Notes under the pieces: model-generated
Told to the model about the DNA's origin: nothing
The model's input: the letters and a program-made list of their open reading frames with translations, nothing else
The model's database searches: none
Position numbers and translations under genes: made by a program
Source of the DNA: Sipunculus nudus
Lineage: Eukaryota > Annelida > Sipuncula > Golfingiida > Sipunculidae
DNA: 64,000 nt
Direction: 5' to 3'
Assembly (NCBI GenBank): GCA_026874595.1
Contig: CM049322.1
Location: 45,627,340-45,691,339 of the forward strand
Shown: in pieces, positions 1 through 64,000 of the stretch
Numbering within the stretch: position 1 is the stretch's first letter
How the letters are laid out: the number at the start of each line of letters is the position of its first letter

Positions 1-1236
1 CTATATCATCGACTATGAGGGTTTTTATTAAATTGCAATGGATTTATTAGATCATTAAAGAAAATGACCATTCTTTAGCAAAATCCATTATATTATATAT
101 ATATATTTTAAGAGAGAAAAAAAACAAGACATATTAATGTTTTATTTTCATGCGTGTACATTTATTTTATTTCCTCCCCCAGGAGGGTATGCGTTCATTC
201 TCGTTTGTTTGTGTTTTTTGTGTGTACGTGTTTGTGTGTTTGATAAAAATATAACTAGTATGTTCATGGCATACCGGGAATGAACAAAAGAGGAGTCAGT
301 CAGTTATGGGTGTGGATCCCGTTCAAGATCCGGGACCAGGAAAGACGGGTCAAGGAATAGAGTAGAGCGCCGTATTTCCGAATGCTGAATTTCCCGATTT
401 TTTTCCGAAATTTAAAATTGGGGACCGAAAATTTATTTATATTTCCGAAATATTTTTTTCAAGCATGTTAATACCTTAAACTGAATTTTGTAAGTACGAG
501 TCACAAAGGCCTGCAGTCAGGTGGTTAAGCCGAGTGGTGACCCTCATTAATTAGTTCTGGGCCGACGCTAGCGATGTCATTTGACCTCTCCTTCCCCGAG
601 GAAGGAAAAATGTTGTAGGAAAAAATGGCACACAAGTATCCTAAGAACACGCTAAAATGTGTTTTACCAATCAAAATCTGCAGTAATTCTGATATTTGTA
701 TAAGCTCCGATCGTAATTTACAGGGATCGAAAAGAATCACGGTGATCCCTCAGTGATATAGCGTTAGGTGAATCATTAACTGTCGTACGAAAATGGCCAT
801 AGACCCCCAACCGAATTTCAGAAAATACGTTTTCCGAAAGAAAAGCCTTTTTTCCGAAGCTATCGGTAAAACGGCGCTCTACTGCATTTACATATGTACG
901 TTCAATTTTGCGTGAAGAACCTGGGAATATTGAACAAATAGGTAGATGCAAGCTCGTCCGGGGGGGGGGGGGGGTTCTCAAATGAAATAGTCTACCGCCA
1001 CATATGCGGGTAGGAAATATTTGGAATATGGGTGATACGGCATGGGAATACAACCGAAAAGTACTCTAAGGATAGTCGACAGGTGAAATTTATCTGCGAA
1101 GAGAGTTCGTGGCCAAGTATTTTCCAAGTCGTAGCCTGAGCATTGCTTTTGGAATGACTCCTCCAACATTTGCAAATTATATTAGGATGTCTTAAACTAC
1201 TGGAACTTCCCTCTAAAAAATTAGGTGTATACTCAC
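1..1236. other. Downstream of gene A exon 9; no further exon supported
   Basis: Holds the inverted-repeat element at 359-886, a 15-base G run at 960-974, and at 178-260 a stretch whose reverse complement resembles 17.36-17.44k. No homologue of gene B exons 10-11 found. Confidence 0.5.
359..886. mobile_element. Short inverted-repeat DNA element (MITE), pogo-like ends
   Basis: Ends AGTAGAGCGCCGTATTTCCG and, at the far end, the reverse complement AGTAGAGCGCCGTTTTACCG. The interior has many inverted TTCCGAA motifs. The CAGTAGA-type ends resemble pogo/Tigger elements. No transposase ORF. Confidence 0.5.
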
Positions 1237-1452
1237 TGACTGTTGCTGCGTTTGGAAACTTGAATTCGTTGGAGAGATAGCAAAGGTACTTCAGAGCAGT
1301 TTTCGTCCATGCTTCAGTAGAAGGAGAAACAATAGGAGCACGACTCCACAGTGTAACCCGAGGGTTCTCACATACATCCTTAGGCTGGCCGTTACAAAAC
1401 CAAACAATAATATAGTTGGTGAGGTCTGTGTCGAAAATGATATTAAGCGTCA
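1237..1452 (-). CDS. Gene A exon 9: second-signature strand and C-terminal helix of domain 2
   Basis: 216 nt, phase 1 to 1, acceptor tttcag|TG, donor GTCA|GTGAGT. Encodes IFDTDLTNYIIVWFCNG, then LWSRAP and a helix-like region with ALKYLCYLSNEF. Same length as exon 9B. Confidence 0.86.
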
Positions 1453-2922
1453 CTGAAAGCAAGAAGACAATAATACTGAGCCTAGCAGTGCCGCCATCTC
1501 CAGAGTGAAGAAAAAACTACACTAATTTTCCATATAAATGTCTAATTATAATTATGTTTAACAATGATTTAATTTAATTGTTAGATTAAGAATATGACTT
1601 CCCCAAATGGTGTAACCCTTTAAGACTAAGATTATTTAGGCTGGTGTTGACCATATTCCTTTTCCGTAGAACTGAAATCAAATATGAAAAGATCATATTT
1701 TTATTTGTTATTTGTAATTTTATACTCTGAAATAACCTCTGCACTGTCACATATTTAAACCAGCAACTTTTTCTGCATGTAGAAGTTCAACTCTCGTGCA
1801 ATATTTTGTAAGAAATAACCTGGATAACATGTGAAAAATCACCTTTCCAGCCTTTGGCAATATTTGATATAAAAGCATATTATATTTCCAATCAATAATA
1901 TTCTTAAATGTTTTTCTTGAATATCTACTACAGTGGCGACAGTGTCCCAAAGGGATACAGTGATGAGGGCGTTGACATTTTGAGATACAGGTCGAGGGAA
2001 GGACAGATACAAGCAGAGAATGGCACCCCCCCCCCCCCCCATCAATTTTAGGGATCGGGATAGAGAAGTCTTTATTCGACGCAGCTGTTAGCGATTAAAA
2101 CCATTATTCATTTATCAATTTCGAGACTAAATCATTAATTAGTGTATAGTTTCGTCACAGTTTTCACAATAATGTTTTATTCTTAGTTAACGAGTTACAG
2201 GAACTAATCTGAACTGATTGAAAACCTATGTTTTGTTTTCTAGCGGTATGCTCATAATTTCGATATGTGATTTGTGAGATCCGAGTTTTAGTGTGTATAC
2301 GGAGACATATGTCTGTCATAAAGCGGAAATACGCTTATTATTGGACCACACTCATTTCAAATTATATTTATATGATACCGTTGTCATGGTTTATGTCCGT
2401 GATCGTTTTTCCTGTTGTCTCCGAGATGTCCAATGTTGCAGGCCCTAGCTGTTGACACTCCTGACCTTGGCTGAAAGAATAATATGAATGTATAGTGTTG
2501 GTTCGAAATTCGTGAGGCTAATCATACTTTATAAATGTTTTGCTAACCTTACAGTGTCTCACGTTTATTACATTTTTAGTTTGATTATTATTCGTACTTA
2601 ATCTTAAGAAGCTAAGAAAACTGGCAGAAAGTCTTGTCCACGGTAGACAGATAAAAACAAAGATAATGTAAGTTTAAACGTTTAACTTTGATTTACAGGA
2701 AACATAAAATATATGTTTTTTTTTTAATATAGCATCATTTTTTTTGCCGTACAACTTTCTAAGCTGCAGGCGTGGTCGGATTGATAATATATATAAAATG
2801 CCAATAATCTTTTTTTTATAAATTGCTGCTTTTATAAGGCATCTTATTCAAGAACAAAACAAAGAAACAAAAAACAACAAAACAAAGAAAGCCAACGACA
2901 TTGATAGTCAATATTGGTCATC

Positions 2923-2969
<47 letters not shown>

Positions 2970-3673
2970 CATGTATAAACACTTGCATATATTCGCTTTA
3001 CCAAGCATGCTAAGGAAACTGTTTATTTTGTATCCGTCAGGGTTCAGTCTTGTTGCTGAGAAGAGTTCTGTATTTTGTAAATTGCATTATATTTTGTTTA
3101 TGATAGCAAAGCATACTTAGCTGACTCCTCATACCATCGAGCCTTGTTTCATCTAGTCGCTTTGCGTCTGTTTCATGAATATTATCAGGGCAATTCAACG
3201 AATCAAATGACTCGTGTACACCTGATTGCGGTGTTACTCTCTCTTTGGGAAAATGGTTTTAGACGAAACGGTGGATCTAGGTGTTTTTTTTTGTGTTTAT
3301 ATAGAGCCACGTAAGAGTGTTCTATTTCTAGTGCATGCATTTTTCTTCAGATGGTGTAAGAACAGTGTATTGTTTTCATTTGGTTCGTTGAATATGATTG
3401 ACATTTGTTCAAACTTGATCATTGGTCATGAATTAGACGTCCGAGGGGCTCGATGCATCAAGGGCTCTGGCAGTGTAGCCGGCAGTGGCTTGATCGAATG
3501 AGAATATGGCAGGAGGATGCGTTCTTGAACATACAGACAAACTCACGCCACGTAATATGTGATGAATCTGGCGTCGTATACTCTCTTAATGTCAGCCGTC
3601 ATCCCCAGGAGATTTCTGTCCGGGCTTTGTCCGTCCGGGAGATACATAACTCTCAGATACCAACGACCAAATA

Positions 3674-3743
<70 letters not shown>

Positions 3744-5406
3744 CAAAGCAATACACATGGAAATTCAATACATCATAGTGAAATGATGTACTACTGAACT
3801 GTTTCGTGAGTATGGCTGACCAAGGCCCTAACAACAACCTCAGCGAACCTAAATACCGCAGATTAATCCTAGCTATCATGACGAACTTCTCCAGCATATC
3901 TGATCACTTCAATTTGTATCTTAAGAGTGAGCCGGCTGATCGGCTGTACTCAACAGTTTTGTCGTACATGAAATAAAACTGTATACGATACATATTAATA
4001 TATTAGAAAAAGAAGTACAGAAAATCCACCCTATTAAAAACAAGAACACAGAACGCCTTGCTATTACCTAAACCAAATTTAGGGACAGATTGAGCTCTTC
4101 CTTTTACGACCAAACTACCCTAGTTATAGAAAACATGCGTTTGGTATTACGTGTGTCTGTTTACAATAATAATGGGATCAGATTTAGCGCGTGCGTGACA
4201 ATCCTCGAACGTGGAGTAGTCCAAACTAGTCCATACATTCACCTCCATGGCCTCAGATACATCTCTACAGCATGTAAAGGTTCAATGAAGAACATGTCGC
4301 AACAGATTTGTTGGAAAGGTCGTGTATCGATGTGTATTGGATGTAAATCGGGTCCTAGGTCCTGAGACATGCGATGTTTTAGCCAGCGGGATTATGTATT
4401 TATTTCTTGGGCTAATTCAGTCAGGGCATATTATGATTGAGGGTGTTATGGCACAGCGATGCTGCGTAGATGTTTACGCCTGTGATCGCGCCCGGTCTGG
4501 TGATTTAAAACTCGCGTAAAGGAACTAGCAAACGGTTTCAGGGCAATATTTTGGTAGCTGCCGATTTATTTTAAAGGAAAAGCCCTATTGTTCCTTTGAA
4601 TTAAATTGGCTTTATAAGTAGTATTCATTTATAATAAGATAAGGCGAATCACGCAGAATGGAAAATAATCATGCAATTCACAGCTGGTCTGAATTATAAT
4701 TACATATGCAGGGAAGTCATGGTAGAATAAATTAAACCGATGAAACAAACGTAACTAACCAAAATACTATCTGAATAAAATAATGCCTGTGGTCAAAATA
4801 ATAATAATGTCTCTATCTCGCATTATCAGTTTAGTTCATACCCATTCTACTCCTGATAATAACCAGGAGAAAGTTGCACGAAATCTCTTGAATATTCATG
4901 CCCTTAAGTAACAGCTAGTCCGTGTTAAATTCACTTGGACGATCACACCCTCATGAGTAACAGATGGCGTTGATCATTAGTGGAACTTTTACCTAAACAC
5001 TCGGTCACTGTGAACTCTTAAAGGGGCCCTATCACTAATCTGACCTTAATAAACTAACGGTAATCTCTTGGAGCTTTTACGAAAAAATAGGCCAGAAAAC
5101 ATGGATATAACCGCACACAGGTTGCTTGTTTTGTTTATATCAATGTGTTTATAATATGAGGGGCCCATCAAAATAATCAAGATAAATTCAATAAAGGCAT
5201 CTAGTGGCAAACCAGATGAGCAAGGGCTTTGCAATGGCGGTTTTGCAACAAGTGACCACTCGACCTCGGCATATATGCGACCTACCCCCTCAAATTATGT
5301 TTGTACACTTTTGTCAACATTGCTGTATTTACAAACACATCGTTGATATACAAGTTCATACATCCGTCATAGAGGCGTTATAAGAATAATTCAAAACCAG
5401 AATTAC

Positions 5407-5479
<73 letters not shown>

Positions 5480-8400
5480 GAGTAAGCCAGAAATCAAATA
5501 CATTGTTTTTCAATAGGTCAATGGGAGGCTTTATTTAAAAATGTTTATTTGGATAAAATATCTTACCCCCATCCTGTCATAGGTGTTGAAGTACGGGATG
5601 AATTTCATGTTGCAAGCATCCGCTGTAACAGTAATGTTTCGCAGACAGTATGACAGAATCAATAATATAAATTCCAATATTTCCATACTGTTACCAAACT
5701 CAAAGTCTTCAGTAATTTTCTTTATATCAGTGGCTGCTATGTATTTGATTTGATTTTTTTTTTAAATAAAATTTCAGCTGAGTAATATGTTCAGTTTGTA
5801 TTGCACACGGTGGGAAGTTGGAAATATGTGTGAATGTATATATTTGTATTCATTGAAACATCATATTATTTCTTAATTTTTATTGCATATTTTGGAGGAA
5901 AAGATAGACATTCTTGACGATGATAACCTATTTTCTTCAAAAAAAGAGTATGAACATACTTGCGGGGTACTCATAATTGTGATATACCACGTGTGACAAA
6001 TCGGTTTAGTTTGTTCCCAAGATGGCAGCCCCAATGAGCGGGTTCGACAATGGCGGAAAAAAGTGCCCTCGGGGATCGATCAAGGCACAGTGATGACATA
6101 AGAAAGTACTTAGGGGCGTAGCTATGATTAACGGAGGGCGTAATCTTTAGAAAATCGAAAACTGCGAAGGGGGGGGGGGGGGACCGCGCAAATATTTGAT
6201 TGGTGTTTAATGGGTATCATGAAAACTAAGTTATTTATTTATATATATTAAGAAATAATATTAGGAAAATAGTTGAATATGCAATGTAAAGAGAACATTG
6301 TCAGGCATTAAAAAATAAATACGAATTTTATTTTCCGAGAAACTCTTCTCTAACGTCTTTGCATCATATAGTCAAACTGTAGTGGGCTTAATTATTTAAT
6401 ATTTCTACTTCTTCAAACTTAGGATAGAAAATTTTAATCGTTTTTAGCATGTTATGTCAATGCCGGAAAGACGCATCTACGTTCATAACTTGCAAAATAC
6501 TATCTTTTTAATGTGCATTTTACCAGGGTCCATGGTCGTGACAGCACAGAATGTGGTTATTTTAAATAATCTCTAATGGATAAATAACAAAATCGAAATC
6601 TGATAATTAAAATGAATAAAAAAATTGGGAAAATATATAGTAAAATGAGAGAAATTGCAGTTCATTTGGGAGGCGCGCCCCGTGTTGGCCCCCTCTGGGT
6701 CCGCCATTGGTAAAATATAGCAAAGGTAATTTGGTGCACTCAATAAATATTTGCAGGATCAAAACTTATGAAATGTAAAAATAAGTCTCAAATCTGAGGA
6801 TACTAATGACAGAAAATTCATGATTGTGTTTTAGAAAATTGAATCAGTATTAGACAAGGGAAATTTCCAGAGGACGGCTTGTACAGGATGCGATGGGGGG
6901 GGGGGGGGGCTTGGCCCTCTGCGACACGCCCCCCCCCCCCCCCCCGCTACGCCCCTGAATAATCAATCTAATTATAGTAACATTACAGTCGGAGTTGGAA
7001 TGTTCAAAAGGATGTAGTACACTTACCGTTTGGTACTTGATCTTCCAGACAGTCTGCGTGATCGAAAAAAAAAAATGATTACTAAATATGCACATTTTTG
7101 GTATTCTTGGTCACACGCCCTTAAAATCGCATTTTTTTTCATAAAAAAAAATAAAACGATTAGAAAGAAATAAGTGTATCAGCGCCCTCAGCGAGCAGCA
7201 GGATAAACTATGCATTCCCTACCTAACGATGGATTTACCCGAAGTTAGCTCTCACATACACATATAGAACTGAACCAAGTATTTCTGACTGAGACAAAGT
7301 CAATTCATTTTCAGGTCTCTTATCGTGCTACGCGGCACGTTCCGAATTTGGCATACAAGGTTCCGTCGGGTTTAGAGGATCTACGGCTTATCTAAGATCT
7401 ACGGAACACCCATTGGTCGGCCCATAATCATTCGTGATAAACAAACTAATTCGGCGACGCTGATCCAAGGAATATTTTATGGTTTTCAATGTGTTTTCTT
7501 GTGTGGTTTTAGGGTTTTTCAACTATGTCTCCGAATAAAACTATATTATATACATATTCATAAATATAGATAAATATGTCAAATCTTCAGTTAAGGATTT
7601 ATCGAAGTGACCAGTTTGAATTATCAAATGTTAAAGTGAACGCTAGAGGACTTCGATCTTCTCCCCCCACACCAAAACACACATACATAGGCCCCTGTAA
7701 CTGGGTATTCCACATAATAACAATGTTATCAGTGCCGTGTGTGTGTTGGGGGGGGGGGGGGGGGGTCGGGGAGAACAAGTGTTTTCAGGGAATCTCCTTT
7801 GTCGAGTGTAGGTACAAGCTGAGGTGTGGGCGTAGGAGGGGCTACTGCGGTGTTGTAATTTTTAAAGTTTGTTCTAAATTCAATATATTGAATATTGAAG
7901 CTATTTCATAATAAAATACAGGGAATAGTATGACTTCTGAAACATACAAGAAGTGATAACGTTTTTCTTAAAAATACCAGTCTATAAAACCTGCATAATT
8001 GTATAGTTGGGCGTTTAATGGCTGAGTGTACAGTGTCGTGGAAACAGAAGAAATCATGTCATATATTATCAGTTGCTATTTTATTCATTTCTTAAACACT
8101 GTATTTCTTCATATTTGAGGATATCTGCGACACTTTGACGCTTTGTTGTTAACAACTTGTACTTTTACTAACTGCAGTTTGAGCCCATGTAAACAGAAAT
8201 ACCCTCATTCGAATACCCCGCATTTTTGTGTGTTTGTGGGGGGTGGGGGCAAAACATGGTATTTCTAGGTTGTTTAAATAAGTAGGCGAGGGGTGGGGGA
8301 CCTGTGGGGGACCTGTCTCCCACCAAATTGAGCCCATGGGGAACGCAATGTGAACGAAATGGGGACCGACCGGAAATATATGTAAAATTTGTCCGGCACA

Positions 8401-11001
8401 TGGTGAACGTGTAACAGAGCGTTTTTGCTGGCCACACATGGGAAAAGACAAACTGTCATATATTGGGCGTAGGTATCCAGTAACCTTGCCTGGATACCCG
8501 CCGAATAGAAATTTTTAAGAAAAAATGCGACCTAAACCCTGTACGGAAAATAAATCTTGTAAAACCGAATATTGTGTGTATGGCAGGGTAACTTATGCAT
8601 TCGGAGGAAAATCTGAATGTATTCGAACGACTAAGAATTTTCGATGATATTAATGCTTGAGTGCCGTAACCGTATTAGCGTCCCTTGACCTAACAGTTGT
8701 TTCTGATGTCGGAGCAATGAACCGATTGTGCTCAATATGCATTATTCTCAATCCAAGAGATTTGTCCTGAATATCAAGGATACACCAAAACAGATCTGGA
8801 CCCTGACGAGTATTACGTTTTATATGGGAGAGCCCAGGGAACTCCACCCACCAGGCATGTTTGTTTTTAACGATTCAAGGGAAAACCTGCCTGATTCAAT
8901 AGTGTACGAGACCTAATGATGGTAAAGTGGTATGCTATATAACTATATGAATTAAAATATGATTTTATTCCTACATCTGACACTTTTAGACTAGATATTA
9001 TAGTTTTATTGCCCATAAAAATGTCTCCAGTCCCTTACATCTTTCACCAGGTCTCTCACCGCGGAGAACGGCGATATGTAGAGAGAGAAAGCAGGAAGGT
9101 AAATTAGTAAACGTTATAGTGAAAGAAAAATTATAATGCTGAACTGATATGTCATATAACACAAAGATGATCGGAAGTATATGAAAAAAAAATCGCCCGG
9201 GACTAAGTACATGAAAGTCAACAGAGCGGGTTTACTGGCCATGCATATAAAAAGGCTAGACCCAGTTGTAGACCCAGTTGTGGCTCGCTGCCATAAAAGT
9301 ACATATTTGTTACTGTCAATGTGTTAAACCAGTCAATTCGTAAATTGCCTGAACTGAAACACTGTCCGATCTTTTGCACTTTTTTTGTCCCACAATTAAT
9401 TATGTTTAAAATCACTTAAGCAGCCGAAATATCTATCCGGGTTTATAATAATTATTAATGATATGCCAAAAATGGACATACTGCTAGTACATGAGTAGGA
9501 AATTAATAAGTTACACAGAGAGACAGTTGAAGGTCACTGGGCTTCGCTTTGTCTCCTTATTGCGTTAAGTCCTTTTAGTTGCAAACTAAGTTGTCTTAGG
9601 TGGACCGTACTTATATAATACTAGTCCTCATGCCGCTGATGAACAAGTGAGGTACCTCCAGACAAATGTATGACTTACACTGCAGACTTCATTATCATAG
9701 GGGTGTATATTAGTTAACCCACATATGTAATGATGAAAGGGTCGGTAAACATGTTATGATATATGGTATATCCTACAAAGTGACCCATAGCACTGGACCA
9801 TCCCCTACGCCTTTCTAGAAAATACTAACAAACTAAAACCTCACAATTACGACCGTTTCGGGGACTGACCGAAGTCGTAATTTGAGAGAGTTTGTATATA
9901 TGAAACACTAAGTTATGAGGATCCTTAATTCGGGACCAAGAGAAGTAGTCGTAATTCTAGGGATGGTCGCAATTGCTGGATGGTCGCAAGGCGGGGTTCT
10001 ACTGAACAATGTTTAGTGGTCATTTCATCATGGAGGACCAGGCGACCCAAAACGTGTCAGTAAAACTGATTGCAGATTTGCCCTCTATAAAAATGTTTAA
10101 ATGCATGTAATAAGCAATCAGTGTAACCGAAAATTAGGTATATTTTACAGGGATGTTTCAGGAATAATGTAAAAAAAAAGCTGACATAATTTATTCATTG
10201 GCAGAGTCAACCCTCGAGAGTGAAAACAGTACAGTTACAGTTATATATTGAAGAACCTTATCCACAAAAAAAGGCAGCAAGAGTGACAGCAAAAGTTTTC
10301 TGGATATATAAAAGCAAAACAAACAGAGGTAATTGGAGGACGGGATACTATACTATACGTTAAAAAACAGACACGTACTATTGTAGGTCGCTGACTTGTA
10401 GACGTAGTTGACGGACGGAATACACAGGCTTTCTCTCAGTGACGTAGCTGTGTCCAGCTCCGCATCTTTCATGGTCATTGTACGACTGATAATGTCAACC
10501 TGAGGCCGTAAGCAAACCCCGTCCTTCATGTACGCCGACGGGCAGAAGTAAGCCACCCAGAATGTGTTGAAACTGCCCCCAGGAGTGTACATGGTGCCAA
10601 CTGCAAAATAACTAATTTCTAATGTTCTAATTATTTTCAAGGTAGTTGTATGTTAAGTAATCAGATAACTTGCTTTAATTTTATTGTGTTTTTTCCTCCA
10701 AAACCGTTGGTGGGCGTATGTGTATCACTTTATTCAGCTTTGTAACCAAGAAAAAAATAGCGGACGAAAATTGAATAAATTGCACATGGTGCACACGTTT
10801 TGACATTTAGAGAGTGAATGAGAATCTACGATTAGATATTACAAAAATAAACATTATTCAGACTATCAACAAGGAAATTGGCATCAAGTAAGGTGATAGG
10901 CGTGCATATACACAATTTTATGAATTTCCAGTGTATTGATGCAATTAATCAGTGTGCTTATGTCCGTTTTTTTAACACTTGTAATATATATATATATATG
11001 T

Positions 11002-11086
<85 letters not shown>

Positions 11087-14000
11087 CTATGAGCATATGA
11101 AAGCTTCAGACCAATGGCGATGATCGATGTTTTTACGTCACTCACTCAATTCTGATCCGTCGTGCAGGGACGCCTCTTCGGGAATATCGGTGTTGAGGGA
11201 AATCCGCCTAGTCCTGGTCTTATTACATTTCCCGTTGGACTCCCTGAAGAACAAAAAACTCAGAAAAAGTCATAACACAAGATATGACCGTTGTCATTTT
11301 CCTGTATAAATCCTATTTTATCGATATGGTGGTAAAAAATGAGTATTCTGTTTCATTAGGATATACGTGGTTAATTAAACAGGCTATAGATGTAAACTCA
11401 AAAACAACAGTGAAAATCAAGTTTTGTGTTCATTTTCTGTGTCGCTTCAAGTTGGTTACAAATAAATGCTTTACGATCTTTCAGAAGAAACATACGGGGG
11501 ATTTACAGACACTCAGTTACAGCGGTATTTCTCTCACACATGGTAGGTGATGTCACAGAGTGTATATAAACATCGAACGATAGGTCTGGTTGATAAAAAA
11601 ATTTGCATATGTAAAGGAGTGGAGTCTGAGCTAGTTTTGTAATATGCTAATTTGTAAGTCATCTTTTCGACATGAATTTATATGACACTATCACACACCC
11701 ACACACACATATATATACATATGTGTATATATGTAAGCATACATAGGTGTATTTAGAGATTATACCTACAGGTCAGTGACGTTGAGGAACAGCACTCCTT
11801 TAACATCATACATGTCATAAATTGTACCATGCCATTCTCCATCGAGGGTCGTCATCCTCTCTACTGAATACCACCGCCCAATACACTAAAATAAAAATAT
11901 ATGACGTGTTTACTTTGGAGTCGGGGGTGGCAGATTACACGGTATTCGGATGGAGCACTGCACGGGGCTTGTTCTAAATACACACGTGCAAAATTCTCCA
12001 GTCAGCGGTTTTAACAACCAAAGGTTTAACCATTATCTCGACATGCAACCTGTGACATCTTTGTTTTAGTGTGTATGCAAGTTGGCAACCGCCTTGATCG
12101 GTTTAAAGAAACTGAGAACCTATCTGCGGAGTATCTGTTAATTAGGAGACGTATCTTTATTTAAGGTTGGAGAGGAATAAAGGTATTTTAACACTCCCGA
12201 ATCCTCAAATTATATAAGAATATACTATACTGTAATTTCCACCCTCTGTTTATGGAGATCCTCTGATCAGTGCTTTTTAACCTTGTATTCAGGGCAATAT
12301 TACTTCGCTTCATTGCCCCTCACTTTAAATTAAAAAAAAACTTAGAAATGTCTGTGTACATTCATACAACAGCTGGCATGTGTAAGAAAAAAATAGCATT
12401 TTGACTAAGGATATTGGTAAATACCCATGCATGTTTATTGCATTTCCGTATGCATGGACACCAGCATATTCCAAATGGGTTACTGGAAAATAACCAAATT
12501 GTTCCCCACACAGATGTTGACCTGTTACCAAAAAAATTGTATGCTCACATGTATTCTTTTTGTTATTACTCGTAGCCTAAGGTTAAGAACTGCCGACTGT
12601 TTAAAACAGTAATGATGCAACAGGATGGATGATCGCTGCAAACCGTTCCCGGGTATGACTCGTGTTACCACTCAAGTACAAGGTTATCTCCATAGTGAGT
12701 CAAGTATTATCGATATAGGATATAGGCTTGATATGAGAGTGTCCTAACTTTAAAATAAGTCTTAAATACGGTTTAAAGCAAGGACAATGACAATGGGACC
12801 TCCCGTTTCGCAAAACTGAAAAAAACATCATTTTTTTACAAAATGAGCTTTAGTTTATGTACATAAGCCACTTTCAAATTTCATCGACCTATTTTCGATG
12901 ACACTGACCTTGAACCTAAATTGACAAAAAAAAAAAAATAGGCTTACCGCATAATTGATAATCAATAAACTGTGTACGTTCAGATCGATTCCAACACAAA
13001 TGTGGTCGGTTGAGTGCTCACAAATAGTCTAGTCAATGAACGATTTTTATCAAAGGAAGTTGGACAAAATCGTAATCATTGGTTTTTTATCTGAAATGGA
13101 TTCATTTATGGTGTCTTTGTGCAAAAATAAAGCCCAACCCTTGGGAAAGTGTCATTTTCACACAAAATCCAAAATGGCCGACTTTATAAGGGGTGAAATA
13201 TTTAAATGGCCATAATTCCTTCACTAACTGACATAAAACCACATTTAAGGTATCATTTGCAACTGATTTTAGGATGCCTGTTGTTTGATGACACTTCTTA
13301 GGTCCAAAAATTATATATCATGCATAAAGGTCAAGGTCAATAATAATCATTATTATCCGTATATCTGCTCTTAGTTTGTGTTCATTTCATTGAAGCAATT
13401 ACTGTACATTTGTAACATCCTTGTGAAATATATTCACGTCCTCCTAACGATAGGTATATGTTTATTTTTTCCAAAAAAAATACAGTTGCACTTAATTATT
13501 CTGCTGCCAGATGTGTAACCCTGATAGACAAAGGTTAAAGTAAATATGGAATCCGTTCCCCCGAAGCATAAATGACAAGGATAAACCCTAGCGTATATAT
13601 TGGCGGCACCTGGACACATAAAAAAAGTAAAGTGGCACTGTGTGGGAACCTTATCTCATAAGGGTGTACCTGATAAAGTGCTATGTAAAACAGTATGTGG
13701 CTAAAGCAAAAAAAAATGCTTTCACGAATATAATAAAAAAATACGAGAAGGGATACGCATGACGAAGACAATGCTGGAGGTATCCAACTTCATGGAATGT
13801 ACATGAACTATGCATATATCTGGTACAACAGATTCATATTAATCTTTTATTCAAACTAATTATAACATGCGCATGTGAAATTTGTTTTCGTTTTCGATGA
13901 TACGGCATTATCAAAATAGCTACAGTGACAGGCTAGTAGGCCAACCAACATCTCTTTAGTGTCATATTTGTCCAAATTGTACAGTATCTTAGACAGTTTG

Positions 14001-17000
14001 GCTTATTTCAAATTTGACATAAACATGGGACATAATGTATGATATTTTCAATTATGACCTAAGGAATATCACGATTCTATTGTTAGCAGAAAGTGATGCC
14101 CTTATTATTTTCTATGTCCTTTTTTGCAAATGCATGTCGTATCATGGACAGTTTTGCTGTTTTCCTAAGAACTTGACCTAAACCTTAATGCATGATATCA
14201 ACCCTTACTGGCCTGTATTACTAGATCTGTGTTTCAATCAAGTACCCCTTGTTGTTGATTGCGCAATTGGCTGTCCACCCGGGGCAATAAACCTGGAAGA
14301 CCTCTCACTTCGCTATCTCGATCTCATACCGAAGGTGCGATCAGTCATACCTCGGTATCACCATCGGGTTTGCCGAAAGTAAGTGGCTAAAATACGCCAA
14401 AATATTAAACTAGACATGCTTTTACAATTGTAAGGAATACTCCTACAAGGAATCAACTTCACACTAGAGCGGTTCATGAACTTATTTCACGGCAAATGAG
14501 GGGAGCCCTGGATTTTTTTTTTTTCACGCTCTCTACATCTTTCCTGCTTTTTAATAATCTAGGCACTGGCGAATTACAATGCTTTTCAATTTCATGCCAC
14601 TACTTAAATGAACTACTATTTGTCTGCGAAGAGTTTATTAATAAATTCAAGATATTTCTTACTGAAAATTGCTGATAAATACATGACAAGTATATATATA
14701 GGCACTGGGGAATCAGAAAATATGACAAGTATAGCCGTCTTAGTCATTGAAAGTTTTAATAACTGATGCGCACGAAATAATAAGTCGTGCAAACGAAATA
14801 ACAAGTCGTGTGCAGGAATTAATAAGCCGGGCGCGTAATATAATAAGTCGTGCGCACAAAATAATTAGTCGTTCGCACGAAATTTTGAGTCGTCTGCACG
14901 AGATATTTTTCCCAATCGTTGCTCCGTAGATAATCCACCAGGCCAGAAAATTTTTCTTTTGCCCTTGATCTTCAAACTATACATGATTCATCTGTCACTG
15001 CTGAATCTTGCCCGAATAAAATATTAATTTTAAATAAATTATAAACGTAAATTATACAATTTAAGAAAACCTGGTCTTTTGCATAACTAACTTTTACGTA
15101 TTAATTTCGGTATTTTAATTATAAAGTATTAAATTTGTGAACCTGATTATAGTATAATCTTGATTGTAGCTTTCATTATGGCCCCGCTTAAAAAACAGTG
15201 CCCAAAGTCATCACCTTATTTCTTCTAAACATGAATAATCCTAATTTTATGAAAGCAACTTCAATATCATGATAGGTTCTTTCATGAAGCAAGTGTTTTT
15301 TGCAGTATTTGAAAAAAAAAGCACATACATTAGAACCTCGAATATCCGATTGATTTGGGGACATAAAATTTGTTTGGATATTTGAGGTTACGGATACGCA
15401 TATGAAGTTAAAGCAGCTGTATATATTTCTGTCAACCATACCAGAAGGGAGTTGTTCAAATTTTGCTGTTTGATTGAAAGATTAAAGATGATACACCAGA
15501 TGCCAAAGACCCGACGGAGAAAGGTATACAAACCTAAAAGTAAAACATGCTTTGTCTATATTATATATTTTAAAGTAATACAATTAATTCCTATTTGCTT
15601 TGTTTATTTATTTTTTTTTATTTACAAATCATAATTTTTTTATAATAATTCTATTTTTCTCTTCATTCATCAATGTATATATCAAAGCTAGGATTGGCTA
15701 CTCTTGACCAGTTGGTAATGATAGCGGATGGCTTTGAGGATTTTCTGTTATTCAAATACTTGTATCTGTGTTATCTCCTACTTGCAAGAGCAGTTTCCTC
15801 ATTCTTGAGGTATTGTTTATTTGCTGTCTCCCTTTGACAAAGAGGTATCTTAAAAAAATAAACCTGAAATTTTCAGCAAAAGAAATGTTTTCATTAATGT
15901 TTTGATGATGAATGCTTCCCATTCACAAACAGGTATCTAGCTTCTAGCCGAAAGTTGACAGGCCAGAAAAAGAACAATTCTGGAACAAAATATGCAATGC
16001 AGATGAAGACGGTATGTTATTTAATGTAGTGTTAAACTAAACTTGCAATTTAGTGTCTGCTCCTGTGAGTCTTTATTATCCACTTGTGCTCATTATTCTT
16101 CTTTTTCAGTAGAATAGAAATAACGTTATCAACTCCAAGTGTTTATTCCAATTTCAAACATGCAGCAAAGTATAATATAAAAATCAATTATATAGGTATC
16201 CACTTTATATAAAATGTATATTCACAGCCTTCCACGAAAATTGATTGTGAGAACACTTTTAGCATGGGAAAATGAGGTAAAACTTGTTTTATTTTTTTCC
16301 GTAAATCACTAATTGATAAATTTATAAAACACATTTTGGACTATATGAAAGATACAGGAGGGTCTCATAATTACATTTAAAAGTGTCATAACACAACTAT
16401 GTTGCTGTAATATACATGTGAAAATTCCCACTCAGATTGCGTGAAACCAAAAATAAAAGTTGATAAAGGAAGGAATTTAAGTTGAGCTGAAGTAAAGTAA
16501 GGCAGGGCCTTTCATATGTACAAGTTCGGTCCCCTTGATCAATAAGACAAAAGACCATCAGACAAACTTTGTTTTAAGATTAATCACTAACAAACCAGCT
16601 AACATATAATAATATGTCGTGTTTGTTTGATGTAAGGAGCATTTAATATCATTCATATTGATATCAGGCACACAAATATTTAATTCCCTTTATTAGTAAA
16701 TAATAGTTGCTCTAAAATTAGATCCGTTGTAAAAGGCTTTTATGTGGTCATACCATGTTTATCTGCAAAACAATCATAGAGAATATAAACTTTAAACTTG
16801 GAGTTATCCTAGAAATTGTCATATGAGTTAAATATCAGTAATATTTTAGCAAAGCACCCAAGAAACTTGCATATTGATCTGACCAGCTTGAGAAAACTGT
16901 GGACACTACATGGTACAGGGAAGTAGGCCCACCACTGTTACAGATATGTTTGAAGTAAATTTTTATTCACATATGAATTTAAACATACAAATAAACACTT

Positions 17001-17596
17001 TGCAGTTCTACATAATTGACAAATCCCCTTTACTGACATTATCTAATTCTTTTCACATCCAAATCATTTTACAAGCAACACCAAATTACATTACACAATG
17101 ACAAGTGTTTAAGACTTCAAACAAATACTCGACATTTAGGCTCAGCAAACAAAACTTCTGCATTCTGATGAGTACACCCCTCCGCCATTCACTTATTTGA
17201 CCCGTATCCACACGTGCATTCATAAATGTACAATTTCAAATATTCTATGATGACGTTCCTGGATCCGGATTATGTGCTGATTAAGTCGAATCGATTCATC
17301 GTTGGCTCATTTTCCGAAGATCCCTGAATATTTTAACTGATTCCGTTCATGACTGCGAGATTAATGTTATGAACAAATAAAAGACAAACATACAAACACA
17401 ACAAACACACGAACGGGGATGAATGCATACCCTCCTGGCTGAGGCAGTACTATTAAGGCAGTAGTATTAGTATTCTCAAAAGCCAATTGTAGACTTACCC
17501 TAGCAAAAGCAACGTCATCTCTGAATGGCTGGTCCTTATCAAACACTGCCCAGCGCTTTGAACAGCAGTTATCATGACAATTAGAACCCGTATCAT
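1237..17596 (-). CDS. Gene A: two-domain lipocalin, exons 1-9 (3' end outside window)
   Basis: Diverged paralogue of gene B on the same strand. Exons: 17499-17596, 11770-11885, 11146-11243, 10379-10600, 7027-7053, 5567-5622, 3547-3674, 2379-2470, 1237-1452. All splice phases equal those of gene B. Domain 1 has GRWY in exon 2, domain 2 has GRWY in exon 7 and FDTDLTNY in exon 9 (Tyr replaced by Leu in the TDY motif). Exon 1 carries a 1-base deletion after the signal peptide, so the frame from the natural start is broken; every other exon is open. No match to gene B exons 10-11 was found below 1237, so the end of the gene probably lies before base 1. The role is expected to equal that of gene B: a secreted or tethered carrier of small hydrophobic ligands. 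Confidence 0.8.
2379..2470 (-). CDS. Gene A exon 8: middle strands of domain 2
   Basis: 92 nt, phase 2 to 1, acceptor tttcag|C, donor AACG|GTATCA. Encodes QGQECQQLGPATLDISETTG and a polar end. The frame chosen is the one conserved with gene B, and it is open. Confidence 0.75.
3547..3674 (-). CDS. Gene A exon 7: GRWY strand of domain 2, acceptor inside (TA)n
   Basis: 128 nt, phase 0 to 2, donor GGC|GTGAGT. Encodes VFGRWYLRVMYLPDG and ends ITYYV. The acceptor AG is the edge of a 66-base (TA)n tract, so no pyrimidine tract precedes the exon; gene B has an ordinary acceptor here. Confidence 0.83.
3676..3741. repeat. (TA)n microsatellite forming the acceptor of gene A exon 7
   Basis: About 33 TA units directly against the exon on its 5' side in the minus-strand sense. 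Confidence 0.9.
5028..5515 (+). repeat. Interspersed ~500-bp repeat, plus orientation copy 1
   Basis: Blocks AGGCCAGAAAACATGGATAT, CTTGCAATGGCGGTTTTGCAAC and the CCAGAATTACCC end are shared with 39281-39800 and, reversed, with 47640-48030 and 60410-60780. Interrupted by (TA)n at 5408-5477. No protein recognised. Confidence 0.65.
5408..5477. repeat. (TA)n microsatellite
   Basis: About 35 units in intron 6 of gene A, inside the ~500-bp repeat copy. Confidence 0.9.
5567..5622 (-). CDS. Gene A exon 6: start of domain 2
   Basis: 56 nt, phase 1 to 0, acceptor ttacag|CG, donor GGG|GTAAGA. Encodes DACNMKFIPYFNTYDRMG, the N-terminal segment before the second GRWY. This copy is intact and shows that the gene B copy lacks one base. 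A (TA)n tract begins about 90 bases past the donor. Confidence 0.8.
6110..6957. mobile_element. Possible inverted-repeat element with AGGGGCGTAGC ends
   Basis: TTAGGGGCGTAGC at the left and GCTACGCCCCTGA at the right are reverse complements over about 12 bases. Poly-G and poly-C tracts lie inside near each end. No ORF or target-site duplication found. Located in intron 5 of gene A. Confidence 0.4.
7027..7053 (-). CDS. Gene A exon 5: 27-bp microexon
   Basis: 27 nt, phase 1 to 1, acceptor acgcag|AC, donor AACG|GTAAGT. Encodes CLEDQVPN, against CMEDKVPN in gene B. Confidence 0.77.
7748..7766. repeat. Long G homopolymer
   Basis: About 19 G. Similar G/C runs occur at 960-974, 2024-2040, 6170-6182, 6896-6945, 18832-18864 and 54061-54076. 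Such tracts are error-prone in assemblies. Confidence 0.85.
9833..10008. repeat. Interspersed repeat with GTCGTAATTT and CAGTAGAACCCCGC ends
   Basis: CACAATTACGACC ... GTCGTAATTTGAG ... GGGACCA ... GGTCGCAATTGC ... GGCGGGGTTCTACTG. The same ordered blocks occur at 48608-48890 and 61363-61540. The right end resembles pogo-type termini. Confidence 0.5.
10379..10600 (-). CDS. Gene A exon 4: second half of domain 1
   Basis: 222 nt, phase 1 to 1, acceptor tttgcag|TT, donor AATA|GTACGT. Encodes [19 protein letters not shown] and the helix-like stretch with LRESLCIPSV. Clearly conserved with 45773-45994; most differences are conservative, which argues for past selection on protein. Confidence 0.87.
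10983..11083. repeat. (TA)n microsatellite, interrupted
   Basis: About 100 bases with short TG and GAA interruptions, in intron 3 of gene A. Confidence 0.9.
11146..11243 (-). CDS. Gene A exon 3: middle strands of domain 1
   Basis: 98 nt, phase 2 to 1, acceptor cttcag|G, donor TTGA|GTGAGT. Encodes [16 protein letters not shown] followed by an acidic end. A large (TA)n block (10983-11083) lies 63 bases past its donor. Confidence 0.8.
11770..11885 (-). CDS. Gene A exon 2: GRWY strand of domain 1
   Basis: 116 nt, phase 0 to 2, acceptor ttttag|TGT, donor CT|GTAGGT. Encodes CIGRWYSVERM and ends LNVTDL. Same length and frame as exons 2B and 2C. Confidence 0.83.
12650..14200 (+). repeat. Diverged long repeat family, copy 1
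   Basis: Shares ordered blocks with 21.6-25k and 26.1-27.6k, for example TGACCTTGAACCTAAATTGAC, GAACGATTTTTATCAA, AAATGGCCATAATT, and GACCTAAGGAATATCA. No coding frame common to copies. Lies in intron 1 of gene A. Probably a non-autonomous or fully decayed element. Confidence 0.6.
14756..14910 (+). repeat. 21-bp minisatellite, unit AATAAGTCGTGCGCACGAAAT-like
   Basis: Seven imperfect 21-bp units. Because the period is a multiple of 3, one frame reads a 7-residue repeat (AHEIISR, ANEITSR and similar), which I take to be a by-product. The core TCGTGCGCACGA is a 12-bp palindrome. Confidence 0.7.
17499..17596 (-). pseudogene. Gene A exon 1: signal peptide exon with 1-base deletion
   Basis: 98 nt: two codons shorter than gene B in the signal peptide and one base short after QCLI (GATAAGG against GATTAAGG). 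Starts MIRVLIVMITAVQSAGQC. After the lesion the frame that joins exon 2 reads KDQPFRDDVAFAR, ending AGG|GTAAGT. That downstream frame is open far upstream, but without a signal peptide. So either this is a real lesion or a T was lost in assembly. Confidence 0.72.
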
Positions 17597-17599
17597 CCT

Positions 17600-18538
17600 G
17601 GTTACATAAATTTAATAGAATCGAATAAATAGTGGCGCTTGGTATCCTCCTGAAGTTTGCTTTTCCTCCTTTGCTAAGTGTTACGTCACTTTTGGTCCTC
17701 TTAAAGAAATAATGAATGATAGTTCCTTTAAACAACTAGACAACCAGATCGCATACGCATGGTCGGATCTAAATAAAAGGCCTGCGTGGTCTTTCTCATT
17801 TTATGAGCGGGGCCGAATTAACAAGTTGTACATGCCGCATACACAAAATGCCAGACCGTATATCTATTTCATCTGAATGAGTCATAAACAGCTGGTCCCG
17901 AGGTACAGTTGCGTGTGTAAACAACTGATTACTTGAGGCCGACGCACGTTCCCTTCACACACGTGTATTATTTTGCCAGTGGAACACCTTTGGCCCAGGG
18001 AGAATTAGTTATTGGATTATTATAGATCTCAGGCGTTTCGTGATAGCTTCGTATGCTCGTAAACCTTTGCCCAACCAGATTAATCTGTTTTAAGTTAAAC
18101 AGATGGCCCTATGAATGAATTTTGTTGAACCTTGCAAATCTTGTTATGAACAAGGTAAAAAAAAGGAATATAAAGCTAATTTAAAGCAATGGCAACTGCA
18201 AGAGCATAATTATATACGTGTATTCTTTTATCCTTTTTTGTCCCCTTAGTAACAGTAAAGGGTAATTTGTGTTATTAATTTATAATTGGAGTCATTTGTC
18301 AAGCATTTGAATCATTGTCACCTGCTTAGTTTCTTAATGTCTGTTTAAACTCTATGCTCAATGCGTATCAGTGTATAATAAAAAACATAAATTCATAAAA
18401 CAACTTAAAAAACATAATTTCTATAAATTAAATGCAATCAATAAAAAGTCATACATATGTATGTATATATATAAATATATCATAGTATGATAAAAACAGT
18501 TTCTTTCATTAAATGCAATCAATAAAAAGGCAGATATA

Positions 18539-18583
<45 letters not shown>

Positions 18584-21500
18584 GTATCAAAGTTTGATAA
18601 AAACAGTTTCTATCAATTAAATACAATCAATGCAAAGGCATATGCATATATATATATATATATATACAAGTTAAATCGTCCACCAACAATGACCTGAAGA
18701 AGTAAAATATGGAGGGGGTGGGCAGGGAAGCATAGTAAACAAAGAGTCATCCAGCTACAGCTCCATCTCACCACTGAACGGTAAACAAAGACCTAGAACA
18801 TTACTATGTATATCTAGTGTGTGTTTGTCTGGGGGGGGGGTCAGCCCAACCCCCCCCCCCCCCCTCCCCCATCAAACTTTGCCTAAATTTGAGAACTTTT
18901 TCAGACATTAAATTTGTGAACATTTTATAACGAAAAATATCGTCAACTAAAGACATTCTGTTGCGAACAAGGGTCAACGATTCGGCTTTTATCTTGACCT
19001 AACAAGTCCTAATGAATTTAATCGACCAATATATCAGGTAAATTTCTCTACAATGCTTAACTCAAAAAACATAAAGCATGTCTTTCAGAATTTACTCGAT
19101 CAATATTTCAGGTATATTTCTTTACAGGGAAAAAAACATATAGCAATCGATTGATAAGCGATCTTGAGTCGTTATATATCTTGCAGCTATCAAACTTGTT
19201 TTTGAAATGAAAATATATTTATAGAAAAAGCGTAAAAAGTAGAGAGACAAACAGGCACACAGACATAGATATAGAGAGAGACAAAGAGAGAAAGAGAGAG
19301 GGACAGAGTGAGACAGAATAACAGAGACAAAGGGTTAGACACCCTAGCTGGTTTAAACTAAATCAGATTTTTTTTTAGATTATTTAAATCAAGTTAAAAA
19401 CTTAAAGACTGGACCAATTTATGGAAATCTAAATTTTAATTTAGTGTTAAATATATTTATATACAACAATTCAAAGCCAATTTTTCTGGATGATCAAGAA
19501 GACTTTAAGTTAATCTTATTCAAAGTTACATAAGAAACAACTGTTTTGAAGGAGAAATCTGAAATCATGGGGGTATTCTTGAATCGATCCATATTATCCC
19601 CCGATAATCTGAAGCGGAGGTTATCTGAAGCGTCGGTAATCTTAATCGCTGCACCGGTCCTTACGGAAGATAGTCCTGATCCGGAATCAAGATTCTATTA
19701 AAAACCCATTGAAATACATTATACGTTATTTTATAGTCCCCGTCTAGATGACAGGAGGATGCCCAAAAGTAATTAGCTGCGGAGCATTTTATCATAGAAA
19801 CCAGACACGTCAAGCAAGGATAGCCATTAGTTTGAACAGCTTGTCTGCTAACACTGCCATGTTGAAAATCTGAAAATATGCAAACAGTAAAATCTAAACA
19901 GGTAGTCGTAATGGCTCAAACCTTGGCATTGTCAGACAGATAAATTTGTATCTGCATAATGTACATTCTTCTTCTTTTGTCATGTAAATATTCGTATATC
20001 CTCTATGTGTACACTTTCATGACTGCATTTTTATAATTTGCCGATAAAATAAACCAAGCAAAGCCAATAAATACAGATTTTGCCGTATAATGTTAATGCG
20101 TTTGATTTACTCAAGGAAGGTCTTAATGGACACGCGGTATAGTTAAGACAGGCGGTCTTTCAAACTGTCACAATTGCTTATGAAAACATTTAAATTTTAC
20201 GCTTCCAAACTCGCCCAGGTCGAAGTCTCTGTTGTTTTGATAACCACCGTTTGTAATCGGCGAATACTGTGGCCGATTTTTTTTTTATCGCGAGCGTTTA
20301 TAACTAGCAATTCTTAAATAAGGAATTCTTAAATAAGGCAATTCTTAATAAGAATAATTAGCAATTCTTAAATAAGGATATTTAATAAACATAATAATAT
20401 ACCGAAAAAATTAAACATTCATGAAAACAACTCATCGCCACGGATGAACAGTACTTATAAATTGTCTGTATACTTAACGGCGATTAAGATGATTATTATA
20501 AATAATATTAGGTCTTTTTTGTTACTTTTTATTGAAAGATAAATATCATAAATATACATCTGACGCTTCAGGCATATGATAAACTAAGACCGTTATGAAA
20601 AAAAATTGTTCTTGTTTAATATTCCCTTGCATCTTCCTAATACTTTCACAGCACATTAACACAAATGATTATTATCCCTCTCTCGAAGAAATATTTGATC
20701 CACGAATCAATACTTTTTTGTGGTTAGAATCGTTACCTCGAAAATATATGAAGCTAACCGCATCATAGTTAAGACCATGTAAAGCACTCCTGCTTCACAC
20801 TCAGATCTGTCAGACACCGACCTGTCAATGTAACAGTGTGGTTTGGACTTGTAAATACTCAAATCACCGTTGAATCACGGTCTACTTCCACAACAAGACA
20901 ATGGCCTAAACTGTAACGTGACAGCATACATGGAGGTTGATTGACTCCGGTGTCCAAAACGTGCCATGGGTGGCAACAATTTTACACCTAAACTATACAT
21001 GATGCATCATCCGTAACAGTTTATGATTGTGTACTCTCGATGTAATGAGCGAGTCGTGACTAAACTTTAGTCGTTTTTAAATGTTTACGGGCAATGTTGA
21101 TGATTAAGATACCAAAAGAAATGCATAACACGCGAGAAGACCTTATTTTATTCCAACGAACCATGTAGTCTCAGTTTTTATTGGCCGTGTATGAACATGA
21201 TTAATTCCGTTCCTTTTTAGTATTCACCGTTCTGGATGCATACACTTTGATATACAGTCGTTTTGGATGATGACCATACATATGTTTTACAAACACTTGA
21301 TAATTAACTAGGACATTACTCAGAGAGCACAGACCTCCGCCGAGGCAGCTCATTTACCCCATATGGCATTGCAAGAATGTGTGATTACCACAGCAGGACA
21401 ATCACCGAACATTACAGCCTACTGACTCCTAGCACCATCTATTGGCAACAAATTTCACGCAGCTAATTACCTCGTATGTTACTGACAGATAATTGTACAG

Positions 21501-21630
21501 ATCACCCCAAAATTTAATCAATTGTTTCCTGTGTTGTTGCCAAGCTATTCAGAAAACAAATCATCAGAATCCATTATAAATTTTTGAGTTTCGATGTTAA
21601 CTAACAGACAAACAATAGGTCGAGCACTTG
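17600..21630. other. Upstream of gene A; no gene seen
   Basis: AT-rich. Contains three imperfect copies of a GATAAAAACAGTTTC...AAATGCAATCAATAAAAAG block with (TA)n between them (18.41-18.67k), G and C runs at 18832-18864, and short AATTCTTAAATAAGG repeats at 20.3k. The gene A promoter should lie near 17.6-18k but no core motif is convincing. Confidence 0.5.
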
Positions 21631-24600
21631 CCGGATGTTCAAATAAAACAGTCAGACAGAAAGAGTGACAGAAAGATAGGGGAACATGTGAAAAACAGTC
21701 ATTTGAAGATCAATTTGCTGGTTGGGTAAAAACATTTTTATTTACCTTTGGCAGACCAAAAAAAAAAAAAAACAAGGCGGCAGCAAAATTGACAGCTACA
21801 GACGAGCAGACAGACATACTGACATAATGTTACAACCTAGATGCAATTGGCCAGATCTTATAATGGGGAATTCAAAGACGAAGAAAATAAGCAAAAGTTT
21901 GCGTAGATAGTACAATATTTAAAAATTGACCTTGACATTTGACCTGTAGATTAGCTAAATTTAATCTGATCCAATGTTACATTATAAAAAGAAATCTTTA
22001 CCTCTCTAGGTTTAAAAGTGATTACATTTTAATTTTGAATATTATAAATTTTCTCATTATTACTCATATTTTTTTTTCCTGCATACATGAAAAATATCCC
22101 TTTTCACAAGATCAAGTTTTACAACAACCTTTATGTGGAAACAAGTTCATTTTGATTAGAAATAAATAATTATTTTTCAAAAGGTTGTTTAAGGCAGGAT
22201 TTCAGTTTATTTCACACACAGAAGATGCAAATGGAAACATCATAAAAAAGGAGGAGGTTATAAATAAGGAATATGGATTGATTCAAATTGATCATTTGAA
22301 ACTTAGCAAATATATCACGCTATTCTTAAGGAGAGGCTAAATATAATTAAAGAAATACACAAACCTACTAAGAAAGAACGTGTAGATTTTCTGAAAGTAA
22401 ATTCAAAACAATATATATGAGTTTGACTTAAAAGAATTTTGTATTATCATCTGCATTTCTCTGGTGGAAATAAAAATTTTAATATTGATAAAAATTTAGA
22501 TAACATTGATAATAATAAAAAGATTGTTGCATTAGTGTAAAGTGTGAATTGTCTTTGTATGTGTGTGTTATATGACACCGTTGGTGAAAAGACGTAGGTA
22601 GTAATTTTACTGTTGTATTTGTATCGTCGACAAATAACCATAGATGTAAATGATGATACACGAAATAAAATAATAATATCTCTGAGCGATCTGTTGAAAA
22701 AGAAAATCTCCAAAAAAGTGCGTAACCAGGATTAAAGGTAAAGGATAGGGTTTTCATAGCCTGATATAACCGACGATGTCAGTCTCATCCTGGTCTTTCA
22801 GACCTCTTCATTCATGTAGCTTTTCTCGGCTCCCTTGTGAGCATACAACCCAAGCTGCCGTAACATCAGATTGATGCAGCTACACATCAGAGGGAAGGCC
22901 AATGGAATTATAAATACAATAAGTTAAAGTTTACGCGGCTACGATAAATGTAGACAAAGATATGAAAAAAATTGTATTTTGATAACCTTGACTTTTGACC
23001 TTTTGAACCGTGAAGACCTCAGACACTAGGGGTTATTTCAAAAGTATAACATTCAGGAAGATTGCTAAATTTCTGGCCTGTGGGGTGCAATTTGTCAGAC
23101 GAAAGAACAAGCACGGTGGCCAATTTGACGAAAATTGACAAACAGACTGACATAATGACACAGTGACCTACTGAGAGAACAATTGACTAGACCATCTCAT
23201 GGAGTAAACAAAAGGCACAGAATGAGCTATGGTTTATTTAACTAGGCTTCTTTGAAGAATTTTGAAAAATTAAAATGTCGACCTAATTTTGATGACCTTG
23301 ACCTTGAGACTAAATTGACAAAATAATATAGGCCTACCGGATATTTTATTTTCAATCAACTGTGTGAGTTCAGAAGGATTGCTACAGAATTGTGGCAAAT
23401 AGAATGCGCACAAATAGTCCAGGCAATGAACGATTTTTATCAATAGAGATTAGAAGAGATTAGAATAATGTTATTAAAGTTTTTTTTTACCTAAAATGGA
23501 TTAATTTAGTTTCTGAGTGCACAAAAAAAAACATGGCAAAGTGTCATTTCCATTGCAAATGCAAGATGGTCCCATAATAAGTTGTGAAATATTTAAATGG
23601 CCATAATTACATAATTAAACGACAGAAAAACATTTAAGGTATCATTATCTTACTAATAGTAGGATGCCCGTTCCTCTGATTATACTTTTGAGGTAAAAAA
23701 GGTATATATAACGCATAAGGTCAAGATTAAATTTGGCAGTATAAAAGCCAAACTCGCTATAATATGACTTTTTGAACCAAATGTTTTAGAAACCGATCTT
23801 AAGTATTATTTTCAATTGATAATGAGCTGCCAACGGCTAAGTCTGCAAGACGGCGTCATTCTCGGAAAAAGTTCCAAAAAGTTCTTCCAGATTGTTCTGA
23901 TGTATTTAAGTTACACACACCATGCTGACATCACAGGTTATAGTTTTAACCTATCATGATAACAGAAAACAGTCATTCTATATAACTACACTGAAGAAGC
24001 CTCCAAAAATGTCTAATTTATCTCCTTGTAAGTGGATGTGGTGCCCCTCAAAGACACAGTATGGAACACACTGAACTAAATTAAGACGGAGTAATCATTT
24101 CGTGAGGTCAAGATCTAACTACTCTTCCATGTAGTCACACAAAATTTCCGTTTTGATGTTATCATAAGCAGATTTTAACTACATCGAATTACCTGTGGTA
24201 TCAGAATAGTGTCTGTGTGATATAAATGCACCAGCAACCTCTGCAACCACAGATGCTGTCTTTTAGGTAGCAGAAATAAAGGTGATATACACTGTCGTGT
24301 AGATTAGGCATTCTGCATTTTCTTCTGCATGCTCTGAATGTTTAATCTGACCATATTTTCTGCAAAGCATATCACTGATACCTATCAGAAACTGCCATTA
24401 ACAATGATTCTCGGTTTTGACCCTGACAAGGTTAAAAATAAAAATGCTTGCATGAATGTAACAAAAACTGAGAGCAGGACATCCCTTGAAGAAGACATAG
24501 TTGAGGGTTCCCAACTTCACAGAATGTATAAGGACTATGCATATATATGGTACGATAGAGTCACATAAATCTGTAATTTAACATGCGCCTATAGAAGTTC

Positions 24601-25000
24601 GTTGCGTTTTCAACGACTGGGGTTTATCAAAACAGTCACAGTGAAAAGATATTAGGCCTACCTTCATCTCATTAGTGTCACATGCTTAAAAATAAATCAT
24701 ATCATAGCGCGTTTGACTTATTTCCCCTACCAAATTTGATATTATCCTGGAACATAATGCATGATATATAATCCAATTATGACCTAAGCAATATCAACCA
24801 ATGAGTGTGAAGTCTATTGTTAGCTGAAAATTATGCCCTTAATGTTTTTTGTATCATTTTTTGGCAAATTGACGTTAACTGTTTTCAAGAGAACTTGGCC
24901 TTCATCTTAATGCATGATACAGACCATTCCTAAGAACTATCACCACACGAAAGTCCATTCTTAAGTAAGATAGAAACAACAAGTTGAATGTTTTCTGGGT
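21630..25000 (+). repeat. Diverged long repeat family, copy 2 (longest)
   Basis: Begins with an AAACAGTCAGACAGA block and an ACAGTCATTTGAA block, continues through GAACGATTTTTATCAATAG, CTGAAGAAGCCTCC, TGTCTGTGTGATATAAATGCA and GACTATGCATATATATGG. It supplies the full order used to place the other copies. I see no protein in it. Confidence 0.6.
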
Positions 25001-26079
25001 CAATTTCTTTTTAAATCATGCTATATCATGGACAGTTTGCAGTTTTCCTAAGAACTTCACCTTGACCTTATTAATTTGAACCTTTCCTTGCCTGCCTCAA
25101 CACTTTCACCAAATAATTATGCATATTTAAAATTAAGACGAAATTGACCCTTTTGTATATGTTTTTAAGTCACTTTCCTGCAAAAATATGCTTTAAAATG
25201 GCGATTGTTACTATTTCTCAACCAAGTTTGACTTTGGCCTTATTGTTCGTTAGGTTAACGCAGAAATGGCACTTAAACTCTGTTTCTGTAAAAAGTTGGG
25301 GTGAAAAACTCCATCATAAAGAGTGTTGTTTTTTTTTCCAAATTTTACTTTGACCATGAACTTGATGCCTGCTATAAGCATTTTTGAACCTCAGAATTGC
25401 CATCAAATGCATGGGCATTTTTAAGGTTTGCTAGATATATCAACTTAAATGTATTTCTATGGCACTTCCTGCAAAAACATGTTATATCATTGCGATTGTT
25501 GTCAGTCGATTATGGCACATTTCAAATAAACATTTATTTCCTTATCACATTTCAGATATTTTACAATTAAACATAACATATTAGTTATAAGGTTTTATTT
25601 TTCCAGTGTACATTATAAACCAAGTTTAGCATAGATAATTCATAGTAATCTTATAAATGAAACCTAAGTCTGTTTTCGAAAATTCTAATTATAAACATAT
25701 TTTATTTTCAATATTATAAATGTTCTCTACTGAATAGCGGGGTCATCCCCTTTGTCAAAATTTTGGGGATGGATAAATATTCCAATCCCGCCCTCCCCCA
25801 TATTGACACCTCTGCGGGATCGAGGGGCATAGCTGAAGCTAGATCGAGGCTATCTATTTTTAACAGGCTCATTATCTACCTTATTTCAAATGCTCATGGT
25901 TATTGAACAATTGTAAAGTGTCATAAATCCTTTTAATACTAAGTTAATAAATTTGCCATTAAATAATACATTTCCAGGTTAAATAAATGTATTAACATCG
26001 ATATTTCCAGATGTATAATTAATTGTTCATCCCTGTTATCAATCGTTGTTTATTCCACCCAATGATACTGATGTCGACT

Positions 26080-27600
26080 AAAGCAGTAAGACAGACAGAG
26101 AGACAGGAAGACAGAGGAAAAACAGTCATTTGAATTATCAATATTCTGGTTGAGTAAAAACAATAGCATTTTTATTTATTTATGGCAGACCAAACAACAA
26201 GGGGACGGGCAAAATTTACAGCAACAGACGAGAAGACAGATATATTGACAGACTGATAGAACTGGATGAGAGTTGACCAGATCTTATTATGGAGATTGCA
26301 TAGATGAATAGCATGACCTAAAATTGTGTAGATAGTACTTTTTTTTAATTAACCTTGACGTTTGACCCCTAGATTTGTTAAAAGTCGAGTTAAACTGATC
26401 AAATATTACGTGATACAAAAATACTAACCTCTCTAGCTTTAAAAGTAATTAAGTTAAAGGAGAGACCCTATATTTTGGGATATCAGTGCGTAACCATGGT
26501 AAAAGCAGATTGATGCAGCTTCTCATCAGAGGGGAGGCCATTGAATGGTAAATAAAATAAGTTACAGTTTATGCGGCAACGATAAATGTTGACGAAGATA
26601 TAAGGAAGAAAAAATTGTGTATTTTGATGACCTTGACCCTTTTTAAACTAGAAGACTTCAGACTCCAGAAGTTCTAACATAATGGCACAATGACCTAATG
26701 AGATAACAATTGACTAGACCATCTTATGGGGAAAGCAAAGAACACAAAATGAGCTATAGTGTATACAGATAGGCTCCATTGACGAATTTTCGACAAATTA
26801 AAATTTCGACCTTTTTTCGATGACCTAGGCCTTCAAACTGAATTGAAAAAAAAAACAATAGGCCTACCGGATATTTTGTTATCAATTGACTGTATAAGTT
26901 CAGACCGGTTGCTACAGAATTGTTGCAAATAGAGTGCGCCCAAATAGTCCTGGCAATGAACGATTTTTATCGATGGAGATTGAACAAAATATTATTAAAG
27001 ATTTCTCACCTGGAATGGATCAATTTAAGGTGTCTTAGTGCACAAATAAAACCTAACCCATTGCAAAGTGTCATTTTCTCCGCAAAATCAAAGATGGCCG
27101 CCATTATAAGTTGTAAAAGATTTGAATTGCCATAATTTCATAACTAAATGACATAGAAAAACATTTAAGGTATCATTTCCAACTAAAATTAGGATACCTG
27201 TTCCTCTGATGACACTTCTGAGGTCGATAAAGTACATATAATGCATAAAGTTTAAGGTCAAGATTAAATTTGGCAGATTAAAAGCCAATTCACTATAATA
27301 TTACCTTTTTTACCGAATGTTTTAAAAACATATCTCAAGTATTATTACCATGTGATAATGAGCTGCCGAAACCTTAGTCTGCAAGACGGCGTATTTCTCG
27401 GAAAAAGTTAAAAATGTTTGCAGATTGCTCTGATGTATTTAAGTTACACATATCATGCTTATATTACAGGTTACAGTTTTAACCTATCATGGTTACACCA
27501 AAACAGTCAGTCTATATAACTACGCTGAAGAAGCCTCCACAAAATATCTAATTCATTTCCTTGTAAGTGGATGTGATACCCCTCCAGGACACAACGTATT
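26080..27600 (+). repeat. Diverged long repeat family, copy 3, first part
   Basis: Matches copy 2 from its start to CTGAAGAAGCCTCC and GTAAGTGGATGTG; continues at 32575-32870 on the far side of the gypsy remnant, so a ~5-kb insertion split it. Confidence 0.6.
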
Positions 27601-29531
27601 GACCACATAAATAAGCCAGCTGCTAACTTCATGTTTCTAAATTTCTAGTATGGCAAACATGTAGATCAAGAAGCTCAAAAAGGTATGATGTAGGGAACAC
27701 AACCGCCCCTGCCCCCCTTTCACACACACACTCCAAACCTCAACGCTCAAGTTGCAAAGTTTATACCCAGAGTCTTAACTTCTACAGGGTATGTGTCACA
27801 AAGTGCCTCGTGACTGTACACCTTTTCAGGTTTTGTTTTGAGACAGTGTGGCATGCGTGATGTCAAAAGGCCTTTCAGACCCCCAACTCCTTGTTTTTGT
27901 TTCCTTAAGCGATACCCGGGGAATGCCCCTTTGGAATTCATTCAGGCAGAACCTTCATTTAGTGAGTGTTCTGTTCTGGTCTCTATTGTAAAGTTTTGTG
28001 GATAAGCCTGTGTAGTTACAGTAACTTTTAAAAGACCACAGATGTCCATACTGGTTATCTGGTAGGAAATTGGTGGAGGCAAACCTTGACCAGTAAAAAT
28101 CCAGTTGGCCAGAATTCCCCAGAGGAGAGAGAAATGTGATATTTAGCTGGACAATGACTAAAAGCCTAAAAGGCAGAAGGTCTCTCTAGAACTGATGATA
28201 AGCCAACTCTGAGAACACTGAAACTAGGTGAATGAACTCTTAAATATGATTTGTTATTTGCCTGAGACGACCCTTCTTCCCAGTACAGCCCAGGATGGGT
28301 TGGTGATGTGTGTGGGAACGCATGGGCACAACTATATTGTGGTTCCTGATGGTATGGCTGAACTGGCAGGAAACACATGGTTACACCAAACCAGTAGAAA
28401 TCATTTATTGTGGTCTGCAGAGTAAATTTTGTTAAGTTTAAGTATAACTTGTGTAAAACAAAACCAAATGTTATTGTGATTGTTGAGCCTATAATCCAAG
28501 GGGAATCCATTGAGTATTTTTCTATTAATCTCCTAGAACCTTTGTTTTATAATAAGTACATTTTTTGTCAATCCTAATAAAAAGGCATAACATTTTTCCT
28601 TCGCTAGAGCTATATTTCATTGTTTCTCTTCATTTCTTTGTTTTATAGGCTTGAGTCTTGGTACATCTGCCCCATATAGAGCTGCCACTAGAGCGCTAAT
28701 CCTCCCCAACTTGGTGACAAATATGAGGAAAGTCTCTTCTGATGTCCGGGTTAACTTTACATTTTGGGCAATTATGAATATTCTAGCTTAACTGGGACTA
28801 TATGCCACTCAGCATATTTATATACTCTTCTTGTATATAGTTAATACATTTATTGTTATATTCTCCAATACATTTGGTATCAATATATGTTTATGTGTCT
28901 AGTCATACGTGTCCATGCTAAAAGAATTCTAGGCAAGGTCCGACCCAGTCTGACCTTGACATTGGCGAGCGTGCCTGGGTGGACATTTTATGATTTTGAC
29001 CATATGCATGCTTGGAAATATCAATCAAATATCTTACAAAACTATTTATCCAAAATAATCGTTCTGAGGTACAGGGTTTTGGCTGTTTTCCTTCAGTTCG
29101 GGGATCAGGTAAAACGCATTGTGATGCGTAAAGTCTTTCTACGGAAAGCGGTCAACTCAAATAATGATGCAGCTACGGCTGGAGTATAGCTAAATTCTGC
29201 TATGGCAGTAGGCTATTTTTTTGTTGAAGATCAATTTATAGTCCAGTAGAAATTGTCAGTTTCTTTTAAGCAATGATTTAGTGTAGGTCGATGTTACGGC
29301 ATCTTTCTTTTGTGCTACACCAACTGAGGTATATGCTACGGCATTTGTTGGATACTATGGTATTTTTTCCCTCGTAGAGTTTAGGAATTTTCTTTGTATG
29401 GTAGGTGTTTAGTAAGCTTGGGGGTTTTAGAAGCTGTTAAGCTAAACACATTCTCTGTTTTGGAGTTATGTCGATGACTACTTGGTTGTTGTTTTTCTTA
29501 CGTTCGGCCAGCGTATTGGAAACTTATCAAG
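27600..29531 (+). other. Unassigned stretch before the gypsy Gag, possible 5' LTR and leader
   Basis: Belongs to the insertion that splits the long repeat. No gene seen. The TTGGCGAGCGTGCCTGGGTG sequence near 28.96k is of the kind found at the LTR/leader edge of such elements, but without a 3' LTR to compare I cannot fix LTR borders. Confidence 0.3.
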
Positions 29532-30236
29532 GTGGAAGATCTTGAAAAACTGCTCCATGTTGGAGAGAAGTTAGGCTATTCTAGAAAAGATCTCCAGTCC
29601 TTTGTTGATCAAGAACTTTTGCGTTTAAATGAGAAACGTGAAAGTGACATTGCTCGTGAAGAAAGAGCTATTGAAAGGGCCGTATTAGCTAAAGAATGTT
29701 ATCAGACCCATGAACATGAAGTTTTAAAACTAAAAGCACAGTTAGCAGAAAATGCCCCTCCTGAAACACGTGAACAGATTCATAATTCAGGTATACCATC
29801 TCTGAAAATGCCAGCGTTCGAGGAGCATCGTGATAGTCTCGATGCTTACCTTGAACGCTTTGAACGTTATGCAGCAGGTCAGAAATGGGTGAAATCAGGC
29901 TGGGGCCTCCGCCTTAGTGCATTTCTCAAAGGTAAGTCAAAGGTATTTTCACAATTGCCACCACAAGATGCATTGAATTATGATCAACTTAAATTGACAG
30001 GTAAGTTTGAGACTTGTGTATTGATAAATGGTACTGTCAGGACTTTCCCGGTGGCTGATGTTGACATTGATACGCCATTTTACACAAATAAAACTCATGC
30101 ATTATGCATGGACAATCCGGTATACGATGTTATAGTGGGAAACATCAAAGATGCTAGGGAGCCACAACATCACGATAGAAAGTGGGTTTCAATCAATTAT
30201 AATGCTTGGCCCATTCTGTCCAGACCAGATCTATGA
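29532..30236 (+). pseudogene. Gag-like ORF fused to protease-end-like region (retroelement)
   Basis: 234 codons. The first ~100 residues are charged and helix-rich, then a typical gypsy Gag segment with LDAYLERFERYA near residue 105. After residue ~155 the sequence jumps to a region ending NPVYDVIVGN, which resembles the C-terminal part of the element-type aspartic protease, so the Gag C-terminus, any zinc knuckle and the protease active site appear deleted. Remnant, not functional. Confidence 0.65.
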
Positions 30237-30439
30237 CACTCTAGCAAAATAAGCCATCTAAGCCACTAAAAGTGCCTAGTGTAATATCAGAGGTGAGTAA
30301 AACGGAATTTGTTCAAGCTCAAGCTAAGGACAAAACAACTTCTCCTCTCTTCGAGAGAGTCCATGACAATGATGGTAAGCACAAGTTTACACTAAAAAGG
30401 GGTACCTTAGTTAGATTGATTATGTCAGGACAAAAATTT

Positions 30440-31430
30440 CATAGACCATACACAATTTGTTGTTCCAAAACAGTTCAGACCTGATATAATCAAAGTGGCC
30501 CATGAAAACATAATGTCTGGACATCAGGGCATTTCCCGAACATTGGAGGGAGTTGCATCACAATTCTTTTGGCCAGGTATGTTTCGAGATGTTTCTGATT
30601 TCTGTAAATCTTGTGACCTCTGTCAAAAGACCATCCTAAAAGGTAGGGTTACCAAAGTGCCATTGGGCAAAGTTCCACTTATAACCGAGCCTTTCCAAAG
30701 ATTAGCAATGGATCTGGTTGGACCAATATTTCCAGCAACAGATAGAGGCCAGAGATTTATTCTTACGGTCATGGACTATGCCACTCGTTATCCAGGGGCC
30801 ATTGCGCTAAGGAATATCGAGACAGAAATATTTGCAGAAGCGCTGTTAGACATATATAATCGTTTGGGCATTACGTCAGAGGTACTCACTGACATGGGTT
30901 CCCAATTTACTTCTGCCATCATGCGAGCATCAAACAGTTGACAACCACCCAATACAATCCAAAATGTAATAGGATGATAGAAAAGTTTAACGGTAACTTG
31001 AAAATGATGCTCAAAAGAATGTGTTCAGAGCAACCAAGAGACTGGGACCGCTATTTAGCACCAGTTCTCTTTGCAATCCGTGAAGCTAAACACGAATCTT
31101 TAGGTGGGTTCTCGCCTTTTGAACTCCTATTTGGCATGTCAGTGAGAGGGCCAATGAGGGTCCTTAAAGAGCTTCTCACTCATGACGACTCTGATTCTGA
31201 TGTTAAAACCACTTACCGGTATGTTATAGACTTAAAAGAGAGGTTGACAGAAACTGTAAGTTTAGCACAGGATATGCATGGTAAGGCCTCAATGAGATAC
31301 AAAGGCTAATTTGACAGGACTGCTAAACCCAGACGTTTGGGAGTAGGTGATCAGCTTTTGGTCCTTTTGCCCACTGATAAAAATAAATTGCTGCTACAGT
31401 GGAAGGGTCCTTTCCAAGTTTTGGAGAAAG
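30440..31430 (+). pseudogene. Retroelement integrase, broken by frameshifts
   Basis: Zinc-binding part with SGHQG and the CDLCQ cysteine pair near 30.5-30.63k; the core has MDLVGP and LTDMGSQF, carrying two catalytic Asp, and the catalytic Glu in MIEKFNG after a frameshift near 30.94k. Further on come FAIREA and FELLFG, conserved core-end motifs, and a WKGPF module near 31.40k. Frame changes near 30.48k, 30.94k, 31.31k and 31.43k. Catalytic residues survive but the frame does not. Confidence 0.8.
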
Positions 31431-32570
31431 TCAAGACTGCGATTACCGGATAAAGGTAAAAGGTAAGGTGAAAACATTTCACATAAACTTGTTGAAACGG
31501 TACCTCACAAGACCGTCAGGCGAATCTGAGCAAAATGGTATGGGGTTATTTGATTTTCCCTGTGATAGTACAATTTTGGCTGGATTACAATCCACGGATG
31601 TAATTTTTTTAGATAAAAGTCAGGATAGGACTGAAGATGTTGATATTGGTAATGAAAAGTGTATTGTTCCAATGCCAAGTGTTAATCGCACACAAGGACC
31701 AGAGCAGGTAAATATGTGTGATGAACTTTCTCCTCAACAAAAAGCTGAGTTGATAGACCTCATAAACAGGAATGAAAGAACATTTACAGATGTACCAAAA
31801 CGGACAAATGTCTTTGAATGTGATGCCCAGCTCACTTCTCACCTTCCTGTTAGGTCTAAACCTCACAACGTACCTCACGCAATGAAAGAAACCATGGATA
31901 ATGAGATAAGTGATATGTTATCTCTAGGGGTGATCGAAAGATCTAATTCAAGATATGCAGCACCTGTGGTCATGGTTCGGAAGCCCGACAATTCGGTTCG
32001 CTTTTCCATTGATTTCCGAAAATTGAATCGTGTTATCATGTTCGATCTGGAACCAATGACAAACCCTGAACATATGTCTGGCCGAGTTGAGAAATAGTAA
32101 ATTTTTTTCCAAAATTGATCTAACTAAAGGATATTGGCAGATCGCCGTGACTGACAGGTCTATGGAGTTGACATCCTTTGTAACCCCAGATGCACAATAT
32201 CATTTTAACTTCATACCATTCGGGTTGGTTGTTGCAGGCGCGGTATTCACCAGAATGATGCGCAAATTGTTTGCTGATGTTCTGGGGGTTACCTGGTACA
32301 TCGATGATGTCCTGTGTCACACTGAAAACTGGCCAGACCATGTGAAACTCCTTGAAAAGGTATTTGGCATACTTCCGTCTGCTAATTTAGCGGCAAAACC
32401 AAAAAATGATTCCTTGGTTACACAAACCTGGGTTTTCTTGGCAATAAAATAGGAATGGGCAGGCTTGGAACTGACCCAGTCTTACTGCAGAAAGTCAGCA
32501 ATGCAACACGACCAACCACCAAGAAAGAGGTTAGGTCCTTCTTAGGTTTGACGGGTTATTGTCTGTTTTG
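31399..32570 (+). pseudogene. Integrase C-terminus joined to reverse transcriptase (retroelement)
   Basis: One frame from 31399 to 32097 runs from the integrase end (FHINLLKRYL) through a variable linker into reverse transcriptase (AAPVVMVRKPD, then SIDFRKLNRV). A frame change near 32.09k leads to FSKIDLTKGYWQI and the catalytic WYIDDVL box near 32.30k, then, in other frames, the TTKKEVRSFLGLTGY thumb motif at 32.52-32.56k, where homology ends. Confidence 0.8.
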
Positions 32571-32574
32571 AAGT

Positions 32575-32870
32575 TATCGTAAATAGGTTTAAACTACATG
32601 GTCCTACCTGTGGTATCAGCATAGTGTCTGTGTGACATAAATGCATCAGCAACTTCTGCAACAACATATGTTGGCTATTTTGTATAAGAAATAAAGGTTA
32701 TATACACTGCCGTGAAGATTTGGCATTCTGCATTTCCTTCTGCATGCTCATCAGAAATGTTTATTCTGACCTTATCTTCTGCAAAGCATGTCACTGATAC
32801 CAATCAGAACCTGCCGTTGACAATGACTCGAATTTTTAGAACCTGTCAAGAATACATTAGGGGTAAGAAA
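32575..32870 (+). repeat. Diverged long repeat family, copy 3, second part
   Basis: Matches 24175-24420 of copy 2 (TGTGGTATCAGCATAGTGTC, CTTCTGCATGCTC). Starts directly where reverse-transcriptase homology ends. Confidence 0.6.
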
Positions 32871-32879
32871 TCAGATTTC

Positions 32880-34320
32880 CAGTGTCCTTATTAGTTTCGG
32901 CTTATCCTAACAGATGTCACCTAGGTCCCTCTCTAATAGCAAAATCATTCTTGATATCTAAACTACAGTATTTTATATCAAACATAAGGATACCAACATA
33001 TTTAAGTGTGAAGGTTAATAAGCTTTTGTTTTCATTTATATGGAACAATAGAAATGAAAGAATTAAAAGAACAATTCTAATACAGGATATAAGCAAGGAT
33101 GGGTTAAATACACCACATTTGGATTCAGTAATTCATGCCTCAAGAATTTCCTGGATTCAAAGATTCATAAAACCAGAAGACAAACCTTAACCTTTTTGTT
33201 TCAGTTGTTACATGAAATGTTTATGCCCTAACGTGGATTATTTTTTAATAGTAATAAAGAGGTAAAATATTCTTACCTATAATATACAACAGTTTAACAA
33301 AGAAATATTGATGAGTTATGTTGTTCTAAGAAAGCAGTATTTTGAGAATATTCCGATAAGTCAGCAAATAATATGGAAAAACAAGCAATTCAAAGTATCA
33401 GGACACACTTTTTTTATTTGGAAATCGTTGTACAATTAACAGTTATGACAGGGAATGGTCTTTTTCAAGGTGATGGTCAGGCAATACCATTGAATATGGA
33501 CGTACAAAGGAATATCAGGAGCATAATTCTTAAAGTGGTATGCATTGGTTTCAAAGTGTAAGAAGAATGATGTGCCAGCTGTTACATGAGATTATAACCC
33601 TTTGGAATATCAGTTTTATAAAAAGAAAATAATGATTTAATTGATGCTCCTACCATGGTGTTATGTTCTGCTTGTAAAAGAAATGCATTAAATGAAAAGT
33701 TAAGTGTACAAAAAGTTTGTAAATATATCACTAATTTAGATATAGAATGGGAAAATGTATACTTACTACCAACAATAATATTTTAAGACATAAAGTCACC
33801 ATTTCGGTATAAATTTCTCCAAAACATTCTTATTACAAATATTTGTTGTACAAGCGGAATATTAAAGATTGAAATAGATGTACTTTTTGTAAGAGTGGTC
33901 CTGAAACATTGGCCAATCATTTTTGGCATTGTTTTGAAGTAACAGAGTTATGATCAGGATTAGAACATTCGAGTAAGAATCTTGGTAATAAGTAAAATAT
34001 CAGTGTTATTTGGAGATGCAGATTCCTCGGCAATTTGTAACTTGTTCATTCTTTTGACCAATTAATATATATACATTTATTTAACAGGAACTAATGAGGA
34101 AACCCTAAGTTTAACACAATTACAGTTTATTATTTGGAATTATGCAATAATAGAGTTTGTGATTGCACAAAACAGAAATAAAATGGAAAATTTCTATAAA
34201 AGATGGGGATTATATGCCCAAGAAAGGAACATGAAGGTTTATGATATGATAGTGATGCACTCCAGGGGAAAGATTTATCGATGTTGGTCACGGCAGTCCT
34301 AACTCTTATATAAAATATGT
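32880..34320 (+). mobile_element. LINE (non-LTR) retrotransposon 3' remnant
   Basis: 32882-33190 reads the C-terminal part of a non-LTR reverse transcriptase: FSFIWNNRNERIKRTILIQD and SRISWIQRF, as in L1/Tx1-type elements. Near 33.36k another frame reads IIWKNKQFKVSGHTFF, and near 33.87k CTFCKSGPETLANHFWHC, the zinc-binding C-x2-C...H-x3-C region found at the end of such proteins. Many stops and frameshifts: an old truncated copy. It starts at the edge of a repeat block. Confidence 0.75.
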
Positions 34321-34845
34321 GAAAAGTCCAACCTAAGATCTGCAGTAAAGATGCGCTAGAGTCCAAATTTGGATCGGTAGTTCATTTTAACGTAATTTGG
34401 AACTGGACTTGAGTCGTAGTCAGCCCGAGTCCACCTCAATACACTGAAAAAAACAGGGATCCCTGATTTATACAAAAGTTATCAGAATATTACAAAATAT
34501 AGAAATTTTTTCGTCTGACAGATCTGCCTTTCTGAATTGTTAAGTAGCTACCTTATATCGTTGAAACAGGAAATAATGATGGCAAATATGCGTTCCACTA
34601 CAGTCATGATTTGAAAGTCGACCGGTCTTCATCAGATGCAAAATAACTCTAGACTTAATAAAAAAATAAAACAGATACATTTTGATATTGACAGTGTTAT
34701 CTAAGATTAAATAAGCTTAATATTTTTGTTGGAAAAGGTTAAAAATGAAACCAATAACCAAGTTATTCTTACTTTGTAAGTAAATCTACGTAGTGCGCTC
34801 ATTATTTATTCTCCTTCTACGTCTGTGCCTTTCACGACAAAACTG

Positions 34846-34957
34846 ACATAATAACTCTTGTACACGAAACAATAACTCGAGCGCAAGAAAATAATAAGTC
34901 GTGCGCACAATAAATTATGTTGTGCGGACTACTAACTTTGTCGTGCGCACGAGATTA
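34846..34957 (+). repeat. Second site of the GTCGTGCGCACGA minisatellite
   Basis: About five degenerate units of the repeat seen at 14756-14910, with the same palindromic core, 20 kb away. Units here are less regular in length. Confidence 0.6.
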
Positions 34958-35135
34958 AATAATTTTTGTTTGTTACCTCAACGATACTCTGCAGGATGTG
35001 ACTCTGTAGCAACCGACTTAAGTCTCCATGTATCATATAAAATGTGTGATTTAATTTTGGGTATTTGCCTTTATTTTTTTAAAAAAACTAGTTAAGTGGC
35101 TGTATATCTAGCACTAAATTGGCTGACACACACGC

Positions 35136-35215
<80 letters not shown>

Positions 35216-36699
35216 AAGTGAAAGAGAGAGATGGCGTACGTGATAGTGTGTGTGTAATTTAACTGTGATTTTTAGACTTTACATCGAAAGAAAAGACACT
35301 TCTCGCAAAGAGGCATAGAAAAATTATGCATGTATAATATATAAATTGAAAAAGCATGTATAGGGCACGGTTTAAGATTGCTGATGGATGAGCTAGCTCT
35401 CTCTTTAGAGGACACCCCTGTGTTTCTCTGTCGTTCAGTACTCATACCCATATGTGCATATCTGCTATTTTTGTACTTGGATAGCTTGCAGTCACTCACA
35501 TATTTTATTAAATAAACAAAGACACCGGCGCATGCATCACTGAGGTAGAAGACACGAAGTGTGCCTCAAAAACCGCAACCTAAGCAATGGAATGGAAGTC
35601 TTGGGTGCGTCTCAGTGTTTCAGCAGGGTTCCATTTTTGCGACCTGGTCATAGATTAGGACCATTAATATATGGATGAGTTATATCAAATCCAATGAGCG
35701 CAAAATCTTATAAACAACAAATATTTTACTGATGCAAGAGAAATGTGTTATAATTTAAAACAGAAATCTTTGAACAAACACGATCTATTGTTATGCATAA
35801 TTTCAATTATTCTTTTCTCAATTATTTCTTATTTTTTAACTTTTTTTTGACGATTGAACTTCAGATATACTAAGGATTATAATCCGCGGTAATTACAATT
35901 CAAGAATATCGCAATTTTGTAACCAGGAGTCAATACGGTGTTGTTTTGCTGACATATGTACGTAATTTTGTGTAATCGTTGATAATTAAACATAGATATG
36001 TTTAATTGTGTTCCATGGTCTACAGATTTAAAGGGGAGCCGGGACCAACGGCCGTGTTTCAGTGAAGACCGATTACTCTATGTATTTTAATCCTCGCCAT
36101 TTTCAACGTTCATACTCAACAAATGATACGAAATAAAGAATGGATACAATGAAATGATGAACAGCTCACACACACGCAGACGCACGCAAATTTACAGACC
36201 ACTGATGTATGTCCTGGTGATGAACTGATTTGTTATCTGGTGTGTATCTAATTAATCCCCGTAAAACTTAATTGTATTTAATGTGATATATCAACTGGGG
36301 TCCAGAAGGCATCCGCATAAGGCAACAAGTATGTCATATGAGCCAAAATGATCAGCCGCGAGGAACAGTTATATTGCATGAACACAGGTGCGCGTACTTA
36401 AAATCCCCTATCACTTTTCGGCCAAGGCCGAAAAATCCTAAGTGAAGTACTAATTATTCTTTCCTGTATTTCACTATTACATGAAACGGTAATGAAAGCA
36501 AGATCTCGGGGCCGATTAATTGTATCCGCCAAAAAGAAGTTTTGCGTATACTATGTTTTTGACCGGGTTACGCCACGGCCGCGTTCGTTTCAGGAGAACT
36601 CCTCTGAGACTGCTGGATATTTTTTTTTTCCGAAACTTGCACCAATTATCGGGTAACATGTGAACTGGTGCTTAACCAATTGCCGTTGACCTCTGACTT

Positions 36700-37690
36700 T
36701 TCCTTTCTGCCCAGCGTCCATTTGTTCGTCTGTTTCCACATATATCTCGGGAACCGTTTGACCTATCGGGAAAAACATTTTGTGCAAATGTAGCCCTTGG
36801 TTAGCTTTATAATATACACAAAAAATGGTGGCGCCACCTGCAACCATGTTTGCACAGTGTCCATCTGTTCATCTTCCTTGGGTTAAAATTACCCATATAT
36901 CTGCAGTGGTTTGACTAATTCACCTGAAATTCAGCATGCGTATACATCCTAGATAGCTTTCTTGATTTTATGACAGGTGGCGCCACCTACATTCACGTTC
37001 ACTCTGCAGATATCCATGCTTATATCTCGGGAACCGTTTGACCGAATGGGCTAAAATTTTGCATGTGTATAGATCTCACATAGCTCTTTATCATACGCAA
37101 AACTAGTGGCGCCACCTGCAACCGATTTGGACAGCGTCCGTCTGTTTGTCTGCCATGGAAAAATATCACTCATATATCTGTAGTGGTTTAACATATCTGC
37201 CTAAAATTTTGCAGTTTTATACATCCTGGACATCTTTCTTGATTTTATGACAGGTGGCGCCACCTACATTCTAGTTTACGCTGCAGACATCCAAGCTCAT
37301 ATCTCAGAAACCGTTTGATCAATTGGGCCAAAATTTTGCATGTGTATAGATCCCACATAGCTTTTTATCAAACACAAAACTGGAGGGGCCACCTGCAACC
37401 ATTTTTGTACAGCGTCCATCTGTTCATCTGCCGTGGGCTGAAATCACTCATATCTCCGTTGTGGTTTGACTTATCTGCCTAGAACTTTTGCGTATTTTTA
37501 CATCTTGGATAGCTTTCTCGATTTTATTTTTTTTGGCAGTTGGCGCAACCTACATTTATTTTCACGCTGCAGACTTTCAGGCTTATATCTCAGGAATGGT
37601 TGGGCGTATCCCCCTGAAATTTTGCATGTATATGAGATGTGTATACCTATATATACATTTCGGCTGCAGACATCCACGCTAATATGCAGC
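36700..37690 (+). repeat. Dimeric tandem satellite, period about 278 bp
   Basis: Two alternating half-units. Type 1 carries GGCGCCACCTGCAACC (at about 36829, 37106, and degenerate at 37384); type 2 carries GGCGCCACCTACATT (about 36976, 37253, 37537). Same-type spacing is 277, 278, 277 and 284; half-units are about 147 and 130 bp. Each half also has an ATATCTCGGGAACCGTTTGAC or ATATCTGTAGTGGTTTGAC block. The last units are diverged. Confidence 0.8.
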
Positions 37691-38530
37691 ACACCTCACT
37701 CTCTTTCCCCTTGCCACTCAATCCATGCCTCAATTCACCCGTTCCACTCAGATTTTGGCTGATACACATATAGTCGCTTGTCGACTACCCGTATTCTAGT
37801 TATATTTGTTGTTGGTTATATTACCCCTATTGATATTTTTTTAACACACTCTTCTCATCGAAATATTTACAATTAAGTTAACGTATATGTTATATAACTG
37901 TTTCATGTTTTGGAATAATGTTTCTATTGCCGAGGCATTTGAGTGTCTTGATCCTTGACTTTAATGCCCGTGAACCTTGCTATAGTGACAATATAGGAAT
38001 AGAAACTTAATTAAATTAAACCTCTTAATAGCCAGATATACAACAATACCTCGCAAACCTCTCCGTAATATACTATCCATATATTACTAAAATTGTCATG
38101 TTTGTTTGTTTGTTTGTTAAAGAAAACCCGAGTAGACGGACCATGACAGTGGGCTAGTTTTGCTATCAGCGTCAGTCAGATGCCCACACTTACAGAATGC
38201 CCTTCCACTTGCACACTATTGAGTTCCTGGCAGATTGGTTCTGTATGGAGCACCAGACGTCACTACCTTACGAATCTGGGGAGTTCGCTACCTTACGGGT
38301 ACTGGGACACACTACGAGGCAATATACCCTTCCTCTGCAACGGGACACAACAGGTCCAAATCGTTTAGTTATCTATGACACTATGTTTCACCTAAACAAA
38401 CACAGCACGTCATAGGGTCTCTCCCTCTTTCATTCTGTACCCGCTCGATTATGTCGAAACACAGATGCCTTGGAGTTACATTCTTTAATAACAACTAATC
38501 TGTTATGAAGAAAAATATTTTTAGGACGGT

Positions 38531-38547
38531 AATTATTATTATTATTG

Positions 38548-38600
<53 letters not shown>
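38531..38600. repeat. (ATT)n microsatellite
   Basis: About 23 trinucleotide units with one GTT interruption, below the gene B stop codon. Confidence 0.9.
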
Positions 38601-38804
38601 TTGATTACTATTGATCATTATTTATTGGTTGTCTGGAAGCGCTGATATGATTTCATTAAGATTCGTCTTGATCCATTTTACCAAAGTCGGCAGACACTGG
38701 AGCTTAATTATTCTGATTATTAAGTATAATGAGTTTAATTCCACTCTTCCCGCATGAAACAGAACGCGTGTCTTTCCTTGCAGCGAAGTTGTCCTGTTGT
38801 TTTA

Positions 38805-38872
38805 TTAAAATGCCCAGTATGTGACGACAGCTACTGCTGTAATTACATAGGTTCTCACAAAAGCGGATATAC
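38805..38872 (-). CDS. Gene B exon 11 candidate: terminal exon, hydrophobic GPI-signal-like tail
   Basis: Acceptor cttccag|GT. In the required phase it encodes [22 protein letters not shown] and stops at TAA. The tail is about 15 hydrophobic residues reaching the stop with no basic cytoplasmic end, typical of GPI signals; a type I membrane anchor is the alternative. An AATAAA (38801-38806) overlaps the stop, so the true cleavage signal may be further downstream. With it the CDS is 1145 nt as seen, 1146 with the exon 6 base. Confidence 0.58.
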
Positions 38873-41266
38873 CTGGAAGAAAAAATATATATATATTGCC
38901 AGTTACTCAGTAATTTTGATTTGCAAGTTATGCTGAGGCTAGTGTGCATGAACGAAATGTGATTAAATATTAATGAAAATATTGCTATGGAACAATGTAC
39001 GAAACATCATTAATCACTTAATTGGTCTTTATCGCAAGGATAAGAGTATCAAGCAGATCACACAAAAAATGAAATGAATCTTTCAGTATCACTGTAATTA
39101 TAATGTTTCAAACAAATTATCTACACGTATATATCTAGAAAATAAAATTATCTTCTCTATATAAAAATAGGCCAAAAAAGATCAATAACTCACCACTCGG
39201 TGATCCAGATCCTGAAGTAAATGAAAAATAGGCATTATTTACTTCATCAATAAATATTGATATTAAATAAATTTTTATATTAGATATGCCCAATCTCGTA
39301 TCTGACCTTCATAAACTTAATGTAATCCCTTTGGGCGGTTATAAAGAAAGGCCAGAAAACGTGGATATCACTGCACCCAGGCCACTTGTTTGTTTATATC
39401 AACGTGTTGATAAGATTTGGGTGCCCGTCAAAACAAATTCAACAAGGGCATTTGGAAGCAAGTCATATAAGCAAGAGCCTTGCAAATGGCGTTTTGCAAC
39501 AATTGATCCTTCTGCCTCCGCATATATGCATCCTACTATCTTAGCTTATATGGTTTTACCGTATGTCAACATTGCTATGTTGACAAACATGTTGATGATA
39601 AACCAGTTTATACACCCTTCACAGAGGCCTTACAAGAACTTTAATCACCGGAATTACCCTTAGAAACAAGTTTATACAAACTCCACGAAGGCCTTAAAAG
39701 AACTGTTTATTACCAGAACGCTTACACTTTAAATAATACACAGAGGAAGTCAGAAAATCAAATTAATTCTTTTTCAAAAGGTGAATGGGTACCTTTAATA
39801 TAAATAACATAGATTTTAAACAATGCTTTGTCAAATTGTGAAATTTGTGGACATTGGGTGGCATTCGTTAGATGCCTCATGTGTTCGTCGTTAAATATGA
39901 ACCCATTTTTGAATATATAAATACGTTAAATCAGACGTAGATAAGAGCTTATATAGTGATGGATATCGAGGCGATATTATTGTGGTATAGAAAAAATATA
40001 TTTCACAAATATATTTTAAGGATTACCTTCTGGCTGTAATCTAGGGCAGTCTGAAAGTATAAAATGACAAATCCCGGTATCATCAATTATAATCAATAAT
40101 TAAGGTGACATCCTTTAATACAAATTAAAGAAAAATGGTTTCTCATATACTGGGAAAAAAATCCATTTTATTTTGCCATCTAAGGTGTAGGTGTTGTATG
40201 TAGTAAATAGAAAGACACAGTTGCATTATATTCACTGTGGATCTGGCACATGATACGGAGTAAGGAACGCCATCAATTAATATGTACCATTGAACGATCA
40301 CTTATGTATTAATAAACTTGGGGATATTCGCCGAATAAGTGAATGCGAACTCATGGCGGAGGCTTAAGTCGTTAGAAAACAGATTTCTAGTTTGAAGAAG
40401 TATGAATCACTTTTACACTGCAGGCTTTTTTGGGGTACCTTAATTGCTACATGAATAAAACTGACTTATCCAATTTTTATGGCGCTTAAATCTAGAAGTC
40501 ACTCAATAATTACTCGTCCGAGAATAAGACTTGTACTCACTAACTGTCGCTGCGTTTGGAAACTGGAATTCATTGGAGAGATGGCAAAGGAATTTCAGAG
40601 CAGTTTTCGCCCACGCTTTAGTAGTAGGAGAAACCACAGGAACACGACTCCAGAGTCCAACCTGAGGATTCTCACATACGTCTTTTTGCGGTCCATTACA
40701 ATACCAAACAATGAGGTAGTTGGTGTAATCAGTGTCAAAAATGTTCGCATGTGTAACTGAAACATCAGATTATGAAAATGCTGAATCTCACAGTAGTGCC
40801 ATCTAGAGAGTGAAGAGAGAACTACTTTATTCGTAACCCTGAGACTGTCACTGAAAAATGAGACCAAGGCTCTGATTGGTCAGATAGACTGGTTTATTTT
40901 GTTGGTCAAAGTTTACATTTTGTCAATTGCCTGCACCAGGCTGGGCAAGTTTCTTTCCTTTCTCTTACACCCGTATAAGTTATATTAGTTAAATACTTTG
41001 CTGTGGAAAATAGTTTAAAAAATCATTTGTTTTAACAACATGAAAGAAAGTTTACGATGCGATACCGTTATCATTGTATCTGTCCCGTATCAATTTTCCC
41101 TTAATCTCTTGCATTTCCAGTGTGGCTGGACCAAGCTGACGGCACTCCTGTCCTTGACTGAAGGATAGAGGAATACGTTAGCTTTACATAAACACATAAA
41201 TTTAAACTCTTCAATGGCAAACACACAAATACACATACCCCCCACACACATATATATATGTATATG

Positions 41267-41326
<60 letters not shown>

Positions 41327-41551
41327 TACAATCCTATTACTGGCAGTTTACCTTACTGTGATGTCACTTCACTGGTTCATAAAAATGATAATACACAGAG
41401 AGCTGAGGATCTGCGTTAGCTCAGTGTTAGAGCAAACGACCGGCAATCAGAAATTCATGGGTTCGATTTCCTCTCTCGCTCTATAGCCCTTTCTGTCTGT
41501 CTGTCTGTCTGTCTCTCTCTATTTGTCTCTCTCTCTTTCTCTTTCTCTGTA

Positions 41552-41623
<72 letters not shown>

Positions 41624-42554
41624 CAGATATATTCTCCTGCAACTGCTAGAGTGTTCTCACGTAGGACATGGTATATAAGCATATATGTGTACAAGAGTAT
41701 ATAAGCATATATGTGCGTCACTGAAACAACAGATCATGAAAATGCTGAATCTCACAGTCCCGCCATCTAGAGAGTGAGGAGAGAACTACAATATTCGTAA
41801 CCCTGAGACTGTCACTTTTACAATTTGTCACAATTTGATAGCAACTCCCGGGGTTTTAACTATATATTCATATTTAAATGAAAAACATGTGCAATTATGT
41901 TGTAAAGAGGCTATCAATACGTTAAGTTTACAATCAAATACAGTTTATGTTTCTATCATAACCCGAGATAGTATTTTCTTTGGCCCCTATCAGGAAGCAG
42001 CTATATCCTTTTTGATAAAAAGCATTAATGGTTTTAAATTTAATGTATAACATTTGTAAATTATACTGTAACGCTTATTGATCAACGTGCTCCAAGAATA
42101 GGAACAACTTACGCGACATAATATGTGATATGGGCGTTGACGTCTGCTCTCTCTATGTCAGCGGTCATCCCTAAGAGATCTCTGTCCGGGCTGCGACCTT
42201 CTGGGAGATACAGAACTCTCAGATACCAACGACCCATAACCTGATAAAGATAAATACTTAAAATCCTCGTTATTACGAACACCTTTAGAATCAGTGCCGA
42301 TAAATTAAGTATAGCTTTAGCCCTAACACTCGTTCGAATAAAATATGGAAAGATACATGATTAATACTGAAAATTACTGTCTTTGACTTCACAATAAAAC
42401 TGCTATTTACTGGAAGGTTTCCCACACTATTTATTGCTATAATAATAATAATAAATATTATTATTCAAAATTTGTCATTTATTCCACTGGGTTCTGTGAA
42501 CAATTACACATATAAAATAATTGGAAATGTATATAGTTATGAACATACATTTAC

Positions 42555-42604
<50 letters not shown>

Positions 42605-45276
42605 ATGGTGATAAAATATCGAATATTTTGAAGCATATAAAATTAAAACATAAGACATTTTAGTAACTGCGAAGTTTGTGAGTAGGGAAGAAAGAACAGT
42701 ATGATTCCATGTTACTGTGTGTAGTATAAAGGTTTTTAGTAAAAACATAAAAAAAATAAAATCTGATAATTTACAAAATTCTTAACGCTTCGAGTCTTTT
42801 CTACAATAACAGAACTGCTTCGTAGTCATACTGTTGGAGCATCATTTTCTAAAACCCCCTGTCCGCCTTTAATGTTTAGCTTTAGAAAATACGATCACAC
42901 GAAATCCGTTGGGCAATTTACCATCCATGTAAAACACCTCTGTCCTTGTTATAATTATCCTAACTGGTATATAGCCCGTCCAATGGCGGGTGCCTCTTTA
43001 TAAAGATTTGCCTCAAAGAACGAAAACAAATTACACTCGGCATCCCAGTGTAGTTTTTTTGTTGGATGAGGGCACGGTCATGCGTAAAGTATAGGTATAA
43101 TTGACCCAATCTCTCAGGTGATATATTTCTTCCTTGATTTAGTCAAAGGAGTACGTTCGTCTCTTATTTCGGTGGCATTGTTAAACCCTGACCTCGTAAA
43201 TAATTAAAAACCTCACACGGAGACTACCAATTTGCGCATTGACTGCACCGTGAATGAATTTTTGGTATACTGATTCATAGTTAATTTATGTGTACATAAC
43301 AGTCAACACGCATCTACAGTTGACACTCAAATTAATAAAAGAAATTGACGGATTAGATAACTTACCTTCATTATGTCATAGGTATTGAAATACGGATGAA
43401 TTTGGCGTTGCAAGCATCCGCTTTACAAAGAGAAATAAAACGAAATAATAAATAAGACAAAATATATAATTTAACAAAATAAGAACTGAACAATTAATTA
43501 AGCAAATAATAGAATACATATTAAATATTGTAGTCCTTGTTTTGTCACATACGTCTCAGAATTGCATGTGTAACGGAATGTAGAGTTTTTAGTTAAGTTC
43601 CGTTCGAAACCTTAAGATTAATCTGTTTACTGTATATTCTCATTTCTTACAGAAAAAAAGATAAAAAATGTCCATAAATGTTCCGCGTTTCTTATACCCG
43701 GCACTAGGTCGTGTATGTTTGTGACTAAAGCATTTAATCATTGTCATTTTGCTCTTATAAGATAATGTGTTTTTCTTTTAATTACATCACATTCCAGTTT
43801 TGCTCATGTATTAACCAGAAACCGCATCACAAAGTATAAAAAATTTATATTTGATGGTGAACAACACTCCTTCCTAGTATAAATTATACTGCGAAGGTTT
43901 TGGTTTAATAATATGCCTATTGTCAACAGGCTGTATATTTTGCCGTTTGTGAGGTTTGTTGGCGTGGTACATATCAGCTGATAAATGAAATGTCAAGTGT
44001 GCCCTCTAGGCAATATTTACTTTCCAAAATTAAACATTGGATGGCTCGACAACTATTTACGTATGTTTATTTTGTAAGAGAGTAAGCCTCTTGAAATGTA
44101 CATTACACAGAAGATCATAACTAAAAGAAAAAAAAATGATTTTTGTATCGCGATTCTGTGATGATTTTTAATAAATACACCTAATTTGCATCAAAGAACC
44201 TTAACTTTATATGTGACCTCACATTGCTTATACTCCCATCTGTTAAAGCCCGATATTAACCAGGTTTTCTCAAATTCTTGACTTGAGTTAATGACTATCC
44301 TAGCTATATCGTGCAAGGCCAAAACCTTTCTGGGAACGCCAATGTCAATAGATAATAAAGGCTGTTTCAAAATATTGAAATTTTGAAATGAAATAGATGA
44401 AATAGCTATTCGATTTAACATTGTAGATGCTACACCAATCTTAGCGTAAAGAGAACAAGGCGTCGCCCAACGTTGCTTGGAGCCGCCTTTGTCCCTAAAT
44501 GAGAATCCGTATAAACAAGCAGATCAGCAGCACCATTGTTCATCTTTTGACCAACGCCTGAATATCCCGGACACCAGCATACAATCAGTTAATCCCCGTC
44601 TAGAATCCTTACAACGAATGACATGGATGCGAATCATAATTTTCAGAATCAACCACGTGCAAGATCGGTCATACAACGATACATGGTAAATTCTGATCTA
44701 GTATCCGTAGTCGTCGAGAGTATATGACTGATATGTACATTTATGACTGGCATTTCGATTGCTGTAACAGAGCTTAAACCATAACCCAATTCAACTCTGA
44801 TTAAGGCAAGGCGATAATTTGGTAAAATATTGCATTTTAGTATTGGAAGAAAGGAACTAGGGAAAGTGGTAAACTTACCGTTTGGTACCTTGTCCTCCAT
44901 ACAACCTGAGAGATTAAAACAGTAAGGGTTATATATGACGAAATATAATTTGATATCCCAGTGGATAGCTTAAAGTATTTCTTTTAAGTGAACCTAAAAG
45001 GAACTGACATAATATATGATAATCCAGAAATCAAGTATCAGTGATCAGTGAATGTAAATTTACGTAAATTTACCTAACCTCATTATAATTAGAGTTTTTA
45101 GATATAAGTTTAAGCATAAAGGTTATATCATAATAGTAATTAACTCTTATTATTTTATGATAAAATTGGATGTAATTAACAGAGGAGGACAATAAAGGAA
45201 TGATGGAAATAATGATGTTCGGAAATGCACACTAGACGACAGATATTCGGAGACAGAGAAGCACTTGAATGCAGCT

Positions 45277-45330
<54 letters not shown>

Positions 45331-46812
45331 GGGGAGGGGAGGAGTAGGATACTAAATAACAGTTCAGACACACATCCAATATCAACTAACCTGTTGTGAC
45401 AGTTTCGTCCGATTTCCTCAGACTGTGATGACTCATTACCGCTGGCCACTAGGTAGCGCTTTAGGTGCGCGTAGCGAGTCGTAGAAATGCGGCAGGTCTA
45501 TTTTAACCGCTGACGTTAACAACGAAACTGTCACAATATGTGAGCTGATAAAGTATGTGTATTTAACTTAAACTAGCATTCAAATAATTCAGTTGAAGGC
45601 ATCTATATGGAGAGAGGGAGAGAGAAAGACAGAAAGAGAGAGAGCGGAGATAAACATGCGTAGGTAAATATACAGGTATTACACAATTTACAATAATTTA
45701 TCTTGGATATGCCAGAAGTGGACATGGAGGACTGTATACAATATATATGTTGACAGACAGAGAGACACGTACTATCGTAGGACGCTGACTGGTAGACGTA
45801 GTTGACGGACGGCAAACACAGCGTATCTCTGAGTGACGTAGCTGTGGCCAGCTCCGTGTCTTCCATGATCATTATACGACTGACAATATCAACCTGAGGC
45901 CGCGAGCAAACCCTGTCTTTCATGTACGCCGACTGGCAAAAGTAGGCCACCCAGAAAGTGCTGAAACTGCCACCAGGAGAATACATAGTGCCAACTGTAA
46001 ATATACCAATATTCATGTCAATTGAACATTTACCAAGATGTTTGTAATTAGCGGGGGTTACAGGAACCGCAACCCCTCCATCCCCATCCCGCAAACACCT
46101 GCAAATGAGCGATAATTGAAAGTGTGCTACGAATTTAGCTTAATCAAAATAAATTTCAGGTACAATACCTGTCACCTATGGTTATTGTTCTGCGATAAGA
46201 GCAGTCTTATAATATCAACCATGTTTCAGATTTAGCCAGAGCATTGAGAGAAAGAAATAAAAGAGGGGAAAAGAATGATAGAAATTCCTCACACACAAAA
46301 TGATCCAAGTACTAATATAAAAAAATACTCTACTCCTGTAAACCTCCACTCCAGGCGTAGGAGGCTTAGAATGATTTCTTTAAAAATGCTTCAGATTATG
46401 TTCAGGGTGCATGTTTTGTTGGTATTAGAGGATTAGCCTTACATTTCATGTTTAACACTCTAATGCCCTACATTGCCTTAATTATATCACATCTGAAGCT
46501 GTCCTCATGAACAAGATAGGTGGGAAGTGGGTTCACAAAAAAAGTTTTTCAGGAAACGCTACTCCTTTTATGTTTCAGAGAAAATATAACGAGCGATCAT
46601 CACATAGTTATTTTGAATTGTGACGCGATTGTTTTTTCATATCAAATATACACTTAGGGAATAGTACTGTGTATAATTTCTTTTTTCAAAATGCAGCAAT
46701 AGGTACATATATATTCTCACTGTCATTTGACAAACCGACAGCCTTCCTATCTAGAAAAAAAAAGATTTACAAGTGGTGTGTAATTATCGAGTCAGGAAAC
46801 ACATACACACAG

Positions 46813-46846
<34 letters not shown>

Positions 46847-49800
46847 TCATGGGTTGATTCATATGCATTCCGCTTTGCCAGACTGTGCATTGACAGTAAA
46901 TGTCACGTGACCTGATGCCTAGTGTATTAAACGAGGATTGGTATCTGAGAAGATTTGACAAGCGGTGATCAAGATTGTGTTTACGTCACTAACCTAATGA
47001 TGAATCGCCATACAGGGACGCCTCTCTGGGTTCATCTGGGTTTAGAGAAATCCGCCTCGTTCTGGTCTTCCTACATTTTCCGTTGAACTCACTGAATATG
47101 AAAAAATTACGACCATTTTTCACAATCCCAATCCTTTTCTGCTCTTCATATCATACCTTGCTTAAACAACCACCTCCAAAATGCTACAATTTTTATCAAG
47201 GTCCCGTTAGTGGTTATAATTTCGAGGTTCACTGTAATACAGTACATCTTTATTGAATTTTATTTGCATTTCAAAGAGATGGAAACGTACAACGTATGAC
47301 TGCTGACCCCAACCAAATCAAGAAGAAAATCAGAAGAAAATCAATATAATTAATATGTTAGTATACGATGATATAAATAGGAGGTTATGATATTTCCTAA
47401 ATTTGCACAAGCCACTGAACACGACCGAGTTGACTTATCCCATTCAGCCTCTCGCCTGGAGAGCCGGGTGTCCCTTCCGGAAGAAATTCTGATACCGTTA
47501 GAGGAAGAGGCATAACTGATATGAGACCTTGGTATATCATTCCAGGAAAAATGTCACAGGAAATATTATAAATATCAATCCCCTTCCTCCTTTAATTCAC
47601 ATGTGACGCCATACAAGACTGTTAAAACCCAAAAGTGGACATTCAAAGGTGCCCATTCACCTACCTTCTGAAAAAGAATTATGTAATTTCTGGCTCCTCT
47701 TTGTGTAAATTGATACTCTTAGGGTAATTTTAGTTATGAAAACCTCTTATAACTTCTTCGTGAAGGATGTATGAACTTCTTTATCAACAACATGATTGTA
47801 ATCACAGCAATGTTGACAAACAGGAAAAACATGTAACATGTCATTTGTTGTAAAAAGCCAGTTGAAAAGCTCTGGCTTATTTGATTTGGCGCCAGATGCC
47901 CTTGTTGCATTTGTTTTTGCTTATGTTGTCGGGCCCTACACATTATAAACACATTGATATAAACACCACAAGTAGCCTGTGTGCGGTGATATGCACGTTT
48001 CCTGGTCTTTTTTATTAAATATTCATGGAATTAATTTAGTTTATAAAAGTCAGATATAAGATAAAGTACAGTATGCAGTGTCAGCTATTTTGATCCATCA
48101 GGATTGTCGTGCCTAACTGGAGTTTTTTGGCAAACGTGTCAAATTTGGGGTGCTAATTCCAAAAATACCAGGTGCTTTTTTTTAAGACAAGTCTTCAAGC
48201 GACATTTTGAATTTCAAAATGGCTGCCCCTTTAATATAGTTTGCCGTATATCTGGACTTCTGAGCACCGTAGAAGGATACAAATGGTAGAAACATCCATG
48301 TTTGCGATACAAGGAATTCCGTTAGAACCATTCCCATGATTTCTAAATAATTGACTAGATCACCATACTGAATTTCAAAATGACCGCCTTTTTTTATTAA
48401 ACTTTTGCTTATATCAGTTCTTTTGAGCACCGTAGAAGAATACAAGTGGTAGCAACATTGTTTCTGATGCCAACATGTAAATCCAAGCAATTGCCAATTT
48501 TTTTTACAAGTATGGCTTGGTCATCGCCATGTTGAATGTTAAAATGGCCACCATTTTTATCCGCATTTTTTTTTATATTGGAATAAGGTATATACAATGG
48601 ATCCCCACAATTACGACAACATTTAGGACAAACCAAAGTGGTTGTAATTTGAGTGTGGTTGTATTCATAAAGTTCTCAGATACCTGGATCATATATTCGG
48701 GACCAGAAAAGATGGACTTAATTGGCAATCTTTAGGACAAACCAAAGTGGTTGTAATTTGAGGGTGGTTGTATTTATAGAATTCTTAGATACCCGGATCA
48801 TATATTCGGGACCAGAAAACATTGACGTCACTGTGTTAGAGGTCGCAGTTGTGCGGTTGCTGATAGGTAGGGTCCACCTGGACAAGATTTTTAAACAGGT
48901 AGGTTTCATAAAACCCTATCTGTGCTTGTTTTTTTTTATTTGAGTTTGGCATCAGATAGCAACTGTCTGTTGTGCAGGTAGTTCAAGACTCCAATCCATT
49001 GTCAATAAGATGAATAAATTTCCGGTCCTAACTCCTTGTACCAACTGCAAGTTATTGATAATATCATTAAGATGCGGTATGTTTGGTCCTGAATCCTAAT
49101 ACCGTTTGCCAGTTAGCCATTTTGGACATAAACTCCGAATGTGTGGTTTTGATGCACCAAGGCTTTATCAGTTGAATCTGATTAACTTGAAGGTTCATTT
49201 TTGGACTTTTGATTTGCCTGAATACGACATTGTTGACAGCTGACATAAGAAGAATACCATTAGAGGAGAAGGGATATCTTAAGAAACAGAAAACTTGTTA
49301 CTACAAAATGTCTCAAGTCCTGAGCTTAACTTTCTCCATTCGATCCCAAATGGATATCTCTGCTTTGGATACAAGTAATCCTTCTCCCCTATCACTAACT
49401 GGTTGCTGAAGTGAACTGTCCTCCTCTACCGACCTGTCATCTATATACTTTGCGACAACGTGAAGTGAACCAAAAAAAACAATCAAACATATAGCTCACA
49501 AACTCTTACTAGGTTGCCTTTCCATGTTGATGACTGCAGCTAGAATGTCCTATCCTAAAAGTCAGGACCAAGGGTCATTACTGTTATGTTAAAAGGACCA
49601 GGAATTTGGCAAGACACAAAGATGTATAGCCAGTGCTCGTTTGGTTGAAGGTCTCCCTAACAAAGTGGCAATAACTTCACTTTGAATCCATCGCTGTTGT
49701 GACTGCATTATTTCGAATTATGAGTTGGCAAGACACAAAGATGTATAGCCAGTGCTCGTTTGGTTGAAGGTCTCCCTAACAATGTGGCAATAACTTCACT

Positions 49801-52800
49801 TTGAATCCATTGCTGTTGTGACTGCATTATTTCGAATTATGAGTTGCTCTAGCGACAATCCACCAATACCTCAATTATACATTATCAGCAATGTGGCCTG
49901 CTGAAACATCTTTGGAGCATCCTTGCAGCATGCAATTTTGAAAACAATTATCCTGAAGTGCCATGCACTCCGCAGTAAACGAAAAACGAGGTATTCTTAC
50001 TTGGCAGTTGTCTTAAAAGCAGAGCACAATTCCTTGTTACACTTGATCAAGACCTTAAGATTTTAGGCTTAACACAATGTCTCCTCTAAGGAAATGTTTT
50101 CTTAATCGTTGACATTCATTTTCATACAGTTTATTTATTTATAAGTAAGGTGAGGAAATTAGGAAATTTTAAAAATACCTTTACATTGCATTAAATCACA
50201 AGTCAAAGTGATTTGGGATATAGGTCATTTGTAAAATAAGCATTTCGGTTGAATTCACCTTGCAAATGCTAGTCATGCAGTAAACTAGATCCTCTTCACC
50301 ATGAATATGCATGGATTTTAGCATTGATTATAGATATGTATGTTTCTCTAAAGGACTCCCATTGAGAGATACCAGCACAGACCAAAATATATAATCTGAA
50401 ACATGACCAAATTTTTTTAATTTTTAATCAATACAATCCATGATATCACAGGCATATGTAATTACCCTATATTAATTGCTCTAGGTTGCTCACAAAAGTT
50501 TATTTTGAAATCCAATATGTTTTAGATAATAATTTGAAACAAATTTGACCATGGTTTTAATGGATTCGCTGGTATCACAATCATGGATGTTGCTTCCAAT
50601 TTAAAATCTTATCACATGCACATATAAGCAAATTCGGATAGAAAATTGCGGCCGTTTTGAAATTAAATAGGGCGGCCAAACTATACTTCTATATATTACA
50701 AGACATGTTTTGATTTATATGTTAGTATTACAAACACGGATGTTGTAACTACGGCGATTACCGAAAATAAATATAAGCAAAAGTCTGTTAAAAAATGACG
50801 GCAATGTTGAATATCAATATGGCGGCCTAATCAAATTATCGGAACCATGGATGTTCCTACCATTTGTATTCTTCTACGGTGCTCACAAGAAAATATATGA
50901 TCAAAAGTGTGTTAAAAAATTGCGTCCATTTTGAAATTCAACATGGCGGCCTAATAGAATTAGTAGCAAGTATGGCAATGGTTTTAATGGAATCCCTGAT
51001 ATCGAAAACGTGGGTGTCGCTGCCAGTTATACTGCTCCACATTGCTCAGATCTCCAGATTAAAAACAAAATATAAGAAAAATGGCCGCCTATTTGAAATT
51101 CGATAGGCGGCTGAAGACTTGACTGATAAAAATGGCATCTGATTTTTTTTTTTAATCAGCACCCCAAAAAAGACAAAGTTAGTCAATTAAAATTCATTTT
51201 TTGGCACGAAATCCAGTTGGAATGCACAACAGACTGTACTAACAGTTGATTTGGCCCCTTTAAGAAGCCGGGGCACAGTGCAGTTGCGTGACAAAAGTTT
51301 GCAGACCCCACTGCCAAGTATAATATGGATGTACTCACAGGTCAGTCACGTTAAGAAACAACACTCCTTTATCGTCATACATGTCGTAAACTGTCCCATG
51401 CCATTCACCAGGGACCACCGTAAGTCTCTCTACAGCATACCATCGTCCAATGCACTAAAGTAGAAAAAACAATATATACTTTCCCATCATAATCACACAA
51501 AAGACACCTGTTATAAGAGATTGATATAAATGTTCGGGTCAGTTATTGACCGAACAAGATGTTTTTTGTTATAAACCAGAAGGTAAAAATAAGTAAAACA
51601 AAACTTCTAATCACCAAAGCCTTCTTGTCTGAATGCCTGCCCAGTATTTCGGTCATCGAGATTTCCAAATCATTGGGATATTTCAGCCATGTAGCAGAAT
51701 GGACTTAAGACCTGCTATTTAATCTATCTTGGGATAGAGAGTTAAGTGCAAATAGAAAGTGTATCGTTGAAGTTTATACCGGATCTACGGTTTTTTCTAG
51801 ACCATGCCTTTTTCCTAAAAATTATATTATTGTATTTTAAATAAAGACATGATCTGCAACAATGTTCTTATTAAATATTATTTAAAACATGTCCTTTATT
51901 CTTTAAGTCATAATAAACATAATATTTATTTTAAAAAATCCTTTATTGAAATTGTTTTATTAATTAATATTTCATCTCATATAATTTACCAAAATTGATC
52001 ATAAATATGGTTTCAGTAAAACAGCGATATAAAATTTATTTATATGGATATAAAAAAGTATTTATAATTACTTATGCTTAGCGCTCCTTGGCTCTGAGGT
52101 TAGCGTTGGCATGTCTGAAGTGGTGGAGTATATTAATTGTATATTGAAAATACAATATATTAATAATGAAAATCATAGACTTTGATTCCATTCCTGAGAT
52201 GATATATAAAATGTTTGTAAAAATTAGCCAAACTTTGAATACCCTCCTACGACTGCAAGTCACCCCCCTTCTTGAAGATATATTGACACCACTATTCAAA
52301 CACCAGTATAACACATGCTTGCATTAACTAGTTGTTTAAGAACCGTTTAAGCCTTGGGCGGGTGTTTTGCACAGGGACTTTTCGGACTATGACATGCTGG
52401 ACATGACACGATAGTTCGGCCAGGTAAATATTATTATCATGAATAATCAATTCAAAATATTATTATTAATTGAGCATGACAATGTAGATTTTTCGTATAA
52501 GCCTCATATGTATAGGATTTCAAAATGCGAATTTAATATAAAGATTATTTTTAGCAATGGCCATCATAATGTACTTTTAAAATAATACTTCTATTTTTTC
52601 TATTTCATTTGATTGCATTTTATGCTTAGGAATACTTCTTGAAAATAGTGGTATTTTCCCTTTTTTATGACAAATTTTAGCTGAATGATACCGTGTTGTT
52701 TTAGAATTCAACAGTTTCTTGAAATGAGTCAGATACTGACTAATGATAATCATGAGTTTGAACATATTAAATAATGAACCAGTTTAAAACTCCAGACATT

Positions 52801-53174
52801 TTTCCATTGCACAATCTATATAGGATAACATGTAAATGTTGAAAAAAAAAACAATTAAAACAAATAAATAATAAAAACATATTGTAAAGATATCTATGTT
52901 TGAAGGGTCAATAGTGAATTAGAGGCGATATCTGGGTATATTGATCTGACCGAAGTATCCACTCATAAAAAAAAAGCCTGCCGGTAACGTCCTACATTTG
53001 TGTGTAATATATCATTAAGGTAGTGTAAAAATATGATTAAACTTTGCGTCATAGCAGTTTCAGACTTACCCTGGCAAAAGCAATGTCATCTTTGAACGGT
53101 TGGTCCTTAATCAAACACTGCCCAGCGCTGCGAACGGTAGTTACCACGGCAAGTATAAACAGCGCACGTATCAT
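38805..53174 (-). CDS. Gene B: two-domain lipocalin with signal peptide and GPI-like tail (11 exons)
   Basis: Spliced minus-strand gene, exons (high to low): 53070-53174, 51339-51454, 46994-47091, 45773-45994, 44879-44905, 43366-43420, 42113-42240, 41066-41157, 40541-40756, 39194-39211, 38805-38872. Every junction has GT/AG and matching phase. The sum is 1145 nt, one short of 382 codons because exon 6 lacks one base relative to gene A. Residues 1-19 are a signal peptide. Domain 1 starts near C20 with the lipocalin GxW motif GRWY at 38-41. Domain 2 starts near residue 190 with GRWY at 211-214 and the second lipocalin signature TDY at 290-292, followed by an Arg and a helix-like Cys-containing stretch. 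The last 28 residues are a small-residue site and a hydrophobic tail. Lipocalins bind small hydrophobic ligands; the ligand here is unknown. The insect lipocalin Lazarillo is a known GPI-linked relative. Family call is strong; the anchor and the last two exons are inferred. Confidence 0.8.
39194..39211 (-). CDS. Gene B exon 10 candidate: 18-bp microexon
   Basis: 18 nt between a good acceptor (acttcag|GA) and a strong donor (GTG|GTGAGT), phase 1 to 1, as needed after exon 9. Encodes R/SGSPS, a run of small residues suitable as a GPI attachment site. It holds the position that the 27-bp exon 5 holds after domain 1. No second copy in the window confirms it, so it rests on splice sites and phase alone. 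Confidence 0.55.
39281..39800 (+). repeat. Interspersed ~500-bp repeat, plus orientation copy 2
   Basis: Holds an open frame of 125 codons (39286-39663), which is not open in the other three copies, so I treat it as chance. Lies between gene B exon 9 (40541) and exon 10 (39211), just upstream of exon 10 in the direction of transcription. Confidence 0.65.
40541..40756 (-). CDS. Gene B exon 9: TDY strand and C-terminal helix of domain 2
   Basis: 216 nt, phase 1 to 1, acceptor tttcag|TT, donor GTTA|GTGAGT. Encodes [17 protein letters not shown], the second lipocalin signature, then WSRV (third signature Arg) and a helix-like region with [12 protein letters not shown]. Homologous to 1237-1452 in gene A. 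A partial copy of its acceptor region lies at 41.71-41.82k. Confidence 0.87.
41066..41157 (-). CDS. Gene B exon 8: middle strands of lipocalin domain 2
   Basis: 92 nt, phase 2 to 1, acceptor cttcag|T, donor AACG|GTATCG. Encodes [20 protein letters not shown] and a polar end. Counterpart of exon 3 (same phases, 98 nt there). Gene A has the equivalent at 2379-2470. The donor GTATCG is weaker than the others but occupies the same place as GTATCA in gene A. Confidence 0.75.
41249..41330. repeat. (TA)n microsatellite
   Basis: In intron 7 of gene B, upstream of the SINE; a second tract of 70 bases follows it at 41550-41619. Confidence 0.9.
41404..41550 (+). mobile_element. tRNA-derived SINE with (CTGT)n tail
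   Basis: Box A-like TTAGCTCAGTGTTAGAGC (41416-41433) and box B-like GGGTTCGATTTCC (41459-41471) with tRNA-like spacing, followed by an unrelated body and a CTGT/CTCT simple-sequence tail. No cloverleaf acceptor pairing was seen, so not a functional tRNA. Lies in intron 7 of gene B, against its direction. Confidence 0.62.
42113..42240 (-). CDS. Gene B exon 7: GRWY strand of lipocalin domain 2
   Basis: 128 nt, phase 0 to 2, acceptor atcag|GTT, donor CGC|GTAAGT. Encodes [15 protein letters not shown] and continues to ITYYV. This is the domain-2 counterpart of exon 2, with the same phases and the GxW motif at the same place. Confidence 0.85.
42558..42599. repeat. (TA)n microsatellite
   Basis: About 21 units in intron 6 of gene B. 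Other (TA)n tracts: 2934-2968, 18533-18580, 46820-46846, 59518-59547. Confidence 0.9.
43366..43420 (-). pseudogene. Gene B exon 6: start of lipocalin domain 2, with 1-base deletion
   Basis: Acceptor gtaaag|CG and donor AAG|GTAAGT are intact, but the exon is 55 nt where gene A has 56. After DACNAKFI one C is missing relative to gene A (ATCCG against ATCCCG), which brings a TAA before the donor. With the base present the frame would run into exon 7 in phase 0. The lesion is real in this sequence; whether it is real in the animal is open, because it lies in a short C run. Confidence 0.75.
44879..44905 (-). CDS. Gene B exon 5: 27-bp microexon, interdomain linker
   Basis: 27 nt, phase 1 to 1, acceptor ctcag|GT, donor AACG|GTAAGT. 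Encodes CMEDKVPN; the Cys probably pairs within domain 1. Supported by exact conservation of length and phase at 7027-7053 (CLEDQVPN) and 57715-57741. Confidence 0.78.
45279..45330. repeat. (AG)n microsatellite
   Basis: In intron 4 of gene B; shorter in the distal copy near 58.10-58.13k. Confidence 0.9.
45394..45536. mobile_element. 143-bp element with TTGTGACAGTTTCGT terminal inverted repeats
   Basis: Starts TTGTGACAGTTTCGT and ends ACGAAACTGTCACAA, 15-bp perfect inverted repeats around 113 bases. The equivalent block at 58195-58327 is part of the segmental duplication and therefore not independent evidence of mobility. Confidence 0.5.
45773..45994 (-). CDS. Gene B exon 4: second half of lipocalin domain 1
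   Basis: 222 nt, phase 1 to 1, acceptor tttacag|TT, donor ATA|GTACGT. Encodes [19 protein letters not shown], then a Cys-containing loop and a helix-like stretch with [10 protein letters not shown]. It occupies the same place as exon 9 of domain 2 but has GGSFSTF where domain 2 has the canonical FDTDYTNY, so the TDY signature is missing here. Strongest coding signal of the gene; the same exon appears at 10379-10600 and 58565-58786. Confidence 0.88.
46994..47091 (-). CDS. Gene B exon 3: middle strands of lipocalin domain 1
   Basis: 98 nt, phase 2 to 1, acceptor tattcag|T, donor TTAG|GTTAGT. Encodes [16 protein letters not shown] and an acidic tail. Very basic centre, one Cys. The open frame, length and splice sites match gene A exon 3. 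Exon 2 lies 4.2 kb upstream; the intron between them holds the fold-back-like element. Confidence 0.82.
47640..48030 (-). repeat. Interspersed ~500-bp repeat, minus orientation
   Basis: Reverse copy of the repeat at 39281-39800, in intron 2 of gene B next to the fold-back left arm. Duplicated again at 60410-60780 by the segmental duplication. Confidence 0.65.
48105..51225. mobile_element. Fold-back-like element with long inverted repeats made of tandem units (copy 1)
   Basis: Left arm 48.11-48.56k and right arm 50.57-51.22k are reverse complements of each other in order: AACTGG end, a GGGGTGCT block beside a poly-T run, then repeated units containing GAATTTCAAAATGG and TTCTACGGTGCTC. Units recur at about 161-164 bp in the left arm (48209, 48370, 48534) and 124-161 bp in the right. 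Long arms with internal tandem repeats are typical of fold-back/Galileo-type DNA elements. Sits in intron 2 of gene B. No target-site duplication found. Confidence 0.6.
49265..49470 (-). pseudogene. Unidentified ORF fragment inside the fold-back-like element
   Basis: On the minus strand the frame [18 protein letters not shown]...[18 protein letters not shown] ends at a TGA and reads through with only a few residue changes in the distal copy (61.98-62.14k). About 60-80 bases upstream (near 49.52k and 62.18k) a stretch ending MERQPSKS abuts a GTGAGC donor-like site in the distal copy. I do not recognise the family; it may be a piece of the element's own protein or a captured host exon. Confidence 0.35.
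51339..51454 (-). CDS. Gene B exon 2: GRWY strand of lipocalin domain 1
   Basis: 116 nt, phase 0 to 2, acceptor ctttag|TGC, donor CT|GTGAGT. Encodes [11 protein letters not shown] at its start, the lipocalin GxW motif in the first beta strand, followed by a stretch ending LNVTDL. An N-linked glycosylation sequon NVT is visible. Near-identical to the exon at 63840-63955 and clearly homologous to 11770-11885. Confidence 0.85.
53070..53174 (-). CDS. Gene B exon 1: signal peptide and start of lipocalin domain 1
   Basis: 105 nt, 35 codons. Starts [11 protein letters not shown], a short basic n-region and hydrophobic core, with likely cleavage near RSAG|Q, then QCLIKDQPF and a charged DD. Ends in phase 0 at AGG|GTAAGT. 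The frame is open upstream with other Met codons, but only this Met gives a clean signal peptide and it matches the start in gene A. Confidence 0.78.
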
Positions 53175-56100
53175 ACTGGATACCTTTAAGCCTCCCAAGA
53201 ATATAAAGAAAAATATAGTCACTTCGTTCTTCATACGATTTGCCTCTCCTGTTTGGTAAAAGTGATGCCCCACATAGGTTCGCATTAACTCTACCAAACA
53301 ATTAGACTAGATTGGCCGGACAGAAAAAGCCATTAGTACGATGGCCCCAAATAAAAGCATGTGTACCCATTGTGATTTCAACAGCTTGACTGAGTTAATA
53401 AATTGTGCATGCAATTCATTAAGTACGAGTTTTTTTTTTCTACAGCATTAGGAGCATTAAAATATAATACAGCATCAATGATGTCTTCAAACGGATGAAT
53501 ACAGCAAGCCACGACCCAGAGGCAATCAACCTGATTAAAGACAATTAATGAACGTGACCAAAATAAATGTTGAATGATTCAGCTGACCCGACCTTCTCTG
53601 TTTTGTGAGCCTATTTTCATCCAGTTAACCTGAAAAGCGGACAAGCTTGACAAGCGTAACAATGATAACTGTACCAAGCTGTAGTCAAATATGAAAAAAA
53701 TCAAGTGGCAAACAGACCATGTCCGTCACAAATCAAGCCGAAAAAGCTATATCACATACTTTGAAGATTTATATACAAGTGCGAACCACCAATAGAATAT
53801 TCATGTTAAGATTACACCTGTGCCAAGCTTTAGCTCAGCGTCGGGAGTTTTTTAATAAAAAGTATTTGTTCATCAACAAAAAAAAACAAGTAATTTTTTT
53901 TTTTTAAATTAGCGTTATTCTTGACCCGGAAACCGACTTGGATTTGGTGTGTAAAGAACGATCCCTGGGAACGGAACCTCGGAACTCGGACTTTGAATCT
54001 ATGGTATGGACACGGAGCTTACCCTGGAAGATGTGAAATTGACTGCGCCATTCCCCCGCCCCTCCCCCCCCCCCCGGCCCTTACCGGCATCCAAATTAGT
54101 TATATATCTGAGGATGTCATTTACATTTAGAGACAAGCTACAGCATGCAGGCACCGGAGAGACAAGCCTCTTTCTTTTATGTCCAAAATGATTAACATGG
54201 TATCTCCTGCCGTTTAAAATTAATTTGAAAAGCAGATATTCATTGAGGAATATTCTGCCTGGAGCATTTGCTTGCACAAGCGACCTAAGAAAAAAAAGCG
54301 AGTTCATCTCTCAAATACTTTTTATAATCTGCCATTAAAGCATTGTCCTATATTCTACAATTCAGAATGAATTAAACAACGTGAAATGTATGAAATGAAA
54401 ATTATACTTAGTAATTAATATTTCATCTCATAGCATTAAGCATTTTCATCCACAGACATTTTTTTCAGTTATATTTTTGCCCACTATTGTCACTATTAAT
54501 TACTAGTATATATTTTTCATAATAATCATTATTATTTGTTTATCACATAATTTATTAATTGCTTTAGGCTTCTCATTTTTCTAGTCCATAGTATGATAAT
54601 GCGGAAGTATCATATAATAAAAATATTCGTATTTCCTTTCGTTTCATATACTATGTATTCTCTTTTTTTTTAAGTTTATTTTTTATTTTTCACAGAGCCG
54701 ATGAATGTATACTTATCATTAGTAATAATCAGCAAATGAGAACTACGATACATTGTAATTTTATTTATATGTGCAATAATATAAGCTGTTTAATATTGCA
54801 ATATGAACAGACTCTCCGTCTTGATACGGGTGGTCACTGTCCAAGCGGAAGTGATCCTTCCTTACCAGTGGTCTCCTGACGAATAATTTTTTTGCACAGT
54901 GAATTTCGTTTGAATATTATATACGTATATCACAAATCTGCGTTATGTAATTTTTTTCTGATCTAATAAATTGTTTTGTGTTAAGAGTTCTTTGGATTAT
55001 GTACCACCTCCAGAAGCATAATTTCGTAAAACAGTCACCAGTCAGTTTGACCCATAAATGCATACATTCTGTTAAGGGGGAGAGACATTTAAGACAATGT
55101 TTTGCCCCGGCCAATAAACAAGGCACGTGTTTATTTAAAGTTCGGCGAATCGTCAAGAAAATACTGTATACTGGACAGAGGAAAGTGTAAATATAAAGAT
55201 TAAATTTTACGCACATGCACATAAACAGATAATAATACCTCGGAATACTAATATATTACTCATATTAAAAAAGTATAGAATATACTTCTAGAACCCGGAA
55301 ATGTATTAACCTATGACAATGTGATGCTCATTGGGATTATTATTGAACTAGCACAGGTACCTGGCGTTGCCCGTGGGAAATGTCAGCTCATTGAAACAAA
55401 ATCCAAGAAAAACAGAAACGGGATGTTATAATGTCCGTGTTTTTTCATTGGCTAATTGATGAATAATTTACAAGATGAATTAACTATGTGGTGAAGGGAG
55501 ACTGCATATTTCCTCGTTTGTAAAGGCGTACTCCGTCATATTTTGGTTAGGGTAGAAATGAGAAATAAAGAGCGAAATAAAAAGTCAGACTTTTACATTA
55601 TAGGTCTAGTGCACAGAGGTTAGTGAAATTTACCGACCTGGAGGATGACCGGCTTTTGGTACAGGTGAACGTAATGGCTTCACGTCGTCTGTTTTGGTGA
55701 CCTAATGTAATTAAGGCAGCACGCATTATGTTGCGTCTAAAGTGGAGATCTGCTGCCTATAAAGGAGAAGTGAAAAGAGCTTCTTCTTTTGAAAAGAAAA
55801 CATAAACAGTTATTGATACACCTGCGCTTTTTTTTATAAAATAACAAAAAATACATAGATAACTTATTTCATCGGCCGTTTCACTTTTCACATTTCCCGA
55901 TCACAATTATTCCTTTGGAAGTAATATTCTGTTTAACTTTTAAGTTTTTGGATGCATTTATTAAAATATTTGCAAGAATGAATGATGCACTGAAAACAGC
56001 GGGAATAGGTACAATATATACATATATGTTTGTGTAAACATATTTTTTTTCCTGTTAGAGCTGTGTTAACCACTCGCAGACAGCAGCTCTCTTTCTCTTT

Positions 56101-56454
56101 TGTAACTGTGACCTGCTGGAAATTTGGAATAATAATAAGTTAAGTCGGATCCCTACTAACGGGCATACAAAATTCCGTTACGGTCCCCGCATTGTACATT
56201 TTGGCCGATCATCATGCATGTCCGTTTTGCTTCCTTTGTTATCGGGATATATTATTTGTCAACTTTAGGTTGAGGGAAATACCTCAGAAAATATTGATCT
56301 GCGGATTAGGTGCTGCTACATGTAGTGGATCATTATTTTGTTCACAAAGTCTGTTAAACTCTAATTTGTTTCATTTTGTACCCTGTCTGTGATCTAAGAA
56401 AAGGTGACTTGGTGCACCCACCTGTGGATGAGACGCTTGCAGACACATTGATAA
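53175..56454. other. Between gene B exon 1 and the duplication edge; no gene supported
   Basis: Should hold the gene B promoter near 53.2k. Includes a C run at 54061-54076 and several short open frames without conserved partners. A plausible small minus-strand exon at 55.60-55.73k is not supported by any copy. Confidence 0.45.
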
Positions 56455-57714
56455 ATAATGTCCATAAATGTTCCGCGTTTCTTATATCCGGCACTAGTTG
56501 TGTATGTTTGTGACTAAAGCATTTAATAATTGTTATTTTGCTCTTATAAGATAATGTGTTTTTGTTTTAATTACAACACATTCCAATTTTGCGTATTTAT
56601 TAACCAGGAACCGCATCACAAAGTATCAATAATCTTTATTTGATGGTGAACAACACTCCTTCCTTGTATAAATTATACTGTAAAGGTTTCGGTTAAATAA
56701 TATGCCTATTGTCAACAGGCTGTATATTTTGCCATTTTTGTGAGGTTAGTTGGAGTGGTACATATCAGCTCATAAATGAAATATCAAGTGTGCCCTCTAG
56801 ACATATTTAGTTTCCAAACTAAACATCGGATGGCTTGACAACTATTTACGTATGTTTATTTTGTGAGAAAGCAAGCCATCATGCATGTCCATGCAGCCTC
56901 TTAAAATGTACATTACACAGAAGATCATAACTACAGAAACAAATGATTTTTGTATCGCGATTCTGTGATGATTTTTAATAAATACACCGTGTTGGACCTA
57001 ATTTGCACCAAAGAACCTTAACTTTATATGTGACTTCACATTTCTAATACTCCCTCCTGTTAAAGCTCCATATTAACCAGGTTTTTATCAAAATTCTTGA
57101 CTTGAGTTACTGACTATCTTTGTTATATCGTGCAAGGCCAAAGCCTTTCAGACAACGCCAATGTGAATAGATAATGAAGACTGTTTCAAAATATTGAAAT
57201 TTTGAAATGATATAGATGAAATAGCTATTCGATTTAACATTGTAGATGACACACCGATCCGAGCGTAAAGAGAACAAGGCGTCGCGCAAACGTGGCTTGG
57301 GGCCGCCAGCCCTGTGTCGCTAAATGAGATTCATTATAAACCAGCAGAGCAGCAACAGCCACGTCCATCTATTGACGAACGCTTGAACAGCCAGAACACC
57401 AGCATACAATCAGTTAATCCCAGTCTATAATCCTTACAACGAATGATATGGATGCGAATCATAATTTTCAGAATCAAGATCGTGTAAGATCGGTCATACA
57501 ACGATATATGGTAAATTCTGATCTAGTATCCGTAGTCGCCGAGAATATATGACTGATATGTACATTTACATGATATGTATGTTTCGATTGCTTGAAACTA
57601 GCTAAGAGCCAGGGACCATATCACCATTCAGCTCTGATTAAGCCAGGGCGATAGTTTGGTAAATAACGTGTTTTAGTATTGGAAGGAAGGAACTAGGGAA
57701 AGTGGTAAACTTAC

Positions 57715-57741
57715 CGTTTGGTACCTTGTCCTCCATACAAC
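57715..57741 (-). CDS. Gene C exon 5: 27-bp microexon
   Basis: Same 27 nt as exon 5B, encoding CMEDKVPN, with intact acceptor and GTAAGT donor in phase 1. It is the last exon of this copy; exon 6B at 43366-43420 would be the next phase-compatible homologous exon. Confidence 0.75.
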
Positions 57742-60700
57742 CTGAGTGATTAAAACAGTAAGACTTATATATGACGAAATATAATTTGATACCCCAGTGG
57801 ATAGCTTAAAGTTTTTCTTGTGAGCATAAAAGAAACTGACATGGTATATGATAATCCAGAAATCAAGTATCGGTGATCAGTAAATGTAAATTTACGTAAA
57901 TTTGCCTAACCTCATTATAATTAAAGTTTTTAAATATAATTTTAAGCATTAGAATTATACCCTAATTGTAATAAACCCTTATTAATATGACAAAAGGGGA
58001 TAAAGAGGACAATAAAGGAATGATGGAAATAATAATGTACGGTGAAGCACACTTGACGACAGATAATCGGAGACAGAGAAGCACTTCAATGCAAGTGCAG
58101 AGAGAGAGAGACGGAGAGAGACAGAGAGAGAGGAGTAGGATACTAAATAACAGTTCAGACACACATCCACTATCAACTAACCTGTTGTGACAGTTTCGTC
58201 CGATTTCCTCAGACTGTGATGACTCATTACCGCTGGCCACTAGGTACCGCCATAGGTGCGAGTAGCGATTAATATAGATGCAGCAAGTCTATTTTACCCG
58301 CTGACGTTATCAGCGAAACTGTCACAATATGTGAGTTGATAGAGTATGTGTATCGAACTTTTAAATAGTATTCAAATAATTCAGTTGAGGGCATCTATTT
58401 GGAGAGAAGGAGAGAGAAAGACAGAGAGAGAGAGAGCGGAGATGAACATGAGGAGGTGAATATACATGCATCACCCAATTTACAATAATTTATCTTGGAT
58501 ATGCCACAAGTGGACATGGAGGACTGTATACAATATATATGTTGAAAAACAGAAAGACACGTACTATCGTAGGACGCTGACTGGTAGACGTACTTGACGG
58601 AGGGCAAACACAGTGTATCTCTGACTGACGTAGCTGTGGCCAGCACCGTGTCTTCCATGGTCATTGCACGACTGACAATATCAACCTGAGGCCGCGAGCA
58701 AACCCCGTCCTTCATGTACGCCGACGGGCAAAAGTAGGCCACCCAGAAAGTGCTAAAACTGCCACCAGGAGAATACATAGTGCCAACTGTAAATATTAAT
58801 GTCAATTGAACATTTTCCAAGATGTTTGTAAACAGCGGGGTTACAGGAACCGCAACCCCTCCATCCCCATCCCGCAAATACCTGCAAATGAGCGATAATT
58901 GAAAGTGTGCTACGAATTTAGCTTATGGTCAAAATAAATTTCAGGTGCAATACCTGTCAGCTATGGTTATTGCTCTGCGATAAGAGAAATTTTGAAAAGA
59001 ATGATAGAAATTCCTCCCACACAAAATGATCTAAGTATAGTTATAAAATGATACTTTACTTCTGTTAACCTCCACTCCAGACGTTGGAGGTTTAGAATGA
59101 TTTCTTTAAAAATGCTTCAGATTTTGTTCAGGGTGCATGTTTTGTTGGTATTAGAGGATTAACCTTACATTTCATGTTTAACACTCTTATGCACTACATT
59201 GCCTTAATTATATCACATCTGAAGCTTTCCTAATGAACGAGATTGGTGGGTTCACAAAAAAGTGTTTTCAGGAAACGCTACGCCTTTTATGTTTCAGAGA
59301 AATTATAACGAGCGATCATCACATACTTTTTTTTTTCATATCAAATATACACTTAGGGAATTGTAGTGTGTATAATTTCTTTCTTCAAAATGCAGCAATA
59401 GGTACATATATATTCTCACTGTCATTTGACAAACCGACAGCCTTCCTATCTAGAAAAAAAGATTTACAAGTGGTGTGATATTATCGAGTCAGGAAACACA
59501 TACACACAGACTTAAACATATACATATATATATATATATATATATACATGTATATGTTCACGGGTTGATTCATATGCATTCCGCTTTGCCAGACTGTGCT
59601 TTGACAGTAAATGTCACGTGACCTGATGCCTAGTATATTAAACGATGATTGGAATCTGAGAGGATTTGACAAGCGGTGATCAAGATTGTGTTTACGTCAC
59701 TAACCTAATGATGAATCGCCATACAGGGACGCCTCTCTGGGGTTCATCTGGGTTTAGAGAAATCCGTCTCGTTCTGGTCTTCCTACATCTTCCGTTGAAC
59801 TCACTGAATATGAAAAACGCACACATACAATAAATACTTGCATAACAACAACCTTTATTCAGAGAATTTCTCAAAATGACGACCATTTTTCACAATCCCA
59901 ATCCTTTTCTGCTCTTTATATTACACCTTGCTTAAGCAACCACCTCCAAAATGCTACAATTTTATCAAGGTCCCGTTAGTGGTTATAATTTCGAGGTTCA
60001 CTGTAATACAGTACATCTTTATTGAATTTTATTTGCATTTCAAAGAGATGGAAACGTACAACGTATGACTGGTGACCCCAACCAAATCAAAACAGAACAA
60101 AATCAATATTTGAATATTTGTTTAGTATACAATGATAAAAATTGGAGGTTTTGATATTTCCTTAATTTACACAAGCCACTGAACACGACCGAGTCGACTT
60201 ACCCCATTCAGCCTCTCGCCTGGAGAGCCGGGTGTCCCTTCCGGATGAAATGCTGATACCGTTAGAGGAAGGGACATAACTGGTATGTGACCTTAGTATA
60301 TCATTCCATGAAAAATGTCACAGGAAAAATTATAAATATCAATCCCCTTCCCCCTTTAAATCACATGTGACGCCATACAAGACTGTTAAAACCCAAAAGT
60401 GGACATTCAAAGGTGCTCATTCACCTACCTTTTGAAAAAAGAATTATGTAATTTCTGGCTTCCTTTTTGTGTATATTGATACTTTAAGGGTAATTTTAGT
60501 TATGAAAACGTCTTATAACTCCTTCGTGAAGGATGTATGAACTTCTTTATCAACAACATGATTGTAAACACAGCAATGCTGACAAACGGGAAAAACATGT
60601 AACCTAAGGTCATTTGTTGTAAAAAGCCATTTGAAAAGCTCTGGCTTATCTGACTTGGCGCCAGGTGCCCTTGTTGCATTTGTTTTTGCTTGTCGGGCCC

Positions 60701-63700
60701 TACACATTATAAGCACATTGATATAAACACCTCAAGTAGCCTGTGTGCGGTGATATGCACGTTTCCTGGTCTTTTTTTTTATTAAATCTTCATGGGATTA
60801 ATTTAGTTTATAAAAGTCAGATATAAGATAAAGTACAGTATGCAGTGTCAGCTATTTTGATCCATCAGGATTGGCGTGCTTAACTGGAGTTTATTGGCAA
60901 ACGTGTCAAATTTGGGGTGCTAATTCCAAATACCAGGTGCTTTTTTTGAAGACACGTCTTGAATTTCAAAATGGCTGCCCCTTTAATATAATTTGCCGTA
61001 TATCTGGACTTCTGAGCACCGTAGAAGGATACAAATGGTAGAAACATCCATGTTTGCGATACCAGGAATTCCATTAAAACCATTCCCATCATTTTTAAAT
61101 AATGGACTAGATCGCCATATTGAATTTCAAAATGGCCGCCGTTTTTTTTTTTTATCAAACTTTTGCTTATATCAGTTCTTTTGAGCCCCGTAGAAGAATA
61201 CAAGTGGTAGCAACATCCGTGTTTCTGATGCCAATATGTAAGTCCAAGCAATTGCCAATTTTTTTACAAGTATGGCCTGGTCATCGCCATGTTGAATTTT
61301 AAAAAAGGCCACCACTTTTATCCGCATGTTTTTTATATTGGAACAAGGTATATACAATGGATCCTCACAATTACGAAAACAATTAGGACAAACCAAAGTG
61401 GTTGAAATTTGAGTGTGGTTGTATTTATAAAATTCTTAGATACCTGGATCATATATTCGGGACCAAAAAAGATGGACGTCATTGTGGTAGGGGTCGCAGT
61501 TGTGCGGTTGCTGATAGGTAGGGTCCACCTGGACAAGATTTTAAACAGGTAGTAACATACGTGCTACAAATCGGGTTAGGCTGCAATATTGAATTTTAAA
61601 ATGGCCGCTATTTTAGCACATGTTTGTTTAAATCATAGACCTAGGAAAAGAAGCTAGAATAAATACATTGTGAATATCAATGTGTTGATACTAGGGGTTT
61701 CATAAAACCCTATCTGTGATTGTTTTTTTTTTTTTTTTTGTTTTTTTTTAGTTTAGCATCAGATCAGCAACTGTCTGTTGTGCAGGTAGTTCAAGACATT
61801 TCTCAAGAGAAGTTTTACCATCTTATGTTTCCTCCAATCCATTGTCAATAAGATGACGAATTTTCGGTCCTAACTCCTTGTACCAACTGCAAGTTATTGA
61901 TAATATCATTAAGATGAGGAATGTTTGGTCCTGAATCCTAATACCGTTTGCCAGTTAGCCATTTTGGACATAAATGTCTCAAGTCCTATGCTTAACTTTC
62001 TCCATACGATCCCAAATGGATATCTCTGCTTTAGATACAAGTAATCCTTCTCCCCTATCACTACCTGGTTGCTGAAGTGAACTGTCCTCCTGTACCGACC
62101 TTGCATCTATATACTTTGCGACAACGTGAAGTGAACCAAAATAAACAATCAAACATTTAGCTCACCAACTCTTACTAGGTTGCCTTTCCATGTCGACGAC
62201 TGCAGCTAGAATGTCCTATCCTAAAAGTCAGGACAAAGAGTCATTACTGTTATGTTAAAAGGACTAGGAATTTGGCAGACAATGATGTATAGCCAGTGCT
62301 CGTTTGGTTGAAGGTCTCCCTAACAATGTGGCAATAACTTCACTTTGAATCCCTTGCTGTTATGATTGCATTATTTCGAATTATGAGTTGCCCTAGCGAC
62401 AATCCACCAATACCTCAATTATACATTATCAGCAATGTAGCCTGCTGAAACATCTTTGAAGCTTCCTTGCAGCATGAAATATTATAAAAAAAATACCCTG
62501 AAGTGCCATGCACTCCGCAGTAAACGAAAAACGAGGTATGCTTACTTGGCAGTTGTCTTTAAAGTAGAGCACAATTCCTTGTTACATCTGATAAAGACCT
62601 TAAGATTCTAAGCTTAACACAATGTCTCCTCTATGGAATTTTTTTCTTAATTGTTGACATTCATTTTCATACAGTTTATTTTATTTGCAAGTAAGGTGAG
62701 GAAATAAAAAAAATACTTATACATTGCATTAAATCACAAGTCAAAGTGATTTTGTAAAATAAGCATTTCGATTACAATTCACCATGCAAATGCTAGTCAC
62801 GCAGTAAACTAGATCCTCTTCGCCATGAATATGCTTGGGTTTTAGCATTGATTATAGATATGTATGTTTCTCTAAAGGACTCCCACTGAGAGATACCAGC
62901 AAAGACCAAAATATATAATCTGTAACATGACCAAAATTTTTGAATTTTTAATCAATACAGTCCATGATGTCTCAGGCATATGTAACTACCCTATATTAAT
63001 TGCTCTAGGTTGCTCACAAAAGTTTATTTTGAAATCCAATATGTTTTAGATAATAATTTGAAACAAATATGACCATGGCTTTAATGGATTCGCTGGTATC
63101 ACAATCATGGATGTTGCTACCAATTTAAAATCTTATCTGATATCGAAAACGTGGCCGCCTATTTGAAATTCAAATGGCGGCTGAAGACTTGGCTGATAAA
63201 AATGGCATCTGATTTTTTTTTTTAATCAGCACCCCAAAAGTGACAAAGTTAGACAATTAAAATTCATTTTTTGGCACGAAATCCAGTTGGAATATATAAC
63301 AGGCTGTACTACTCCCACTGAGAGATACCAGCAAAGACCAAAATATATAATCTGTAACATGACCAAAATTTTTGAATTTTTAATCAATACAGTCCATGAT
63401 GTCTCAGGCATATGTAACTACCCTATATTAATTGCTCTAGGTTGCTCACAAAAGTTTATTTTGAAATCCAATATGTTTTAGATAATAATTTGAAACAAAT
63501 ATGACCATGGCTTTAATGGATTCGCTGGTATCACAATCATGGATGTTGCTACCAATTTAAAATCTTATCTGATATCGAAAACGTGGCCGCCTATTTGAAA
63601 TTCAAATGGCGGCTGAAGACTTGGCTGATAAAAATGGCATCTGATTTTTTTTTTAATCAGCACCCCAAAAGTGACAAAGTTAGACAATTAAAATTCATTT

Positions 63701-63955
63701 TTTGGCACGAAATCCAGTTGGAATATATAACAGGCTGTACTAACAGTTGATTCGGCCCCTTTAAGAAGCCGGGGCACAGTGCAGTTGGGTGACAAAAGTT
63801 TGCAGACCCCACCGTCAAGTATAATATGGATGTACTCACAGGTCAGTTACGTTAAGAAACAACACTCCTTTATCGTCATACATGTCGTAAACTGTCCCAT
63901 GCCATTCAACAGGGACCACCGTAAGTCTCTCTACAGTATACCATCGTCCAATGCA
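57715..63955 (-). CDS. Gene C: partial lipocalin copy, exons 2-5 only
   Basis: Exons 63840-63955, 59705-59803, 58565-58786, 57715-57741, near-identical to gene B exons 2-5 and inside a tandem duplication of about 12.8 kb. Exon 1 is expected near 65.6k, past the window. No exons 6-11 follow before gene B exon 1; homology to gene B stops at 56.45k, which equals 43.66k, just above exon 6B. So the copy codes only for domain 1 unless it splices onward into gene B exon 6, which its phase-1 donor would allow. Exon 3 has one extra base. Confidence 0.75.
58565..58786 (-). CDS. Gene C exon 4: second half of domain 1
   Basis: 222 nt, phase 1 to 1, acceptor tttacag|TT, donor GATA|GTACGT. Encodes [19 protein letters not shown]. 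Intact frame, with a few residue changes from exon 4B (for example CP for CQ after YF, and DG for DR). Confidence 0.85.
59705..59803 (-). pseudogene. Gene C exon 3 with 1-base insertion
   Basis: 99 nt against 98 in genes A and B. A run of four G (plus strand) replaces three in the second half of the exon, shifting the frame after SLNPDEP. Splice sites are intact (donor TTAG|GTTAGT). Alone this makes copy C non-coding past the point, unless the extra G is an assembly error. Confidence 0.75.
60410..60780 (-). repeat. Interspersed ~500-bp repeat, minus orientation (distal duplication)
   Basis: Duplicate of 47640-48030, with the same flanks. Confidence 0.65.
60868..63741. mobile_element. Fold-back-like element, copy in distal duplication
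   Basis: Left arm 60.87-61.31k. The right arm has lost its internal units (sequence jumps from the CCAATTTAAAATCTTATC block to GATATCGAAAACGTGG near 63.13k). The right end, 62880-63310, is then repeated at 63312-63741. It came with the segmental duplication and not by a new insertion. Confidence 0.58.
63840..63955 (-). CDS. Gene C exon 2: GRWY strand of domain 1
   Basis: 116 nt, acceptor ctttag|TGC, donor CT|GTGAGT. Encodes CIGRWYTVERL; differs from exon 2B by few substitutions (A to T after GRWY, G to V before EWHG). Confidence 0.83.
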
Positions 63956-64000
63956 CTAAAGTAGAAAAAAAACTATATATACTATCTCATCATAATCACA

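Follow-up and report, generated by a model that had tools for sequence, protein, structure and literature searches.

The question raised by this locus is whether the lipocalin-like exons on its minus strand belong to one gene encoding two barrels in a single secreted protein, as a sequence-only reading had proposed for the interval from 53174 down to 38805. The window analysed here is the whole 64,000-nucleotide stretch of Sipunculus nudus DNA. Within it we recognise a ten-exon gene on the minus strand (copy B), which runs from 53174 to 40016 and contains two lipocalin modules, homologous to each other and each about 175 residues long. Comparison of the window with itself revealed two further copies, one diverged (copy A, 17596 to 1237) and the other close but partial (copy C, 63955 to 57715); the final models number ten exons in copy B, nine in copy A and four in copy C (Table 1). 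It is proposed that a secreted protein built from two lipocalin modules in tandem is probably encoded here, by a gene that lies in a small cluster of tandem paralogues. A two-barrel lipocalin from one gene, in which the barrels would be joined, seems the best reading, since the modules are homologous, show the same series of intron phases, underwent a joint duplication and are under similar constraint, and since no first exon common to A and B was found between them. To that extent the original proposal stands, but the copy it cited is frame-broken as assembled and its last exon probably lies elsewhere.

Copy B starts at ATG 53174 with a signal-peptide-like N-terminus, in agreement with the signal peptide described before; judged by eye, such a hydrophobic N-terminus is present in exon 1 of both A and B. 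The two GRWY motifs reported for the gene are found on the minus strand in exon 2 (51448-51437) and exon 7 (42234-42223), and the single TDY motif lies in exon 9 (40733-40725, minus strand). The matching of splice phases was likewise borne out: the phases are compatible, and over copies A, B and C the models have GT at 22 of 22 donors and AG at 21 of 21 acceptors. Two C-terminal Cys-rich segments had also been proposed; the short Cys-bearing exon 5 does close module 1, but the end of module 2 is moved here to a proposed exon at 40050-40016. The candidate terminal exon at 38805, which had been taken as the 3' end, reads 22 letters without the C-terminal Cys and was rejected. The acceptors at 38805 and 40050 are equal in pyrimidines (15/20 each), and the exon at 40050 is preferred because it alone supplies a Cys and an ApoD-like ending, fitting the pattern of exon 5 (SCMED/NCLED) and the terminal NCP of ApoD, whose own ending reads NCPESM or NCPAEM. 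The last exon of copy B is thus probably the one at 40050-40016, and the precursor would have about 364 residues instead of the 380 or so first estimated, with modules of about 173 and 175 residues.

Table 1. Exon models of the three gene copies in the window; empty cells mark values that are not given.
Feature	Positions	Strand	Length (nt)	Ends in phase	Content
Copy B exon 1	53070..53174	-	105	0	Signal peptide and N-terminal Cys of module 1
Copy B exon 2	51339..51454	-	116	2	GRWY motif, module 1
Copy B exon 3	46994..47091	-	98	1	
Copy B exon 4	45773..45994	-	222	1	YFC, conserved R, presumed helix region
Copy B exon 5	44879..44905	-	27		Bridging; (S)CMEDKVPN; C-terminal Cys of module 1
Copy B exon 6	43366..43420	-	55		N-terminal part of module 2, Cys included; frame break when compared with copy A
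Copy B exon 7	42113..42240	-	128	2	GRWY motif, module 2
Copy B exon 8	41066..41157	-	92	1	
Copy B exon 9	40541..40756	-	216	1	TDY motif, WYC, conserved R, presumed helix region
Copy B exon 10	40016..40050	-			Proposed terminal exon; 11-letter reading, then stop
Copy A exon 1	17499..17596	-	98		Signal peptide; frame broken
Copy A exon 2	11770..11885	-	116		
Copy A exon 3	11146..11243	-	98		
Copy A exon 4	10379..10600	-	222		
Copy A exon 5	7027..7053	-	27		NCLEDQVPN
Copy A exon 6	5567..5622	-	56		Frame intact; reads ADACNMKFIPYFNTYDRMG
Copy A exon 7	3547..3674	-	128		
Copy A exon 8	2379..2470	-	92		
Copy A exon 9	1237..1452	-	216		
Copy C exon 2	63840..63955	-			Exon 1 presumably past window end
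Copy C exon 3	59705..59803	-			Frame broken
Copy C exon 4	58565..58786	-	222		
Copy C exon 5	57715..57741	-	27		

The diverged copy A offers the strongest evidence for the gene: it agrees with copy B in exon order and in phases. Of the nine exons compared between them, seven are equal in length (116, 98, 222, 27, 128, 92 and 216 nt); the two that differ are exon 1 (105 nt in B against 98 nt in A) and exon 6 (55 against 56 nt). When the gene spans of A and B were aligned by blastn, eight plus-strand blocks were obtained, seven of which are collinear and correspond to seven exons. The remaining block pairs 5026-5408 with 39288-39659 and is repetitive, with further matches elsewhere in the window; the same holds for two minus-strand blocks. 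Exons 5 and 8, whose shortness or divergence put them out of reach of blastn, were located by motif and by protein comparison. Nothing convincing was found within the window for exon 10 of copy A, which presumably lies beyond it. Copy C keeps module 1 alone within the window, and tblastn found no module-2 exons between its exon 5 and exon 1 of copy B. The exon set of the sequence-only reading is above chance, as its exons recur in the diverged copy at 1-17.6 kb with substitutions biased to third codon positions.

Several other features of the window were recorded. A tandem duplication of about 7.8 kb (43660-51497 with 56450-64000, 87-97% identical in pieces) bears the first barrel of copy C; the similarity of this segment to copy B ends within the exon 5-6 intron, and barrel 2 is absent after it. 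The intron that follows exon 2 of copy C contains a 433-bp direct tandem duplication (62879-63311 and 63311-63742, 99.8% identical), which may be very recent or an assembly artefact. A repeat array with a spacing of about 280 bp occupies 36741-37638, its blastn pairs being 76-79% alike. Retroelement fragments in separate frames, likely of the LTR type, lie on the plus strand at 30420-32452; 30420-30938 encodes an integrase zinc-binding domain (E=5e-21) with the integrase core below its cutoff, and 32060-32449 a reverse transcriptase (E=3e-17). Rfam at gathering scores gave no match, ARAGORN no gene, and NCBIfam no family for three pieces.

Coding constraint was assessed between A and B. Exons 2-9 of copy A join into a single open frame of 318 codons without a stop, but its exon 1 is broken; copy B, for which a single reading frame was claimed, is broken in exon 6 and runs into stop codons there. 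Over exons 2-5 and 7-9 (899 nt) the two copies differ by 184 substitutions, distributed 49/42/93 over codon positions 1/2/3 (p=4e-6), with no indel. Their dN/dS is 0.26 for module 1 (bootstrap 0.16-0.41) and 0.25 for module 2 (0.13-0.41); both modules have been under purifying selection between A and B. The corresponding dS values of 0.54 and 0.71 fit one joint duplication of both modules. For B and C, dN/dS is 0.57, a value from exons 2 and 4 only whose 15 differences are too few to judge.

Within the gene, each module has the intron phase series 0, 2, 1, 1, and a single phase-1 intron links exon 5 to exon 6. An alignment of the four module sequences (modules 1 and 2 of A and B) has 19 invariant columns, four of which are Cys; one more Cys near the start and one near the end of each module, where included, bring the shared Cys positions to six. 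Exons 1-5 of copy B match its own exon 9 within the window (27% identity, E=0.003), and when the module 1 and module 2 profiles were compared by hhalign, none of 150 column-shuffled controls was as good, in local and global modes alike. The common phase series and the six common Cys positions, together with the match between exons 1-5 and exon 9 and the profile comparison that beats all controls, indicate that the modules arose by internal duplication and that the two halves of the gene are its products. The spacer between the final Cys of barrel 1 and the opening Cys of barrel 2 is ten residues long.

The motifs of lipocalins read GxW, TDY and a late Arg. Module 2 of copy B has all three (GRWY, TDY and the late R), module 2 of copy A has TDL in place of TDY, and module 1 has GRWY and SR, with GSF where TDY is expected; PMC4532494 describes three short conserved motifs in lipocalins. 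Against Pfam PF00061, module 2 of copy B reached E=1.9e-4 and 22.1 bits, below the curated gathering score of 23, and the other three of the four constructs (B exons 1-5, A exons 6-9 and A exons 2-9) had no Pfam match. A profile of both modules gave seven PDB matches up to E=10, comprising six lipocalins and one helicase. The lipocalins are bilin-binding protein (four entries or forms, DigA16 being presumably a form of it), insecticyanin and lipocalin 2, and the best match is bilin-binding protein at E=0.0055. Cys 115 and Cys 170 of bilin-binding protein, as counted in the alignment, align with the YFC/WYC and C-terminal Cys of the modules; both form disulphides in that protein. A phmmer search of the PDB with copy A exons 2-9 found no chain up to E=10, and with module 2 of copy B it found five weak matches within the same limit, two lipocalins (best E=0.13) and three antibody or nanobody chains. 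Aligned globally by hhalign with five ApoD sequences, the joint module profile matched end to end (P=1e-4) and none of 150 controls was as good; the same was true of module 1 and module 2 separately in local mode. No clear result was obtained for module 1 global (103/150 controls as good), module 2 global (65/150) and the joint profile in local mode (1/150). Small HMMs compared with two ApoD sequences placed ApoD above 5000 shuffles for module 1 only, and were negative for module 2 and the joint profile. The motifs, the Cys residues and the NCP C-terminus of the modules are in register with ApoD. When viral contigs were scanned with the module alignment, 93 pattern matches and no relatives came up. 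A profile-level relationship to solved or sequenced lipocalins was thus found both in the PDB profile search and in the joint global alignment with ApoD; the signals are individually weak but concordant, and they suggest lipocalin membership on good, if not overwhelming, grounds.

Some of these results would also suit a Cys-rich secreted family outside the lipocalins, in which the GRWY and TDY matches are fortuitous: the Pfam cutoff was missed, the phmmer search with copy A was empty in the PDB, and several of the small-profile tests against ApoD were not clear. Such a family is highly improbable, given that all but one of the PDB profile matches are lipocalins (four of the six being forms of bilin-binding protein) and that the joint profile aligns with ApoD end to end better than all 150 controls, with motifs, Cys and NCP in register. 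A different concern is the state of the copies. Each has one frame break (A in exon 1, B in exon 6, C in exon 3), and therefore no intact gene is visible within the window as assembled; exon 1 of copy A has in addition an in-frame gap of six bases. Recent decay may be the source of these breaks, and the cluster could then consist of three recent pseudogenes, with no two-barrel protein made from the locus and a two-barrel ancestor still compatible. The lack of module 2 from copy C within the window would agree with this, but every break is a difference of one base at a short homopolymer, a frequent error pattern of long-read assemblies, the GT-AG boundaries are intact throughout, and A and B bear the mark of purifying selection without indels. 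We consider decay of the whole cluster quite unlikely, and assembly error is favoured as the origin of the breaks because A and B are constrained relative to each other. A two-barrel gene in decay would suit this reading as well as the preferred one of a single gene for two modules; the preferred reading and its rivals overlap, and their likelihoods need not add up to certainty.

The other arrangement to be weighed is that of two adjacent single-barrel lipocalin genes duplicated as a pair, with module 2 under a separate promoter and carrying a signal peptide of its own. Upstream of exon 6 in copy A (5623-5686, minus strand) the frame is open to an ATG at 5686 and is hydrophobic, reading MEILEFILLILSYCLRNITVTADAC and resembling a signal peptide. 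This stretch is not common to the copies, however: the same frame in copy B has no ATG, and the similarity of A and B fades upstream of the acceptor. An in-frame ATG with a hydrophobic stretch precedes two of the 21 exon starts tested (copy A exon 6 and copy C exon 3), so chance can produce one; since it is missing in copy B and occurs at this frequency, the stretch in copy A is read as chance. For a first exon common to A and B, blastn, tblastx and an ATG scan of the stretch from exon 5 to exon 6 were all negative, and the exon 5-6 introns of the two copies show no convincing likeness (best blastn E=0.07, best tblastx E=0.23). A module 1 ending on its own could obtain its closing Cys by reading through the donor of exon 4, which gives STC in A, B and C and in copy A is followed by an early stop (STCLFFNV, then stop). 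The early stop is limited to copy A, as B and C stay open for dozens of codons, and the 27-nt bridging exon 5 is kept with donor, acceptor and open frame in all three copies, which also speaks against separate genes. Paired single-barrel genes are thus unlikely. The STC read-through shared by the three copies and the early stop in A do mean that a single-barrel isoform may arise by intron retention after exon 4. A further variant starts from the position of copy C, whose exons 2-5, the visible part of a barrel-1 cassette that closes in phase 1, sit just upstream of copy B, with phases and strand that permit splicing to B exon 6; that it is so spliced, giving interchangeable first cups with a common second cup, is very unlikely.

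For the preferred reading, one gene for two tandem modules, the following route from exons to protein is proposed. Exon 1 would provide the signal peptide, exons 1-5 would form barrel 1 and exons 6-10 barrel 2, all from a single predicted transcript, and each module would fold into an eight-stranded barrel closed by disulphides. Further invariant Cys, at the VC and LC positions, may add an extra disulphide to each barrel. With only ten residues from Cys to Cys, the cups would lie close together, and the chain is expected to work as a covalent carrier with two cups, presumably extracellular, for small hydrophobic ligands. Since TDY is absent from module 1, the cups may differ from each other.

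Among known lipocalins, the modules most resemble the ApoD/bilin-binding protein type (PF00061), with which they have in common the GxWY start, TDYxNY (in module 2 of copy B), the late Arg, N- and C-terminal Cys, an NCP-like C-terminus and a putative signal peptide. ApoD is characterised in PMC8530192 as a monodomain protein with four conserved Cys; unlike it, the gene described here has two modules with six shared Cys positions each. Proteins with more than one lipocalin unit are uncommon, though already on record. The lepidopteran polycalins, for which the name 'multidomain lipocalin' appears in PMC4985599, have several lipocalin-like domains per polypeptide, with about 15 units in P. xylostella according to PMC10145054; compared by description alone, multiple units are common to both, two here against about 15 there. 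If a polycalin is a polypeptide with at least two lipocalin units, copy A has the exons of both modules in one frame of its genomic DNA. Likened again by description alone, two domains per protein are also shared with the 'double lipocalin-domains' of tick saliva mentioned in PMC9779611, where tick lipocalins are set against the histamine-binding protein HBP2, and two per chain with yeast Svf1, a suggested ceramide carrier whose ligand is modelled between its domains in PMC10583516. No molluscan or annelid two-barrel lipocalin was named in the title or the start of the abstract among the matches listed, from a literature scope that lay largely outside subscription journals. Because tandem lipocalins are known from polycalins, tick double lipocalins and Svf1, the novelty of the gene is below that implied when it was first proposed.

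For the same reason, that multi-barrel lipocalins are already known, the general picture of the family would be unchanged. If transcripts confirm the gene, it would represent a covalent lipocalin dimer of natural origin, in which the linker is very short and each barrel has extra conserved Cys, seemingly apart from the published insect, tick and yeast examples found. It would then offer a small test case for the evolution of multi-barrel carriers from single-barrel ones, as its intron phases still record the internal duplication.
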